DNA of 64,000 nt from Gammaproteobacteria bacterium (lineage in GTDB: Bacteria; Pseudomonadota; Gammaproteobacteria; Pseudomonadales; Porticoccaceae). How positions within the stretch are numbered: position 1 is the first letter of the stretch; each line of letters starts with the position of its first letter. Below the pieces are notes generated by a model, which saw only the letters and a program-made list of their open reading frames with translations, was not told the DNA's origin and did not search any database. The position numbers and the translations under genes were made by a program. The stretch lies in NCBI GenBank assembly GCA_018069465.1, contig JAGPUW010000002.1, forward strand, positions 62,001 to 126,000. Direction: 5' to 3'. Of this stretch, positions 1 to 64,000 are shown piece after piece.

Positions 1-2764
1 CTTTACTGATTTCGACCGCCGTGACCTTGTACTCTGGGCAGTTGGTGGCCCAGTCGGAGTTGTCGGTGGTAATCACATTCGCGCCGGATTCGGGGAAGTG
101 GAAGGTGGTATAGACCACGCCGGGTTGGATGTTCTCGCTGACTTTGGCGCGCAGTACGGTGTCGCCAACGCGGCTTTTAATACCGGCCCAGTCGCCATCT
201 TTAATGCCGCGCTCCTCGGCGTCGTGGGGGTGGAGCTCGAGAATATCTTCACTGTGCCACTGGTTGTTCTCGGTGCGACGGGTTTGGGCGCCGACGTTGT
301 ACTGGCTGAGAATACGCCCGGTGGTGAGTAGCAGTGGGAACTTGCGATTGGCGCGCTCGTCGGTGGGCACATACTCCGTAACGGCGAAGAAGCCCTTGCC
401 GCGCACAAACTCATTGATGTGCATGGTCGGTGTGCCGTCGGGGGTCTCTTCATTACAGGGCCACTGAATACTGCCGGCAGCGTCCAGCTTGTCGAAGCTG
501 ACATTGGTAAAGGTCGGCGTCAGGCGGGCGATCTCATCCATAATTTCGCTGGGGTGGTCGTAGTGCATATCGACACCCAGCGCCTTGGCCAGCCCCATGG
601 TGGCTTCCCAGTCGGCGAGTCCCGCTTTGGGCGGCATGGCCTGGCGTACCGGTGAAATACGTCGCTCGGCATTGGTGAAAGTGCCGTCTTTCTCAAGGAA
701 GGAGGAGCCGGGTAAGAACACGTGGGCAAATTTTGCGGTTTCGTTGAGGAAGAGGTCCTGTACTACCAGGCATTCCAGTGACGAGAGCGCCGCTTCAACG
801 TGATGGGTGTTGGGGTCCGACTGGGCGATATCTTCGCCGTGGCAATACAGGCCTTTAAATTCACCGTCGATGGCGGCGTCGAACATATTGGGAATGCGCA
901 GGCCGGGCTCGGGGTCGAGGCTGACATTCCAGTCGTTCTCAAACAGGGCGCGGGTGGAAGCGTCTGATATGTGTCGGTAGCCGGGTAGTTCGTGGGGGAA
1001 GGAACCCATGTCGCAGGAGCCCTGCACATTGTTCTGGCCGCGCATGGGGTTAACGCCGACGCCTTCGCGGCCGATGTTACCGGTGAGCATGGCGAGGTTG
1101 GCAACGCCCATTACTGTGGTCGAACCCTGGCTGTGCTCGGTAACGCCCAGACCGTAGTAAATAGCCGCATTGCCGCCAGTGGCAAACAGCCGGGCAGCGC
1201 TGCGAATGTCAGCGGCGGCAATGCCGGTAATGCTTTCAGTCGCTTCCGGTGAGTGTTTGGCATCGCTAATAAAAGCGCGCCACTGCTCAAAGGCTGGGGT
1301 CTCACAGCGCTCGGCAATAAAGTCTTTGGCCTCCAGGCCCTCGTCGATAATGACGTGGGCCATGGCGTTGATAAACGCGACATTGGTGCCGGGGCGAACC
1401 TGCAAGTGGTGGTCGGCCTTAACGTGGGGTGCGGCGACCAGTTCAATTTTGCGTGGATCGACGACAATCAGCTTGGCACCTTCGCGCAGACGTCTTTTCA
1501 GCCGCGAGGCGAATACCGGGTGTGCGTCGGTGGGGTTGGAGCCCATCACCATCACTACATCAGTTTGCGCGACGGAGGCAAAGGACTGGGTGCCAGCCGA
1601 TTCGCCGAGCGTGGTCTTTAAGCCGTAGCCGGTGGGCGAGTGACAAACCCGGGCGCAGGTGTCGATATTGTTGTTGCCAAAGCCGGCGCGAACCAGCTTT
1701 TGCACTAACCAGACTTCTTCGTTGGTGCAGCGCGAGGAGGAAATAGCGCCAATGCTGTTGTTGCCGTACTTTTCCTGAATGCCGCGCAAGCGCTTGGCGG
1801 CAAAGGCGAAGGCCTCGTCCCAGCTGACTTCCCGCCACTCGTCTTCAATATTGTCGCGCACCATCGGTGAGGTGATGCGATCCTGGTGGGTGGCGTAGCC
1901 AAAGGCAAAACGGCCCTTGACGCAGGCGTGGCCCTCATTGGCTTTGCCGTCTTTCCAGGGGGTCATGTTGACCACGGTGTTGCCGCGCATTTCGGCTTTG
2001 AAAGCACAGCCAACGCCGCAATAGGCGCAGGTGGTGATCACGCTGTGCTCGGGCTGGCCGAGTTTAATAATGGTGTTTTCGGTCAGCGTGGCAGTGGGGC
2101 AAGCGGCAACGCAGGCACCGCAGGAGACACACTCTGAATCCATAAAGTCTTCATTTTGACCGGGGCTGACTTTTGATTCAAAGCCGCGACCGTCAATAGT
2201 CAGCGCAAACGTGCCCTGGGTTTCTTCGCAGGCGCGCACGCAGCGTGAGCAGACGATGCACTTGGACGGATCGAAGGTGAAATAAGGGTTGGACTCATCT
2301 TTCTCGGCGTCGAGATGATTATTGCCCGCATAGCCGTAGCGCACATCGCGCAGGCCCACTTCACCGGCGGTGTCCTGCAATTCGCAGTTGCCATTGGTGG
2401 GGCAGGTCAGGCAATCGAGGGGGTGATCGGAGATATACAGCTCCATCACATTGCGGCGCAGCTTGGCGACCTTATCGGTTTGCGTATTGACCACCATGCC
2501 GTTTTCGGCGGGCGTGGTGCACGAGGCCGGATAGCCCTTGCGGCCTTCGATTTCAACCATGCACATACGGCAGGAGCCAAATACTTCGAGGCTGTCGGTG
2601 GCGCAGAGCTTGGGCACTTTTATGCCCGCTTCGGCGGCGGCGCGCATCACCGAGGTGCCCTCGGGCACGTCGATATCAACACCGTCAATATTGAGGGTGA
2701 CGGTTTCAGTCGAAAGACTGGGCGGTGTGCCGTAGTCCTTTTCGGGTTCGTAATATTGCAGCAT
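1..2764 (-). CDS. fdsA: NAD-dependent formate dehydrogenase, catalytic alpha subunit (partial)
   Basis: Molybdenum-containing subunit that oxidises formate to CO2 and passes electrons to FdsB/FdsG and NAD+ in the cytoplasm. The start is ATG at 2764 with an AGAGG ribosome site; about 921 codons are visible and the 3' end lies outside the window. Seen from the N-terminus: a [2Fe-2S] ferredoxin domain (Cys 54, 65, 68, 82), HPLDCLTC near 114-121, two 4Fe-4S motifs (CIVCSRC near 169, CVSCGAC near 212), then CAYCGVGC near 246 opening the molybdopterin oxidoreductase domain. The active-site residue is Cys374 in RVCHSPTGYG, so this is a cysteine and not a selenocysteine enzyme. It follows fdsB by 46 bases. 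Any accessory genes (fdsC, fdsD) would lie beyond base 1. Confidence 0.95.
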   Translation of the reverse strand, partial: MLQYYEPEKDYGTPPSLSTETVTLNIDGVDIDVPEGTSVMRAAAEAGIKVPKLCATDSLEVFGSCRMCMVEIEGRKGYPASCTTPAENGMVVNTQTDKVAKLRRNVMELYISDHPLDCLTCPTNGNCELQDTAGEVGLRDVRYGYAGNNHLDAEKDESNPYFTFDPSKCIVCSRCVRACEETQGTFALTIDGRGFESKVSPGQNEDFMDSECVSCGACVAACPTATLTENTIIKLGQPEHSVITTCAYCGVGCAFKAEMRGNTVVNMTPWKDGKANEGHACVKGRFAFGYATHQDRITSPMVRDNIEDEWREVSWDEAFAFAAKRLRGIQEKYGNNSIGAISSSRCTNEEVWLVQKLVRAGFGNNNIDTCARVCHSPTGYGLKTTLGESAGTQSFASVAQTDVVMVMGSNPTDAHPVFASRLKRRLREGAKLIVVDPRKIELVAAPHVKADHHLQVRPGTNVAFINAMAHVIIDEGLEAKDFIAERCETPAFEQWRAFISDAKHSPEATESITGIAAADIRSAARLFATGGNAAIYYGLGVTEHSQGSTTVMGVANLAMLTGNIGREGVGVNPMRGQNNVQGSCDMGSFPHELPGYRHISDASTRALFENDWNVSLDPEPGLRIPNMFDAAIDGEFKGLYCHGEDIAQSDPNTHHVEAALSSLECLVVQDLFLNETAKFAHVFLPGSSFLEKDGTFTNAERRISPVRQAMPPKAGLADWEATMGLAKALGVDMHYDHPSEIMDEIARLTPTFTNVSFDKLDAAGSIQWPCNEETPDGTPTMHINEFVRGKGFFAVTEYVPTDERANRKFPLLLTTGRILSQYNVGAQTRRTENNQWHSEDILELHPHDAEERGIKDGDWAGIKSRVGDTVLRAKVSENIQPGVVYTTFHFPESGANVITTDNSDWATNCPEYKVTAVEISK

Positions 2765-2810
2765 CTCGGATACCTCTTGCAGGGCTAATGAGTCGGTAGT
2801 GAGCGACGCA

Positions 2811-4340
2811 CTAGCCACCAAATTCTTCGGGAAAGTGTTTAATCGCGCTGCGTACGGGGAAGGGGGTTAGGCCACCCATCGCGCAGAGCGAGCCGTATTC
2901 CATGGTTTCACACAGCTCTTCCAGTAATATTAGATTGTCATCGCGCTGTTCGCCCGCACGGATCTTGTCGAGCACCTCGACACCGCGTGTGGAGCCGACC
3001 CGGCAGGGCGTGCACTTGCCGCAGGACTCGACCACACAGAACTCCATGGCGAAGCGGGCTTGTTCGAGCATATCGACGCTGTCGTCAAAGACCACCACCC
3101 CACCGTGACCGAGCATGGCGCTAGCGGCGGCGAAAGATTCGTAGTCGAGGCTGATATCGAGTGCGGATGCGGGTAAATAGGCACCGAGGGGGCCACCCAC
3201 CTGTACTGCTTTTATCGGCTTGCCGCTGGCGGTGCCAGCACCGAAGTCTTCGAGCAAGCTGCGCAGGGTGCTGCCAAAGGCGAGTTCGACAATGCCGCCA
3301 CGTTTGATATTGCCAGCCAGTTGCATGGGCAGGGTGCCGATGGAGCGACCCACGCCGAGGCTTTTATAGTGCGCCGCACCTTTTTCAAAGATGCTCGAAA
3401 TGGTGGCCAGGGTCAGTACGTTGTTAATCACCGTGGGCTGACCGAACAGGCCAACGATGGCGGGCAGGGGCGGTTTGGCGCGTACCATGCCGCGCTTGCC
3501 TTCAAGGCTGTCGAGCAGGGAGGTCTCCTCACCGCAAATATAAGCACCGGCACCGAGGCGCACTTCTAAATCAAAATGCTTGCCGCTACCGGCAACATTG
3601 CTACCTAAATAACCGGCTGCGTAGGCATTGGCGAGGGCGGTTTTCAGTACGCTAAAGGCTTTCGGGTATTCCGAACGCAAGTAGATGTAACCCTGAGTTG
3701 CACCCGTGCCCAATCCGGCAATGGTCATGCCTTCGATCAGTTGGTAGGGGTCGGCTTCCATCAGCAGGCGGTCGGCAAAAGTACCGGAGTCACCCTCATC
3801 GGCGTTGCAGACAATGTATTTTTGCGCGGCCGGGGTATCGAGCACCGTCTGCCATTTAATACCGGCGGGGAAGGCCGCACCACCGCGACCGCGCAGGCCG
3901 GATTCTTTGACTTCATCGACAATGGCCTGGGGCTGCATCGCTAGCGCACGGCTCAAGCCCGCGTAGCCACCCTGACTTTTGTAGTCGTCAATAGAGAGTG
4001 GGTCGACAATACCGGCGCGGGCAAAGTTGAGCCGCTGCTGGTTTTTCAGATAGGGGATTTCTTCGCTCAGGCCGAGGGCGAGCTTGTCGCCTTTGCCCTC
4101 GTAAAAGCCCGCGTCGAACAGGGCGCCGACATCGCTGGCTTCAACGGGCCCAAAGGCCCTACGGCCCTGGTCAGTGGCAACTTCAACCAGCGTTTCGAGC
4201 CAGAACAGGCCGCGTGAGCCAGTACGAATTATTTGCAGGCTGATATCGCGCTGTGCTGCTTGCGCACTAATGGCATCGGCAACCGCGTCGGCACCCAGGG
4301 CGCAGGCGGTGGTATCGCGGGGTACATAAATGGTAATCAT
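2811..4340 (-). CDS. fdsB: NAD-dependent formate dehydrogenase, beta subunit (NuoF-like)
   Basis: NADH-generating flavoprotein subunit, 509 residues, the usual length for FdsB. The first ~110 residues form a thioredoxin-like region. The NuoF part follows, with the FMN/NAD-binding GLRGRGGAAFPAG near 150, GEETSLLDSLEGKRG near 270, and the 4Fe-4S ligands ESCGKCTPC near 435 plus LCAMGG near 485. By family knowledge it takes electrons from FdsA through Fe-S clusters and reduces NAD+. Its ATG overlaps the fdsG stop codon by one base (TAATG), which indicates translational coupling. Order is fdsG-fdsB-fdsA on the minus strand. Confidence 0.95.
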   Translation of the reverse strand: MITIYVPRDTTACALGADAVADAISAQAAQRDISLQIIRTGSRGLFWLETLVEVATDQGRRAFGPVEASDVGALFDAGFYEGKGDKLALGLSEEIPYLKNQQRLNFARAGIVDPLSIDDYKSQGGYAGLSRALAMQPQAIVDEVKESGLRGRGGAAFPAGIKWQTVLDTPAAQKYIVCNADEGDSGTFADRLLMEADPYQLIEGMTIAGLGTGATQGYIYLRSEYPKAFSVLKTALANAYAAGYLGSNVAGSGKHFDLEVRLGAGAYICGEETSLLDSLEGKRGMVRAKPPLPAIVGLFGQPTVINNVLTLATISSIFEKGAAHYKSLGVGRSIGTLPMQLAGNIKRGGIVELAFGSTLRSLLEDFGAGTASGKPIKAVQVGGPLGAYLPASALDISLDYESFAAASAMLGHGGVVVFDDSVDMLEQARFAMEFCVVESCGKCTPCRVGSTRGVEVLDKIRAGEQRDDNLILLEELCETMEYGSLCAMGGLTPFPVRSAIKHFPEEFGG

Positions 4341-4810
4341 TATTTGGCCTCCGGTGCGCTGACCAATGCATCGAAGCGCTCTGGCGTGACCCGAGCGTGC
4401 AGCTGGTCGTCGATTTGCACAGACGGCCCGCAGGCGCAGTTGCCCAGGCAGTAAACCGGCTCAAGACTAATAGCGCCGTCGCTGGTGGTTTCGCCAACAT
4501 TAATGCCAAGTTTGTTGGTCATGTGCTGCTCAAGCTCTCTGGCACCAACGGCCTGGCAGGCCTCGGCGCGGCAGATTTGCACGACCTGCTGGCCCATCGG
4601 CTCGCTGTGGAAGTGGTGATAAAAGCTAATCACACCGTGCACCTCAGCTCGCGACAGGCTCAGCGCCTCGGCGATAGCGGGCACCGATACGGAGGGTACA
4701 AAACCTTGTACATGCTGGATTTCGTGGAGTATTGGCAGCAGCGCGCCGGGTAAATCTTTGAGGCGATCAATAATCTCGCCAATTGCTGCCATATTGATTA
4801 CTGGCGTCAT
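4340..4810 (-). CDS. fdsG: NAD-dependent formate dehydrogenase, gamma subunit (NuoE-like)
   Basis: A 156-residue thioredoxin-fold [2Fe-2S] protein, first gene of the fds operon. The cluster ligands are visible as CRAEAC (C-x4-C) near 79 and CLGNC (C-x3-C) near 120, as in the 24 kDa subunit of complex I. It would relay electrons within the soluble formate dehydrogenase. The upstream gap to 5138 holds the only likely promoter region. No LysR-type regulator (fdsR) is seen beside it, unlike some characterised fds operons. Confidence 0.93.
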   Translation of the reverse strand: MTPVINMAAIGEIIDRLKDLPGALLPILHEIQHVQGFVPSVSVPAIAEALSLSRAEVHGVISFYHHFHSEPMGQQVVQICRAEACQAVGARELEQHMTNKLGINVGETTSDGAISLEPVYCLGNCACGPSVQIDDQLHARVTPERFDALVSAPEAK

Positions 4811-5138
4811 CGCGCAGCTCCCATAAGTGTTGTGGTACCGAGGCTTGCCCTTCTGCCCATCCCTGTGCCGCCTGAGCTGTAACTTGCTGGTGCAGATGGA
4901 AAGTGCTTGCCGGGTAAAGCTGTCGGCTTAAATACGGTGTAGAAAATAAAGGCAGAAATTATAAAGCAATAAGCTGACAATTTCCCCTGTTACGCGGTGA
5001 TGATTAGCGGCTGGCCTATTGGGTTGAAGGGCGCTGTTAAAGCAGCACAATAGCCACTGTTTAGCTGAGGGTTTGTTATGGTGTTGCCTGCCTCTATAGC
5101 CTCACGTTACCCACCCACTGCGGATAGAATTAAGCCCT
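4811..5138. other. Intergenic region between divergent fdsG and GDT1-like gene
   Basis: No gene is seen here. On the minus strand a TATAAT hexamer lies at 4963-4958, a plausible -10 box for the fds operon. No good -35 box sits at 17 bases from it, so the promoter call is weak. The plus-strand promoter for the next gene should also be here. Confidence 0.3.
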
Positions 5139-5411
5139 ATGGATTTGAAAATATTTCTGAGCATTTTTGCCACCGTATTCATTGCCGAGCTGGGCGATAA
5201 AACCCAGCTGGCGACCCTGTTGTTTGCCGCTGATAAAGACGTCAGCAAGCTCACTGTTTTTTTTGCAGCATCGGCGGCGCTGGTCGTGGCCTCGGCCATC
5301 GGGGTGCTGGCGGGCAGTTTTTTATCTGCCTATATCAGTGAAAAGATAATGGCCTATATTGCGGGCATCGGCTTTATGCTGATCGGTGCCTACACGCTCT
5401 ATCAGGCATGA
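5139..5411 (+). CDS. GDT1/TMEM165 (UPF0016) family membrane transporter, single-repeat form
   Basis: A 90-residue, highly hydrophobic protein with about three membrane segments. The family signature E-x-G-D-K-T is present as AELGDKTQLATLLF near residues 15-28. Family members move Mn2+, Ca2+ or H+ across membranes. The full-length form has two such repeats, whereas this one has a single copy and would need to dimerise. No second half-gene is beside it. Substrate is not readable from the sequence. Confidence 0.8.
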   Translation: MDLKIFLSIFATVFIAELGDKTQLATLLFAADKDVSKLTVFFAASAALVVASAIGVLAGSFLSAYISEKIMAYIAGIGFMLIGAYTLYQA

Positions 5412-5520
5412 TTGGGGTTTAAAATGACATTTGATGGAGGGCGGCAACTTGCGCTTTTGCCCCCCTGTGCTTGACTATTAAATAGGGCACATGGCATCAA
5501 TTTAAAGGGACGGGTTGGTA

Positions 5521-6417
5521 ATGAGTAAACAGGTAAAGTATTGGCAGGGCCATGATGACTGGCACGAGGCAGAACAGGCCTGGGATGAGCGGGCAGCACA
5601 ACTGGCTGGGGACACCCCTTTAAAAACCTTTAAAAAAAATCCCAATTTACCCGGTATTCGCACCAAAACGCGCAAAAACTTAAGCTGGAAAACCCTCTCC
5701 TATCTCCACCACCACGACTACAGCGGCAAGCTCGGTAGCTACTTTTGGCAGCGGCCCATCAAACACGGCCTGGGCCTGCTCAGTGCGCTGTTAAAAAAAC
5801 AAAGCTACCGCCGCGATGGTGATTTCTTCCTCTATGGTTTACGCAACCTTGCCGAGTTTGAAAAACAACTCGATGCCCCTGATACCGTGCTGGTGGTCGG
5901 CTTTTCCTACTGTCACAAACCTTTTGAATGCCCGGAGGGGCGCTTTACCGATGCCTGTAGTCACAACCCCGAACACCCGGTTTGTGGCCAGTGCTTCATT
6001 GGTAAATGCGTGCACAGCCTGCCCGAAACGCAAGTTGTACCCCTGTTTATCACCACCGTACATTACATCGGCGAAAAGATGATTGAGGCCCGACAAAACT
6101 GGCCCCAGCACAATGTGCTGTTCGTGATTACCGCCTGCGAACTGACCCTGGAAATGTTTGGCAAAATCGGCGTCGCCGTCGATTTGCAAGGCATCGGCGT
6201 GCGCCTCGATGGGCAAATCTGCAACACCATGAAAGCTTTTGAAGCCTCCGAAATTGGCATTAAACCGGGCATGGCGATTGTCACGGATAAAACGCAAGGG
6301 CGGATGATGGACTTGTTTCGCCAGTTTGGGCAGGGCGCGGCCGGGCGCTCGCCCAGTGGAGTGCCCAGCAGGGCCGGGCTGGCTGACAATATTATTGCCA
6401 GCGATGGTGGGCATTAG
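5521..6417 (+). CDS. Cysteine-rich DUF116-like protein
   Basis: A 298-residue soluble protein, probably cytoplasmic, of unknown function. The start is set at ATG 5521; a TTG at 5515 in frame is possible. The middle holds six closely spaced cysteines (SYCHKPFEC near 130-136, then DAC, PVCGQC and GKC). The C-terminal half has TACELTLEMF and LDGQICNTM. The run CGxC ... AC ... G-x-CNT resembles the layout of DUF116 proteins, which suggests a metal or Fe-S site. That assignment is by eye and moderate. It stands alone, with the GDT1-like gene upstream and the cassette array downstream. Confidence 0.55.
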   Translation: MSKQVKYWQGHDDWHEAEQAWDERAAQLAGDTPLKTFKKNPNLPGIRTKTRKNLSWKTLSYLHHHDYSGKLGSYFWQRPIKHGLGLLSALLKKQSYRRDGDFFLYGLRNLAEFEKQLDAPDTVLVVGFSYCHKPFECPEGRFTDACSHNPEHPVCGQCFIGKCVHSLPETQVVPLFITTVHYIGEKMIEARQNWPQHNVLFVITACELTLEMFGKIGVAVDLQGIGVRLDGQICNTMKAFEASEIGIKPGMAIVTDKTQGRMMDLFRQFGQGAAGRSPSGVPSRAGLADNIIASDGGH

Positions 6418-6541
6418 CTGGCTTGGTCAGCCTATAAGCGGTATCTGCCTGTATGTTCTTGTGTCTTGCTAGTGGGCATTGCTACGCGTTTTTGTTACCC
6501 CAGTTTTTTCGCCGGGGCAGTATCCATTGCTTGATGGGCGT

Positions 6542-6615
6542 GTTAACGGGAATTAAAGTCCTGCTATATAAAAGAATTAAAGGGGATTGAGTTTCCTGTT
6601 AACAACAAGTTATGC
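6542..6615 (+). other. Possible left boundary of the cassette array (degenerate attC or attI-like)
   Basis: GTTAACGGGAA (6542-6552) and TTTCCTGTTAAC (6591-6602) form an inverted repeat, followed five bases later by a GTTATGC box (6609-6615) where cassette 1 begins. The right half matches the L'-spacer-R' layout of attC. The left half lacks both the extrahelical base and a recognisable R'' box. It could be a decayed attC of a lost cassette or an attI-like site. Confidence 0.35.
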
Positions 6616-6630
6616 ATTTAGGAGAAGTTC

Positions 6631-7035
6631 ATGCCCATAACGGGAGAATGTTTTTGTGGTGTGGTGAGATATCAAGTTGCAGGAAAGCTTCGTGATGCCC
6701 GTTCGTGCCACTGTTCACGCTGTCGTAAAGCCTTTAGCTCTCAAGCGTCAGCCTATGCACTCGTTAATCCTGAAGAATTTAAATGGTTGGCAGGAAAAGA
6801 GCTTCTTACTTCATATGCAGGTCAACATGAGTTCGGCCTACAATTTTGCAGCAAATGTGGATCGACGCTATGCGGGATATTTAAAGGCTCAATTCATGGC
6901 GTTACTTTGGGGTGTGTTAACGGTGATCCAAAAATTGAATTAGGCAGGCACATTTATGTTGGTTCTAAAGCGAGCTGGGATGTTATCCCTGATGGTGTGC
7001 TGCAATACCAAGAGGGTGCCCCAGAACATGCATAA
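6631..7035 (+). CDS. GFA/CENP-V-fold zinc protein (cassette 1)
   Basis: A 134-residue protein of the glutathione-dependent formaldehyde-activating (GFA) fold. Zinc-ligand motifs are visible: GECFCG (residues 5-10), CHCSRC near 27-32 and FCSKCG near 73-78. Family members range from glutathione/formaldehyde adduct enzymes to proteins of unknown role, and the substrate cannot be read here. AGGAG precedes the ATG. The gene starts 21 bases after the cassette joint and its stop codon lies inside the R'' box of the following attC, as is common in cassettes. A second GFA-fold gene, not in a cassette, lies at 57346. Confidence 0.85.
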   Translation: MPITGECFCGVVRYQVAGKLRDARSCHCSRCRKAFSSQASAYALVNPEEFKWLAGKELLTSYAGQHEFGLQFCSKCGSTLCGIFKGSIHGVTLGCVNGDPKIELGRHIYVGSKASWDVIPDGVLQYQEGAPEHA

Positions 7036-7131
7036 CAATTGCTTGCACACGGACTCCCATAAGCGTCACGATTTTTGCTATTCGCAAAGAAACCGCACTA
7101 CTCATGGCAGCCGGTGAAGCAGGCGTTATAC
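7030..7131 (+). other. attC site 1
   Basis: The R'' box is GCATAAC (7030-7036) and the R' box GTTATAC (7125-7131). The arms pair as TTgCACaCGG with CCGGTGAA, leaving two unpaired bases (lower case) on the left arm, as in the classical aadA1 attC. Pairing continues inward, and the loop holds a TTTGC/GCAAA hairpin. Length is about 102 bases. Confidence 0.8.
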
Positions 7132-7147
7132 ATAAACAAGGATAGTT

Positions 7148-7459
7148 ATGATTATCGAAGCAAAAAAAATATCAAAGGCCTCACTTTTTAAGCTCTTACT
7201 AAAAGGTCTTGGTTGTGGTTTCTTTGTACTTTTTGTTGGGTGCGGTGTGGCGGCAATATTAGGCGCTGAAACAGTTAGCTGGAATGGTGAGCCTGTTAAG
7301 GGCTTGATGGGGGGTGTAACCGCTTTTTTGATGTGGCCATTTTTCAGCTTATTCTTAGCATGTTTTATTTGGTTGTTCAGTGTTTTTGGTTTATGGATTT
7401 ATTCATTCTTTGGCACTTTGAGTATCGAGTTCAAAGGTGTCGTAGAGAACGCAGAGTGA
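7148..7459 (+). CDS. Small two-segment membrane protein (cassette 2)
   Basis: A 103-residue protein of no recognised family. It has two hydrophobic stretches, about residues 14-38 (LLLKGLGCGFFVLFVGCG onward) and 57-90, rich in Phe, Trp and Leu, with short charged ends. It is preceded by AGGAT and starts 22 bases into its cassette. The base composition is clearly A+T-richer than the chromosomal genes around it, in keeping with transfer. An inner-membrane location is inferred and no function is proposed. Confidence 0.6.
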   Translation: MIIEAKKISKASLFKLLLKGLGCGFFVLFVGCGVAAILGAETVSWNGEPVKGLMGGVTAFLMWPFFSLFLACFIWLFSVFGLWIYSFFGTLSIEFKGVVENAE

Positions 7460-7463
7460 TTAG

Positions 7464-7553
7464 GTATAACAATGCGTTCAACTTCAGCCAGCAAGCTGGC
7501 TTGGAACTCCAAACTGCTGCGTAGTTTTCTGTCCCGTTAACGCGTCGTAAGTT
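7464..7553 (+). other. attC site 2 (partly degenerate)
   Basis: The R'' box GTATAAC (7464-7470) is the exact complement of the GTTATAC box opening this cassette. GTTcAAC (7476-7482) pairs with GTTAAC (7536-7541), with one extra base on the left arm. The R' position reads GTAAGTT (7547-7553), a poor match to GTTRRRY. A perfect AGCCAGC/GCTGGCT hairpin sits inside. Confidence 0.6.
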
Positions 7554-7596
7554 ACACAAGAACTCACACCTTATATGTGAACGTTGGAGAAGCTAA

Positions 7597-9111
7597 ATGA
7601 AAGCAAAGCAACTTTTTATAACAGGTAGTCTGGCTTTTTTTATGGCGGCGGGAATGACCTGGGCGGCCGAAGCGCCGAGGATGAAGATGGCAACGGAAAT
7701 CCCACCCGGGGTCGCAACCCCGGACAAGCTGGAGACCTCTCTCGGAACCCTGACCTCCGTCGATGGTGTGCCAGACGCGGAAACGACTCAGAAGGTTTAC
7801 GATAACCTCGATCTAGTTCGTGCCACGGAGGCGTTCCTAAACGGTCTTCCGATCGCTTCGATGTATGCGATGAAGAAGGGGCTTCTTGGGTTCGGTCCCG
7901 CCAACACCACGGCCGTTCTTTTCGAAGAGTTGATGGACTCCAGGGCGCTCTGGCTGACTCCGAACACCACCAATGTATACATGGCGAGCTGGCTGGAGCT
8001 CGGTGACGAGCCAATGGTGATTGAAACGCCCCCCGATGTCCTCGGCTTTATCGATAATGCCTGGTTCAAGTATGTGATCGATTTCGGCAGACTCGGTCCG
8101 GACAAGAGCAAGGGCGGCAAGTTCCTGATCCTGCCTCCCGGCTATGATGGCGATATACCGGAAGGCTATCACGTCGCGAAAACCAGCACCCACGGAAACT
8201 GGGTGGTCTGGCGCGGTTTCCAGGTGGACGGCTCGCCGAAACCAGCGGTTGATGCAGCGAGGAAAATATTTAAGATCTACCCGCTCTCTAAGAAGGACAA
8301 TCCGCCAGCGATGGCCTTCGTCAACGCATCCGGCAAGTTCCACAACACAATCCACCGCATGGACTTCGGATACTGGGAGGAGCTCGACGCGACCATTCAG
8401 GTCGAGCCTCTGGAAGGACTCGACGTGGAGACCCGCGGTCTGCTCGCCTCGATCGGCATCAAGAAGGGGCAGGCGTTCAAGCCCGACGCACGGATGAAGA
8501 AGATCCTCACTGACGCGGCAGCGATCGGGTCGGTGACCTCTCGAGCCTTAACGGCTCGACCGAGGGATCAGCGGCACTACCTCTATCCCGGAAAGCGGAT
8601 GTGGACCAATCCCTTCGTGGAGAAGCGTTACGATTTCCTACTGGATGGCGAGCGACTTCTGGATTCACGCGTCTACATGCATTTCTACGCCACCGGGATC
8701 ACCCCCGCCATGGCTTTGAAACTTATTGGTAAGGGATCGCAGTATGCCATCGCATACCTCGACAAGGACGGCAATGCTCTCGATGGCAGCAAGACCTATA
8801 AGATCAACGTGCCCAGGGACGTCCCGGTGAAAGACTTCTGGTCCTTTACCCCCTACGACAATCAGACCCGCGGCATGTTGCAGACCGACCAGCGGTTTCC
8901 GGGCATTGACAACAACAAGGAGGGCTTGAAGCAGAGTGCGGATGGCTCCTACGACATCTACTTCGGACCGAAGGCTCCAGAAGGTCAGGAGAACAACTGG
9001 ATTCAAACCGTCCCGGGCAAGGGGTGGAACACCATCCTCCGCCTTTACGGGCCGCTCGAGCCATGGTTCGACAGGAGCTGGATGCCGGGTGATCCGGTGC
9101 TGGTGAAGTAG
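7597..9111 (+). CDS. DUF1254/DUF1214 family secreted protein (cassette 3)
   Basis: A 504-residue protein with an N-terminal signal peptide (residues 1-24, cut after TWAA). It has a DUF1254 domain at about 50-200 (ATEAFLNGLP, NTTNVYMASW) and a DUF1214 domain at about 340-495 (KINVPRDVPVKDFWSFTPYD near the start, NWIQTVPGKGW near the end). This two-domain family is widespread and of unknown biochemical role; a periplasmic location is inferred. GGAG precedes the ATG. It is large for a gene cassette, and its G+C-rich codon use differs from the A+T-rich genes before it. It is directly followed by a textbook attC. Confidence 0.85.
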   Translation: MKAKQLFITGSLAFFMAAGMTWAAEAPRMKMATEIPPGVATPDKLETSLGTLTSVDGVPDAETTQKVYDNLDLVRATEAFLNGLPIASMYAMKKGLLGFGPANTTAVLFEELMDSRALWLTPNTTNVYMASWLELGDEPMVIETPPDVLGFIDNAWFKYVIDFGRLGPDKSKGGKFLILPPGYDGDIPEGYHVAKTSTHGNWVVWRGFQVDGSPKPAVDAARKIFKIYPLSKKDNPPAMAFVNASGKFHNTIHRMDFGYWEELDATIQVEPLEGLDVETRGLLASIGIKKGQAFKPDARMKKILTDAAAIGSVTSRALTARPRDQRHYLYPGKRMWTNPFVEKRYDFLLDGERLLDSRVYMHFYATGITPAMALKLIGKGSQYAIAYLDKDGNALDGSKTYKINVPRDVPVKDFWSFTPYDNQTRGMLQTDQRFPGIDNNKEGLKQSADGSYDIYFGPKAPEGQENNWIQTVPGKGWNTILRLYGPLEPWFDRSWMPGDPVLVK

Positions 9112-9125
9112 TTGCGATGCACATC

Positions 9126-9186
9126 AGCTAACAAACGGTTGCAGCAGACGGCGTTAACACGCCGCTGCTGAACCATGGCGTTAAAA
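9126..9186 (+). other. attC site 3 (textbook 60-base element)
   Basis: The R'' box is AGCTAAC (9126-9132) and the R' box GTTAAAA (9180-9186). The left arm GTTgCAGCAGaCGGCG pairs with CGCCGCTGCTGAAC, leaving two single extrahelical bases at exactly the spacing seen in aadA1 attC. Spacers between boxes are 5 and 6 bases. This is the best single piece of evidence for the cassette array. Confidence 0.88.
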
Positions 9187-9199
9187 GGCCATCCAATTA

Positions 9200-9487
9200 A
9201 TGCGCGAAGCCGGACAATATGTAGAGTGTTGTGAACATGGAAAACAGCAAGCGACTTATGTTTGTCAGCACACTGTACAAAGCTTTGGTGATAGTCCTCC
9301 AAGAGGCTTCTTATCTGCAGAGCCTGAGTCTGGCGATGATCGACCCGATTCTTGGTGTAGTGCTTGCGAAGAAATGCTTAATAAAATTGCTGGGGAATGG
9401 AATGATTAATCTGAAGTATTTGCGGGTGTAAAATCAATATGCGATGCCTGCTGCGATCGCACCAAACAACTTAAATGTTGGCAGTAA
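9200..9487 (+). pseudogene. Small cysteine-rich protein with an in-frame stop (cassette 4)
   Basis: The first 69 codons run from ATG 9200 to a TAA at 9407-9409. The visible protein has CCEHG, ATYVCQH, RPDSWCSACEE and ends GEWND. After the stop the same frame continues for 25 codons as SEVFAGVKSICDACCDRT, with the C-x2-C pair expected at the end of this putative zinc-binding family, then TAA at 9485. I remember similar short proteins with this C-terminal half but cannot name the family. The simplest reading is a nonsense mutation; a functional truncated form is possible. The gene begins 20 bases after the cassette joint. Confidence 0.6.
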
Positions 9488-9520
9488 AAAGAAGTGGAGT
9501 AGCAATTTCCAAAACGTCAC

Positions 9521-9580
9521 TTTTGACAATAACTCTAGCCCCACCTAGTTTACTTAGGCTGGATAATCAAGCTGTTTGTA
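9521..9580 (+). other. attC site 4 (decayed)
   Basis: TTTTGAC (9521-9527) differs by one base from TTTTAAC, the complement of the GTTAAAA box that opens this cassette. GTTTGTA (9574-9580) lies 60 bases away at the R' position. Between them CCTA/TAGG and CCA/TGG form an imperfect stem. The length and box positions fit attC but pairing is weak. Confidence 0.45.
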
Positions 9581-9642
9581 TGCCTGTTTAATATAGGATA
9601 TATTCGACCGGCAAGATAATAATTCACTATTGAGGGAATATT

Positions 9643-10128
9643 ATGAAGAATAAAATCTTAGCTGGACTGGCTGTCGCCTGTTTATCGACTGGCGCTTTAG
9701 CGGATCCCGACACACATGGTTGTGGTTGGGGTAGTTTGCTTTTTGAAGGCACGAGTGGCCTTGCACCCTATGTGTTAGCCTCTACCACGAATGGCGTGCT
9801 GATGAATGCCCCGCTAGGCATGACGTCAAACACCAATGGTTGCCAAACCCACCACCCAATCAATTACGGTGGTAAGTCCTGGTTTGCTGCCGCTGAATTT
9901 GCGGATGATATTGTAGAAGATATCGCGAAGGGCGAGGGTGAAGCTCTCGATGCATTGGCGACAATGATCGGTATTGAGCAACAGGATCGTGCTTATTTTG
10001 CACAGTTAACCCATCAGAATTTCGCTGTGATTGCCCCTACTTCTGAAGTGACTGGGGAGCAGGTAATGCAAGCCATCGATAAGTTGCTGACTGCCGACAA
10101 CAGACTGGCTAAATACGTCGCATCCTAA
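9643..10128 (+). CDS. DUF3015 family exported protein
   Basis: A 161-residue protein with a signal peptide (MKNKILAGLAVACLSTGALA). The mature part shows the family pattern HGCGWGSLLFEG, then AxTTNG and GMTSNTNGC. DUF3015 proteins are small periplasmic proteins of unknown function, often found next to a DUF4105 gene as here. GAGG precedes the ATG. It lies 69 bases after the last attC-like site and has no attC behind it, so I take it as chromosomal rather than a cassette. Confidence 0.85.
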   Translation: MKNKILAGLAVACLSTGALADPDTHGCGWGSLLFEGTSGLAPYVLASTTNGVLMNAPLGMTSNTNGCQTHHPINYGGKSWFAAAEFADDIVEDIAKGEGEALDALATMIGIEQQDRAYFAQLTHQNFAVIAPTSEVTGEQVMQAIDKLLTADNRLAKYVAS

Positions 10129-10200
10129 TTATTAATTAAACCCTGCCCTAAATGCCGGTGCTAAACGGGTCTTTGGGGCACACTTCGTGGGCTGTATTTT

Positions 10201-12105
10201 TTGAGGCAATATAACGACGGGCACCGCGCAAAAAATTTAAAAATCCTTACATTTCTCAGCTCGATTTTCCTGGCAATACCCTCCTTTGCTCAGACCTATG
10301 TAGAGCAAGTTCAGCAGAAAAGTATCCAGCGGCAACTTTATACCAGCCCCTACTGGCTCGCTCTTGGGCACTATGTTGGCGTGGGTGATGATAATCTCGC
10401 TTTTGAAAGTTACGCCGATGATCAAAGGTTTTTCCTCAGTGATAATGGCAAATATTCTCCAAAAGACGAGCTGCAAGCAACAATTGAATCCATTTTTGAT
10501 GAAAGTAACACTGGGGACAGTCACGCTCAATGTCGCTTTGTCGCGCGCTTAAAATGGCTGTCAGATGAGTTGGACATAGAGCCGAATAAGCTACCGAAAG
10601 TTAACTGTGATCAATACCTGCTTTGGCGCGATGCGATAAATGCGGAATCAGTGACCTTGATTTTCGCTTCACATTTTGTCAACAGCCCCTCCTCCATGTA
10701 CGGTCACACCTTGCTGCGTGTCGACCCACCAAAGGAGGTTAACTCTTCGCAGTGGCTTTCTTACGCCGTTAACTTTGGCGCGAATGTTAACGATGGCGCC
10801 AATTTTTTGTCCTATGCCTGGAAGGGCCTGGTCGGCGGTTATCCCGGCACCTTTTCAATGGCACCGTACTATAAAAAAATAAAGCAATATTCGAGTATAG
10901 AAAACCGTGGGCTGTGGGAGTATCGGCTCGATCTAAGTGTTGATGAGGTCAAGCAACTGGTCGCCCACCTCTGGGAGCTAAACGGCATTACCTTCGACTA
11001 TTTTTTTGCGGATGAAAATTGCAGTTTTCGCTTGCTCGAATTACTCGAAATAGCCCGGCCCAATATCGATTTACTATCCGCCTTTGAGTACAAGGCTATT
11101 CCTACAGACACGGTCAGAGTGGTTCGCGAGCAGCAGATGATTACTGACGTTGACTACCGCGCTTCTCAACTTGAAAAGATAAAATATATTGCCGCTAGTC
11201 TCAGCGACGAAAACAAAAGTCTGGCACATCAGCTGGCTTTCAACACACAACTGTTGGAGGGTGAGCACTTCCAGAGCGCAAGCCCGGATCAGCAGCGCAA
11301 TATTCTCTATGTTGCCTACAATTATTTACGTTTTCAACAGCGTAAAGCTTACCGGGATAAAGATATGGCGCAGCGAAGCCATCGTCTTCTGTTGGCGATT
11401 AACGCGCTTGGTAATGCTGACCTGTCGACAATCCCTCGACCTTTCAATCCTATTGGCGGGCATAAAACCACTAGTTTTACTGTGGCTGCGGGGGGCGAAG
11501 GGGGCGATGAATTTATCGAAGGGCAATGGCGTATGAGCTACCATGACCTGGTCGATCCATCTCCGGGTTATCCGCCAGGCTTAGGTATTGAAATGCTGGG
11601 CGTCACTGCCCGGCTGTGGCGGGGTGGGGACACTACACTCGAACGACTGGATATTATTAGCATTAACTCGTTTGCCGGCAGAGATGAATTTTTTAAACCC
11701 ACCTCCTGGCGTATCAATGGGGGCATGGAGCGAATATATAATGCAGGGGGCGATCAGTTAGTCAGCCATGTGAGCGGCGGTCGCGGCCTTAGTTATGAGT
11801 TTGGCAGCAACCTGCTGGCATACACTCTGCTCACCGGGCGCTACGAATACAACGAAATGCTCGCTCATAATCACCAGTTGGGCGCCGGACTTGCCCTGGG
11901 CTTTATTGCATCGATGGACAAGCTGAATACTTCACTAGAGTTGTCATCCCTTAAGCTCGGCAACGGAGCCGAGCGCTATTCTTTCGCCGTCGACCTGAGC
12001 TATGCGCTGGGTAGTAACGGGGCCTTGCGCTTGTCACTAGAGAGCGCCAAGGAAGAACACTACGAGGAAAACAATATAAAATTCGGCTATCGGTATTTTT
12101 ATTGA
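10201..12105 (+). CDS. DUF4105 family envelope protein
   Basis: A 634-residue protein with a signal peptide ending near SFAQ (residue ~31). The start is a TTG at 10201; no ATG lies nearby in frame. The DUF4105 signature is visible as SHFVNSPSSMYGHTLLRVDP near residues 157-176, and FADENCSFRLLELL near 270. The C-terminal ~230 residues have alternating short hydrophobic stretches and end in an aromatic residue (YRYFY), which suggests a beta-barrel in the outer membrane. Function is unknown. It probably forms a pair with the DUF3015 gene 72 bases upstream. Confidence 0.82.
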   Translation: MRQYNDGHRAKNLKILTFLSSIFLAIPSFAQTYVEQVQQKSIQRQLYTSPYWLALGHYVGVGDDNLAFESYADDQRFFLSDNGKYSPKDELQATIESIFDESNTGDSHAQCRFVARLKWLSDELDIEPNKLPKVNCDQYLLWRDAINAESVTLIFASHFVNSPSSMYGHTLLRVDPPKEVNSSQWLSYAVNFGANVNDGANFLSYAWKGLVGGYPGTFSMAPYYKKIKQYSSIENRGLWEYRLDLSVDEVKQLVAHLWELNGITFDYFFADENCSFRLLELLEIARPNIDLLSAFEYKAIPTDTVRVVREQQMITDVDYRASQLEKIKYIAASLSDENKSLAHQLAFNTQLLEGEHFQSASPDQQRNILYVAYNYLRFQQRKAYRDKDMAQRSHRLLLAINALGNADLSTIPRPFNPIGGHKTTSFTVAAGGEGGDEFIEGQWRMSYHDLVDPSPGYPPGLGIEMLGVTARLWRGGDTTLERLDIISINSFAGRDEFFKPTSWRINGGMERIYNAGGDQLVSHVSGGRGLSYEFGSNLLAYTLLTGRYEYNEMLAHNHQLGAGLALGFIASMDKLNTSLELSSLKLGNGAERYSFAVDLSYALGSNGALRLSLESAKEEHYEENNIKFGYRYFY

Positions 12106-12188
12106 GCTGCTTAATAATATTCTAAAGGCAGGGGCAATTACTTTTGGCTGGGGATTATGATGGGTGCCAAAACGGAGTAGGGAACACA

Positions 12189-12635
12189 ATGACGGATAAA
12201 TACCAGGGAATCGCCGCAGAGCGCCAAGCGGAGTGTGGTGAGCGAGCCACCTTTTTTGATAGCAAACTACGCTTCTTTTCAAAGACTAACTGGATCACGG
12301 TGCTTGTCCCCTCTTTACTTGGGGTTGTCGCTGGATCCGCCCTGTTCGCGGAACCAGGTTTTAGTTTTCTAGGCTTTGAAACGTCGACTTCGATCTGGAT
12401 CGGTTTGGGCACACTTGCGGCAGCTGTTTTGACAGCCGTACACAAAGGACTCGACTGCGACGCACATCAGGCCGAGTGTCGTAGGCTGGTTCAAGGCTAT
12501 CGAAGTTTAGAGGTTCGCTATCGAACGCTGGCTCAAATCGAAACACCAAACATTGTTGAGATACTTCTGGCATTAGATTCTGAGCTTGGAGAGATTCGAC
12601 TGAGTCAAACGGCAACAATCAACCCGCACGATTAG
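12189..12635 (+). CDS. Small two-helix membrane protein, SLATT-like layout
   Basis: A 148-residue protein starting at ATG 12189 (a TTG at 12144 is an alternative but is less well placed). Two hydrophobic segments lie at about 35-54 and 64-84, with a charged N-terminus and a C-terminal soluble tail that begins HKGLDCDAHQAECRRL. The order short N-tail, two helices, helical tail resembles SLATT-type membrane proteins, some of which belong to defence systems. No partner effector or nucleotide cyclase lies beside it, so that role is not supported here. The family call is weak. Confidence 0.45.
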   Translation: MTDKYQGIAAERQAECGERATFFDSKLRFFSKTNWITVLVPSLLGVVAGSALFAEPGFSFLGFETSTSIWIGLGTLAAAVLTAVHKGLDCDAHQAECRRLVQGYRSLEVRYRTLAQIETPNIVEILLALDSELGEIRLSQTATINPHD

Positions 12636-12777
12636 GCATGTGACCCCAATTGGAAGGTAAATCGTCTTAAAGCGGGTTAAACAGCCCGCTCACTATTATC
12701 CCTCAGCATTGTATTTATGATGGCAATAAAGTGTCTTCTGGAAAGCGTTAATACCAGCTGTTTATGTTTTCTCTAAC

Positions 12778-12812
12778 AAGCGTGGCCACGTTGATATGAC
12801 CACGCTTTTAGC
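12778..12812. terminator. Hairpin between converging genes
   Basis: AAGCGTGG (12778-12785) pairs with CCACGCTT (12800-12807), followed by a broken run of T on the plus strand. It sits between the plus-strand gene ending at 12635 and the minus-strand gene ending at 12847. Confidence 0.45.
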
Positions 12813-12846
12813 CGTTTTTAATACTGCTACTGTGCAACGTGGGGCG

Positions 12847-13911
12847 CTACCACTTGCGCAACTCTGGCAGTACCTCTTTGCCAATCAGGCGCATGCTACC
12901 TTCAACAAGATCAAAGGGCATGCCACCGTAACTGACAATGGAATTCCATTCGTAGTCACCAATGACGCTGCGGCGAGCTTCGAGCTGGTCGAGAATTTGC
13001 TGTGGCGTGCCCCAGGCCTGGTGGCTGATATAGTCTTCCACCGCTTCCTCCATCCCCAGTGAGTTTAGAAATTCTGCTGATTTACCGTAGGCCTCATAGC
13101 CTTTGATCTCTTTGTGATAGTCCTCCATAAATTCATAGTGCTGCAGGATGGATAGGTAATTAACGGCCAAATATTTGCGCGCGCGATCTTTTGCTTTGCC
13201 CACGTCTTTATCGCAATAGCAAAAATCCAGTAGCAGGGGTGGTGGGGCCTGGCGTTGTTGGTGTTTGGCAAAGGCGCTGCGATAACGTTCGATATTGGGT
13301 AGGTGCATGGTCATGTCGAACTGTACAAAACACATCATACGGGCACCTAGTTCACCCATTACCTGGGCGGATTCCGGTGACATGGCAACGCCGAAAAGTC
13401 GGTCTTTAGCACTTTGCGGGGGTTTGGGTTTTATCTCGGTGCGCACCTGGGGAAAGTGGGGGCCATCGCCTTCGATAAAACCGGTGTCTAGCGCTTCAAT
13501 AATCATTTTTGCCGACTCATCAAAGCGTGCGCGGGTTTCATCCATGGCAATGCCGAAGGCGTCGTACTCTTTACGCGCCAGGCCGCGACCAAAGCCAATT
13601 AAATAGCGGCCGTTGGTCATGGCGTCGATGGTGGCAATTTTTTCCACTAGGCGCACGGGTTGTGTCCACCAGGGTAAAATAATAGCGGCACTGCCGAGCA
13701 TGATTTTTTTAGTGCGCGCGGCTAACCAGGTGAGCACCTGAATATTGTCTACGGCCATAGAATAGGCATCAAAGTGATGCTCTGCACACCAGAGGGAGTC
13801 ATAGCCGGCTTCTTCGGCCATTTCGGCGACGCGCATTTCTTCGCGAATCATTTCTGCATCGGACAAATTATCGTGGTGATTTGCCAGCATCATCATGTAA
13901 CCAATTTTCAT
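12847..13911 (-). CDS. LLM-class flavin-dependent oxidoreductase (luciferase-like)
   Basis: A 354-residue protein of the bacterial luciferase/alkanal monooxygenase family, a TIM-barrel enzyme using reduced FMN and O2. Seen: N-terminal MKIGYMMML, DSLWCAEHHFDAY near 39-51, and NGRYLIGFGRGLARKEYDAFG near 100. Family members oxidise alkanes, ketones, sulfonates or other small organics; the substrate cannot be read. The reductase partner is not adjacent. With the amidohydrolases and BVMOs nearby, a catabolic role is inferred. Confidence 0.85.
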   Translation of the reverse strand: MKIGYMMMLANHHDNLSDAEMIREEMRVAEMAEEAGYDSLWCAEHHFDAYSMAVDNIQVLTWLAARTKKIMLGSAAIILPWWTQPVRLVEKIATIDAMTNGRYLIGFGRGLARKEYDAFGIAMDETRARFDESAKMIIEALDTGFIEGDGPHFPQVRTEIKPKPPQSAKDRLFGVAMSPESAQVMGELGARMMCFVQFDMTMHLPNIERYRSAFAKHQQRQAPPPLLLDFCYCDKDVGKAKDRARKYLAVNYLSILQHYEFMEDYHKEIKGYEAYGKSAEFLNSLGMEEAVEDYISHQAWGTPQQILDQLEARRSVIGDYEWNSIVSYGGMPFDLVEGSMRLIGKEVLPELRKW

Positions 13912-14089
13912 GGGGCATCCTCATTGTTGATTGTTTTTATTAATACAGTTATTGATCTTGCTTTATCTGCCAGGGTTTTTATAACAAACAGTTTTTTAAT
14001 GGCACTTGCTACCTTCTAAAGCCTCTAATGACTGGCTTCTTATCGAACTACACTGACGGTGTGTCGGTAATGTTTTGATGGAGCTAATA

Positions 14090-14299
14090 ATGTCAAATCC
14101 CAATTTTAAAAACGGTCAGAAACTCGATGTGCAGTCTGCCTTTGCATTTTTTGTCATTATGATGGGGCTGTTATTTCATATTGATGCGGTAGCAGGTGTG
14201 CATACGGTGATGACACTGTCGACGATTCTTATTGGCGTGGTGTGGTTTTTGAGCCGCCAGTACTATTGCCATCACCACCGTTATCACCATCACGGCTGA
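14090..14299 (+). CDS. Small YiaA/YiaB-like membrane protein
   Basis: A 69-residue protein with two hydrophobic segments (about 14-33 and 38-56) and a histidine-rich C-terminus (CHHHRYHHHG). The start is ATG 14090 with GGAG seven bases upstream; an earlier in-frame ATG at 14075 lacks a good ribosome site. The two-helix pattern is reminiscent of YiaA/YiaB-type proteins but the match is weak. The His tail might bind metal. Confidence 0.5.
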   Translation: MSNPNFKNGQKLDVQSAFAFFVIMMGLLFHIDAVAGVHTVMTLSTILIGVVWFLSRQYYCHHHRYHHHG

Positions 14300-14306
14300 T
14301 GGACGA

Positions 14307-14340
14307 AGGCGCCGACAGCAAAGCTGTAAGCGCCTCGTTT
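14307..14340. terminator. Bidirectional hairpin terminator
   Basis: AGGCGC (14307-14312) pairs with GCGCCT (14330-14335), with an inner ACAGC/GCTGT stem. It lies directly between the converging genes ending at 14299 (+) and 14348 (-), followed by CGTTT on the plus strand. Confidence 0.6.
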
Positions 14341-14347
14341 AGGTTTC

Positions 14348-16072
14348 TTAGTTCGCCATTTGTGAAAGCCTGACCACTGAGCCAGGCCGCGCCCCGGTGT
14401 CGACACCATTTTTCATAATCACTTGCCCGGCAACGAGAGTGGCAACGTAACCTTCTGCATTTTGAATGAGCCTTGCTCCGCCTGCGGGCAGGTCGTGGGC
14501 GACTTTCGGTGCCAGGCTGTTGAGGCGCGCAAAGTCGATGATGTTGATGTCGGCGCGCTGTCCGGGTAGCAGTTCGCCGCGGTCGGTGATGCCGTTGCGC
14601 CGGGCGGTGTCTTTGGTCTGTTTTTGTACGACTAATTCCAACGGCAAGCGCCCCTCTTTGCGGTCGCGGGCCCAGTGGGTGAGCATAAAGGTGGGCACAC
14701 CGGCGTCGACAATAAAGCGGCAGTGGGCGCCGCCGTCGCTGCCGCCGAGCATGGAGGTGGGGCTGAGCAGCATTTCCCGGGTGGCGTTGAGGTTGCCCTC
14801 GGTGAAACCGGCGGAGGCAAAAAACAGAAAGGCCTGCCCCTCGTCCTCCAGCATCATGTCGTAGGCGACTTCTGCGGGCTCTCGGCCCTGCTTCAGAGCC
14901 AGGGCTTTGATATTGGTATCGGGGTCGGGCTCGTAATTGGGTTCCTTACCAAGGGCAAAGGTCAGCCGCCAGGGGTTGGTGAAAATTTTAGTCCAGGCGG
15001 TTAGGGCGGGGTCTTTATCGGCAAGAATGCGGGCTTTCACTTCTGGCTTGCGCAGCTGGGCCAGACGCTCGGGCTGGGAGAGTTCTTTCAGGGCGATAAA
15101 GCTGGGGTAGCGGGCAAAGGGGTTTTCACTTTCAAAGCTGAATAACATGCCGACCGGGCGGCAGGATATTTGCGGAATTAATTGCGCGCCATCGGCATTG
15201 GCGGCTTCTGCCAGCCGAAAGCTTTCCCGCCACAGGTCGGGATCTTTGCCGATTTGTGCACTTAAATAAGTTATCGGGCTACCAGTGCTGCTCGACAGCC
15301 TGGCCATTAAGGCCATTTCATCGGCCTGAGCCTGGCGGTCGCCCGTCTCTACTCCGGCGGGAATAAACTCCAGTAAACCGCGACCACTGTCGCCCACGGC
15401 CTTGGCGATGGCCTGCAATTCGTCCTCTTTGGCATGGGTGCCGGGAATCGGCTCGCCCGCTGGTGTTAGGTGGATGGCGGTGCGCGAGGTAGAAAATCCC
15501 AGGGCACCGGCGGCCATGGCCTCGGACACCAGGTCGGCCATTTGCTGGATTTCAGCCGGGCTGGGGTCTTTATTGTCAGCGCCGCGCTCGCCCATAACAA
15601 AAGTGCGCAGGGCGCAGTGCCCGACGTAGGCACCGACGTTGATGGCGCGGGGCATGGCGTCGAGGGCATCGAGGTACTCGGGGAAGCTGACCCACTGCCA
15701 GTCGATGCCGGCCTTCAGGGCCTCGGCGGAAATATCTTCCACCGATTCCATTAACTCGATCATCCAGTCGCGGCGCTCGGCCGCCACGGGTGCAAAGCCA
15801 ACCCCGCAGTTGCCCATAATCGCGGTGGTTACACCGTGCCAGCCGGAGGGTGTGAGCAGTGGGTCCCAGGTGGCCTGGCCGTCGTAGTGGGTGTGGGTGT
15901 CGACCCAGCCGGGGGTGACTAATAAGCCGCTGGCGTCGATGGTGTCTTTGGCAGTGCCGCTGATCTGCCCAACGGCGCTGATCTTGCCGTCGTCGATGGC
16001 GATGTCGCCGATGTAGGCGGGCGCACCGCTGCCATCGACGATATTACCGCCCTTAATGATTAAATCGTGCAT
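14348..16072 (-). CDS. N-acyl-D-amino-acid deacylase family amidohydrolase
   Basis: A 574-residue metal-dependent hydrolase of the D-aminoacylase branch. Seen: N-terminal beta-sandwich start MHDLIIKGGNIVDGSG, the metal motif DTHTHYDGQ near 58-66, the zinc-binding cysteine in GNCGVGF near 92, and GGSDGGAHC near 455 with the catalytic Asp. The family hydrolyses N-acyl-D-amino acids, and related proteins act on dihydropyrimidine-like amides. Cytoplasmic; no signal peptide. It stands just downstream of two other amidohydrolases on the same strand, a gap of 115 bases. Confidence 0.88.
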   Translation of the reverse strand: MHDLIIKGGNIVDGSGAPAYIGDIAIDDGKISAVGQISGTAKDTIDASGLLVTPGWVDTHTHYDGQATWDPLLTPSGWHGVTTAIMGNCGVGFAPVAAERRDWMIELMESVEDISAEALKAGIDWQWVSFPEYLDALDAMPRAINVGAYVGHCALRTFVMGERGADNKDPSPAEIQQMADLVSEAMAAGALGFSTSRTAIHLTPAGEPIPGTHAKEDELQAIAKAVGDSGRGLLEFIPAGVETGDRQAQADEMALMARLSSSTGSPITYLSAQIGKDPDLWRESFRLAEAANADGAQLIPQISCRPVGMLFSFESENPFARYPSFIALKELSQPERLAQLRKPEVKARILADKDPALTAWTKIFTNPWRLTFALGKEPNYEPDPDTNIKALALKQGREPAEVAYDMMLEDEGQAFLFFASAGFTEGNLNATREMLLSPTSMLGGSDGGAHCRFIVDAGVPTFMLTHWARDRKEGRLPLELVVQKQTKDTARRNGITDRGELLPGQRADINIIDFARLNSLAPKVAHDLPAGGARLIQNAEGYVATLVAGQVIMKNGVDTGARPGSVVRLSQMAN

Positions 16073-16187
16073 GGTCTCATCCTTTTAGGCGCGTGTTTGG
16101 CGCGCCGTTGTTATTCTGTTGATAAGCGTAAGGGCTCTCGCTGGAGCCCCTTGTGAGAGTGCTATCGGTGAGTTAGCGCGCTAGCCA

Positions 16188-17480
16188 TTAGATCCCGAGA
16201 ATTTGCTGTGGGGTAATGCCAAACTGTGCCGCCGCGTTGCCGCCGAGCATGCGCGCGATGGTGGTCTGGTCGAGACCGGCATCACTGAGTTTGTCGATCG
16301 CATCCCAGGCGCTGGTGGTGTCCTGGCGGGGGTAGTGGGAGCCCCAGACAATTTTCTCGACGTAGTCCTGGGGCAGTTTTTGAATCAGTCTTTCCTCGGC
16401 ATCGAAGCCGAGCATTACCTCGCCCTCTTCCCACATTTCTTCGGGGTCGGTGCGCACCGGGTATTTGTGCAGCAGCGGCGTGGTGAGGGCGGAGGCCTCC
16501 ATTTTTTCCAGCACCTCATCCATCCACGAGGCTTTGCCGTGGGCCATGACTACCTTCATTTTGGGGTAGCGCTGCATCACCGTAAAGCCAATCAGGGTGG
16601 CGCCGACGAACATGTGGTTATCCAGCCAGGGAGAAATAATCTGCTCCATGGGGTGGCCCAGTTCGCCCGCGGCGCTGAAACCTAAATTGGCACCGTTACC
16701 GCCACCGGCAGTGGGGCCGCCCCCTGATTCCTGAAGAATGGCCATCTGACTGAGCCGGTCTTTCATTTTTTCGATAAAGGGGCCGTGGGATGTCCATTCG
16801 GGGTTCCATAAACCACCGGCCGGGTGCACGGCTGCGGTGATGCCGAGTGTTTCCAAAGCCTCCCACAAAGGGTTGAAATAGGGGTGGGTGAAATAGCGAT
16901 CTTCAAGGAACATGGGGCGAATAAAGGCACCGCGAAAACAGGGTATTGTCGAGATGCGCTGTAATTCTTCAATGGCGAAGTCGAGGTTTTGCAGGGGGAT
17001 CATCGCCGTGGCGTAAAGGCGCTCGGGTGCTGTTGAGCAAAAGTCGGCAATCCAGTCGTTGTAGGCCCGCGCCAGTGCATAGGCCACGTCGGGGTCTTCG
17101 ATCAGGTGAAAACCCTCGGCAAACCACGTGGGGTAGAGCAGGGTTTGATCGATGCCCATGGCGTCCATATCGCGCAGTCGCGCCTCGGGATTAGAGGCCC
17201 CCTCGGTTTGTTGGTGGGCAATGGTGGGGTCGAGTTCGCCGACGTCCTCCCAACTCATTCCGGGCTTCCAAATGGCGTGGCGGGGGATATTGGTATTGAA
17301 CTTGTCGCGGAATATTTTGCCGTTGATTTTCAGGTAGGAGTTGGTCTTGCCCTCTTCGCGCCACAGGGCAAATTTGCCCAGAGTGCGGAATTCGGGGTCG
17401 AGATATTGCTCCCATATGGCGCGCGGTTCAACCACGTGGGAGTCGCTGTCAAACACGGCAAAGCTTTTGTTATTACTCAT
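16188..17480 (-). CDS. Amidohydrolase family 2 (TIM-barrel metal hydrolase/decarboxylase)
   Basis: A 430-residue protein starting at MSNNKSF (17480), two bases after the stop of the upstream gene. An earlier in-frame start would overlap that gene and is rejected. Motifs: DSDSHVVEP near 10 (metal ligands), AAVHPAG near 205, VVMAHGKASW near 290, VWGSHYPRQD near 382. Members of this family hydrolyse or decarboxylate aromatic and cyclic acids. It is a paralogue of the gene before it and the two are certainly co-transcribed. Confidence 0.87.
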   Translation of the reverse strand: MSNNKSFAVFDSDSHVVEPRAIWEQYLDPEFRTLGKFALWREEGKTNSYLKINGKIFRDKFNTNIPRHAIWKPGMSWEDVGELDPTIAHQQTEGASNPEARLRDMDAMGIDQTLLYPTWFAEGFHLIEDPDVAYALARAYNDWIADFCSTAPERLYATAMIPLQNLDFAIEELQRISTIPCFRGAFIRPMFLEDRYFTHPYFNPLWEALETLGITAAVHPAGGLWNPEWTSHGPFIEKMKDRLSQMAILQESGGGPTAGGGNGANLGFSAAGELGHPMEQIISPWLDNHMFVGATLIGFTVMQRYPKMKVVMAHGKASWMDEVLEKMEASALTTPLLHKYPVRTDPEEMWEEGEVMLGFDAEERLIQKLPQDYVEKIVWGSHYPRQDTTSAWDAIDKLSDAGLDQTTIARMLGGNAAAQFGITPQQILGI

Positions 17481-17482
17481 TA

Positions 17483-18922
17483 TTAGGCTCCTGCTGCGGC
17501 ATTGGCGGTGGCATTGGCCGGTGCGTAGTAGGGGCTGGTGGGCAGCACGCTGGCACCCGCTGTCATGGCGATGCGTATTTCCTCCTCCGTTGGCCACCAG
17601 TCGGGACGTTCGATCTCTGTCACCCGGTCGCGAATGAAGTTTTTCGGGGCGTCAATGTTGTAGATGCGGCGGGCATTGCCACCCAAAAACTTGGCCTGCC
17701 GGTCTCTCGATAGATCGCATTGCGCCATGGTTTGCATGGCGCGCCAGACATCGTCACCGTCGTGGTGATAAACATCGGATGACCAGACCAGAATGTCTTC
17801 GTAAAACTCGGGCATGCGCGAGGGTGGAGCCTCGTCGCCCTCAAAGCCGGTGACGCAGCGCTGCATAAACATTTCGCTGGGCAGGCAGCTCAGTGGTGGC
17901 AAGCTGCGCTCATTTTTATACAGTTTGTAGTACTTGTCGCACTCGTCGAGAACGAAGCTCAGCCAGGTGGAGGAGGCTTCAAAGACGGCGGCATTGAGCT
18001 TGGGAAAGCGCTCAAAGAAGCCGGACATCAGCGCCGAAACGACCCACAGTGCGGCCTCGGCCTGAAAATTCTGCACGTTGGTCAAAAAGGTGTGGGGAAT
18101 ATTGGCGGAAACCAGGCTGCGATTAATTAACTCCGAGGCCGAATGCTGGGCGCTATAACCCGGTGGTTTGAGCGAGCCCAGCGCGGGAAAGGGGTGCATG
18201 CCGTAGACCATGCCTGCGTCTTCCATGGCCTTCCATAAGGGGTCAAACTTGGGTTGCAGCGGATAGTTGCCCATCGCGTCGATGGGGCGTACCAGGCCCA
18301 CTCGGCAACCTTTATCGGCGACGCGATACAGTTCGCGGATGGCTAACTTGGTGCTTTGCATGGGCAGCAGCGCGGCAAAGAACAGTCGCTCTGGGTCCTC
18401 CTGGCAATACTCCCAGGCCCACTCGTTATAGGCCTTACACATCGCCGCCGCACCTCGGCCATCCTGTATCCACGGGTAGGTGTCGATGTCGGAGGGAATA
18501 ATCATCACCTGATCAATACCCTGGGTGTTCATATCTTTGATGCGGGCTTTTGGCTCATAGGCTCCGTTGTGATCAATGTAGGCGGCCTGCTCTTTGGTGA
18601 GGGCGGTCTCCGGCCGCAAATTACGCACATTAAAGGCGCGTTGAATGGGGTGCTTGAGACCGGGGCCGGCAACGGAGATCAAATTGATAGCGCCCGCTGT
18701 ACCCGCACCTTCTTTTGAGCGAATGCCCGCGCCAACGATACCATTGACGGTCATTTGCCGGGTGTGGCTGTCGTACCACATCGATTGTTTTAAGGCGGCT
18801 AATTCATCCCGTGTCAGGTGCTCCTCGGCGCGCTCCCAAATGCGTGCCGGTTCGGCAACATGGGCGTCGCAGTCGAAGCTGGCAAAGTCCTTGCTCATGG
18901 CTGGAAATTTTTGGATAGGCAT
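17483..18922 (-). CDS. Amidohydrolase family 2, tandem paralogue
   Basis: A 479-residue TIM-barrel metal hydrolase, first gene of the pair. The start ATG 18922 has CGGAG eight bases upstream. Motifs parallel those of the next gene: FDCDAHVAEPARIWE near 14-28, GMHPFPALG near 245, and LVWSSDVYHHDGDD near 398. It has about 50 more residues than its paralogue. Substrate unknown. The pair may form a hetero-oligomer or two steps of one pathway; this is inference from adjacency. Confidence 0.85.
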   Translation of the reverse strand: MPIQKFPAMSKDFASFDCDAHVAEPARIWERAEEHLTRDELAALKQSMWYDSHTRQMTVNGIVGAGIRSKEGAGTAGAINLISVAGPGLKHPIQRAFNVRNLRPETALTKEQAAYIDHNGAYEPKARIKDMNTQGIDQVMIIPSDIDTYPWIQDGRGAAAMCKAYNEWAWEYCQEDPERLFFAALLPMQSTKLAIRELYRVADKGCRVGLVRPIDAMGNYPLQPKFDPLWKAMEDAGMVYGMHPFPALGSLKPPGYSAQHSASELINRSLVSANIPHTFLTNVQNFQAEAALWVVSALMSGFFERFPKLNAAVFEASSTWLSFVLDECDKYYKLYKNERSLPPLSCLPSEMFMQRCVTGFEGDEAPPSRMPEFYEDILVWSSDVYHHDGDDVWRAMQTMAQCDLSRDRQAKFLGGNARRIYNIDAPKNFIRDRVTEIERPDWWPTEEEIRIAMTAGASVLPTSPYYAPANATANAAAGA

Positions 18923-19127
18923 GATCGATCTCCGTTTTTATATAGTTTTTATAGTAGGTGTAGCCGGTAAAAACTTTAGAAAAAACAGGATTCAGCGCTG
19001 TCTATCCTGCTTTTTCTTCCCTGAATTTGGCAGTAGCAGATAAATTATTGGTTTTATTATTTGAAGGCCGAGTATAAAAATAAATAGGTTCAGGTGAATA
19101 GATGCATCTCAACAGTTTGCTGGGGAT

Positions 19128-19394
19128 CTATTTCTCTTCCTCATCTTCTTTATCATTCTTGGGCTTTGTTTCGCCGGGATTACTGGCAACAAAAAATAGC
19201 GCAGCGGAGACGATAAACAGCACCACCAGCTGTATCGTTAGCTGGGCGGCTGAAACGGTGTATTTTTCCCAGATAAACGTATAGCCGACGCTGTAAGTGC
19301 CGTACTTGTGGAGGGTTTGCATGGGCGGGTAAATGACCATGGCGATGGCCAGGATGCAGGTTAATAATATAATTATTTTCGGCACTAGCTTCAT
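19128..19394 (-). CDS. Small two-helix membrane protein
   Basis: An 88-residue protein with hydrophobic segments at about 4-24 and 49-72 and an acidic/lysine-rich tail (KPKNDKEDEEEK). No family recognised. It stands alone with a separate promoter region. The ATG at 19394 is preceded by GAGATGATCG on the minus strand, a modest ribosome site. Confidence 0.6.
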   Translation of the reverse strand: MKLVPKIIILLTCILAIAMVIYPPMQTLHKYGTYSVGYTFIWEKYTVSAAQLTIQLVVLFIVSAALFFVASNPGETKPKNDKEDEEEK

Positions 19395-19713
19395 TCGATC
19401 ATCTCTTGTTTAGAAATTTAATAGTCGTTTTGTTGTTTTTTATACGACAAAAATCTTCACATCAGAGAATTTTATATTGAACAGTTAAGCCGACTTCTAG
19501 CTTGTAACTGGACTGCCAATATAAGACTCAGGGCATCCCTTACGATCGATAATAGCCCTGTTTTCACAAAACTACAAAGCCTTGAGTGCTGGTAATAAGA
19601 GAGCGCTAAACCGGGGCGGATGGAGGGGGCACCGGCGAGTAGGAAGGGCGCGGCAGCGCAAGCCCTCTCGCCGGGGAAATTAAGCGGGCACACTGGCCCG
19701 CTAAAGTAGAGTC
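19395..19713. other. Intergenic region with two strong hairpins
   Basis: No gene is credited here. CCGGCGAG (19632-19639) pairs with CTCGCCGG near 19667-19674, with a GGGC/GCCC inner stem. A second hairpin, AGCGGGC/GCCCGCT (19683-19702), lies just after the stop of the minus-strand monooxygenase, followed by TTAATTT in that direction, so it is a likely terminator. The first hairpin may be part of a dispersed repeat. Confidence 0.45.
19676..19703 (-). terminator. Terminator of the 19714 monooxygenase
   Basis: AGCGGGC (19683-19689) pairs with GCCCGCT (19696-19702). On the minus strand the stem is followed by TTAATTT. It lies 11 bases past the stop codon. Confidence 0.5.
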
Positions 19714-21222
19714 TTAGGCTTGCTGGCTAAATTCATATTCCGAAAAGTCGACCTGCTGCATTTCCTCATAGAAGCGGCTGGGGTGCCAGGGGTAGAGGTT
19801 GGGGGTGCCAGTTTTGTCGATATACCAGCTATCGCAGCCACCGGTGGCCCATGTGGTTGATACGACGGCTTCAGCCATGGCCTTGTTGAACGACTCAAAA
19901 ACGTCTTGTTTGACCACTACGGTGGCGGCTTTTTCAGCCTTCATATTGTCGAGGCACTGAATCATATAGCCGAGTTGAGTTTCGGTAATGGATATCAACG
20001 AGAGGTTGCCAACGGGGCCTGTGGGGCCTTCGAGCATCCAGAAATTGGGGAAGCCGGGTATGGTCATCGCACGGTGGGCACGGGGTGCGCCATCCCACAC
20101 TTCGCTCAGTTCACGCTTGTTTTCGCCGAAGACCTTGGCGGGCAGCATAAATTCTGAGACCTTAAAACCGGTGGCGACAATCAGCACATCCAGCTCGTGT
20201 AAACGGCCATCTGTGGTGCGGATGCCCTCGGGTTCAATACCTTCAATGCTATCGGTGACCAGTTCGGCATTGTCGCTGCTGATGGCGGGGTAAAAGTCGG
20301 AGCAAAAAATCAGCCGCTTACAGGTGGCTTTATAGCTTGGCGTTAACTTGGCGCGCAGCTTGGCGTCGGGCACATCCTTGGCCAGCGTGTCCAAACAGAG
20401 CTGCTCAATTTTGCGCTGTTCTACAACATCGCCAATGGTCGCTTTGGCAAAGCTGGAGAGCATCTGGCCCTTATAAAAGTTACTCAAATGGGGGTGCAGC
20501 CAGGGGCAGGCGCGCAGCACGCTCTTCCACAGAGTGGAGTACTTTTTCTGCGGCAGCGGCGCTATCCAGTGGGGTGTGCGTTGGAAGACACTCATGTGCT
20601 TCACTTTTTTTGTCACCGCGCCAACGATTTGCGCCGAGGTGGAGCCAGTGCCAATAATGCCGACTCTTTTGCCTTCAAGTGATACGGAATCATCCCAGCG
20701 GGCGGTGTGAAACATATCGCCTTTGAAGCTATCAATGCCTTTAATATCGGGATAGTTAGGGTGGTGGAGAATGCCCGTGGCGGAGATCACAAAATCAAAA
20801 ATCTGCGCCTCGTGGCCCTCTGCTTTCAGCGTCCACTTTGGCCCCAAATAGGTCATTTCGGTGACCGGGCTATTGAGCTTAACCACTGACATGACGTCAT
20901 ATTTTTTGGCGACGAATTCAATGTACTTGAAGATTTCAGGGCCGTAGGAAAAGCGATGGGACCAGTCGGGATTGGGCTCGAAAGAATAGGAGTACCAGTA
21001 GGAGGGCACGTCACAGGACAGGCCAGGGTAGCGATTGTCGCGCCAGGTGCCGCCGATTTTGTCGGCTTTCTCGTAAACGCTAATGTCGGTATAACCGGCT
21101 TGGCGCAGGGCGATAACGGCCCCGATGCCGGATAAGCCCGCGCCAACGATGGCGATGCGTGGCGTGCGTCCGTCTTTCGCCCAGCATGAATTGATGTCGG
21201 GGATGCTCTCTGCTTGACCCAT
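19714..21222 (-). CDS. Flavin-containing Baeyer-Villiger-type monooxygenase
   Basis: A 502-residue NADPH/FAD monooxygenase. Seen: FAD motif GAGLSGIG near 27-34, the BVMO fingerprint FKGDMFHTARWD near 165-176 (F-x-G-x3-H-x3-W-D), and the NADPH motif GTGSTSAQ near 191. The order is that of type I BVMOs, which insert oxygen beside a ketone to give an ester or lactone. At ~500 residues it lacks the N-terminal extension of the two BVMOs at 36.7-40.7 kb. It is a single gene; substrate unknown. Confidence 0.87.
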   Translation of the reverse strand: MGQAESIPDINSCWAKDGRTPRIAIVGAGLSGIGAVIALRQAGYTDISVYEKADKIGGTWRDNRYPGLSCDVPSYWYSYSFEPNPDWSHRFSYGPEIFKYIEFVAKKYDVMSVVKLNSPVTEMTYLGPKWTLKAEGHEAQIFDFVISATGILHHPNYPDIKGIDSFKGDMFHTARWDDSVSLEGKRVGIIGTGSTSAQIVGAVTKKVKHMSVFQRTPHWIAPLPQKKYSTLWKSVLRACPWLHPHLSNFYKGQMLSSFAKATIGDVVEQRKIEQLCLDTLAKDVPDAKLRAKLTPSYKATCKRLIFCSDFYPAISSDNAELVTDSIEGIEPEGIRTTDGRLHELDVLIVATGFKVSEFMLPAKVFGENKRELSEVWDGAPRAHRAMTIPGFPNFWMLEGPTGPVGNLSLISITETQLGYMIQCLDNMKAEKAATVVVKQDVFESFNKAMAEAVVSTTWATGGCDSWYIDKTGTPNLYPWHPSRFYEEMQQVDFSEYEFSQQA

Positions 21223-21388
21223 AGTGGTAGCCTGTTTTTATCGCAAGAAAATGAAGTTGGGCGGATTTTATAGCAATAGGGCGCGGCTATCGGCATCTGA
21301 ATGTGGCCAGCCGGTACTAAAAGGCCAGGTGCTGACATAGATCATGGGGCGGGGGTGTGAAAAATGGCGGTGGGGACGCCTTTGGGGC

Positions 21389-22138
21389 TTATTCAGTGGC
21401 GCTGGCGCCACCCAGTGTTGGGCCTATTTCATCGTGAATCAGCAGATCTGCCTCGGCATCGAGATCCGTTGGGTCGCGGTTAATAATCACTAATTTGGCA
21501 CCATTGCGCCTGGCGATTATGGGGAAACCCGCCGCCGGGTAAACCGTTAGCGATGAGCCAATGGCCAGAAATAAATCGCAATCATTGGTCGCCACCTGTG
21601 CTCTGAGCATTGCCTCCTCGGGCATCGCCTGACCGAAGGAGATGGTGGCCGCTTTGACCAGCCCGTCGCAGTGGTCGCACACGGGCAGGCTTTCATCGCG
21701 CTCGAAATTCTGTTTAATTAAGGTCAGGTCGTAACGCTGGCCGCAATCGAGGCAATGGGCGTAGGTGGCGTTGCCGTGGAGTTCGATGATTTTCGATTCC
21801 GGCACACCGGAGAGCTGGTGCAGGCCGTCGACATTTTGAGTGATGACATGGCTGACAATGCCTTGTTCTACCAGATTGCTAATGGCGCGGTGGCCGCGAT
21901 TGGGCGCGGCATCTTGCATATCTTTATCAAACATCAACTTCAGCCGCCATGAGGCGCGACGGGCCTCGGCCGAGGCCACGAAGTCGCTAAAATCCACGGG
22001 CTGGTGTTTAGTCCAAATACCGCCGGGGCTGCGAAAATCCGGTATCCCCGATTCAGTACTGATCCCCGCGCCGGTAAACACCACGGCGCGCTGGCAATCG
22101 GCCAACAGGGTTTTGAGCTGATCGATGCTTGTTGCCAT
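21389..22138 (-). CDS. cobB: Sir2-family NAD-dependent protein deacylase
   Basis: A 249-residue sirtuin. Motifs: GAGISTESGIPDFRSPGGIW near 22-41 (NAD), TQNVDGLHQLSG near 100, catalytic His in ELHGNATYAHC near 118, and zinc ligands CLDCG and CDHCDG. It removes acyl groups from lysines using NAD+, and in bacteria commonly reactivates acyl-CoA synthetases. An acetoacetyl-CoA synthetase gene (30206) lies 8 kb away, a possible target by inference only. The thioesterase gene upstream is 43 bases away on the same strand. Confidence 0.88.
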   Translation of the reverse strand: MATSIDQLKTLLADCQRAVVFTGAGISTESGIPDFRSPGGIWTKHQPVDFSDFVASAEARRASWRLKLMFDKDMQDAAPNRGHRAISNLVEQGIVSHVITQNVDGLHQLSGVPESKIIELHGNATYAHCLDCGQRYDLTLIKQNFERDESLPVCDHCDGLVKAATISFGQAMPEEAMLRAQVATNDCDLFLAIGSSLTVYPAAGFPIIARRNGAKLVIINRDPTDLDAEADLLIHDEIGPTLGGASATE

Positions 22139-22181
22139 AGCGCTATGCTCGCGTTGCGGTGGATATTTAGTTTATTGGCAA

Positions 22182-22613
22182 TTATTCTTTTGGGGCGATG
22201 ATGCGAAAGGTCGCCGTTGCCGTGGCGAGCAAGTCGCCCTCAAGGGAAGTCAGCTCAGCGGCCATAAAAGCGACGGTTCGCGTTTTTTTGACCACCCAAC
22301 CCTCACAAATCACCGGGCCGGGTACAACGCCCTTAATAAAGCTGGTTTTAATTTCCAGCGTGGGGATGGATGTCTCCGGTGGGCAGGTGCTAATCAGTGC
22401 CGGTGCCATCACATCGTCGAGCATGGCGGTGACAAAGCCACCCTGCACAAAGCCCAGCGGATTGGTCATGGCCGCAGTCGGCTGATATTGAAATTTCATT
22501 CGACCACCGTCCGCTGCAATCTCGATCACACTCATGCCCAATAACTCGCTGCACGGGGCCAGCGGTGCTGCGCCACGCAATATGTCCCAAATAGGGTGTT
22601 CCGCTGCTGACAT
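22182..22613 (-). CDS. PaaI-type hotdog-fold acyl-CoA thioesterase
   Basis: A 143-residue hotdog protein. The family helix is visible as LGFVQGGFVTAMLDDVMAPAL near 52-72, with an aspartate in the position used in PaaI-type enzymes. It would hydrolyse acyl- or aryl-CoA esters in the cytoplasm. It is transcribed with the sirtuin and divergent from the enoyl-CoA hydratase gene. This suggests a shared link to acyl-CoA metabolism, which is inference. Confidence 0.82.
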   Translation of the reverse strand: MSAAEHPIWDILRGAAPLAPCSELLGMSVIEIAADGGRMKFQYQPTAAMTNPLGFVQGGFVTAMLDDVMAPALISTCPPETSIPTLEIKTSFIKGVVPGPVICEGWVVKKTRTVAFMAAELTSLEGDLLATATATFRIIAPKE

Positions 22614-22778
22614 TATTTCATTTCCTTCTTCGAGCGATTATTTTGGAATATCGTTTATAGACTTGGAGGATACAAGCAAGACGGGTGCAACGAAATGGCT
22701 TTGTGTTTTAGAGCCGCGCAAACTTCGATAAACTCCGGCGTATCAATTTTCACTAAAACATTTAGCAGGGGAAAATAC

Positions 22779-23621
22779 GTGAGCGCAGTTGAGCAAAGTA
22801 AAGTGTTATTAAGCGAGAAGCGCGGCCACATCGGCATCATCACCTTTAATCGTCCCGAGCAACATAACGCCCTCTCGCCCGAACTGCTCGGCGATTTGTG
22901 CGCGGTACTGGCCGACTGGGCGACGAGTGGCGATGTGCGAGTGGTGGTTTTTACCGGCGCTGGCGACAAAGCGTTCTCAGCCGGTTACGACATTAACGCC
23001 ATCGCCACCGTCGGCCCCGAGCACCGGGCTAGTCTTGAAAAGGGGCGCGCCAGTAGCGAACAGTCTAATAAACAGGCGGGTAAATCACCTCTTGACCGAG
23101 GGCTCGAAGCGGTAAAGAACTTCCCCTACCCCACCATCGCCATGCTCAACGGCCACTGCTTTGGCGGTGCTCTGCATCTGGCCCTGTGCTGTGACATTCG
23201 CATCGCCGCCGACCATATTTCTATGGCCATGCCACCGGCCAAGCTCGGCGTGGTTTACGGGGCCGACGGCCTGCTGCAATTTATTCAAGTGCTGGGCACG
23301 GCAAAGGGGCGGGAAATGTTTTTTACCGGCAGAACTTACAAGGGCGAACACATCGCGGCAATGGGACTGGCCGGACAACTGGTGCCAGCCGAACAATTGG
23401 CCAGCACCGTGTTTGCGATGGCAGAAGACATCGCACTTAATGCGCCGCTGGCACTGCGCGGCATTAAACGCATTATGAATATTGTCGAGCTACCGGCGCT
23501 GAGCGAAGCGATGCACAATGAAGCTCACGAGTTGGTGGCAGAGTCATTTCGCAGCTCTGATTTAAAAGAAGGGCAGGCGGCGTTTCTAGAAAAAAGAAAG
23601 CCGGTTTTTAGGGGTGAATAA
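22779..23621 (+). CDS. Enoyl-CoA hydratase/isomerase (crotonase family)
   Basis: A 280-residue crotonase-fold protein. GTG 22779 is chosen as start because AGGGG lies seven bases upstream and homology begins just after it; an in-frame ATG at 22695 would add 28 unrelated residues. Motifs: FNRPEQHNALSPELL near 23-37, the oxyanion-hole region AFSAGYDINAI near 67-77, and NGHCFGGALHLALCCDIRIAAD near 123. The usual catalytic glutamates are not both obvious, so isomerase, hydratase or decarboxylase activity remains open. Confidence 0.85.
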   Translation: MSAVEQSKVLLSEKRGHIGIITFNRPEQHNALSPELLGDLCAVLADWATSGDVRVVVFTGAGDKAFSAGYDINAIATVGPEHRASLEKGRASSEQSNKQAGKSPLDRGLEAVKNFPYPTIAMLNGHCFGGALHLALCCDIRIAADHISMAMPPAKLGVVYGADGLLQFIQVLGTAKGREMFFTGRTYKGEHIAAMGLAGQLVPAEQLASTVFAMAEDIALNAPLALRGIKRIMNIVELPALSEAMHNEAHELVAESFRSSDLKEGQAAFLEKRKPVFRGE

Positions 23622-23830
23622 TGTAGAGGTAATTAATTCATACACAGTTAGGTTAACCCTCTGTAAGTAACTGCTTGCAGGGGTGGCTAAAAAATATAGA
23701 GGGACAATTTTTAAACGACCGTTACCAGCTAAAGGGATGGCTGGCAACGGCAGTGGGAAATCTAGGGGCAACAAGCCTAAAGCCTGTGAGCACTCTCATC
23801 AAAGATGCTAACAACAATCAAGGAAGACAC

Positions 23831-24682
23831 ATGAAAATCAAGGTAGCCGTCATCGCGTCACTCATGCTCACCAGCCTGGTAACAGGGTGCTCATCAACCT
23901 TTATGGCAGACAAGCCGAATAATGATTCGCAAGCGTTGCGCATTGCCAAGGCAGCGGGTATCGGCGGTGATTTAAGAGATACAGAAGTGCCCAAGGACAC
24001 GGTAAACGATATCACCATGTCACCTGGCTATGGTTTCGCGCTCGCGGCTTCCGGCTATAACGCCCCGCTACCGGGAATATCGTCAGGATCAATGGCTGCC
24101 ATGAACTTTACAGCCTGGCTGCTAGCCCCCAAGCCAGCCGCTAAACGCAATAGCATGTTTGCCTGGATGCCGGCCTCCCTTGCGGGAGATAAGCCCAGAG
24201 ATACACTGGCCGACATGGTGTTAGAGGCGGGCGCTATCGCTGCGACAGAGCTGGGGTATCAAGAGGCTAGTAAGCATATTGGAGGAAAAGGTAAGTACAG
24301 GAAGAGTGGTGTAGCTATAGGCTTTAAAAATGGCGAGGACACAAATTGCAGGCCACATAAAAAGCCTGTGTGCGCTATGTCTTTTGGCTTGCGAACTCCT
24401 CAAAAAAAGAACGAAGGGCCAGAGGCCTTATCATTAGACGATGAAGGTATAACCTGGTTTTTCAACCCATCAAAAGGAGTGTACAGTTATTTTAACTTTA
24501 CTGAAAATACAGGTTTAGATGAGTTAGAGATGCTGGTGGCGGCGAGCAAGCATCTCCCTGAGTGGGTGTATTTTTACGTCGCACCTAAGAAGATAAAAAC
24601 AAAAGGCGACCTTAAGATCCGCATACCTTTGATTGTTAATCAAGGCAAGGTTCTGTATTTCATTAAAGAAGAGACGTCCTGA
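23831..24682 (+). CDS. Hypothetical lipoprotein
   Basis: A 283-residue protein starting at ATG 23831 with AGGAAG ten bases upstream. The longer in-frame extension to 23675 has no ribosome site. A lipoprotein signal with lipobox VTGC ends near residue 20. The rest has no domain I recognise; short motifs include SFGLRTPQKKN and the segment near GITWFFNPSKGVYSYFNF. Base composition is A+T-richer than its neighbours in the second half. It may be an orphan acquired by transfer. Outer-membrane or periplasmic location is inferred. Confidence 0.65.
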   Translation: MKIKVAVIASLMLTSLVTGCSSTFMADKPNNDSQALRIAKAAGIGGDLRDTEVPKDTVNDITMSPGYGFALAASGYNAPLPGISSGSMAAMNFTAWLLAPKPAAKRNSMFAWMPASLAGDKPRDTLADMVLEAGAIAATELGYQEASKHIGGKGKYRKSGVAIGFKNGEDTNCRPHKKPVCAMSFGLRTPQKKNEGPEALSLDDEGITWFFNPSKGVYSYFNFTENTGLDELEMLVAASKHLPEWVYFYVAPKKIKTKGDLKIRIPLIVNQGKVLYFIKEETS

Positions 24683-24713
24683 TCAACGGGGTCAGACTCG
24701 ATTGATCAGGACG
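24675..24713. repeat. REP-like palindrome
   Basis: CGTCCTGATCAA (24675-24686) and TTGATCAGGACG (24702-24713) form a perfect 12-base inverted repeat around a 15-base loop reading CGGGGTCAGACTCGA. The loop phrase GGGGTCAGACTCGATTG resembles repetitive extragenic palindromes mobilised by REP-associated transposases in gammaproteobacteria. It overlaps the lipoprotein stop codon at 24680-24682 and may also act as a terminator. Confidence 0.55.
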
Positions 24714-24809
24714 GTTTGGATGACCCAGTAATCCCCCCATTTTTCACGGCTGTCAAAAGCAAAAGAAGTTGTACCTTCTCAATCTCTTATCGATGGTGCT
24801 ATACAGCTC

Positions 24810-25847
24810 TTACCACTCATAGCCCAGCTTAATGCTGTAGGTGGTGTCGGTATGATCGACGTCGTTTTGCGCGCCACCGTCGTACTCTATTAGCACTTCG
24901 GTGCTGGCGACGATGCCGGCGTAGATGGGGAAGCGCAAGCCTGTCCAGGCGTCCCAAACGAGGTTGTCGGTGTCATCCGCTTCGAGCAAGCCGGTGTGGC
25001 GGTGGTAAAACTGCATCACGCCGGGGATGAGGTAGCGGTCAAAATCGACGATCCAGCCAAAGGCGATATAGTCTCGGTTATCGCCATCATAGAATTCTTC
25101 ATTGACCCAGATGGGGCCGGCGGCTACGTCGAGGTTCATCGCCTTGCTTTCGTAAAACTCATAGCCGATGAGTGGGCCAACGGTGGTGCGCAGGCGCAGG
25201 TCGGCGAAGCGATCGTGTTCCAGACCCAGAGTGGCGCCGTAGAAAAGTTGCTTATCGACAAAGTGGTCGTAGCGGCTGTTAATGCGCCAGTTTTCGTCGG
25301 TCAATATGTCGTTATTCTTTTCTCTGTCGTAGTCGGCATTGAGTTTTACCCGGTCATGAAGGCGACGAAAGGTCATGGCGATATCGGCGCCATACTCGTC
25401 TTTTTCCGAGTTGCCGCGCTCATAGTTGAGCAGGGCATTGGTGTTGCCCGTCCAGTTCCAGCCCTCGCCAAGTCGCCAGGGTTCCGGGTTAACATAGGCG
25501 ACTTCGGCCAGGGTGAAGCTTTCGATGGTGCCTGATTCGGTGGCGGTTGCGATGCCTGTTTCGGTCGATTTGGCACTGTTTATTTGACGAGTTTCGCCGT
25601 TTTCCAGCAATACAGTTATTGCTTTATCAGTATGTAGCTCACTGGTTTGTGACCACTTGACTTTAATTACCCCGGCATAGCTGGTTTTGAAATCGAAGGT
25701 GCTGCCGCCATCTTGCTTAACGACTTCGCCAATCAAGCGGGAGCCGTCTTTCATTATCAGCTCATCGGCGATGGCGGGTAGGCTGGCGAGCAGGCTGGCC
25801 GCCAGGGCCAGTGCAATATGGGTCTTGTGCATACTTGGAAAATCCAT
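24810..25847 (-). CDS. DUF481 outer-membrane beta-barrel protein
   Basis: A 345-residue protein with a signal peptide (cut near PAIADE). ATG 25847 is chosen because GGAG precedes it at six bases; ATG 25859 is also in frame. The N-terminal ~90 residues after the signal repeat a short beta motif (DGSRLIGEVV, ENGETRQI). The rest is DUF481: WNWTGNTNALLNYERGN near 133 and a typical C-terminal YSIKLGYEW ending in an aromatic residue. Role unknown; an outer-membrane location is inferred. Confidence 0.85.
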   Translation of the reverse strand: MDFPSMHKTHIALALAASLLASLPAIADELIMKDGSRLIGEVVKQDGGSTFDFKTSYAGVIKVKWSQTSELHTDKAITVLLENGETRQINSAKSTETGIATATESGTIESFTLAEVAYVNPEPWRLGEGWNWTGNTNALLNYERGNSEKDEYGADIAMTFRRLHDRVKLNADYDREKNNDILTDENWRINSRYDHFVDKQLFYGATLGLEHDRFADLRLRTTVGPLIGYEFYESKAMNLDVAAGPIWVNEEFYDGDNRDYIAFGWIVDFDRYLIPGVMQFYHRHTGLLEADDTDNLVWDAWTGLRFPIYAGIVASTEVLIEYDGGAQNDVDHTDTTYSIKLGYEW

Positions 25848-25885
25848 TTCAAACTCCATGTGACTAGTTAGTATTTTGTGCTGGG

Positions 25886-25924
25886 GTATAAAAGAAAGGC
25901 CCTACCTTGCGCGGGTAGGGCCGT
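25886..25924 (-). terminator. Rho-independent terminator of the lipoprotein operon
   Basis: GGCCCTACC (25898-25906) pairs with GGTAGGGCC (25914-25922). On the minus strand the stem is followed by TTTCTTT. It lies about 30 bases after the stop of the 25954 gene. Confidence 0.8.
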
Positions 25925-25953
25925 TTGTTAATGCCGCGATGTGACGTGTGAAC

Positions 25954-26346
25954 TTAGCGCCGCCGGCCACCACCACCTCTGGGCATTCTGGCGGCACCCA
26001 TGCCCCCACGCGAGGGGCGGCCCATGCTGGTTGATGGACGGTTTGTACGGCTCCTTTCCGTATTAGCTCGTCGCTCAGACCTGTTTTCACGTGGCTCCGG
26101 CCGGTTTTCATAGTGATCCTTTATCCCTTCTCTTATGTTTTCACGCCTTTCCACAAAGTCTTTGACATCGTCTTCGTCGTAATAACAACAGCCGCCATAG
26201 CCGTAACCGTAGGCGGGGTAGCCATAACCGCCGTAAACGGTGGTATGGGTGTGAACAGTGCCGTCACCGGTACTACTGCAGCCCGTTAGGGTGAGGAGGC
26301 TGGGGATGAGCAGTGTCAGCAGGCTTACTTTTGTGAATGTTTTCAT
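25954..26346 (-). CDS. Small Tyr/Gly-rich lipoprotein with basic tail
   Basis: A 130-residue protein with a lipoprotein signal (lipobox TLTGC near residue 22). A tyrosine/glycine segment follows (GGYGYPAYGYGYGGCCYYDEDD), then a charged helical stretch (DFVERRENIREGIKDHYENR). The arginine/glycine C-terminus is RGGMGAARMPRGGGGRRR. No family recognised. The ATG overlaps the stop of the upstream gene by four bases, so they are co-translated. Confidence 0.65.
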   Translation of the reverse strand: MKTFTKVSLLTLLIPSLLTLTGCSSTGDGTVHTHTTVYGGYGYPAYGYGYGGCCYYDEDDVKDFVERRENIREGIKDHYENRPEPRENRSERRANTERSRTNRPSTSMGRPSRGGMGAARMPRGGGGRRR

Positions 26347-27248
26347 AATGAGGCCCCGTCCTTGGTGACCGGCGCGGGCCAGCGTTGTATCAGTAAGAAG
26401 GCGCCTGTGGGGTCGGCAATCAAGGCGATATCGGCATTGCCCGGCACTTCACCGGGGGCGACTAAAACAGTGCCGCCCAATTCTTTAGTGCGTTTTGCCG
26501 TGGCGACAGAGTCGGCCACTCGAACCACGGGTACCCACAGTAGGTGTTTGACATGGCTTTTCACGCGGCGAATACCGGCGCGCCATTCCCCCTCGCTGAG
26601 GAATACGGTGTAGTCGTCGGTCGACATTACCTGGTCATAGCCCAATACGGCGGCGTAGAAGGCCTCGACGCTGTCGGGGTCTTTGCTCCAAATCTCATCC
26701 CACAGCCAGTCACCGATGGCAGCTTTGCCATCGGCCGGGTCTCCACCTTTGGCACTGAGTAGCAGCATGTCTGCCCGTTGTGGGTCACTAATCATCACCG
26801 CGCGGCCGCGATCGCCCATGTTGAGGGGGCCTTTTAATACTGTGCCTCCATTGGCGGTGACCCGGCGGACTGCTGCGTCCACGTCGGCCACTGATGCCGT
26901 GGGTATCCACAGACCATTCCGAGCCGCCTCGTTTGTGGTGTTGGGTTTGACGATGCCGGCGATAAGCTTGTCGCCATTGCGCACCACGGCGTAGTGCTCC
27001 TGATAATCAATCTGCCAGCCAAAGAGGGCTTCGTAAAACGCCCCGGCTTTTTTGGGCTCCGGTGTCAGCAGGTCATGCCAGATAAATTTACCCGGAATAG
27101 CCTTGCCACTGGGCTTGTCGGTGATCGGCGTTTGCGCCATTTTACTTTGGCTTTGCGTCAGTTTATCAAAGCTGGCACAGCCGCTAAGAAAAATGGCGGC
27201 GCTGATGAAAACAGCGGCAAGTCGTGCTGGTGATGGCATGGTACTCAT
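26343..27248 (-). CDS. VOC-family (glyoxalase-fold) lipoprotein
   Basis: A 301-residue protein with a lipoprotein signal (lipobox LSGC near residue 24) and two VOC domains. The first spans about 50-165 (KFIWHDLLTPEPKKAGAFYEALFGWQ) and the second about 180-295 (WDEIWSKDPDSVEAFYAAVLGYDQ). The paired VOC layout is common in proteins of unknown function called glyoxalase/bleomycin-resistance-like; the lipoprotein signal makes this one periplasmic. ATG 27248 and ATG 27239 are both possible starts. It is upstream of and overlaps the small lipoprotein gene. Confidence 0.8.
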   Translation of the reverse strand: MSTMPSPARLAAVFISAAIFLSGCASFDKLTQSQSKMAQTPITDKPSGKAIPGKFIWHDLLTPEPKKAGAFYEALFGWQIDYQEHYAVVRNGDKLIAGIVKPNTTNEAARNGLWIPTASVADVDAAVRRVTANGGTVLKGPLNMGDRGRAVMISDPQRADMLLLSAKGGDPADGKAAIGDWLWDEIWSKDPDSVEAFYAAVLGYDQVMSTDDYTVFLSEGEWRAGIRRVKSHVKHLLWVPVVRVADSVATAKRTKELGGTVLVAPGEVPGNADIALIADPTGAFLLIQRWPAPVTKDGASL

Positions 27249-27333
27249 CCTTTTGTACTCAATGTGAAAAAGAGGGCGGGTGGTGTACTGCTTAGCTGGT
27301 TAATGCAAATAATGGCTCAAGGTTGCTAGTGAC

Positions 27334-27369
27334 TCAGGGCTGCAATGCTATTGCAAAGGCGAGCCCTGA
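27334..27369 (-). terminator. Hairpin after the dienoyl-CoA reductase gene
   Basis: TCAGGGCT (27334-27341) pairs with AGCCCTGA (27362-27369), with an inner GCAAT/ATTGC stem. It lies 20 bases past the stop at 27390. There is no clear T run, so termination strength is uncertain. Confidence 0.4.
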
Positions 27370-27389
27370 TCATTTTGGTCGCTACCTTA

Positions 27390-29417
27390 CTAGAGGCTGG
27401 CTCCCACTTCCATTCCCTGGCTAACGGCAGCCAGTGCGTCCAGCTCCTTCGCCTGAGATGCGCCGCCGATCAGCTGGCAGTTAATACCGGCACCTTGCAG
27501 TTCTTGGTACAGGGTGTTGTTTGAGTCCTGTCCGGTGCAGATCACAATGCTGTCGACTTCGAGTACTTTATCTTCACCGCCGACGCTGTAGTGCAGGCCT
27601 TGATCGTCGATTTTTTGATAGCTGGCACCGGGCACCATGTCGACCCCGGCGGCATCGAGTTCGGCGCGCAATACCCAGCCACTGGTGAGGCCGAGGCCGC
27701 GACCCAGTGATTTAGGCTTGCGTTGCAGCATGGTGACCTGGTGGGCGGGGGCGGGAAACTGGGGGCCGACGGTGGACAGTGAACCGGCTTGCGTCATGCT
27801 GGTGTCGACACCCCATTTTTTCAGGAAGGCGTCGGTATCAGGGGCGCAGTCGCCACTACCGTGGGTGAGCAGGATGGCGACATCAAAGCCGATGCCACCG
27901 GCACCGAGAATCGCCACGCGCTTGCCGGTTTTGGCTTTGCCGCTGAGCAGGTCGAGGTAGGAAATCACCGAGGGGTGGTCAATGCCGACAATGTCGGGAA
28001 TGCGCGGCACAATGCCAGTGGCGACAATCACCTCATCGAACTGGCCTTTCAGGCTGTCGGCATCGACTGGCGTATTCAATTGAATGTTAACGCCGTACTT
28101 GTCGAGCTGGGACTGAAAGTAGCGGATAAATTCGTAAAACTCGGTTTTATCGGGCACGGTTTTGGCGAGGTTGAGCTGGCCGCCAATTTCGCTGCCCGCT
28201 TCAAACAAGGTCACCTTGTGGCCGCACTCGGCAGCCGTGCAGGCCGCAGATAAACCGGCGGGGCCGGCACCAATAATGGCGACGTTCTTACTCGCACCCT
28301 GCACTTTGACGTTTTCTTCAAATTCCAGTTCGCGGGCCGCCTTCGGGTTAACCAGGCAACTGGTCACCCGGTTGGTAAAGATGAAGTCGAGGCAGGCCTG
28401 ATTACAGCCGATGCAGGTGTTGATTTCATGGGCCTTGCCCTCGGCCACCTTGCGGGCAAAGTGGGGGTCGGCGAGCATCGGTCGAGCCATCGACACCATG
28501 GCCGCATCGCCACTGGCGACGATGTCATTGGCGACATCGGGGGTGTTGATGCGATTGGAGGCGATGACCGGAATATTCACTGCCGCCGCCAGATCGCGGA
28601 TGGCAAAGCGCCAGGCACCGCGGGGCACCATGTAGGCGATGGTGGGGATGCGCGCCTCGTGCCAGCCGATGCCGGTGTTAAACAGGGTGACGCCGGCTGC
28701 CTCAAGAGCCTGTGCCAGCTCGATGATCTCGGCGCCAGTAGCACCGCCCTCAACCAGATCAATGGCGGAAATGCGGTACATCAAGATGAAGTCATTGCCG
28801 ACGGCGGCTTTTATCTGGCGCACAATTTCCAGTGGGAAGCGCATGCGGTTTTCGTGGCTGCCGCCCCACTGGTCGGTGCGATTGTTGGTGCGGGTGACCA
28901 GCATTTGGTTGAGCAGGTAGCCCTCCGAGGCCATCACTTCAACGCCGTCGTAACCGGCTTTTTGGGCCAGAACGGCGCTGTGGGCGAAGTCTGTAATAAT
29001 TTGCTCGATCTCATCGCTCGTTAAAATATGCGGCGTACAGGGATTAATGCGCGAGGGAATATCCGATGCGCCCACGGGCTGGGGGATTTTCGCGTTGCGC
29101 CCGGTATGGAGTAGCTGCATTAATATTTTGCCGCCCTCGGCGTGAACGCGCTCGGTCACCAGCCGATGCTTGGGCAGCTCGCCCTCGTTGTCAAATACTG
29201 GCGCGCCGGTTTCGATTACGCCACTTTCATTGGGTGAGTAACCGCCAGTGACGATTAAGCCAGCGCCGCCTTTAGCGCGCTCGCCGTAAAAAGCAGCCAG
29301 ACGCTCGTAGGGTCGGTCGAGTAATTCCATACGGCTGTGCATGGAACCCATCATGATGCGGTTTTTGATGGTGGTGAAGCCGAGGTCGAGGGGTTGGAGC
29401 AGAGCGTCAAAAGTCAT
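27390..29417 (-). CDS. fadH: FadH-type NADPH-dependent 2,4-dienoyl-CoA reductase
   Basis: A 675-residue iron-sulfur flavoenzyme of the old-yellow-enzyme group, the usual length for FadH. The N-terminal TIM barrel holds the active-site Tyr in VEVMASEGYLLNQ near 172 and His in TGIGWHEARIP near 253. The 4Fe-4S site is CIGCNQAC with a fourth Cys 11 residues on. FAD (AIIGAGPAGLSAA near 380) and NADPH (ILGAGGIGFD) domains follow. It reduces dienoyl-CoA esters from unsaturated fatty acids. No fad operon surrounds it, so a related enoate substrate cannot be excluded. Confidence 0.85.
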   Translation of the reverse strand: MTFDALLQPLDLGFTTIKNRIMMGSMHSRMELLDRPYERLAAFYGERAKGGAGLIVTGGYSPNESGVIETGAPVFDNEGELPKHRLVTERVHAEGGKILMQLLHTGRNAKIPQPVGASDIPSRINPCTPHILTSDEIEQIITDFAHSAVLAQKAGYDGVEVMASEGYLLNQMLVTRTNNRTDQWGGSHENRMRFPLEIVRQIKAAVGNDFILMYRISAIDLVEGGATGAEIIELAQALEAAGVTLFNTGIGWHEARIPTIAYMVPRGAWRFAIRDLAAAVNIPVIASNRINTPDVANDIVASGDAAMVSMARPMLADPHFARKVAEGKAHEINTCIGCNQACLDFIFTNRVTSCLVNPKAARELEFEENVKVQGASKNVAIIGAGPAGLSAACTAAECGHKVTLFEAGSEIGGQLNLAKTVPDKTEFYEFIRYFQSQLDKYGVNIQLNTPVDADSLKGQFDEVIVATGIVPRIPDIVGIDHPSVISYLDLLSGKAKTGKRVAILGAGGIGFDVAILLTHGSGDCAPDTDAFLKKWGVDTSMTQAGSLSTVGPQFPAPAHQVTMLQRKPKSLGRGLGLTSGWVLRAELDAAGVDMVPGASYQKIDDQGLHYSVGGEDKVLEVDSIVICTGQDSNNTLYQELQGAGINCQLIGGASQAKELDALAAVSQGMEVGASL

Positions 29418-29491
29418 AGCGGTTCCTGTGCAGCCGATAAGGCTGTCGTTAAATTATATTCATTCGATAGAGCTGTTTGTTCTGAAATGCC

Positions 29492-30112
29492 TTATTGCGC
29501 CTGGGCACCGCTTATTTCGATAGTTTCGCTGGGCACGTCAGAGCGGAAGGGGCCGCGGCCACGGGTGGGAATGGTGGCCATTTTATCGACCACATCCATG
29601 CCTTTAATGACTTTGCCAAACACGGTGTAACCCCAGCCGCGCGAGGTTTTACTAGAGTGGTCGAGCATTTCATTATTGGAAAAATTAATAAAAAACTGGG
29701 TGGAGGCAGAGTGGGGGTCGTTGGTGCGCGCCATGGCGATGGTGCCACGCTTATTTTTTAAGCCGTTATCTGCTTCATTGAGGATGGGTGGCAGCCCAGG
29801 TTTCTGCCGCAGGGTAGAGGTAAAACCACCGCCCTGGGCCATAAAGCCGGGTATCACCCGATGAAAAACAGTGCCCTTGTAGTGACCGTTGTTCACGTAG
29901 CCGACAAAGTTGGCCACGGTAATGGGTGCGCGAGTGGGGTAGAGCTCGATCACAATGTCACCGAGATTGGTGTTCAGGGTTACCTGGGTTTCTTTGGGGA
30001 TGGGTGTGGGGCCACCGTTCACTGCGGGGGAGGCCCAGGCCTCTTGCATCGCAAGGAGGGGGCTGAGCAGGAGGGCGATGCTAAAGCCGAGATATTTCAG
30101 GGTATTGTTCAT
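29492..30112 (-). CDS. Periplasmic cyclophilin-type peptidyl-prolyl isomerase
   Basis: A 206-residue cyclophilin with a signal peptide (cut after AWAS, residue ~28). Catalytic motifs: GTVFHRVIPGFMAQGGGF near 79-96 (Arg-Phe-Met-Gln region), ARTNDPHSASTQFFIN near 128, and GYTVFGKVIKGMDVVD near 162. It would catalyse proline isomerisation in periplasmic protein folding, as PpiA does. It has its own spacing from neighbours (75 bases to the FadH start) but could share a transcript with it. Confidence 0.9.
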   Translation of the reverse strand: MNNTLKYLGFSIALLLSPLLAMQEAWASPAVNGGPTPIPKETQVTLNTNLGDIVIELYPTRAPITVANFVGYVNNGHYKGTVFHRVIPGFMAQGGGFTSTLRQKPGLPPILNEADNGLKNKRGTIAMARTNDPHSASTQFFINFSNNEMLDHSSKTSRGWGYTVFGKVIKGMDVVDKMATIPTRGRGPFRSDVPSETIEISGAQAQ

Positions 30113-30205
30113 AGAGCTTCTCTTTTTAATGGTTTTTATAGGGGTTAATAATAGGGGCTTGTTTTATAGGGGCTATATTTTATAGGAGCTTACTATTGTT
30201 ACTTG

Positions 30206-32209
<2,004 letters not shown>

Positions 32210-32328
32210 CTATCTTCTCTCATTGAGCGGAGTGGGTAATTCGCAAAACGCAGAAGTATAAACGGCCTGGGGGGCAAAGCGGAAACTGGCGTTGTTATTG
32301 GACCCGCGGCTATTGCCCCGAGGTCTGT

Positions 32329-32916
32329 TTAATCCAGATATTCGAAGACGCGCACCACTTTGATAACGCCACCGGTGTTGCTGGCGACGGCGGTGGCTCT
32401 GTCGGCGGCGGTGTGGGAGACCACGCCCATCAGATAAACAATACCGCCCTCGGTGACGACTTCTATTTGACCGCTGGCGATCTCGTTATTGGCGAGTAGT
32501 TTGCTCTTCACTTTGGTGGTCAACCAGCTGTCATTGGTGCGGGCTAGTAGAGATGAAGAGCCCTGCAGTTTTAATTCGTTGTAAACCTGGCGCACGCTGG
32601 GGTAATTGCGGGCGGTGGTGCCGGCCAGGGTGCGCAGTTCGCTGCTCCCCACTTCGCCAGTGAGCAGCACCACTTTATTGTAGGTGCTGATATTGATATG
32701 TGAGCTGGCCAGTTGCGGTGAGGCCTTTTTGATATTGACGCCGATCATGGTGTCCATTTGCCAGTCGTCGATATCGGTGCCGATGGAGGTTTCGCTGGGA
32801 TTGGGCTGAATCGGCTCACTGGTGACGGCATTGATAAGGCTGGTACAGGCATTGAGGCTGAGGGCGCCGGTGAGCAGCAGGGCCAGACGCAAAGTGGGTG
32901 TCGCAGGTTTAATCAA
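32329..32916 (-). CDS. dolP: Dual-BON-domain outer-membrane lipoprotein
   Basis: A 195-residue lipoprotein with lipobox LNAC near residue 24 and two BON domains (about 52-115 and 125-190), each with the alternating hydrophobic/glycine pattern (VVLLTGEVGSSE and VYLMGVVSHTAAD). It matches DolP/YraP, which helps maintain outer-membrane integrity and BAM function. It overlaps the diaA-like gene by four bases and ends the lpoA-yraN-diaA-dolP operon, as in Escherichia coli and Pseudomonas. Confidence 0.88.
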   Translation of the reverse strand: MIKPATPTLRLALLLTGALSLNACTSLINAVTSEPIQPNPSETSIGTDIDDWQMDTMIGVNIKKASPQLASSHINISTYNKVVLLTGEVGSSELRTLAGTTARNYPSVRQVYNELKLQGSSSLLARTNDSWLTTKVKSKLLANNEIASGQIEVVTEGGIVYLMGVVSHTAADRATAVASNTGGVIKVVRVFEYLD

Positions 32917-33509
32917 GTTTGTTCTCCGAATAGGTGGTTTTCAATCAGCTCGCAAAGACAGAAAACGCAGAGTTGGTGGATCTCCTGAATGCGGTATTGG
33001 TCATCAATAGCGACGTGGAGTTCAATGTCATTGTCATCGAGCAGGTGGCTCAGCGCCTGGTCGCCATTGGCGGTAAAGGCAATGACGGGCAGGGCTCGGG
33101 ATTTTGCCGCGGCGATAGCGCCGAGCAAGTTGACACTGGCATGTCCGGCGCTGAACACCACCAGCACATCGCCGTCCATCGCCAGCGCGGTAATCGGCTG
33201 CTGGTAGGGGCTGGCCGTGGCCGCCAAATCGTTGAGGTCGCCGGGTGCGGCTTCGCCCAGCAGGGTCAGCGCGGGAAAGCCGGGCCGCTCCATTATATAG
33301 CCGTGGGTCAGGCAGCGGGTCAGTGTCGCCGCCGCCGCGTTGCTCAGCCCCTCGCCGCAGGTGAGCACTTTATTGCCTTGCAGAAAGTGGGCGACCAGGC
33401 GCTGGGCCGCCACCGTCAATGGGCCTGCCAGTTCTTCACCGACGGTCATTTTCGCTTCAATACTGCGGTGAAAAAGCTCGATCACCTGTTGTTCGGGGTC
33501 TGAGTTCAT
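32913..33509 (-). CDS. diaA: SIS-domain protein DiaA (initiation of replication)
   Basis: A 198-residue SIS-fold protein related to phosphoheptose isomerase GmhA. Seen: NKVLTCGEGLSNAAAATLTRC near 44-64 and the sugar-phosphate-like loop LVVFSAGHASVNLLGAI near 113. Its place between yraN and dolP identifies it as DiaA, which binds DnaA and helps initiation at oriC. In the usual GSGGS-like loop the serines are replaced (FSAGHAS), so enzymatic sugar isomerase activity is unlikely. Confidence 0.85.
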   Translation of the reverse strand: MNSDPEQQVIELFHRSIEAKMTVGEELAGPLTVAAQRLVAHFLQGNKVLTCGEGLSNAAAATLTRCLTHGYIMERPGFPALTLLGEAAPGDLNDLAATASPYQQPITALAMDGDVLVVFSAGHASVNLLGAIAAAKSRALPVIAFTANGDQALSHLLDDNDIELHVAIDDQYRIQEIHQLCVFCLCELIENHLFGEQT

Positions 33510-33551
33510 AGCTTGAGTGCTGTCTGGGATGCTGTGTTAAAGGCCATCTGT

Positions 33552-33980
33552 TTAGGCCTCGGGGCGAAAGGCATCGCGAATCCAGTCGATAGACTCGTTG
33601 TCCTGGGGGCTGTGTTCCCCCGCCGAGCTAGTGGCGATAGTGCTGAGACAAATGGCGTCAAAGCGACAGGGCTGGGCGTCGGTGAGGCCAGTTTGTAGCA
33701 GGTAGTGCTGGGCGGCACTAATCAGTCGCGCCTGTTTGCGTGCGTCAATACTGTGTGCCGCGCCACCAAAACCGGGGTTGCTGCGCAGGCGCACTTCAAC
33801 AAAGACCAGTGTCTCGCCGTCGCGGGCAATAATGTCAATCTCACCACGCTGGGTGCGGTAGTTGCGTGCGACGATCTTTAAACCCTGCTGGCTGAGGTAG
33901 TGGCCGGCGAGGCTTTCGGCAGTGGCGCCACGGTTCGCTTTGTCGGCGTGACGCTTTGAGCGGAAGGGAAGCCTGACCAT
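33552..33980 (-). CDS. yraN: YraN family nuclease-fold protein (UPF0102)
   Basis: A 142-residue protein with the PD-(D/E)XK-like core of the YraN family: GHYLSQQGLKIVARNYRT near 26, GEIDIIARDGETLVFVEVRLR near 46-66. Function is not settled. ATG 33980 is 11 bases downstream of the lpoA stop, so translation is probably linked. The C-terminal ~40 residues (LSTIATSSAGEHSPQDNESIDW) extend slightly past the usual end. Confidence 0.88.
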   Translation of the reverse strand: MVRLPFRSKRHADKANRGATAESLAGHYLSQQGLKIVARNYRTQRGEIDIIARDGETLVFVEVRLRSNPGFGGAAHSIDARKQARLISAAQHYLLQTGLTDAQPCRFDAICLSTIATSSAGEHSPQDNESIDWIRDAFRPEA

Positions 33981-33991
33981 TAGCGGTGCCT

Positions 33992-35839
33992 TTAATCAGC
34001 TTTCAGTTCAGGTGCCAGGCGCACTTTGCCGCGATAAAATTCCGCCCAGGGGTAGCTGTGTTGAATGCGATCGTGGGCACCGAGGGTGAGCGTGCCGGTG
34101 TGGCCGAAAAACGGGGTTTGCGGGTAGGCGCGCATCATGTCGGCCCACTGGTGCAATTGGTAGGCGTCGACACCGAGGGCAAAGAGATTGCGATAGGTCG
34201 ACTTCAAGGTGGCGCTGGGCTTGAGCTTATCCGACACGGTGCCGGGAATGGTCCAGGGCATGGCGCTGAAGCGAATACCCTCCAAATCGCGGTTGCGACC
34301 GGGGTTTTCGGTGCCGGTATAAATGTGCGAGGTGGCGTAGGTGGGCAGGTCGTGGGCGTAGTAAAAATCCAGGGTTGGCTTGATCTGCCGCCCCTGATCG
34401 GGATAGGCGATGATGAATACCATGTCGATATCCCGGCGTCGTTGCGCCGTCATTTCTATGCTTTTACCCAGGGTGCGGCGCAGCTTTATGGCGCGTTGCT
34501 GGCTTTGGTCGAGCAGCAGGGCGGGTCTGACGGTGGCTGAGAAGTCGGTTTGTTTGAGGCTGTAGGGGGTGGCGCTGATCAAGCGGCCACCGAGTGCTGT
34601 CCAGTATTTATGAAAGGCCTCTCGCGCCGTGGCGGCCCACTTGGTGTCGGGGGTGATGAGCAGTGCTGAGCGATGGCCTTCGAGCCAGGCGCGCTGGGCG
34701 ATTTGGCGAGCTTCATCGTCAACCGAGAGGCCGAATTGCAGCAGCTTGTCGTGGGCCGGGGCGTCGGTCTGATCGCTATCACTGAGATAGTTGAGGCCGA
34801 TCAGCGGCGTGGATAGCTCGGGCAGGGCGGCCAGTGCCGCGAGGTTTTCTTTGCGCAGGGGGCCGATAACGATTTCAGCACCGCCGGCGACAGCTTGTTG
34901 GTAGAGACCGATAATGTCGGCGCTATTGGTATCGTAAATATTTAGCGGTGCGGTGATGCCCTCGTTTTCGAGAATATTGTAATAGGCACGGAGGAAGCCA
35001 TCGCGGATGGTAAGTCCGGCTCGAGCATACTTGCCGCTTAAGGGCAGCAGCAGGGCCAGTTGCCCGGGAACGGCATTGGCGACAGCTTCGATCACCCGCT
35101 GACTGGTGGGCGGGAAGAGAACAGCCGGGTGGCCGGGCCAGCGACTGTGCCACAGTTTCAATTGTTCGGCCCACTGGCGCAGGTCGCCCTGGTACTGGCG
35201 GCCCAGCAGGGCAAGGTTATACCAGCCTTGCAAGGCGCGGTTGGTAGCGGCTGCCTCGAGTGTGCTCAGGGTTGTATCGGGGGTGTCGATGAGCAGTTGC
35301 CAGATTTTCTCATGGGTGGCCGTAATAGCCTCTGGTGAGGCCTGCAAGTGAGAGAGGGCGATGTACTCTTTGGTGGCGCTTTGATCTTCGCCGAGCAGGG
35401 AAAATAAATCCGCGCGCTTGCCGTGCCAGGCAATTTTTTGTTCGAGTGGCATGTCGGCGAGCAGGGTCTCCAGGCGGGCGTCGGTCAGTAAATCGCGGGC
35501 CGCAAAATAGTCACCTTGTTCAAGCAGCACATCGCTGTAGAGAAGGGCGTAATCAAGTACCTGCTGTGCCGACAACTGCGTGGGATCAATGGACTCAAGT
35601 GTCTGTTTGACTCGGGGCTTGTCATTGAGTTGAACATAGAGTTTGGCGGCCTCGATCAGTAGCGCCTCGCGCAGGGGCGAAACACTGCTTTGTGCCCGGC
35701 TGATACTCTCTGCGGCTCGTTGCTGGAGGCGCTCTTGCGGGCTTGGCTGTGGCACGGGCGCGGTGGGCACCTCGGCACAGGCTGCGATGAGCAGAGTGAT
35801 CAGCAACAAAATAGTTTGCAGGCGAAAACTGGGGCGCAT
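33992..35839 (-). CDS. lpoA: LpoA penicillin-binding protein activator
   Basis: A 615-residue outer-membrane lipoprotein with lipobox LIAAC near residue 21. The N-terminal ~250 residues are helical TPR-like repeats. The C-terminal part is a periplasmic-binding-protein fold that starts near LALLLPLSGKYARAGLTIRDGFLRAYY (255) and includes GPLRKENLAALA near 320. It reaches through the periplasm to stimulate PBP1a. It is first in the lpoA-yraN-diaA-dolP operon. Its usual divergent partner rsmI lies 13.8 kb away here. Confidence 0.92.
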   Translation of the reverse strand: MRPSFRLQTILLLITLLIAACAEVPTAPVPQPSPQERLQQRAAESISRAQSSVSPLREALLIEAAKLYVQLNDKPRVKQTLESIDPTQLSAQQVLDYALLYSDVLLEQGDYFAARDLLTDARLETLLADMPLEQKIAWHGKRADLFSLLGEDQSATKEYIALSHLQASPEAITATHEKIWQLLIDTPDTTLSTLEAAATNRALQGWYNLALLGRQYQGDLRQWAEQLKLWHSRWPGHPAVLFPPTSQRVIEAVANAVPGQLALLLPLSGKYARAGLTIRDGFLRAYYNILENEGITAPLNIYDTNSADIIGLYQQAVAGGAEIVIGPLRKENLAALAALPELSTPLIGLNYLSDSDQTDAPAHDKLLQFGLSVDDEARQIAQRAWLEGHRSALLITPDTKWAATAREAFHKYWTALGGRLISATPYSLKQTDFSATVRPALLLDQSQQRAIKLRRTLGKSIEMTAQRRRDIDMVFIIAYPDQGRQIKPTLDFYYAHDLPTYATSHIYTGTENPGRNRDLEGIRFSAMPWTIPGTVSDKLKPSATLKSTYRNLFALGVDAYQLHQWADMMRAYPQTPFFGHTGTLTLGAHDRIQHSYPWAEFYRGKVRLAPELKAD

Positions 35840-36035
35840 TGTTGACTCTATTGGGTGGCGTGGGGCCTTGGCCCTGTGGAGAAAAATAAACTGCAGCTAT
35901 GGTACAGCGCGAGTTGGGGATACTCCAGATAGATAATCAGCGGATGCTATGAAAGTGTTTTCTGCTTATGCTGGATACAATCATTGCGATCAACTTTTTA
36001 TTTTATTGCGATCAATTTTAGCGGAGATAATCAAA

Positions 36036-36530
36036 ATGCAAAATTTTGCCGACAAAGTGGCCCGCTTTGCCCGCGCTGTTGAGCAGCGCGACGGCCCGGC
36101 CTTTGCCGCCCTGTTTACCCCGGATGCGCTTTATCACGATGCCATTTATGGCGCTGTTCACGGCCGCGCGGCGATAGAAAAAATGATGGTCGATGACTGG
36201 TATCGCGACGGTGACCGTTGGCTTTGGGATATGCACGAACCGGTCTGCGATGCCGAGCGAGGCTATGCGCGCTACGTCGCCAGTTTTACCTCGCTCAACC
36301 GCTTTAGCAGCGGTCAGCGCGTGGTGGCCCGCGGTGTCGCCATGTTTGGCTTTGATGGTGAACTGTTTAGCAGCTACCACGAAGTGGCCAACGGTACGCC
36401 CGCCCTGTGGGATCTACAGGTGCGCGGCGAACACCTTGAACGGGTTGTCAAAGGTATTGCCGACGAGCAGCGGAGCAGTGTTGCCCTCGCTGCACATTAT
36501 GCCCCGCAGAGGAGCGATACATCGCCGTGA
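36036..36530 (+). CDS. SnoaL/NTF2-like fold protein
   Basis: A 164-residue protein starting at ATG 36036 with GGAG ten bases upstream; an in-frame ATG at 35949 lacks support. Seen: ARAVEQRDGPAFAALFTPDALYHDAIYGAVHGRAAIEKMM (helix-strand pattern of the SnoaL-like fold), and VASFTSLNRFSSGQRVVARGVAMFGFDGELFSSYHEV. Such proteins bind or isomerise small hydrophobic molecules such as polyketides and steroids. It lies just before two BVMO genes, with 188 bases between, so it may act on the same substrate class. That link is inference. Confidence 0.75.
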   Translation: MQNFADKVARFARAVEQRDGPAFAALFTPDALYHDAIYGAVHGRAAIEKMMVDDWYRDGDRWLWDMHEPVCDAERGYARYVASFTSLNRFSSGQRVVARGVAMFGFDGELFSSYHEVANGTPALWDLQVRGEHLERVVKGIADEQRSSVALAAHYAPQRSDTSP

Positions 36531-36718
36531 TTGGCCTTATTTGGCCTGTGGGTTTATGATCTACGGCTAGCCTGGTTTTGCCCGGGCGTGGAGACAGTGC
36601 CGGCAGCGATATAAAGCGCACTAACCGCGACAGAATTTTGCAAGTGACAGATTAAACGCATCTATCACGGACAACTTGATATTCAACAACTACCCACTCA
36701 ACTACAGGAGATACAACT

Positions 36719-38536
<1,818 letters not shown>

Positions 38537-38845
38537 GGCACCTGTAAAGAACGACAGCTTGGCCGCTTAGGCCCTGTTCAAGCCTTCGGCCCCACGCGCA
38601 TTATGTGGGTGTCGCAGGCTTGGCAAGCGGGGCGCTAAGTTCCCGGTAATACAATTATAAAAAAATAAGCACGACTATCAGGCTGTAGCATAACAGCGGC
38701 AGTGGATGCCATCACTCTCTATGCGTATCCCCCAATCCCCGTTACTGTTTTGCCATTAGCATGAATAATAAGGCAATCTTTTACCCAGCACTGCGGATAA
38801 AAGAGCCCAATAACAATGAATACACTTCGGACAGGAGTAAGCATC
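38537..38845 (+). other. Intergenic region between the two BVMO genes
   Basis: No gene is seen. CCCAC/GTGGG near 38591-38609 and GCCTTCGGCCCC near 38584 form short stems that may end the first transcript. AAATAAG and TATAAAAAAATAAGC near 38657 is A+T-rich and could hold the promoter of the second gene. Nothing conserved is recognised. Confidence 0.3.
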
Positions 38846-40738
38846 ATGAGCACAACAAAAACAGCATCAGGCTGCGTCCTTGCGGATCAGCGGAAATTTT
38901 CAGACTTCCCCGACACCAGCCCGGTCGCCGAAAAGCTGGCCTCGGGAAAACTCGGTTTTGACCCCGATCAATTGCGCGCCAAATATGCCTCCGAACGGGA
39001 TAAGCGCATTCGCCCCGAGGGCCAGGGCCAGTATCAGGACATGAGCGGCGAGCTCGATATTTTTATCAACGACCCCTTCGTCAAACCGGGTTTTGAGCGC
39101 GAAGCGGTAGAGCGCGATGTCGATGTGCTGATCGTCGGCGGTGGCTTTGGCGGCCTGCTCGGCGCTGCCCATTTGCGCGAGGCCGGGGTAAAGGACATCT
39201 GCATTATTGAAAAGGCCGGCGATTTTGGCGGCACCTGGTACTGGAACCGCTACCCCGGTGCCCAGTGTGACGTTGAGTCCTACCTCTATCTACCCCTGCT
39301 GGAAAAGCTCGGCTATATGCCCAAGGAAAAATATTCCTTTGGCCCTGAAATCCTCGACCACAGCCTGGCCATTGCCAAAAAATATGATCTCTACGATGGC
39401 GCCCTGTTGCAGACGGGCGTTACCGATATGAGCTGGGACGAGGGCAGTCAGCGCTGGGTCGTCACCACCGATCGCGGCGATGTTCTCAAGGCGCGCTTTA
39501 TTTCCCTCGCCACCGGCATACTGGCCAAACCTAAGCTGCCACGCATCGCCGGCATTACCGATTTTAAGGGCCATGTTTTCCACACCAGTCGTTGGGATTT
39601 TGACTACACCAAGGGCAGTACTGCGGGTGATTTGACGGGCCTGAAAGATAAGCGGGTGGGCATTATTGGTACCGGCCCCACGGCTCTGCAGTGCATTCCC
39701 CATCTTGGCAAAGACTCGAAAGAACTCTTCGTTTTCCAGCGCACGCCATCGGCCATCGATGTGCGTGGCAACCATGCCACTAACCCACGCTGGGTCGATT
39801 CGCTCAAACCGGGCTGGCAGGCGCGGCGCATGAAAAACTTCAACATTATTACCAACGGTGGCTATCAGGAAGAGGATTTGGTCAACGATGGCTGGACTGA
39901 CCTTTTCCGCGGCCTAGTTGGTTCTGAGGGCAAGAGCGAAGCACAGAAAAGCATGTCGGCAGAAGAGCGGGAGGCCATTAAGGAAATTGCCCACTTCCAG
40001 AAAATGGAAGAGGTGCGTGACCGGGTCGATGCCATCGTGGTCGATAAAGACACCGCCGAAAACCTCAAAGCCTATTATCGCCCCTTCTGTAAGCGCCCCT
40101 GTTTTCACGATGATTATTTGAAGACCTTCAATCGCCCCAACGTCACTCTGGTCGATACCGATGGCAAGGGTGTGGAGGTGATCACCGAGAAAGGCGTGGT
40201 CATTGCCGGCGTTGAATATGAGCTCGATTGTCTGATTGTCGCCACCGGCTTTGAAACTGGCGAAGGCTTTACCTCGGCCTCGGGTTTTGAAATTAATGGC
40301 CGTGACGGCAGCAAGTTGAGTGAGAAGTGGGCCGATGGTCCATCGACTATGCACGGCATGTTTAGCCACGGCTTCCCCAATTGCTTTTTTATGGGCTTGT
40401 TCCAGACGGGCTTGACCGTTAGCTTACCCCACACCCTGAATGAGCAGGCAGAGCATATTGCCTATGTGGTTGGGCAGAGCAAAGAGCGCGGCCTGGATGT
40501 GGTTGAAGTCAGCCAGCAACGCCAGGACGACTGGGGGGCGACCATCAGGAGTAAGGCCCACAATAACGAAGAGTTTTTCAACACCTGTACCCCCGGTTAT
40601 TACAACAACGAGGGCAAGGGTGGCTTTAACGGCCACAACTTCCTCACCAACCAATACGGTGGTGGGCCGATAGAGTTTTTCGAGATTCTTAAAAACTGGC
40701 GTGAGGAGGGGGGCATGCAGGGTTTGGAAACGACCTGA
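38846..40738 (+). CDS. Type I Baeyer-Villiger monooxygenase, tandem paralogue
   Basis: A 630-residue flavin monooxygenase. ATG 38846 is preferred because GGAG stands eight bases before it; ATG 38816 would add ten residues. Motifs parallel its neighbour: extension with LGFDPDQLRAKYASERDKRIRPEGQGQY, GGGFGGLLG near 97, FKGHVFHTSRWD near 240, GTGPTALQ near 275, and GFETGEGFTS near 475. The two proteins are alike throughout, including the extension and the C-terminus (QYGGGPIEFFEIL), so they arose by duplication. Separate substrate ranges are likely but unproven. A terminator follows the stop. Confidence 0.9.
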   Translation: MSTTKTASGCVLADQRKFSDFPDTSPVAEKLASGKLGFDPDQLRAKYASERDKRIRPEGQGQYQDMSGELDIFINDPFVKPGFEREAVERDVDVLIVGGGFGGLLGAAHLREAGVKDICIIEKAGDFGGTWYWNRYPGAQCDVESYLYLPLLEKLGYMPKEKYSFGPEILDHSLAIAKKYDLYDGALLQTGVTDMSWDEGSQRWVVTTDRGDVLKARFISLATGILAKPKLPRIAGITDFKGHVFHTSRWDFDYTKGSTAGDLTGLKDKRVGIIGTGPTALQCIPHLGKDSKELFVFQRTPSAIDVRGNHATNPRWVDSLKPGWQARRMKNFNIITNGGYQEEDLVNDGWTDLFRGLVGSEGKSEAQKSMSAEEREAIKEIAHFQKMEEVRDRVDAIVVDKDTAENLKAYYRPFCKRPCFHDDYLKTFNRPNVTLVDTDGKGVEVITEKGVVIAGVEYELDCLIVATGFETGEGFTSASGFEINGRDGSKLSEKWADGPSTMHGMFSHGFPNCFFMGLFQTGLTVSLPHTLNEQAEHIAYVVGQSKERGLDVVEVSQQRQDDWGATIRSKAHNNEEFFNTCTPGYYNNEGKGGFNGHNFLTNQYGGGPIEFFEILKNWREEGGMQGLETT

Positions 40739-40820
40739 CAGCCCTGGCATAAGCTCGCGGGCACTGAGTATTCTTGAAACTTAGTACTTGCGGGATTTTG
40801 CGCAATACAGTTGTATCAAC

Positions 40821-40858
40821 AAAACGAGGATACTCATGAAGGGTATCCTCGTTTTTTT
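40821..40858. terminator. Bidirectional rho-independent terminator
   Basis: AACGAGGATAC (40823-40833) pairs with GTATCCTCGTT (40843-40853), flanked by A and T runs. It lies between the converging BVMO (+) and DUF3240 (-) genes and separates the catabolic pair from the metal island. Confidence 0.9.
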
Positions 40859-40870
40859 ATAAATACAGAT

Positions 40871-41197
40871 TCAATGCCTGGCCGTATCGCCAGTGACCCG
40901 CCCCACATTGCTCACCGGCAATTGCCAATAGCCAATACCTATGCCGACTTCAGTGGCCAGCTTTGAAATAACGCTAGCCACTTCCGCCTCGGCCATAATC
41001 AGTTCAAATTGCACGCGCTTGCGGCGGCCGCTGACCTGTTCGGCTATCGACAGGTAACTGTGTTCGCCGTGACCTCTTACGGGGTAGGAGGTAAAGCCAG
41101 TGACATGCTCCTGAGCCAGCAGATAGTCAACCAGGTCATCTTCCAGCTCGGGCGATATATTTAACACCAGCATTGTTTTCATGGTTTCTGTTTCCAT
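40871..41197 (-). CDS. DUF3240 family protein of the metal RND operon
   Basis: A 108-residue soluble protein, last gene of the RND operon, 14 bases after the pump gene. GGAGG stands before ATG 41197; ATG 41182 (MKTMLVLNIS) is the other candidate. The fold is a P-II-like ferredoxin type in DUF3240 (LEDDLVDYLLAQEHVTGFTSYPVRGHG). DUF3240 genes usually accompany CusA/CzcA pumps; the molecular role is unknown. The C-terminal segment ends ARH. Confidence 0.82.
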   Translation of the reverse strand: METETMKTMLVLNISPELEDDLVDYLLAQEHVTGFTSYPVRGHGEHSYLSIAEQVSGRRKRVQFELIMAEAEVASVISKLATEVGIGIGYWQLPVSNVGRVTGDTARH

Positions 41198-41211
41198 AAT
41201 CCCTCCGTCCT

Positions 41212-44200
41212 CTAAGCTGCGTCGCTGCTGTGAAATTTTCGATAGATAATTGGCAGTAGAAATAAGGTCAGCAGGGTTGAGCTTATCAAACCGCCGATCA
41301 CAACAATGGCCAGCGGTTTCTGGATTTCGGAACCCGGCCCCGAGGCGATCAATAAGGGCACCAGACCAAAACCACAGGTGGTTGCGGTCATCATTACCGG
41401 TCGCAGGCGGCGCACGGCGCCCTCTTTAACAACGCTGCTGATATCCAGGCCTTTGGCGACGAGGTGGTTAAAGTGCGACATCATCACCACGCCATTCATT
41501 ACCGCAATGCCCAGTAGGGCGATAAAACCAACGGATGCGGGTACCGAAAGAAAACCGCCAGTGACCCATAGGGCAATGACTCCGCCGGTCATGGCAAAGG
41601 GGATATTGGAAAGAATAATCAGGGTTTGCTTGACTGAGCGAAAGGTGAGGAACAGTAGTAGGGCAATCATGCCCAGCGCGACGGGTACGACCAGCGCCAA
41701 ACGTGCAGCGGCGCGCTGCTGATTTTCAAACTGCCCACCCCATGTCAGGGTATAGCCTTCTGGCAGATCAATGTTTTCGGCAATCCTGGCCCGCGCTTCA
41801 TCGACAAAGCCGACCAGATCGCGACCCTCAACGTTGCTGCGCACCACGGTAAAGCGCTGGCTCGATTCACGGGAAATACTCACCGGGCCTTCGACGCGTT
41901 TGATCGTTGCCAATTCGGAGAGGGGAATCACGCCGCCGCCGTGTAAATTAATAATGTCGTTGCGCAGCTGAGTCAGGCCATCGCCCTTGAGTTTGCTGTA
42001 GCGCAGTACCAGTGGTACGCGGGCACCACCCTCGATCACAGTGCCAATGGACAGACCTTCAATCTCGCTGCGCAGTCGAGCCTGAATTTCGTCAGCATTA
42101 ATGCCGAGTTGGCCACTGCGGTAGCGATCGACTTCAATTTGCAAATATTGAGCGCCTTCATTAATCGAGGCATTGGTGTCGACACTGCCATTAATTTGTT
42201 CCACTTGTTCGGCTATTTTTTGGCCGTAATGATTTAACTGATCGAGGTCCTGGCCGAAGAGTTTGATGGCGATATCTCCTCGAGAGCCGGTGAGCATTTC
42301 TGATATACGCATATCAATGGGCTGGGTAAAACCGTAATTAATACCGCGAAACTCATCCATAACCTTGCGCAATTTATGTTCGAGTTCGACTTTGTTTTTT
42401 ACTTGCCATGCGGATTTTGGTTTGAGTTGCAGAAACATATCGGTTTCATTCAAGCCCATTGGATCCATGCCAATTTCATCGGAGCCACTGCGCGAAACAA
42501 CGCGCTCTATTTCCTGCACATCTCTGACCAGCGCTTTTTCAATTTGCAGCACAATGCGGGTGCTGCTTTGCAGATTGATGGAGGGAATCGATTCCACCTG
42601 AATAATAATGTCGCCCTCATTCATCGTCGGCATAAATGTTTTACCAACAAAGGGGAAGATCGCCACGGTGATGAGCAGTAAAAAGGCTGCCGTTGCGATC
42701 AGATATTTTGGTTTTGCCAGTGCCATGTCTAACAATGGGCTGTACAGCGCAATCAGCTTGCGACTCAGCCAGGGCTCTTCGTCACTAGCGGATTTCAGCA
42801 GGTAGCTGGCGATGACGGGAATAACCGTCAGGGATAGCAACAGTGCGCCGATGAGTGCAAAAACAATGGTCAGTGTCACTGGGCCAAATAGCTTGCCCTC
42901 AAGCCCCTCTAGCGTCAGTAGGGGTAAAAACACAATGGCGATAATGGCGACACCAGAAGTGACCGGCACGGCGACGTCTTTCACGGCGCGAAAAATAATA
43001 TGCAGGCGTGGCAAAGCGCGGGGGTTATTTTTCTGCTGTGCCAGTGATGAAACAATATTTTCGACGATAACAATGGACGAATCGACCAGCATGCCGATGG
43101 CTATGACCAGGCCGCCGAGGCTCATTAAATTGGCGCTCATGCCCATTTTATTCATCATTAAAAAAGTGAATAGAGCGGAGAAGGGCAGCACGGCCGCTAC
43201 CGTTAACGCTGCGCGGATATTGCCGAGAAATAAACCGAGTAAAACAACAACCAGTACGACCGCTTCAATTAAGGCGATTGCGACTGTTTTTACCGCGCTT
43301 TCAATCAACACGCTGCGATCATAAAACACGCTGGTGCTGACGCCTGCGGGTAAAGTCGCCTGAATATCCTGCAGTTTCTGGCGCACACCGGCAACCACCT
43401 CGCGGGCGTTGGCACCGCGCAAACCAATGACCAGACCCTGAACCACTTCCGCCTCTCCGTCGGCGGTAACGGAGCCGTAGCGCTCCAATGAGCCGAGCGA
43501 AATATCGGCAACTTGTGACAGCGACAAACTGTCACCGAGGGCGTTGGTGACCTGAGTATTGGCAATGTCATCGAGGCTGCTAATGGCTCCGGCGACTCTT
43601 ACCAGCAAGGCTTCTTCCCCCTGGTCAAGACGACCCGCGCCATCATTTTTATTATTACTTTGCAGAACCCTGACAATGTCTTCATTGCGAACCTGCAGCA
43701 GTGCCATGGCTTCGCGGCGGGGCGCTATTTGGTAGGTTTTAACAAAGCCGCCCAGCGCGTTGACATCGGCAACACCGGGCACGGTGCGCAGGGCGGGGCG
43801 AATGGTCCAGTCCAGCAGAAAGCGTTTTTCCTGCAGCGATAGCTGATCGCTTTCGACCGTAAACATAAACATATCACCCAGGGGGGTGCTCATCGGTGCC
43901 AGGCCGCCGCTGATACTGCCGGGTAAATCAGCCCAGATATTATTCAGCCGCTCCGCGACCTGTTGCCGCGCCCAATAAATATCGGTGCCCTCGGCAAAGT
44001 CGAGAGTGATAGAACTGAGTGCGTATTTGGAGATGGAGCGCAGCACGGTTTGCTTGGGAATACCCAGCAATTCAACTTCGATGGGCTGGGTGATTAAAGA
44101 CTCCACCTCTTCCGGGGTCATGCCCGGCGCTTTGATAATAATTTTCGCCTGGGTGGGCGAAATATCCGGGAAGGCATCAATCGGCAAGGTCAGTAGGGCC

Positions 44201-44286
44201 TGGGTGCCGAAACCGATAAGCAGTAGGGCCAGCAGCGAGGTCATAAGCCGCTGGGTAAGCGATAGCTGAATCAGCTGACTAAGCAT
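41212..44286 (-). CDS. Heavy-metal efflux RND pump, CzcA/CusA family
   Basis: A 1024-residue inner-membrane pump with the 12-helix RND layout and two large periplasmic loops. The TM4 motif is AIGMLVDSSIVIVEN (Asp and Glu of the proton relay kept). At the three positions that hold copper-binding methionines in CusA (573, 623 and 672) it has Gln, Glu and Glu by my alignment. The region DPMGLNETDMFLQLKP resembles CzcA/HME pumps for divalent metals. Metal specificity is thus uncertain. It follows the adaptor gene by a one-base overlap. Confidence 0.88.
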   Translation of the reverse strand: MLSQLIQLSLTQRLMTSLLALLLIGFGTQALLTLPIDAFPDISPTQAKIIIKAPGMTPEEVESLITQPIEVELLGIPKQTVLRSISKYALSSITLDFAEGTDIYWARQQVAERLNNIWADLPGSISGGLAPMSTPLGDMFMFTVESDQLSLQEKRFLLDWTIRPALRTVPGVADVNALGGFVKTYQIAPRREAMALLQVRNEDIVRVLQSNNKNDGAGRLDQGEEALLVRVAGAISSLDDIANTQVTNALGDSLSLSQVADISLGSLERYGSVTADGEAEVVQGLVIGLRGANAREVVAGVRQKLQDIQATLPAGVSTSVFYDRSVLIESAVKTVAIALIEAVVLVVVLLGLFLGNIRAALTVAAVLPFSALFTFLMMNKMGMSANLMSLGGLVIAIGMLVDSSIVIVENIVSSLAQQKNNPRALPRLHIIFRAVKDVAVPVTSGVAIIAIVFLPLLTLEGLEGKLFGPVTLTIVFALIGALLLSLTVIPVIASYLLKSASDEEPWLSRKLIALYSPLLDMALAKPKYLIATAAFLLLITVAIFPFVGKTFMPTMNEGDIIIQVESIPSINLQSSTRIVLQIEKALVRDVQEIERVVSRSGSDEIGMDPMGLNETDMFLQLKPKSAWQVKNKVELEHKLRKVMDEFRGINYGFTQPIDMRISEMLTGSRGDIAIKLFGQDLDQLNHYGQKIAEQVEQINGSVDTNASINEGAQYLQIEVDRYRSGQLGINADEIQARLRSEIEGLSIGTVIEGGARVPLVLRYSKLKGDGLTQLRNDIINLHGGGVIPLSELATIKRVEGPVSISRESSQRFTVVRSNVEGRDLVGFVDEARARIAENIDLPEGYTLTWGGQFENQQRAAARLALVVPVALGMIALLLFLTFRSVKQTLIILSNIPFAMTGGVIALWVTGGFLSVPASVGFIALLGIAVMNGVVMMSHFNHLVAKGLDISSVVKEGAVRRLRPVMMTATTCGFGLVPLLIASGPGSEIQKPLAIVVIGGLISSTLLTLFLLPIIYRKFHSSDAA

Positions 44287-45416
44287 TACTCGTCCTCACC
44301 TAAGCCTAATTGCACACCTTTGAGTAGCGCCGCACCCTGCACCGCCAGCTTTTCGCCAGCACGGATACCTTCGCGGGCCAAATAATTTTCACCGGCAGCC
44401 TGCAGTTGCAGATTGCGCGCTTCAACACCCTCGCTAGTGAGCACATATATCGTGCTGTCGTCGCCTGAATGTACGATAGCCGAGGTGGGAATTAATATGC
44501 CGGCGTCTGCGGTGGGCAGGACGAGGAAAATAATTTGCCCGACCATCAGTTCTACTGGCTGACTAAATGCAGCCCTTATTTCAAGAGTTTGGGTGTTGGG
44601 ATTCACTTCCATATTTTTTTGTTTCAAAACTAGGCTTTGGGATAAGCCAAGGGCACTCAGCTCCTGACCAATTTGCAGCGTTGCTGCAATACTAAGGGGG
44701 ATTTGGGCCTCTACCCAGGGCAGCTCTGCTTTGTTCAGTGAGGCCACAGGGCTGTTCGCATCGACATAATCGCCAACATTGAAAGCCTGTTGACTGAGCT
44801 TGCCGTCAGCGGGCGCGCTGATTGTATAAACCCCTAAAGTAATTTTCCCATTGCTTAATTGCTGGCGTAAGTCCTTGCTGAAGCCCGCCTGGCGCAATTT
44901 TTCATCCATGGCTTGCAGGTGAAATTTTGCTTGCTGATAGGTGTTTTTGGTTTGTTGAAGCCGCTGCCCAGCAATAATGCCATCACTAAAAAGCTGCCGG
45001 TCTTTTTGCTCTTCAAACGCGGCTTGCTGGAAAGTTGTTTTGGCACTAATCCACTGGTTTTGAATATCCAGAAATGGCTGGCTTTTTATACTCGCCAGCA
45101 CTGTGCCTGCCTTCACGCTGCTACCTGTTGCTGTGTGCCAGCGCTCCAGAGTGCCGCTGTAAAGTGCCGTCACCAGAGATGAGGACTCGGGTGAATGGGT
45201 GACAGTGGCGGCCACTTTTGTGCCCGAGTGCCTGTCAATAAGGGTGGCAGGGGCAAAGCGAATGCCCAGGCGCTCGATATCGGCAGCGCTAATCGCAAGG
45301 GTCTCTGCCATTGCCAGCACAGGCGCTAGGGATGCGGTGAATAGCGCTACACATAGTGCAACACGTAGCGCATTAAAGAGTGCAACTACGGGCAAGGTGC
45401 TGTTCATTTTTTTCAT
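44286..45416 (-). CDS. RND periplasmic adaptor (CzcB/CusB-like)
   Basis: A 376-residue adaptor with a signal peptide (cut near VLAMAE). It has a lipoyl-like and hairpin region (LYSGTLERWHTATGSSVKAGTVLASIKSQPFLDIQNQW near 85) and a coiled stretch of ~90 residues (WISAKTTFQQAAFEEQKDRQLF). The beta-barrel follows (FNVGDYVDANSPVASLNKAELPWVEAQIP). Unlike the adaptor at 53431 it has a full hairpin. It links pump to outer-membrane channel. Its ATG overlaps the upstream stop by four bases. Confidence 0.87.
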   Translation of the reverse strand: MKKMNSTLPVVALFNALRVALCVALFTASLAPVLAMAETLAISAADIERLGIRFAPATLIDRHSGTKVAATVTHSPESSSLVTALYSGTLERWHTATGSSVKAGTVLASIKSQPFLDIQNQWISAKTTFQQAAFEEQKDRQLFSDGIIAGQRLQQTKNTYQQAKFHLQAMDEKLRQAGFSKDLRQQLSNGKITLGVYTISAPADGKLSQQAFNVGDYVDANSPVASLNKAELPWVEAQIPLSIAATLQIGQELSALGLSQSLVLKQKNMEVNPNTQTLEIRAAFSQPVELMVGQIIFLVLPTADAGILIPTSAIVHSGDDSTIYVLTSEGVEARNLQLQAAGENYLAREGIRAGEKLAVQGAALLKGVQLGLGEDE

Positions 45417-46669
45417 GGTAGAACCCCAACGGTTTGATTAAATTCAGCCATCAATCTTTGTTGCCTAAGTTGCGATAACTCATATTCAGTGCTTGCTGTG
45501 CGAAATTGCTGCAGTGCCAGTACTACCTGCATCATCGTCGTTTCACCGGCTTTAAACGCTTTATTCGCCATTTGCCAGCGCTGCTCGTTCAGCTGGGCTT
45601 GCTCACGACTGAGCTTGATCGCTGTTTTGGTCAGTGTCAGTTCGTGCTCAACTTCGTGCAGTTGCTGGTTTAACTGCCGATAAGCTGATTGGTAGGCTAT
45701 GTCTGAGTCCACTTTACTGACTCTGGCATCACTCACTTGTGCCGTGACGGTGGCTGCCCCGCCAAAGGGGATGCTAAAGCCAATGGCTAAGCTGTCGTTA
45801 TAATCTTCAAAGCGATCACCGCGCTGGCGGCGCATGCCGATATTCATGGTGGGGTTGCCTTTGGCATCTTGTTTAGCTTTTGAAATATTGATGGCGGCAA
45901 CATCAACCGATGTCTGTAAAAACCTTAGCAGGGGGTGGCTGGCGTTAATGGCGTCAAGCTGACTTTGGCTTTCGATAACGGTTTGCGCTGGCCGCTGCTT
46001 TAAGCCCGTCAGGTTGCCGTATTGGCGTTCCTCGTCGACCAGCATAGCCTCTGCGCGCAGCAGTAGTTTGTCGTGCTCGATGAGGAGTGATTGCGCCTGC
46101 AATACACTGTCACGCGGTGTGGCACCTGCTTTAAACAGATCGTCAGTCATGGCTTTTAATTGCTGTGCATCTTGCTGGGCTCGCTGGGCCTGCGCTAATA
46201 ACACTTCTCTCTGCTGAATATTCGCCAGTGAGGTTCTCAATCGCCCCGCTACCAGTAGTTGCAGATATCCCTGCCAGGCGCTAGTTTGCTGCTGGTAGGA
46301 TGCCCCCAGCTTTTGGCTCTCACGCCGGGCACCCCGTTGCCACAACTCAAATTCAAGCCCGGCATCAAGTTCTCGGGCGCCAATATCGTCCAGGGTGCGG
46401 TCATCAAGGTAATTAATGGCAAGCCTGTTTCTGCCGGGTAACCAGCTTTTGCCGAGGTTTATATAGTTGTCGGCCTGCTGTTGGCGAGCTTGTGTAGCGG
46501 CTGCTTCCGGGGCGTGTTGCAGGGCTGCAGTAAAAACCTTGGCAACGGTTAGTGCCTCATCCCTCTGCAAAAATTCATGCTCGTGGGCATTGGGAGCACT
46601 CCATGCAAGAGCGGGGAAAATGAGCAGGCCAATACAAAGCGATTTTAGCGGCGTAGTTAAGGGTTCCAC
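45413..46669 (-). CDS. TolC-type outer-membrane factor of the RND operon (CzcC/CusC-like)
   Basis: A 418-residue outer-membrane efflux protein, first gene of the operon. Start is GTG 46669 with AAAGGA upstream. Signal peptide near ALAWSA, then two helical repeats typical of the family (coiled stretches at 60-200 and 230-400, rich in Gln, Ala, Leu). It forms the outer exit duct. The 206-base gap to the divergent response regulator carries the shared control region. Confidence 0.87.
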   Translation of the reverse strand: MEPLTTPLKSLCIGLLIFPALAWSAPNAHEHEFLQRDEALTVAKVFTAALQHAPEAAATQARQQQADNYINLGKSWLPGRNRLAINYLDDRTLDDIGARELDAGLEFELWQRGARRESQKLGASYQQQTSAWQGYLQLLVAGRLRTSLANIQQREVLLAQAQRAQQDAQQLKAMTDDLFKAGATPRDSVLQAQSLLIEHDKLLLRAEAMLVDEERQYGNLTGLKQRPAQTVIESQSQLDAINASHPLLRFLQTSVDVAAINISKAKQDAKGNPTMNIGMRRQRGDRFEDYNDSLAIGFSIPFGGAATVTAQVSDARVSKVDSDIAYQSAYRQLNQQLHEVEHELTLTKTAIKLSREQAQLNEQRWQMANKAFKAGETTMMQVVLALQQFRTASTEYELSQLRQQRLMAEFNQTVGVLP

Positions 46670-46720
46670 TGTTAGGTGATCCTTTGCGGTAATTTAGGAG
46701 GTGATAATATAAGCGCAGAT

Positions 46721-46736
46721 GTCAAAATTTTGTCGA
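46721..46736. promoter_or_regulatory. Candidate response-regulator operator in the divergent control region
   Basis: TGTCAAAATTTTGTCG has a CAAAATTTTG palindrome core and resembles the TGACAA-TTGTCA half-sites bound by CusR/CopR-type regulators. A related phrase, TTGACATTTTGTTG, lies at 46805-46818. The first lies next to a TATATT that could be a -10 box for the pump operon. Position and symmetry only; no binding data. Confidence 0.35.
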
Positions 46737-46875
46737 GGCGGTTAATGTTTACTTGAAAACCCGGGAAGCGGGAAGCCACTTGATTCTTTCAAGCGCATTT
46801 GGCGTTGACATTTTGTTGGCTTTATTTACGCCATAATGGACGTGGTATAGCGCTTTATTGAAGAGAGGGTGTGCG

Positions 46876-47550
46876 GTGAAAATTTTGATCGTGGAAGACA
46901 ATAAAGATATTGCTGAAAACATTGCCGACTACTTTGAGCCTCTGGGGCACACGCTGGATTTTGCGGCTGATGGCATTGTCGGTTTGCATCTGGCAGAGGC
47001 CGAACCCTTTGATGTGATGGTGCTGGATGTGATGATGCCCCGCATGGATGGCATGAGCCTGTGTCGCAAGTTGCGTGAAGAATTAAACATCACCACTCCG
47101 GTGTTAATGCTCACGGCGAAAGATCAACTGGACGACAAGCTTCAAGGTTTTGAAGCGGGCGCTGACGACTATCTTGTAAAACCCTTTTCACTGAAAGAAC
47201 TTGAAGCCAGATTATACGCCCTGGTAAAGCGCAGTCAGAATGTGGCGGCTAGTCCGGTATTGAGAGTGGCCGATTTGCAATACGATACCGATACATTGCG
47301 GGCGAGCCGGGGGGGTAAGCCTCTGGATTTAAATCCTATTCAGCGAAAATTATTGGCAGCACTGATGAAAGATTCGCAAAAAGTGGTGTCCAGAGAAAAG
47401 CTGGAATATCAGGTGTGGGGAGACGCGCCGCCGGACAAAGACATATTGCGCACTCACATTTATAGCTTGAGAAATTTGATCGACAAGCCCTTTGAAACAA
47501 AACTGTTACACACCGTTCACGGTATTGGTTACCGTCTATCCAGCGAGTAA
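46876..47550 (+). CDS. OmpR-family response regulator of the metal island
   Basis: A 224-residue regulator. GTG 46876 is preferred; a TTG at 46858 is also in frame. The receiver domain has the phospho-acceptor Asp in VMVLDVMMPRMDG near 51 and Lys in YLVKPFSLKELE near 101. The C-terminal half is a winged helix (LRTHIYSLRNLIDKPF, VHGIGYRLS). It is followed seven bases later by a histidine kinase and faces the RND operon, so it probably controls that operon. Confidence 0.9.
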   Translation: MKILIVEDNKDIAENIADYFEPLGHTLDFAADGIVGLHLAEAEPFDVMVLDVMMPRMDGMSLCRKLREELNITTPVLMLTAKDQLDDKLQGFEAGADDYLVKPFSLKELEARLYALVKRSQNVAASPVLRVADLQYDTDTLRASRGGKPLDLNPIQRKLLAALMKDSQKVVSREKLEYQVWGDAPPDKDILRTHIYSLRNLIDKPFETKLLHTVHGIGYRLSSE

Positions 47551-47557
47551 TCCTGAC

Positions 47558-48817
47558 ATGTCTATGTACAAGGCCAGCTTAAAGTCGCGCATTATTTTCA
47601 TTATTGTGATTATCGTCACCGTGACCAGCACGCTATTTTCTGCGGGTTTGTTATTGATTAAACAGCGTCTTGAAGAGGCGACGTTTGGCAGTATGGTGCA
47701 CGATCAACTTGAAGTGCTCGCCACACAAAAAAACCCGGAGGCCACTCTCGCCAGTCCGCTGTTTAAAGATTGGCAGATTTATAGAGGTGAGCACGTTGCG
47801 ACCTTGCCAAAGCACGTTCGCAACCTGGGCCCAGGATCTCACCACAGTATTCCCATGGCCGGGCGCTTTTATCATATTGAGATTGATCAGTGGCAGGATC
47901 AGCTGGTGTATTTAATTTATGACGTCACAGACTGGGAAGATCAGGAACACGCCTTGTTACAGATTTTGGCTTACGGTGTGCTTGTGGTTTTGGTGGCCGC
48001 TATTTTTATTGGCATAAAGGCCTCCGAGGCGATTTTGTCACCAGTGCGCGCACTGACGTCAAGGCTGTCGGGGATTCAGCCGGGGCAGCGCAATATTCGC
48101 ATCGCCAGCGAATTTCAAAGCAGTGAAATTGGTGAAATCGCCAATGCTTTCGATGTTTATCTACAGCGACTCGATCAATTTGTTGATCGCGAGCGCTCGT
48201 TTACCGATGCCGCTAGCCATGAGTTGAGAACACCCCTTGCGGTAATGATGGGCGCCATCGATGTGCTCGATGTTAATCCCCAGTCGCCCGCGTCAAAGAG
48301 AGCTCTCGACCGTATTCGCCGCGCCTGCTCTGAAATGCTGGCGTTTATTGAAGCGACTTTATTTTTATCCCGCGAGGAGGCGAATAATATTAGTCAAAAT
48401 ATGTCCGCCGACCTAAAACAAATTATCACTGATTTAGTGGATGACAATCGCACCAAAATAGAGGGCGCCGGTATACAGCTGGAGACGGCGTGCGCTACCA
48501 CTCTGGTCGTTAATCAGGCAAAAAGTATTGTGCAAATCACCATCGGCAATATTTTGCGCAATGCTATTGAGCACAGTCCGGGGGGATGTATAAGCATTAG
48601 CCTGCAAGGCAATATGCTGCAGATTACCGATAACGGCGAGGGCATACCGAAAGACCAGCTGCCCTATATTTTTGATCGCAGCTATACCACCAAGAGCGGT
48701 GGAACGGGTTTGGGTTTGAATTTGGTGAAGCGCATCTGTGACCGCTGTGGCTGGACTGTGAGTATTGATAGCGATGTTGGGCAAGGTACGACAGTGACTC
48801 TGGAATTCCCAGGCTAA
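47558..48817 (+). CDS. Sensor histidine kinase of the metal island
   Basis: A 419-residue membrane kinase, ATG 47558 (ATG 47564 is also possible). Segments: TM1 about 10-32, a periplasmic loop of ~100 residues, TM2 about 133-155 (ILAYGVLVVLVAAIF), HAMP-like linker, H-box FTDAASHELRTPLAVMM near 217, N-box NILRNAIEHSPGG near 331, and ATP motifs ITDNGEGIP and GGTGLGLNLVK. The loop has no obvious metal motif such as CxxxC or a His cluster. Divergent from the RND operon. Presumed to sense periplasmic metal. Confidence 0.9.
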   Translation: MSMYKASLKSRIIFIIVIIVTVTSTLFSAGLLLIKQRLEEATFGSMVHDQLEVLATQKNPEATLASPLFKDWQIYRGEHVATLPKHVRNLGPGSHHSIPMAGRFYHIEIDQWQDQLVYLIYDVTDWEDQEHALLQILAYGVLVVLVAAIFIGIKASEAILSPVRALTSRLSGIQPGQRNIRIASEFQSSEIGEIANAFDVYLQRLDQFVDRERSFTDAASHELRTPLAVMMGAIDVLDVNPQSPASKRALDRIRRACSEMLAFIEATLFLSREEANNISQNMSADLKQIITDLVDDNRTKIEGAGIQLETACATTLVVNQAKSIVQITIGNILRNAIEHSPGGCISISLQGNMLQITDNGEGIPKDQLPYIFDRSYTTKSGGTGLGLNLVKRICDRCGWTVSIDSDVGQGTTVTLEFPG

Positions 48818-48867
48818 GCGCACTGCTACCGAGGGAGATATCAGCGGCTCCCAGGTTTCTTCTACTC

Positions 48868-48907
48868 AAAAAAAACGGGGATAGCTCACAGCTTATCCCC
48901 GTTTTTT
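48868..48907. terminator. Bidirectional rho-independent terminator
   Basis: AAACGGGGATA (48873-48883) pairs with TATCCCCGTTT (48894-48904), flanked by A and T runs. It lies between the converging histidine kinase (+) and copper-storage (-) genes. Confidence 0.9.
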
Positions 48908-48927
48908 GTGGCGCTGTAAGCCTTTGC

Positions 48928-49386
48928 TTAGGCGCTATAGCTCTTGCATGCCTTGATGGTGGCATCGCAACTTTGCGCCATAGTTTTACAAATAGGATGG
49001 GCTTTTGCGTGTTTATTGCACTCGTCCATGCAGTCCTTGCAGACATCGGCACAAACCTTGGCCATCGCTTTGCTGTGTGCCGAACCATTGGTGACCACTT
49101 CGATTAAGGCATCGCAGGTGGCGATGGTGTCTCTCACCTGCAATAAACAGTCGGTGAGGCTGAGGTCTTTCGTTTTGAGGCTTTGGTAGATATGTGACTT
49201 GCAGGCCTGACCGACACTAACGCACTCTTGCGCCGCAGCAACCAGAGTCTTTGAATAGGCCGTCTTATGGTTGGCGTGAGGGGCGGAGGCTAACAAGCCT
49301 GGGCTAATACTCAGCGCCGAGGCCGCCGCCGCCAGGCCCAGAAATTGTCGTTTAGAAACAGAAGTTTTTGAAGAGGGAGTATCCAT
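48928..49386 (-). CDS. Csp-type four-helix-bundle copper storage protein
   Basis: A 152-residue protein, start ATG 49386. A Tat-like signal reads SKRQFLGLAAAASALS (Lys-Arg instead of Arg-Arg), then a mature part with 11 cysteines in helical spacing (VCADVCKDCMDEC, ICKTMAQSC, IKAC). This is the Csp1 layout, in which cysteines line the bundle core and bind many Cu(I) ions. Export through Tat is uncertain with KR. It lies beside the RND island, which suggests a copper role for the island. Confidence 0.85.
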   Translation of the reverse strand: MDTPSSKTSVSKRQFLGLAAAASALSISPGLLASAPHANHKTAYSKTLVAAAQECVSVGQACKSHIYQSLKTKDLSLTDCLLQVRDTIATCDALIEVVTNGSAHSKAMAKVCADVCKDCMDECNKHAKAHPICKTMAQSCDATIKACKSYSA

Positions 49387-49673
49387 GATAATGGCCTTTT
49401 TTTGGGTGTTTTTGTGTTTGGCTACTGCTCTAACAGTGTATAACAAACATAGCGCCAGGCAAGGAGGGCTTGGGCAGCGGTTTTATTAGTGGGTCTTACT
49501 AGTCCACGGGGTTACAAGCGCCTACTAATCACAAGTGCACCAGTCCGACGGCAAGCACAGCTATCGGCGACCTCAGTAGCAGGGCGGCGGTCACTCGCGT
49601 GGAATATTTTAGGGCTCTACTGCTGTATCCTTGCGGGCCAAATTGATACCGCAACTGTGAGAAGGGCTGACTG

Positions 49674-50528
49674 ATGACAGGTACACTTTATGTCGTAGCA
49701 ACACCCATCGGCAACATGGGAGATATCAGCGCCCGCGCCATCGAGGTGTTAACCGCGGTAGATTTAATCGCCGCCGAGGACACCCGCCACAGTGGCCGCC
49801 TGCTCGGCCATTTTCAAATTACCACGCCGCTGGTGGCCTACCACGACCACGGAGCTGAAGCCCAGGGCGAGCGTATTTTCGCGGCGCTGGATGCGGGCAA
49901 AGATGTGGCGTTGATTTCCGATGCCGGCACGCCCCTGGTTTCAGACCCGGGTTACCGGCTGGTGCGCAGTGCTCGCTTAAAGGCTTATAAAGTCGTGCCA
50001 TTGCCCGGCGCCTGTGCGGCCATCACCGCCCTCAGTGCCGCCGGTTTGCCCAGTGACCGCTTCTGCTTTGAAGGTTTTTTACCCGCGAAACAGAGCCAGC
50101 GGCGCAAGGCGCTGGAGGGTCTGCTGACAGAAACGCGCACCTTAATTTTTTACGAGGCCCCCCATCGTATTGTCGCCACCCTTGACGATCTTTGTGAGGT
50201 TTTTGGCGCGGCGCGGGAGGTCACCCTGGCCCGTGAGCTGAGTAAAACCTATGAGACGATATTGAGTGGCAGCCTTGGCGAGCTGGTGCTTCAGGTGAGC
50301 AGTGACCCCAATCAGCAGAAGGGGGAGATGGTGCTGGTGGTGCGTGGTTTCGATGGCGTTGTCGAGAGCGCTCAGGCGATGGAGGAGCAGCGGGTATTGA
50401 GCCTGCTACTCGCCGATTTACCCGTCAAACAGGCCGCGACATTAGCGGCAAAAATAACCGGCGGCCAGCGCAATGCGCTGTATAAAATGGCTTTAGCGTT
50501 AAAGCAAGATAGCCAGGCTGGCGCTTGA
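49674..50528 (+). CDS. rsmI: 16S rRNA 2'-O-ribose C1402 methyltransferase
   Basis: A 284-residue SAM-dependent methyltransferase of the tetrapyrrole-methylase fold. Seen: GTLYVVATPIGNMGDISARAIE (N-terminal), VDLIAAEDTRHSGRLL near 30, ALISDAGTPLVSDPGYRLV near 80 and FYEAPHRIVATLDDL near 165. RsmI modifies C1402 in the decoding site of the small ribosomal subunit. Normally divergent to lpoA, which here lies 13.8 kb to the left. Confidence 0.95.
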   Translation: MTGTLYVVATPIGNMGDISARAIEVLTAVDLIAAEDTRHSGRLLGHFQITTPLVAYHDHGAEAQGERIFAALDAGKDVALISDAGTPLVSDPGYRLVRSARLKAYKVVPLPGACAAITALSAAGLPSDRFCFEGFLPAKQSQRRKALEGLLTETRTLIFYEAPHRIVATLDDLCEVFGAAREVTLARELSKTYETILSGSLGELVLQVSSDPNQQKGEMVLVVRGFDGVVESAQAMEEQRVLSLLLADLPVKQAATLAAKITGGQRNALYKMALALKQDSQAGA

Positions 50529-50715
50529 ATAGGCAGGTCCAACAACGGCAAAAAGCTTAAGCTTATTCCTCCATTCTATAGTTGTTTCTACCCTTATATT
50601 CCCTCCCTCCGCTACAATCCCTGCGTTTAAAAGCGCTCGATTTTTAATTTCGTTAGTTAATACAACAGCTTAGTAAGGTTGACGTAAAAGTCCGCCACTT
50701 TATTGGGAATATAAA

Positions 50716-52125
50716 ATGATTCGAATAGCTAAGGCCAGGCCCTCCTGGTGTCACTTGCCCTTTAACCAGCCCCTGGGGTTCGGTTTACAGCGCAGCCTGC
50801 TCATTGCCGCGCTTGTCACCTGCAGTAGTCAGGCGCTGGCAGCCGGTGATGACCGCGAGGCACTGCTCAAACGCATTGTCGAACTCGAGGCAAAAATTAG
50901 TCGCATGGATTCCATTGAAAGACGTCTACGCGAACTTGAAACCACGGCGGTGCTGTCGGATCCCGAGACCTATGTCAGCAAGGTTGAAATCTTTGTCGAT
51001 GACGACGGTGTGGAGCACCCGACTAAGCAGCCGGGCAGCCACTCGGTGGTCACCTATCAACGCGAGCGCGTTTATCGTCGCCAGACCATCAATGAAAAAA
51101 TTGAAGATGCGCTGTCCGGTGACGCGTCCAGTCGGGTGCAGGTGGGCGTTGATGCGGCCATCACCATGCAGTACGCCAATCAGCAAGACGGCGATGGTGG
51201 CGATGCCGATGGCGAATTTTATCAGTTGGCATCGATGGATCTTTATTTCACCGCAGAGCTGGCTAAAAACACTATTTTCTATGCCGATATCGTCGGCTTG
51301 AGCGGCACCACGCCGGGCAGTGAAATTGGCGGCCTGACCGATATTAATGGTTATACCGCGCGCCTGCGCGAGAACGATGACCAGCTCAATGATTTGAGCC
51401 TGCGCGAGGCCTGGTTGCAAACCCAGCTCTTTGATCAGCAGCTCTCGCTGACCATTGGTCGTATCGACTTGACCAGTTTCTTCGATGGTAACGCCGTGGC
51501 CAATGACGAGACCTCGCAGTTTTTAAGCGACGCTCTGGTCAATAACCCAATGCTGGGCCTGTCTGAAAACGGTGCCGGTATGGCCGGTGTCTACGATCCC
51601 AAAAACGGGTTTACCGTGAAGCTCGGTTATCAGCAAAGTGACAGCACGGCGACCAATTTGTCCGACTCGCTGTTTCAAATGGCGGAAGTGGGCTATCAGT
51701 TCAACCCCTTCGGCACCGGCGTGGGCAACTACCGCGCTTGGTATCGCAGCAACAACAATGACAACGGCGGCAGCCTCAGCGGCTACGGCTTGAGTCTCGA
51801 CCAGAAGGTGTCTGCGGGCATCACCGTATTTGGCCGTTATGGCGAGGCTGAAACGCTGGCGGGTGATGACGATGAGTTCTTCAGTGGCGGTGTGCAGTTT
51901 AGCGATGGCTTCGGTTTTAACCCCAATGATGTCTGGGGTCTTGGCTTTGCCAACACCGTGTTGGGCAATGATGATGAGGAAACCTTGTTTGAGGGTTACT
52001 ACACCATGAGCCTCGCCGAGCGCCTGGCGCTGTCCTTTCACTTGACCTATATCGAAGAAGAACCCGATGGTGCAGACGACTTTAGTTATCTGGTACCGGG
52101 CTTTCGTCTTCAGGCAAGCTATTAG
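50716..52125 (+). CDS. OprB/LbtU-like outer-membrane porin
   Basis: A 469-residue protein with a signal peptide (cut near QALAAGD), a coiled-coil of ~35 residues (REALLKRIVELEAKISRMDSIERRLRELE without break, near 50), and a beta-barrel with the porin pattern GRIDLTSFFDGNAVANDETSQFL near 255 and a final aromatic LQASY. OprB-like channels take sugars; LbtU is a siderophore porin. In this context it may be the outer-membrane part of the next three genes. That link is inferred from order (61-base gap) and shared strand. Confidence 0.75.
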   Translation: MIRIAKARPSWCHLPFNQPLGFGLQRSLLIAALVTCSSQALAAGDDREALLKRIVELEAKISRMDSIERRLRELETTAVLSDPETYVSKVEIFVDDDGVEHPTKQPGSHSVVTYQRERVYRRQTINEKIEDALSGDASSRVQVGVDAAITMQYANQQDGDGGDADGEFYQLASMDLYFTAELAKNTIFYADIVGLSGTTPGSEIGGLTDINGYTARLRENDDQLNDLSLREAWLQTQLFDQQLSLTIGRIDLTSFFDGNAVANDETSQFLSDALVNNPMLGLSENGAGMAGVYDPKNGFTVKLGYQQSDSTATNLSDSLFQMAEVGYQFNPFGTGVGNYRAWYRSNNNDNGGSLSGYGLSLDQKVSAGITVFGRYGEAETLAGDDDEFFSGGVQFSDGFGFNPNDVWGLGFANTVLGNDDEETLFEGYYTMSLAERLALSFHLTYIEEEPDGADDFSYLVPGFRLQASY

Positions 52126-52186
52126 TCATCGCGCATTCAATAATAGAGCGTTGAATTTAACGTATTTAATTTAAGGGATTCATATA

Positions 52187-53371
52187 ATGTTTAGTAATAA
52201 ACGCTTTGTAAGGCAGCTGCAGGCTGTCTTTATTGGCCTGCTGGCAACAGTGAGCCTCAATGCCCAGGAAATAAAAATTGCCGACCCAGCGTCGGTGGTG
52301 GTGATCGTTAATCGCGATTCCAACGACATCAGTTTTATGGATATTAAAAGCCATAAAATCGTTGGCAAGGTGTTTCTCGGCAATAACGTCAACCCGCACA
52401 TGGCGATGATGTCCAGCGACGGTCGCTGGGTGGTCACCGGCGGTACTCGCGCCAATAAGGCCTACATTATCGATGTCGCGACGCTGACCTTGAAAAAGGA
52501 AATCGCCGTGGGTTTTGCCCCCGAGCATTTGGCCTTCTCGCCCGATGGTCGCTACTACTACCAGGGCAATCCCGATGGCGACTCCATTTCGGTGATCGAC
52601 ATGGTCTCGATGAGTGTCATCAAAACCATCGAAGGTTTGGCTGAGCCGCTTAACATCACCTTTACCCCCGACGGTTCCAAGGCTTATGTTGCCAACTACG
52701 GCTCCCACTGGGTGGGTGTGATCGACGTCAGTCGCCACGAGTTGCTGAAGAAGATCCACGTCGGCAGCGCACCCGCTCTTGCCGCCCTCGACCCCGAGCG
52801 CTACCTCGGTGGTATTAAAGGTGTCTCCAATGTCAGTATCAGTAATGACGGGCGCTACCTCTACGCCGCCGATGGCGATTTGGGTATCGTTACGGTTATC
52901 GATTCGCGGGAAGATAAAGTCATTAAAAAGATTCAGGTGGGTGCCGACCCTTGGCGCGCCTATATGAGCCACGATGGTCGCTACGCGGTCACGGCCAACA
53001 ATGGCGATGAGACAATTTCTATTATCGACACTCAGGTTAACGAAGTTGTCGCCACCCTGGAGGCGGGGCCTGAGATGATGGGCATTAACTTTGCCGCCGA
53101 TAAGGCTTTCGTGATCAGTTCCACCACCGGCTTTCTTTATGTCTACGACATGAAGAGCTTGAAGGCGGCGGGGCGTATTAAAATTGGTCATGTGCAGATT
53201 GAAACATCGACCACGGATACTGCCGACGCCAAGCTTTATCTGGCTAGCTCAACGGATAATTCTGTCTATATTATCGATGCGAAAACAGAAAAAGTTGAGC
53301 GCGTTGCCAATGTCGGGCTCTATCCCTGGGGAACTCACATTCTCGACAGCAAAGACAACTACTGTCACTGA
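52187..53371 (+). CDS. YncE-like periplasmic YVTN beta-propeller
   Basis: A 394-residue protein with a signal peptide (cut near SLNAQ). About seven YVTN-type repeats follow, each with a (Y/V)-V-x-N or SPDGRYYYxGN phrase: VIVNRDSNDISFMDI near 37, LAFSPDGRYYYQGN near 118, TFTPDGSKAYVANYGS near 163, VSISNDGRYLYAADGD near 214, YMSHDGRYAVTANNGD near 262. Such propellers bind partners or cofactors; no haem-binding CxxCH is seen. It lies between the porin and the short adaptor, so a role in metal or substrate capture is plausible. Confidence 0.82.
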   Translation: MFSNKRFVRQLQAVFIGLLATVSLNAQEIKIADPASVVVIVNRDSNDISFMDIKSHKIVGKVFLGNNVNPHMAMMSSDGRWVVTGGTRANKAYIIDVATLTLKKEIAVGFAPEHLAFSPDGRYYYQGNPDGDSISVIDMVSMSVIKTIEGLAEPLNITFTPDGSKAYVANYGSHWVGVIDVSRHELLKKIHVGSAPALAALDPERYLGGIKGVSNVSISNDGRYLYAADGDLGIVTVIDSREDKVIKKIQVGADPWRAYMSHDGRYAVTANNGDETISIIDTQVNEVVATLEAGPEMMGINFAADKAFVISSTTGFLYVYDMKSLKAAGRIKIGHVQIETSTTDTADAKLYLASSTDNSVYIIDAKTEKVERVANVGLYPWGTHILDSKDNYCH

Positions 53372-53430
53372 CTGTCGTTGAAAAGACAGCTGCGCTCACT
53401 CACTGAAAGGTCTGTGTTATTTTATCTGCC

Positions 53431-54204
53431 ATGCAATCCACGACAATACTAAAGCTGTCGATCGCACTGCTCCTGCTGCTGGGTATTAGCCTGGCGCAGG
53501 GGCACGGCGTGCGCGATCGAACGAGGACAGCGGATTTAAAGCGTGATGCCAGTGCGGGCACGGTGAGTGCCAGTCAGGCGCTTGAGCTGACGCTGACCCT
53601 GGTTGAAGTGGCACCCCAGATGCTGCAAACCTGGATTCGCACGGCGGCCACTATTGATGAAGCGGGTCGGGTTTTGAGTGCGACGCTTTGTTCCCCGGAA
53701 AAGCAACTGCTGAAACTGGCTCAGCGGGTGCGCGCTTTTCCACCCGATTCTAAATCCTCTGTTTATCAAGCAAGAATTGCCGCGCTGCGCGTCGAGGGTG
53801 ACTGCCTGCATGTCGACGCTAAACTGGCGGGCCAAGCCTATGAGCGCAGCCCGCTTTATGTGATGGAAATTATTACTCAGCGGGGGCAGTTTCTGGCCAT
53901 CCCCAGCGAGGCGATTATCGAAGAGGGTGAGCGACAAATTGTCTATGTCTACACGGGGGCGAAGGCGGAGACTGCCGAGGGCGATGTCGATGTCGAGGGC
54001 AATGCAGAAAACAATCAGCAGCAGGGCCAGTATGTGCCCCGCCAAATTCACCGGGGCCTGCAGGGCGAGCTCTATACGGAAGTTCTCCACGGTTTAAAAG
54101 CAGGGGAGCAGGTGGTCACCCTGGGCAGCTTTTTTATCGATGCCGACTACAAATTAAAATCCAGCAAAAAAGCGACAATGAGTAATGCTCACCACCATCA
54201 TTAG
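53431..54204 (+). CDS. Short RND adaptor-like protein (lacks alpha-hairpin)
   Basis: A 257-residue exported protein (signal cut near LAQG). The C-terminal ~120 residues match the membrane-proximal domain of CusB adaptors (FLAIPSEAIIEEGERQIVYVYTG, then HGLKAGEQVVTLGSFFIDADYKLK). The segment between is too short for the coiled hairpin that touches a TolC channel. Two cysteines occur (LCSPE, GDCLHV). The protein ends HHHH because its 3' end overlaps the pump gene by 20 bases. The hairpin loss is unusual and argues for a non-TolC exit. Confidence 0.75.
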   Translation: MQSTTILKLSIALLLLLGISLAQGHGVRDRTRTADLKRDASAGTVSASQALELTLTLVEVAPQMLQTWIRTAATIDEAGRVLSATLCSPEKQLLKLAQRVRAFPPDSKSSVYQARIAALRVEGDCLHVDAKLAGQAYERSPLYVMEIITQRGQFLAIPSEAIIEEGERQIVYVYTGAKAETAEGDVDVEGNAENNQQQGQYVPRQIHRGLQGELYTEVLHGLKAGEQVVTLGSFFIDADYKLKSSKKATMSNAHHHH

Positions 54205-57200
54205 CGGTGTTATCCGTTATAAAATCCTGGTGCTGCTGCTTTTTGCAGCGGCCACGGGCCTCAGCTTGTACGCCCTTCGCTCGGCTCCACTCGATGCCAT
54301 TCCCGATATTTCCGACCCGCAAATTGTCGTCTATGCCAAATGGGCGCGCAGCCCAGAGCTGCTTGAGAGCGAAGTCACCGGGCCTATTATTCAGGCCTTA
54401 AAAGGTTCGTCAAATATTCAGTCCATTCGGGCCACCTCTCATCTGGGCTACTCCTTTATCTACGTCATTCTTAAAGACGCGGATCATCGTCAGCAGGTGA
54501 GGCAGCGGGTGCTGGATGAAATTAATGCCCTGCGCTCGCAACTGCCCGCCGATGCCAACGTTAGCCTCGGCCCCAATGCCAGCAGCATGGGCTGGATTTA
54601 TGAATACGCCCTGCGCGACCACAGCCAGACCCACGACCTGCGCGAACTGCGCTTGCTGAATGAAGGCCTGATCGAGTCGGCCTTAGAGACAGTGCCGGGG
54701 GTGGCTGAGGTGGCGACGGTCGGCGGACTGGTGAGGCAGGTTGAATTAAAGATTTTCCCCCCTCTGCTGGCCGCGACCGGTATTTCCCTGCGCCAGCTAG
54801 TCACGGCATTAGAGGAGGTGTTCCAACAAGTTGGCGGGCGCACCATTGAGCTGACCAACCGCGACTACCAGCTGCGCGCCGGGGTGAACAGCGATGAGCT
54901 CGACAAGCTGGAGCTAATTGTTGTCGGTCGCGATAAACAGGGCCGCCCGGTATCGCTGAAAGATATCGGCTACCTGCAGGTCAACTACGACCTGCGGCGC
55001 GGTATTGCCGACTTAGACGGCGAGGGCGAAGTGGTGGGTGCCATCGTCATTATGGAGCAGGCGCAGAACGTACTGGCCGTCTCCCATGCCCTCGATGTCC
55101 AGCTGGAGAAAATTCAGGCTGAGCTGCCCGAGGGCATTGAAATTGTTACCACCTATAATCGCTCGCAGTTGATCACTGCCTCGCTGGTGAATTTCTCCAG
55201 CGCCCTGGCTTACGAATTACTGGTGGTGATGCTGGTGATTTTCTGGGCGCTGCGCAATGGCCGCGCCGCCGTCGCCCCGGTGGTGGTGATACTTCTCGGT
55301 TGCCTGTTTACCGTGCTGCCCCTGTCGTTTTTTGGTCAAACCATCAACCTGCTGTCGCTGGCGGGTTTGGCGATCGCCATTGGCGAAATGGCCGATGCGA
55401 CGATAGTCATTGTCGAAAACTGCACCACCGAGCTGGCCCGGCAAAAGAGCCGTTTAGGGCGCGAGTTAAGCGCCCAGCAAAAGATCGACACTATTATTCA
55501 GGCTACCGCGCGGATGACGCGCCCGCTGTTGTTTTCTCTGCTGATTATTCTGGTGTCTTTTTTGCCGGTGTTTTTTCTGGGTGAGCGCGAAGGGCGGCTG
55601 TTTGACCCCCTCGCCTACGGCAAAACACTGGCCATGGGTTTTTCGACACTACTGACTTTATTTTTGCTGCCGGTGATTATTGTTTGGATCTTTAAAGGCA
55701 AAACGATCCCGCTGCAGCCCGAGCGGGAAAGCGGCTTTGTGCGGCTCTACCGGCGTTCACTGCGGGCCTCCATTGAGCATCGCTATTGGTTTCTCAGTGG
55801 CAACATCGTTTTATTACTGCTGGCGCTGGTGCTGGCCAGTGGCTTTCAACGGGACTACATGCCGGAAATGGAGGAGGGCTCCATTCTCTATATGCCCACC
55901 ACGCTGCCGAGTTTGCCGACCCGCGAGGCGGGTTGGATATTGCAGCAAATGGATAAAAAGATTAAAGCCTTCCCCGAAGTTGAGCGGGTTTTTGGCAAGC
56001 TGGGGCGGGCCGATACCGCTACCGACCCGGCACCCACGACGATGATAGAAACCACGATATTACTCAAGCCAAAAGCCCAGTGGCGTGAGGGCATGACGAA
56101 AGCCAAATTAATTGCCGAGCTGGACGCCAGTTTGCAAATTGTTGGCTACGTCAATAGCTGGACTCAGCCCTTGGCCGGGCGGGTGATCATGCAGGACACC
56201 GGTATTCAAAGCCCGGTGGGTATTAAAGTGAAGGGTCTGGAAATCCCGGTGATTGAAAGTATCAGCCAGCAAATCGAAAGCCTGTTGCGGGACTTTCCCG
56301 GTACCGGCTCGGTGCTTGCCGAGCGCATTTCTGAAGGCTACTACGTCGACGTGCAACATGACCTGCAAGGTCTCGCCGAGCAGGGCGTGAAAGTCGACGA
56401 AGCCATGCTCACCGTACGCTTTGGTATCGGCGGTGAAAGCGTGGTGAATATTCGCCAGGCCGACAAGACCGTGGTGCCCCTGAGCATGCAGTATTCGCCG
56501 GAATATATCGATACTTTGGACAAGGTTCGCCACACGCCGGTACTGACGGTTGATGGCCGCTCGGTGCCACTGAAATCTATCGCCGATGTCGCGGTGCGTA
56601 AAATGCCCGAAATGATCCGCAATGATAATGGTGCACTGGCGGGCTATATTTACATCGACCTGCAAGACACCACCAGCGCCGACTATGTCAGCGCAGCCCG
56701 CGACTATTTGGCAGAGAAGCTGACACTGCCCCCCGGCTATTCTCTGGAATGGACCGGCACCTATCGCTACGCCGAAGAGGCGCAAGCGCGCCTGGCGTGG
56801 ATTATTCCCATCACCCTGGTGTTGATGTTCGCCCTGCTGATGCTGGCCTTTCGCTCGCTATTTGAAAGCTCACTGATTTTACTGTCCGCGCCCTTCGCCT
56901 TGATCGGTGGCGTGGTGTTGCAATGGGCACTGGGTTTCACCCTCACTACCGCCGTGGTGATTGGCTATATCGCCGTGCTCGCGGTGGCGATTCAAACAGG
57001 CATCTTGATGATCGAGTTTATTCGCGATGCCCTGGCCAATCGCGCCGAGGGGGAGGCCTACATGGACGCGGTGATCGATGGTTCCGTGGCCCGCCTGCGC
57101 CCGAAGTTGATGACGGTGGCGACCACGGTACTGGGCTTGCTGCCCATTATTCTGGCCTCGGGTTCGGGTATGGATATCACCAAACCCATCGCCGCGCCGA

Positions 57201-57298
57201 GCATCGGCGGCATGGTCAGCTCGACGATTTATGTGCTGTTTTTAATTCCCTGCCTGTTTGCGATTGGCGAGGATTTTCGGAATAAGCGCATTGATTAA
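54185..57298 (+). CDS. CusA-type Cu(I)/Ag(I) RND efflux pump
   Basis: A 1037-residue pump of the CusA/HME4 type. The TM4 motif is AIGEMADATIVIVEN. Methionines at LYMPTT, PTTMIETT and RVIMQDTG fall 50 and 49 residues apart, exactly the spacing of CusA Met573, Met623 and Met672 that bind Cu(I)/Ag(I). The TATDPAP and PVGIKVKG phrases also match CusA/SilA. It is the fourth gene of a collinear set with a porin, a propeller and a short adaptor. Export of Cu(I) or Ag(I) is strongly suggested. The ATG overlaps the adaptor gene by 20 bases. Confidence 0.9.
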   Translation: MLTTIISGVIRYKILVLLLFAAATGLSLYALRSAPLDAIPDISDPQIVVYAKWARSPELLESEVTGPIIQALKGSSNIQSIRATSHLGYSFIYVILKDADHRQQVRQRVLDEINALRSQLPADANVSLGPNASSMGWIYEYALRDHSQTHDLRELRLLNEGLIESALETVPGVAEVATVGGLVRQVELKIFPPLLAATGISLRQLVTALEEVFQQVGGRTIELTNRDYQLRAGVNSDELDKLELIVVGRDKQGRPVSLKDIGYLQVNYDLRRGIADLDGEGEVVGAIVIMEQAQNVLAVSHALDVQLEKIQAELPEGIEIVTTYNRSQLITASLVNFSSALAYELLVVMLVIFWALRNGRAAVAPVVVILLGCLFTVLPLSFFGQTINLLSLAGLAIAIGEMADATIVIVENCTTELARQKSRLGRELSAQQKIDTIIQATARMTRPLLFSLLIILVSFLPVFFLGEREGRLFDPLAYGKTLAMGFSTLLTLFLLPVIIVWIFKGKTIPLQPERESGFVRLYRRSLRASIEHRYWFLSGNIVLLLLALVLASGFQRDYMPEMEEGSILYMPTTLPSLPTREAGWILQQMDKKIKAFPEVERVFGKLGRADTATDPAPTTMIETTILLKPKAQWREGMTKAKLIAELDASLQIVGYVNSWTQPLAGRVIMQDTGIQSPVGIKVKGLEIPVIESISQQIESLLRDFPGTGSVLAERISEGYYVDVQHDLQGLAEQGVKVDEAMLTVRFGIGGESVVNIRQADKTVVPLSMQYSPEYIDTLDKVRHTPVLTVDGRSVPLKSIADVAVRKMPEMIRNDNGALAGYIYIDLQDTTSADYVSAARDYLAEKLTLPPGYSLEWTGTYRYAEEAQARLAWIIPITLVLMFALLMLAFRSLFESSLILLSAPFALIGGVVLQWALGFTLTTAVVIGYIAVLAVAIQTGILMIEFIRDALANRAEGEAYMDAVIDGSVARLRPKLMTVATTVLGLLPIILASGSGMDITKPIAAPSIGGMVSSTIYVLFLIPCLFAIGEDFRNKRID

Positions 57299-57345
57299 TA
57301 TGCCTAAATGGTGGGCGTCAGTGGTTATAAACAAGGTAGGTTGAG

Positions 57346-57735
57346 ATGATCTCAGGTAGTTGTCTTTGCGGCAAAGTGAGCTATGAAATAGCAGGGGCGG
57401 TGGGTGATATTGTGCACTGCCACTGTATAAGCTGTCGCAAAGCACATGGCTCGGCCTTTTCGAGTGTGGCGGCGGTACAGCAGAGTGACTTCACGCTGAA
57501 AGGTGAGGCCGCGCTCAGTGCCTATGAGTCATCGGCGGGCAAGACACGTTATTTTTGTTCTCACTGTGGCACCCATGTCTATGCTCAAAGAATTCACGCT
57601 GAACATATAATATTGCGCTTGGGTTCCTTAGATGTCGATCCAAAGAGCAGTGAAAAGGGGCATATTTGGGTATCTCAGAAAGCCAGTTGGTATTCAATCA
57701 ACAGCATCTTGCCCACAGTCGACGAGTTTGATTAA
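57346..57735 (+). CDS. GFA/CENP-V-fold zinc protein
   Basis: A 129-residue protein of the same fold as that at 6631. Zinc motifs: GSCLCGKVSYE (residues 4-14), CHCISCRKAH near 29-38 and YFCSHCGTH near 75-83. The substrate is not readable; a sulfur-adduct role is possible. It is on the same strand as the RND pump with a gap of 47 bases, but no functional link is evident. Confidence 0.83.
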   Translation: MISGSCLCGKVSYEIAGAVGDIVHCHCISCRKAHGSAFSSVAAVQQSDFTLKGEAALSAYESSAGKTRYFCSHCGTHVYAQRIHAEHIILRLGSLDVDPKSSEKGHIWVSQKASWYSINSILPTVDEFD

Positions 57736-57851
57736 ACGTTGCGATAAAGCATGAGTCAGCATGAACGAGTGATTGCCGACCGGCGCTATTAATCCGCGCT
57801 ATACCTACAAAGGTGTAGCGGTTTTAGGTTTATTCCATTTTATCCAACACC

Positions 57852-58733
57852 TTAATCCACTAGCCAGTCGGCGATAGCCTGGCCAATTTCGTGGGGCGAA
57901 TCTTCCTGAATAAAATGAATACCGGGCACAGTGACTTCGCGCTGGTTGGGCCAGCTGCGGCAAAATTCCCGGGCGGAACCACGCAGAATGGCCCCCGGCT
58001 CGGCGCTGATAAACAGCTTGGGTAGGTCACTTTGACTCAACCACTGGCTGTAGCTGTCGACAATGGCGACCACGTCTTCCGGTTCGCCACCGAGGGGGAT
58101 TTGCCGTGGCCAGGTGAGCAGGGGGCGGCGGTCTTCGCCGGGCTTTAAAAAGGGCCGGCGGTATTCGCCCATTTCTGCATCGCTGAGTTGGCGAATAATC
58201 GACGCGGGCAGTACTTTTTCGATGAAAACATTGTTGTCGAGCACCATGGCATCGCCAGCGGGCGAGCGAAAGCCCTCGAAGATGGGCTTCATCGATTTCG
58301 GCCACTCGTCCCAGGTAATGGGCTTGACGATGGCCTCCATGTAGACAATGCCTTTGACCGCATCGCGATGGCGGTTGGCCCAGTCAAAACCCAGGGCTGA
58401 ACCCCAGTCGTGCAGCACTAAAGTGACATTGTCGCGCACGCCGAGGTGGTCGAGCAGGGCATCGAGATAGTCGCGGTGTTCGACAAAACGGTAGCTGTCC
58501 GGCCCGGAGGGTGAGAGTTTTTCGGAGTCGCCCATGCCAATCAGGTCAGGAGCAATGCAACGGCCCAGGGTTTGGCAATGGGGTATGATGTTGCGCCACA
58601 AATAGGAGGAGGTCGGATTGCCGTGCAGAAACACAATCGGCTGGCCCACTCCGCTTTCGACATAAGCCATTTGACGACCCTTAATGTTGGCGTACTTTTT
58701 TGCATCGCCAGCGTTGCTGAGTTCTTCAGACAT
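57852..58733 (-). CDS. Haloalkane dehalogenase (subfamily II-like)
   Basis: A 293-residue alpha/beta hydrolase starting at MSEEL (58733); an ATG at 58742 is also in frame. Seen: halide-stabilising Asn in [12 protein letters not shown] near 38, nucleophile Asp with the adjacent halide-binding Trp in [15 protein letters not shown] near 106-120, and catalytic Glu in [12 protein letters not shown] near 134. His is in [11 protein letters not shown] near 273. The Asp/Glu/His triad with the Asn/Trp pair is that of HLD-II enzymes (DhaA, LinB). It releases halide from haloalkanes. It is divergent from tesB with a 40-base gap. Confidence 0.9.
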
Positions 58734-58773
58734 CGGTATCACCCTTTTTTATTATTTAGGAAGTATATTTAGC

Positions 58774-59640
58774 ATGAATCCCAAAGAATTACTTGGCTTG
58801 CTCACGCTGGAGCGCCTCGATAGCAACTTATTTCGCGGCACCAATCAGGATATTGGCGCCGTTGCCGTCTTTGGTGGCCAGGTGCTGGGGCAGGCTTTAA
58901 TCGCTGCCGGTGAGACAGTTGAGGGTCGCGAGGCCCACTCCATGCACGGCTATTTTTTGCGTCCGGGTGATAAAACCGTACCCATTATTTACGATGTCGA
59001 GCGGGTGCGCGACGGCGGCAGTTTTACCACTCGCCGGGTGGTGGCGATTCAGCGCGGCGAGCCGATTTTTATTATCTCGGTGTCTTTTCAGAAAGCGGAA
59101 GAGGGTTACTCCCACCAGTCGCAAATGCCCGATAATGTGCCCGCCCCGGAAGATCTGCCCTGCGAATCCGACCTGCGCATGGCCATGGCTGAAACGTTGC
59201 CGGAGGAGCGTCGCGCCTTTTTCACCAGTGTGCGCCCGGTGGAGATGCGACCGATTTATCCCGATGATTTATGGAGTAAAAGTGATCGACCGGCGGAGCA
59301 GGGTTTCTGGATTCGCGTCAATACGCCAGTGCCCGACTCACCCATACTGCACCGCGCACTGCTGGCCTACACCTCCGATTTTTACTTGATGGGCACGGCG
59401 CTGCGCCCCCACGGTGAGCGTTTTTCCAGCGAGGGTATGCAGGCGGCGAGCCTCGACCACGCGATGTGGTTTCACCGGGATTTTCGTATGGATGAGTGGG
59501 TGCTGTATATGATGGAAAGCACCTCGGCCTCGGGTTCGCGGGGTTTGAACTTTGGAAAGTTTTATAAGCGTGACGGCACGCTGGTGGCGTCGTGTACGCA
59601 AGAGGGTTTGATTCGCCGACCCCGCACACAGGCTAAATAA
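58774..59640 (+). CDS. tesB: Acyl-CoA thioesterase II
   Basis: A 288-residue double-hotdog thioesterase, ATG 58774 with AGGAAG upstream. The family residues are visible: Asp in YTSDFYLMGTALRPHG near 202-217, Ser/Thr in MMESTSASGSRGLNFG near 247-262, and Gln in SCTQEGLIRRP near 272-282, as in E. coli TesB. It hydrolyses medium- and long-chain acyl-CoAs. The divergent neighbour is a haloalkane dehalogenase; the shared control region is only 40 bases. Confidence 0.9.
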   Translation: MNPKELLGLLTLERLDSNLFRGTNQDIGAVAVFGGQVLGQALIAAGETVEGREAHSMHGYFLRPGDKTVPIIYDVERVRDGGSFTTRRVVAIQRGEPIFIISVSFQKAEEGYSHQSQMPDNVPAPEDLPCESDLRMAMAETLPEERRAFFTSVRPVEMRPIYPDDLWSKSDRPAEQGFWIRVNTPVPDSPILHRALLAYTSDFYLMGTALRPHGERFSSEGMQAASLDHAMWFHRDFRMDEWVLYMMESTSASGSRGLNFGKFYKRDGTLVASCTQEGLIRRPRTQAK

Positions 59641-59668
59641 GGGCGCTTCGGTTTTCGATTGGCAGCAT

Positions 59669-59710
59669 AAAAAAAGGCGCGGTGATTATTTGATCACCGC
59701 GCCTTTTTTG
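59669..59710. terminator. Bidirectional rho-independent terminator
   Basis: GGCGCGGTGAT (59676-59686) pairs perfectly with ATCACCGCGCC (59693-59703), flanked by A and T runs. It serves tesB (+) and the phosphotriesterase-family gene (-). Confidence 0.93.
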
Positions 59711-59755
59711 TTGAGCTATTTTTATTTTTTAGCGAGAGCGTTTAGTCCTTAAAAG

Positions 59756-60703
59756 TTAATAGCCACCGCTCGTTGAAAAGACCTTCTTCGGATTGGCGAC
59801 CATCATCGTATCGATGTCGGCCTGGCTAATACCCGCTGCCGCCAACGCTGGCAGTACATCGCGGGGCACGTGCTCGTAGCACCAGTTGGGGGCGAATTTC
59901 TCGACGTATTCACCGTCGAAGAAATCCTGAAAGCTACAGGCGTCGTGGGAGACGACCATCTGCCCGGCGTAACCTTTTTCGCACAGGGTGACCACGGTTT
60001 GCACGCGATCGTCAGTGGGCAGGAAGGCTTCAAGGCCGAAGCGATCCATGCCGATAAAGCAGCCGCTGCTGAGAATTTCTTCCAGATAATCAATATCCGT
60101 TGAATCGCCCAAATGACCGATGACCACGCGGCTCATATCGACGCCAAACTCTTTAAAGGCGGCAACCTGATCGCGGGCGGACGTGTTGGCAATCGTGGTG
60201 TGAGTGGAGATGGGCGCGCCGGTTTCGCGGTGGGCGATGGCGGTGGACTGCAACAGCTTCTTGTTGAATTCGTCGACGCCGGTGTGGTCGGTGGCGCATT
60301 TAATAATGGCGGCCTTCACGTTGGTGTCGAGAATGCCCTGGGTGATATCGCGAATCATGTAGGTTGACAGGTGCTTGGCATCCCAGCCGTGCATCCACGC
60401 CTCTTCCGTCCAGTAAAAACCGGTGGGGCAAATCACGTTAACGCCGGTGGCTTTTGATACGGCGATAATGGAGCGAATATCGCGACCCAAATTGACCGGG
60501 GTCAGGTCGACGATGGTTTTTACACCGCGCTCTTTGGCTTTGTTCAGTGAGCCCACGGCTTTAGGCACTTCCTTTTCGATATCGACGTAGTCATCGTAGT
60601 TTTGGCGCATATCCCAGTCGGCGATGATGATGTGTTCGTGCATCAGGCACATGCCGATATCATCGACATCGATGGGCCCCATGGCGGTTTCTACTTGTGG
60701 CAT
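59756..60703 (-). CDS. Phosphotriesterase-family metal hydrolase
   Basis: A 315-residue TIM-barrel enzyme. Metal ligands: MHEHIIIADWD near 21, the bridging Lys in AAIIKCATDHTG near 133-144, HTT in ISTHTTIANT near 168, IGHLGDST near 200, and Asp in VSHDACSFQDFF near 252. This is the complete PTE set. Natural members are mostly lactonases or amidases, some act on organophosphates. ATG 60703 has AAGGAG upstream. It lies between tesB and rnpB. With BVMOs in the window, a lactonase step is possible but not shown. Confidence 0.88.
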   Translation of the reverse strand: MPQVETAMGPIDVDDIGMCLMHEHIIIADWDMRQNYDDYVDIEKEVPKAVGSLNKAKERGVKTIVDLTPVNLGRDIRSIIAVSKATGVNVICPTGFYWTEEAWMHGWDAKHLSTYMIRDITQGILDTNVKAAIIKCATDHTGVDEFNKKLLQSTAIAHRETGAPISTHTTIANTSARDQVAAFKEFGVDMSRVVIGHLGDSTDIDYLEEILSSGCFIGMDRFGLEAFLPTDDRVQTVVTLCEKGYAGQMVVSHDACSFQDFFDGEYVEKFAPNWCYEHVPRDVLPALAAAGISQADIDTMMVANPKKVFSTSGGY

Positions 60704-60930
60704 AGCAATGCTCCTTTTATGGACGAGTTTTTTAGCGTGATGAAAGAAAAATGTGGGTTGATATTAGTAGCTGATTCGCGGCCTGGCCCCGGTATTTTTT
60801 ATTATATGCGCCGAATAATAGTCTATTTTTTGTGGTGATGTCAGCCTCAATAAGAGGAAAATGATGGCGCGAGGCTAGTCTATTCCAGTCTTTACTTGCC
60901 AGCTGGCCTAGTTCTGTTAACCTCTCGCCC

Positions 60931-61307
60931 GGGAGTCGGCTGAGCAGTCGCTATCCCGGTTTTTGGTGTGTTCTTTTAGAGCGTATTGAGGCTGGGATGG
61001 AGGAAAGTCCGGGCTCCATAGGGCAGAGTGCCAGGTAACGCCTGGGAGGCGCGAGCCTACGGAAAGTGCCGCAGAAAATATACCGCCTAAGCAGTTCGCT
61101 GCCGGTAAGGGTGAAATGGTGCGGTAAGAGCGCACCGCGCGGCTGGTAACAGGCGTGGCAGGGTAAACCCCACTCGGAGCAAGACCAAATAGGGATCCAT
61201 AGGCGTGGCCCGCGCTGGATCCGGGTAGGTTGCTTGAGGTGTACGGCGACGTGCATCCCAGATGAATGACTGTTCTCGACAGAACCCGGCTTACAGGCCG
61301 GCTCCCA
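60931..61307 (+). ncRNA. rnpB: RNase P RNA, bacterial type A
   Basis: The RNA component of RNase P, which cuts the 5' leader from tRNA precursors. Seen: conserved GAGGAAAGTCCGGGC (61000-61014, P4 and flanking), the AGGGTGAAATGGTG segment, ACAGAACCCGGCTTA near the 3' end, and closing pairing GAGTCGGC (60933-60940) with GCCGGCTC (61297-61304). Length is about 377 bases, as in E. coli. A T run follows at 61310-61316. In Pseudomonas it follows rsmI directly; here 10 kb lies between. Confidence 0.95.
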
Positions 61308-61610
61308 CCTTTTTTTATCGGGCCCCTCGGTGGGGCTGGATAATCCTCGCCCTGCACCCTCGCGTGCAGGGGAAAATGTGTTATTCACCGATGCTGCTAG
61401 CTGTGGCCGCCTGAGTTGTTTTTGGTGGTGACTTGCTGCTGATCTCTTTTCGGCTCTGGGGATAAAATAAATTGCCGCAGAGATTCTTTTTGTCGTTGAA
61501 TTCTTTAAGTGCGTTCACGTAGCCGGTGTTCTTCAAGGTAGTTGGCGGTTAATAAAAACGGACTTCAATAGAAGTCCGTTTTTATTAACGCTTTGTTATC
61601 CAGTCTTACT
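61308..61610. other. Intergenic region after rnpB
   Basis: No gene is seen, and mraZ, the usual neighbour in Pseudomonas, is absent. Hairpins: GCCCC/GGGGC (61323-61337) and CCTGCAC/GTGCAGG (61351-61370), which may process or end rnpB. A terminator for the next minus-strand gene lies at 61552-61586. Confidence 0.4.
61552..61586. terminator. Bidirectional rho-independent terminator
   Basis: AAAAACGGACTTC (61554-61566) pairs with GAAGTCCGTTTTT (61571-61583) around an AATA loop. It lies 25 bases past the stop of the 61611 gene (minus). Confidence 0.9.
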
Positions 61611-62435
61611 TTAACCGCGACCAGGTCTACTGGGCTTTTCGGGACGTTCCGGGCGCTCGGGCTTTTCGGGGCGTTCAGGTTTTTCGGGGCGCTCGGGCCG
61701 TTCGGGGCGCTCAGGCTTTTCGGGCCTCTCGGGCTTTTCAGGGCGCTCAGCTTTTTCAGGGCGATCGGGGCGTTCTTGTTTTGATCCTCGTTCAACGCGG
61801 GGGGTGTTTTCTGCTTTGTTTTGGTGTTCGCCTTTTGCGAGCTGTTCAGATCTGTCTGGTCGAGATGAGTGGATGGCGCTGACCACTTCGCCCAGGTTGA
61901 AGCCAAGTTCTTTGGCTATTTCGCCCCAGCCCATACCAGACTCGCGCATCACTAGAATTTGCGGAGAGTCGCTTACTTCCACATCCGGTGTGCCGCCGTC
62001 GACCTCGACATTTTCAGCTGAATCATCCACGTCTGTTACGACCTCATCCAGGCCCAGGGCATCTGCGATACTGGAGTACTGATCAGAGCTGTCCAGCAGT
62101 TCCTGGGCCAGGGCCATGGAGATAAACGTTCCACCAAAGCCCATGGCGTCGCCAGGGCTTGAATACGTCGTGTCGTCCAGGATTATTTCGCCGCCAGTGC
62201 GTAGGCCGCCAATAAGTGAGTGTGCATTATCTTCGCCTCCAGCGACCTCGGTGAAGTCATTGGCAATCTTGGCAACCACTTTATCTTCTCCGGTGCTGAG
62301 GGGCCTTTCGTCTAGCTCGGCAATTTCGCTGTCGATAGTTTTTAGGTCTTGCGCTTCGTCAGCATAAACGGGGAAGACGGCAAGTGAAGATATTGCCGTG
62401 CCCAGTATGAGTGTTTTCCAATATTGGCCTTTCAT
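61611..62435 (-). CDS. Exported protein with PEKPER tandem repeats
   Basis: A 274-residue protein with a signal peptide (cut near VYADE). The middle has a helix-turn-helix-like phrase (RESGMGWGEIAKELGF near 160). The last ~50 residues are tandem RPEKPE/RPERPE repeats ending KPSRPGRG. No family recognised. The Pro/Glu/Lys/Arg tail could span the periplasm or bind peptidoglycan; this is a guess. It is downstream of the 62463 gene by 27 bases, so likely co-transcribed. Confidence 0.65.
   Translation of the reverse strand: MKGQYWKTLILGTAISSLAVFPVYADEAQDLKTIDSEIAELDERPLSTGEDKVVAKIANDFTEVAGGEDNAHSLIGGLRTGGEIILDDTTYSSPGDAMGFGGTFISMALAQELLDSSDQYSSIADALGLDEVVTDVDDSAENVEVDGGTPDVEVSDSPQILVMRESGMGWGEIAKELGFNLGEVVSAIHSSRPDRSEQLAKGEHQNKAENTPRVERGSKQERPDRPEKAERPEKPERPEKPERPERPERPEKPERPEKPERPERPEKPSRPGRG
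61620..61775 (-). repeat. In-gene tandem repeat coding PEK/PER units
   Basis: Nine-base units, often paired as 18, code for RPE/KPE with variation between copies (CGGGCGCTC, TTTTCGGGG on the plus strand). It stays in frame with the 61611 gene and may vary in copy number between strains. Confidence 0.8.
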
Positions 62436-62462
62436 GAAGATGGTTTCCTGTTGTTGTAATAA

Positions 62463-63257
62463 TTAAGGCTTGTAAGTGAACTGCAAGCCACCACCAAGAT
62501 CTGGGCTGCTTTCGCTCAAACCAAAATAGAGGTAGGGGGTTAAGCTCCACTGCGCGGATACTTTGTAATTCATGTAGGTAAACAGCTCTAAAGAGTCGTC
62601 AACACTGTTGGTGGATGCCTCCTGGAAATCGAGAGAGAAACCGTAGTGGGTGAGATCGGACTGCCGCCAGTCGATGCCGGCGGAGAGATAAAAGACATTG
62701 TTGAGCTTACTGCCGCTGGGATCCCCTTTGATTTTGTAGGCAAGGGTCGCCAGCGGTGTGAAATCACCGACTGAATAAGCGTAATCTAGCTGGGCGGTGT
62801 AGTCAGTTTCGCCAGTGCCGAGGCCTTTCTTTTCATCGGCGGTGGGGATTTTGATTTTACCGGTGATATCCAGATAACCCAGCTCAGCAGGAAAAGATTG
62901 CAGTTCGTAACTGAGCGATGTCCAGACATCACCCAATCCAGATTCAGTGCTGGCGACCGTGTTATTGCCCCCTATTATCACGCCGCCATCACCGCCGCCG
63001 ATAACAGTGCCCGGACCATCGATGCTTAACCAGGCCGCAGTCACCTTGCCTGTCCACAAGCCCGATTTATAACTGGCGCTGAAGGGCACATAAATGATGT
63101 CGGTATCGATGGCATCCCCGTAATCACCGGAGCTGTAATCAATGCCTGTGGATAGCTTCAACTGTCCTTCGTCGGCTGTGCAATAAGCACTGAGCGTGAT
63201 GCCAATAAGAGCTGACGACAGCAAGGTGTGAAAAGTCCTTTTCCTGGGAAGACGCAT
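62463..63257 (-). CDS. Exported beta-barrel candidate
   Basis: A 264-residue protein with a signal peptide (cut near AYCTADE). The mature part has short amphipathic strands, including the stretch LKLSTGIDYSSGDYG, ATLAYKIKGDPSGS, YGFSLDFQEAS and a C-terminus GGGLQFTYKP. The pattern fits a 12-strand outer-membrane protein similar to those annotated as MetA-pathway or transporter-like barrels. Glycine-rich part near 77-95 (GGGDGGVIIGGNN). No specific substrate. It may form an operon with the repeat protein 27 bases downstream. Confidence 0.65.
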   Translation of the reverse strand: MRLPRKRTFHTLLSSALIGITLSAYCTADEGQLKLSTGIDYSSGDYGDAIDTDIIYVPFSASYKSGLWTGKVTAAWLSIDGPGTVIGGGDGGVIIGGNNTVASTESGLGDVWTSLSYELQSFPAELGYLDITGKIKIPTADEKKGLGTGETDYTAQLDYAYSVGDFTPLATLAYKIKGDPSGSKLNNVFYLSAGIDWRQSDLTHYGFSLDFQEASTNSVDDSLELFTYMNYKVSAQWSLTPYLYFGLSESSPDLGGGLQFTYKP

Positions 63258-63528
63258 CGATTGTTTTGATCCTGTATAGATGAGGGGAGTGGTCAGCTTT
63301 AAGCTGTTGGTGTCGGTTTGTAGACTTGACTGCTAGTGCGACACGAAGTTTTTATAATCTCACGCCTTGAAATAGTCGCACACATTGCAGAAGAAACGCT
63401 TTACCGTTGATCGTTTATTAGCTTGCCCGCAAATATGGCGATAAAGCGGCCCACTGTTAAGCCCCCGCATGACGAATGGTTGTTGCATGAGATGAATATT
63501 AAATGGCGCGGCTTGCTTGAGCGGCGGC
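63258..63528. other. Intergenic region, nothing recognised
   Basis: No gene is credited. A short minus-strand reading frame is not supported by a ribosome site or codon bias. It should contain the promoter for the 62463 operon and the end of the PepSY-type transcript. Confidence 0.3.
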
Positions 63529-64000
63529 TTATTTTCTCCGTTTGGCGGATATAAAAAATAACAGTAGGCCCGAGACAATGGTAATCACACCGAGTAGGGC
63601 AAAGGCTCGCAGCAGCCAGGAATTAAAATTATCCCGGTCGAGGTAATCCATAATGTGCAGGCTCCAGAGAAAGTCGTAAAGCCGCCAGGTATTGGTGCGC
63701 ATAGCGCTCACTTTGCCGCTGTTGGCGCCGATCCACAGGTTGGCCTCGTCAACCCCCTCTAGTGCGATTTTCCAGGCGGGGAGTTCGCCGTCCCGGTATT
63801 CACTGCCTCGCTCTACAGCAGTGACCCAGGTGGCGGATAGCACTGGCAGATGAGTGCTGTTGGTGGCGATTGAGTGGGCTTGCGTCTCCGTCAAAGGCGC
63901 GAGCTTGGCCGCTGTTTCGGCGTGGTAGATCAGCCACTGGTCGTCGAGTTTGACCTGGTAAATGGGCGTGTATAAGCGCTGTCGGAGTTGGATCTTGCCG
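63529..64000 (-). CDS. PepSY-type membrane protein (5' end outside the window)
   Basis: The reading frame is open to the window edge, so the true start lies beyond 64000; about 156 C-terminal residues are visible. Seen: IYQVKLDDQWLIYHAETAAKL, IWIGANSGKVSA (PepSY-like strands, DGELPAWKIAL), then a membrane segment (WLLRAFALLGVITIVSGLLLFF) and a basic end (SAKRRK). It resembles PepSY-TM proteins, often linked to iron or flavin reduction. The upstream part is needed for a firm call. Confidence 0.65.
   Translation of the reverse strand, partial: GKIQLRQRLYTPIYQVKLDDQWLIYHAETAAKLAPLTETQAHSIATNSTHLPVLSATWVTAVERGSEYRDGELPAWKIALEGVDEANLWIGANSGKVSAMRTNTWRLYDFLWSLHIMDYLDRDNFNSWLLRAFALLGVITIVSGLLLFFISAKRRK

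Follow-up and report, generated by a model that had tools for sequence, protein, structure and literature searches.

The stretch of DNA analyzed here (the window, 64,000 nt) belongs to the 49-contig draft genome of a gammaproteobacterium, in which it lies on contig C1, and carries a gene-cassette array on its forward strand at 6610-9574. The array and its left edge comprise the following features, all given in window coordinates.

6543-6614, + strand: attI-like site, by alignment to the attI beside the integrase gene (intI) of G008:C47; crossover inferred at 6609|6610
6610-7125, + strand: cassette 1 with a GFA-family gene, by the match of opening and R'' and by a G137 cassette
6631-7035, + strand: GFA-family protein, 134 aa (Pfam PF04828, E 5.2e-19)
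7030-7131, + strand: attC site 1 (covariance model 29.0 bits; scan 45.6; fold z -3.89)
7126-7547, + strand: cassette 2 with a small membrane protein (opening GTTATAC, R'' GTATAAC)
7148-7459, + strand: small protein, 103 aa, a membrane protein by eye, with a homologue between attC sites
7464-7553, + strand: attC site 2, damaged (scan 17.5; right core GTA)
7548-9180, + strand: cassette 3 with a DUF1254/DUF1214 gene, between sites 2 and 3
7597-9111, + strand: DUF1254/DUF1214 protein, 504 aa (Pfam PF06863, PF06742)
9126-9186, + strand: attC site 3 (covariance model 22.5 bits; scan 30.2 with an extra spacer base; fold z -5.38)
9181-9574, + strand: cassette 4, decayed, by its G084 homologue; right end uncertain, from the preliminary description
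9200-9409, + strand: cysteine-rich protein, 69 aa, by alignment and translation against G084

The attC sites were evaluated with a covariance model (CM) trained on 40 sites of relatives, none of them from the source genome; three of the 43 sites extracted for training had been dropped, two being seemingly misplaced and one too short for the scheme. In the training alignment 83.4% of the pair cells were paired, compared with 60.9% after shuffling; none of 500 shuffles reached the higher value. The model matched site 1 (E 1.6e-4 in the 64-kb window) and site 3 (E 0.0059, with boundaries at exactly 9126-9186), and the array of the preliminary description, which a search without matches would have put in doubt, thus holds on this point. 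Both sites outscored all 100 shuffled strands and every other place in the window; for site 3 the ungapped scan gave 9.8, the value of 30.2 being reached with one extra spacer base allowed. The bottom strands of both fold into R and L arms with extrahelical bases, and for neither was any of 200 shuffles as good; in site 3 the fold (-18.6 kcal/mol) shows the two single extrahelical bases that had been read by eye. Recombination by IntI at sites 1 and 3 is putative.

The searches have limits. The ungapped scoring had a leave-one-out minimum of -14.7, so some true attC sites are missed; the CM search with filters off missed the 102-nt site 1 and is therefore uninformative on long sites, and the CM search of the whole genome, in which 150 of 784 first-look candidates received a score, missed site 1 and the attC of contig C18. 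The attC sites on C28, C16 and C3 are called from CM scores. With a sequence pattern there were 19 and 10 matches, versus 19 and 21 in the reversed control, and because the control matched as often, a pattern match alone was not taken as evidence. The promoter and terminator scan yielded no more than shuffles.

Site 2 was the third best place on the + strand of the window in the ungapped scan, its score being reached by one of 100 dinucleotide-shuffled 64-kb strands; GTA replaces GTT in its right core, the CM search of the window gave no match for it, and its fold is at chance (z -0.86, 43 of 200 shuffles as good). Alternative right ends at 7542 and 7557 were rejected, with scores of -14.0 and -53.1 versus 17.5. 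As to the fourth site, the best scan score in 9187-10300 was 1.0 and the candidate folds are at chance (143 and 163 of 200 shuffles as good). Of the four attC sites claimed in the preliminary description, then, sites 1 and 3 are sound, but site 2 is damaged and site 4 is unrecognisable.

The rule that the R'' box complements the R' box opening the same cassette, which had been proposed for sites 1 and 2, was borne out at both with 7/7 positions (GTTATGC 6609-6615 and GCATAAC 7030-7036 in cassette 1; GTTATAC 7125-7131 and GTATAAC 7464-7470 in cassette 2). Cassette 3 reaches only 5/7, comparing the core of site 2 with the R'' of site 3, and cassette 4 reaches 6/7 with an R''-like TTTTGAC at 9521-9527. 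Among relatives, 25 of 48 consecutive finder matches agreed at 7/7, a count that includes stray matches outside arrays, as did 14 of 17 within four stretches (L081, L084, L085 and L088). The right half of the array could be more rearranged than set out here, considering the partial match of cassette 3 and the unrecognisable site 4.

The genes themselves have homologues in cassettes elsewhere. A GFA homologue (72%) is flanked by two attC sites in the G137 cassette (L181), which has its opening in common with cassette 1 and an attC like site 1 (score 57 versus 4.6 +/- 8.0, 0 of 300 shuffles as good); the attC of a second GFA cassette (L190, homologue at 69%) is unlike site 1, with 139 of 300 shuffles as good. 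The 103-aa protein gave no match in Pfam and NCBIfam searches; in G437 (L174) a homologue (41%) is flanked by two attC sites. One of the two homologue loci has an attC within 250 nt, and the other (L175) has a hit farther off. A DUF1254/DUF1214 homologue (47%) in G280 (L148) is followed, 9 nt past its stop, by an attC whose R'' AGCTAAC is identical to that of site 3. The G084 homologue of the cysteine-rich gene sits between two attC sites (L140, 909-986 and 1313-1387); relative to it, an early stop shortens the product and a frameshift lies past the stop. What supports the predicted fourth cassette gene is this homology.

It had also been proposed that relatives carrying the same genes without palindromic joints would speak against an array. 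The outcome is mixed: for every one of the four genes a homologue adjoining an attC is on record, yet none lies within 250 nt at 27 of the 29 GFA loci and 27 of the 29 DUF1254 loci examined. Of the two DUF1254 loci scored as having an attC, L145 is marginal (14.8, no proper R''). These counts, and the chance-level folds of sites 2 and 4, are what could favor reading the joints as chance or terminator-like hairpins amid ordinary chromosomal genes; given the performance of sites 1 and 3 against shuffled strands, which already refutes it for both, and the fact that each of the four genes has a homologue in attC context, we give this reading practically no credence.

At the left edge of the array, the segment 6543-6614 aligns with the attI region adjoining the intact intI of G008:C47 (L053 267-198; 76% over 72 nt, E 6e-8); the local alignment score of 77 exceeds the shuffle maximum of 46 (0 of 500 as good). 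It also aligns with L012 454-504, which adjoins a decayed intI fragment (76% over 51 nt); the support for the match is thus one intact relative and the remnant on contig C25. The preliminary description, which placed the array between chromosomal genes, had missed this edge, and on the left that placement has to be amended, the array being bordered by attI-like sequence and not by bare chromosome. Given this alignment, the array can be read as an integron minus its integrase, and we hold with good confidence that it is an attI-anchored integron array without intI, the attI at its start being predicted from sequence similarity.

That IntI had put the cassettes into a non-classical site of the chromosome (attG), attI being uninvolved, was an early reading drawn from the GTT at the edges and from the intact intI in the genome, and such insertion has been described (Loot et al. 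2024, as cited in PMC12901181, PMC11023631 and PMC12444791). It calls for a junction without attI or attC sequence, whereas the left junction is attI-like, and the alignment with the attI region spans ~66 nt ahead of the crossover, beyond a mere GTT core, which largely refutes it; the arrays on C28 and C3 likewise begin at attI-like sequence. We regard it as highly improbable here.

Where the integrase is concerned, a TIGR02249 search of the genome returned eight matches, none on C1 and a single one above the cut-off, an intact intI of another type on C18 (441.8 bits), whose product is 47.8% identical to the G008 type. The statement that no integrase is in view is accordingly true of the 64-kb window, but not of the genome. 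On C25 a fragment with stops, under the cut-off, was called intI from its similarity to the IntI of G008; the further matches under the cut-off on C14, C2 and C12 are probably other tyrosine recombinases, and such matches occurred in 14 of 14 control genomes. Left of 6543, tblastn of 22 IntI proteins gave a best E of only 0.086, and a decayed intI start suspected by eye at 6418-6542 found no support, 296 of 500 shuffles being as good in the leader alignment; none of the three approaches thus placed an intI beside the attI-like site.

Two other arrays of this genome start at attI-like sites without intI. That on C28 is similar to the attI regions of G088 (85% over 67 nt) and G091 (85% over 60 nt), and that on C3 to the attI region of the genome's own C18 (89.6% over 201 nt). 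Two attI types occur twice, once with intI or an intI fragment and once without (C18/C3 and C25/C1).

At the locus, the distance from the left neighbour gene (5521-6417) to the LLM-like gene is 6.4 kb here versus 3.4 kb in G093, with different contents, so the array occupies a variable interval. In G091, of the same genus, this left neighbour gene is followed downstream by an attI and cassettes; similarity to the C18 region there (75% over 80 nt) stops ~13 nt short of the intI start, and a short intI start is readable there by eye, tblastn having failed to find it. With attI and cassettes kept beside only this short start, G091 suggests that intI can vanish while the rest stays. We found in relatives neither a full integron at the exact place of the array nor an empty site flanked in the same way. 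The idea that an integron stood ancestrally next to the left neighbour gene gained no support, since only one of the eight relatives' loci scanned (L044-L051) has a clear attC (L044, from G091, 59.1); the remaining scores were 14.0 (also L044) and 9.8 (L046), and in a scan of 13 loci a clear attC appeared only in L219, on the same contig as L044, the next best being 12.3 (L228). What may be an attC in an advanced state of decay can be seen by eye in L046 (G093), where the scan found none.

Our best reading is that of a short, partly decayed chromosomal integron relic from which intI is gone. The cassettes would have been inserted at attI, with crossover at 6609|6610, by an integrase of the G008:C47 type, which would explain why they lie head to tail and why their R boxes match. 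The intI gene, whose expected place is on the minus strand to the left of 6543, would then have been lost; given an attI-anchored array without intI, deletion in place is the probable route. Decay would have followed, with damage to the core of site 2, an attC of cassette 4 no longer recognisable and a broken cassette 4 gene.

A variant of this explanation, in which attI and cassettes came as one segment from another integron and intI was never here, is a possibility we rate clearly lower. The three attI-anchored arrays that lack intI (on C1, C28 and C3), the two attI types each present with and without intI or a fragment, and the absence of an intI remnant at 6418-6542 suit it, while neither a mechanism nor boundary repeats were identified and the short intI start that G091 seems to keep beside its attI favors deletion in place. 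A dispersed integron, in which the lone C18 integrase serves in trans several separate attI docking sites that represent three or more sequence types, all carry cassettes of their own and mostly lack an integrase, appears unlikely; if it were true, the missing intI genes would reflect a shared economy and not plain decay.

The relic is genuine yet fairly ordinary, and of a kind already known. CALIN (cluster of attC sites lacking integrase) is the right operational label, as at least two clustered attC sites without intI nearby (in the IntegronFinder sense; PMC9024848) are present: the CM matches at 7030-7131 and 9126-9186 lie ~2 kb apart, and a third site comes from the scan. According to the same source, CALINs have been proposed to be degraded integrons and are about as common as complete ones in a large survey (2961 vs 2760). 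The lower conservation of attI sites (PMC3607928) makes it difficult to say of a given CALIN whether it descends from a degraded integron or from a stray insertion; here, in contrast, the attI-like site is kept and directly supports a degraded-integron origin. The suggestion of a sedentary array or remnant gains support. In Xanthomonas, CALINs likewise lie at loci apart from intI, which is often inactivated, and are reportedly mobilisable in trans (PMC12444791), the differences here being the other family and the several attI types per genome. The Treponema phagedenis remnant also kept attC sites and cassettes and lost intI (PMC3607928), a loss argued there from synteny with intact integrons and here from attI similarity. 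Gfa-type integron cassettes are already known (PMC7370490) and nothing notable differs; the text of that article mentions neither DUF1254 nor DUF1214, and a search of one literature collection gave no publication on Porticoccaceae and integrons.

The folds of sites 1 and 3 remain attC-like, and both sites might be mobilised in trans; through them the C18 IntI could excise either cassette 1 or a unit made up of cassettes 2 and 3. The genome thus offers a case for trying trans mobilisation by one surviving integrase, and the finding, by way of relatives, of attI-like sites at three integrase-less arrays in one genome provides a simple test of CALIN origin that may be applied elsewhere.

The features of the array and its surroundings in the window are as follows.

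Left of the array: genes which we take to be nuoF-like and nuoE-like (the nuoE-like protein matches PF01257), and a GDT1-like gene
5521-6417: the left neighbour, a 298-aa gene without a Pfam or NCBIfam match
6610-9574: the array, with GFA-family, small membrane protein, DUF1254/DUF1214 and cysteine-rich genes as cassettes 1 to 4
7030-7131, + strand: attC site 1
7464-7553, + strand: candidate attC site 2
9126-9186, + strand: attC site 3
9521-9527: R''-like word TTTTGAC, then AA, remainder of site 4
9643-12105: DUF3015 gene, then an Lnb-like (Lnb_N/DUF7840) gene
Right of the array, also: SLATT-like gene (27 bits, below the model's cut-off of 55)

To locate attC sites we used a covariance model covering both ends of the site, trained on sequence flanking complete integrase genes of relatives, together with one array from the same genus (L044); sites were extracted by a simple rule and 40 were kept, none of them from this genome. 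The intended fold was paired in 83.4% of cells of this set vs 60.9% in shuffles (0/500 as high). Within the window the model matched site 1 (29.0 bits, E 1.6e-4) and site 3 (22.5 bits, E 0.0059), with one further weak match elsewhere (12.5 bits, E 1.5), and neither bottom-strand fold was equalled by any of 200 shuffles; both sites thus stand as the preliminary description had proposed them. Ungapped scoring built on the same training set ranked site 1 (45.6), site 3 (30.2 with one extra base permitted, 9.8 without) and site 2 (17.5) as the top three + strand places, the best remaining place in the window scoring 12.8 on the minus strand. Among 100 dinucleotide-shuffled 64-kb strands one reached 17.5, the maximum was 21.7 and none reached 30.2.

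Site 2 holds up in part: its left half is sound (8-bp L helix, one extrahelical base), but its right core is GTA instead of GTT, so that the opening word of cassette 3 matches its own R'' at only 5/7 positions, and 43/200 shuffles folded as well. Site 4, by contrast with its earlier reading as an attC, is not recognizable as one; the scan over 9187-10300 gave a best score of only 1.0 and the candidate folds were at chance (143/200 and 163/200 shuffles as good), leaving the R''-like word, which matches the cassette opening GTTAAAA at 6/7 positions.

Each of the four genes has a homologue in an attC context elsewhere. The cysteine-rich gene occurs in 2 of 112 family genomes, this one and the relative G084, where it sits between two attC sites; compared with that gene, the copy in the window is cut short by a premature stop, past which lies a frameshift. 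The membrane protein gene was found in three of 390 order genomes, own included, and one of the two other loci lies between attC sites. Matches to the GFA gene are far more common (171/390 at E 1e-15, own included), and attC adjoins 2 of the 29 other loci fetched. One of these, L181, opens with GTTATGCAT..AGGAG just as the window's cassette 1 does, its attC is similar too, and so it looks like the same cassette lineage; the attC at the other is not similar to the window's (139/300 shuffles as good). For the DUF1254/DUF1214 gene (33/390 at E 1e-20, own included), one of 29 loci has, 9 nt past the stop, a clear attC whose R'' is identical to that of site 3; one further locus has a marginal attC.

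The left edge was examined with the 223 bases past the left neighbour gene (6418-6640), compared with all loci fetched by then. They matched a stretch beside intI in the relative G008 (contig C47; 76% over 72 nt, E 6e-8; local alignment score 77 vs a shuffle maximum of 46, 0/500 as good), and the alignment ends ..AACAAG|TTATG, at the start of cassette 1. They also matched contig C25 of the host genome (76% over 51 nt), directly beside a decayed intI fragment; among 22 integrases, that of G008 scores best against this fragment (58.3 bits, 75% over 36 aa), and the runner-up reaches 53.7. These matches to intI-flanking stretches indicate that the array begins at an attI-like site. On C25 (3.1 kb, also carrying what we presume to be a HipA-like gene), the integrase end contains stops and directly adjoins the attI-like stretch (L012 345-504). 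In the attI regions of this genus (L011 2400-2700, L044 9820-10130, L216 1496-1562), the sequence immediately upstream of the crossover contains inverted repeats, for instance repeated ACGTC..GACGT palindromes.

The host assembly is a 3.6-Mb draft of 49 contigs (completeness 97.6%), in which eight integrase matches (TIGR02249) were found. Only that on C18 exceeds the cut-off (441.8 bits vs 265), and it is the sole intact intI, sharing 90% identity with that of the relative G093 and 47.8% with the G008 type. An attI region accompanies it, and C18 ends after at least one attC (25.1 bits). None of the eight lies on C1 (the contig of the window, which spans its positions 62001-126000), C28 or C3. 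The statement that no integrase is in view is hence right for the window, but the genome does have one, and the search for intI and further arrays also yielded arrays on C28 and C3 and attC sites on C16 and C11.

On C28, two attC sites, scoring 36.6 and 29.7 bits, lie downstream of a gene we take to be selO-like, and the left edge matches attI regions of two relatives (85% over 67 nt in G088, 85% over 60 nt in G091). This attI-anchored array without intI (12496-13735; L107 8497-9736) has two cassettes; the genes of both look acetyltransferase-like by eye, and in each the R'' complements the opening word at 7/7 positions; an apparent IS91-type transposase, also by eye, lies beyond. On C3, a stretch without intI (L138 3846-4046), adjoining a presumed CoA-transferase-like gene, aligns with the attI region of C18 at 89.6% identity over 201 nt; an attC (L138 1088-1191; 30.9 bits) follows about 2.6 kb further on, with several genes between, its R'' matching the attI-side opening 7/7. 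Judging from these edges and from the lack of integrase matches on C1, C28 and C3, at least three arrays of this genome have an attI-like site at their start and no integrase.

Alignment against shuffles and comparison with 22 integrases gave no demonstrable intI trace further left of the attI-like site in the window. We prefer deletion of intI in place; joint arrival of attI and the cassettes in a single segment is less probable. None of the relatives' loci examined showed these flanks around an empty site. The distance from the left neighbour gene to a gene we take to be LLM-like is 3.4 kb in G093 vs 6.4 kb in the window, and the genes lying between differ. L218, from another relative, has neither attC nor attI-query match at this place. 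In G091, a same-genus genome, the left neighbour gene is followed by two CoA-transferase-like genes (by eye), a fragment and a C18-type attI with cassettes but almost no intI (L044 9770-10945, contig C29); a short intI start is readable there by eye, but tblastn did not detect it. Two species thus have integron remnants, of two attI types, near one gene. That gene represents a conserved unknown family, oddly spread: among the 80 loci listed, many of the relatives, at about 45-60% identity, come from records whose titles name chlamydial bacteria. On the other side, the genome has another DUF3015 gene, on C2, with 49% identity to the window copy, so the DUF3015 and Lnb_N/DUF7840 pair may be part of the variable interval. 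L094 (G094, C1, 62000-81900) would make a good reference array for the family: its integron is intact, the genome is a single contig, and there are 31 attC model matches at E up to 1 (807-15493), some of them used in training.

Given its attI-like left edge and the absence of an integrase match on C1, the array is a chromosomal integron in partial decay that lacks its integrase, in line with the sedentary array or remnant first suggested; from its sites, it could possibly be mobile in trans. This kind of system is already known, and the gain is modest: the attI evidence connects arrays that lack an integrase, all in one genome, with former integrons.
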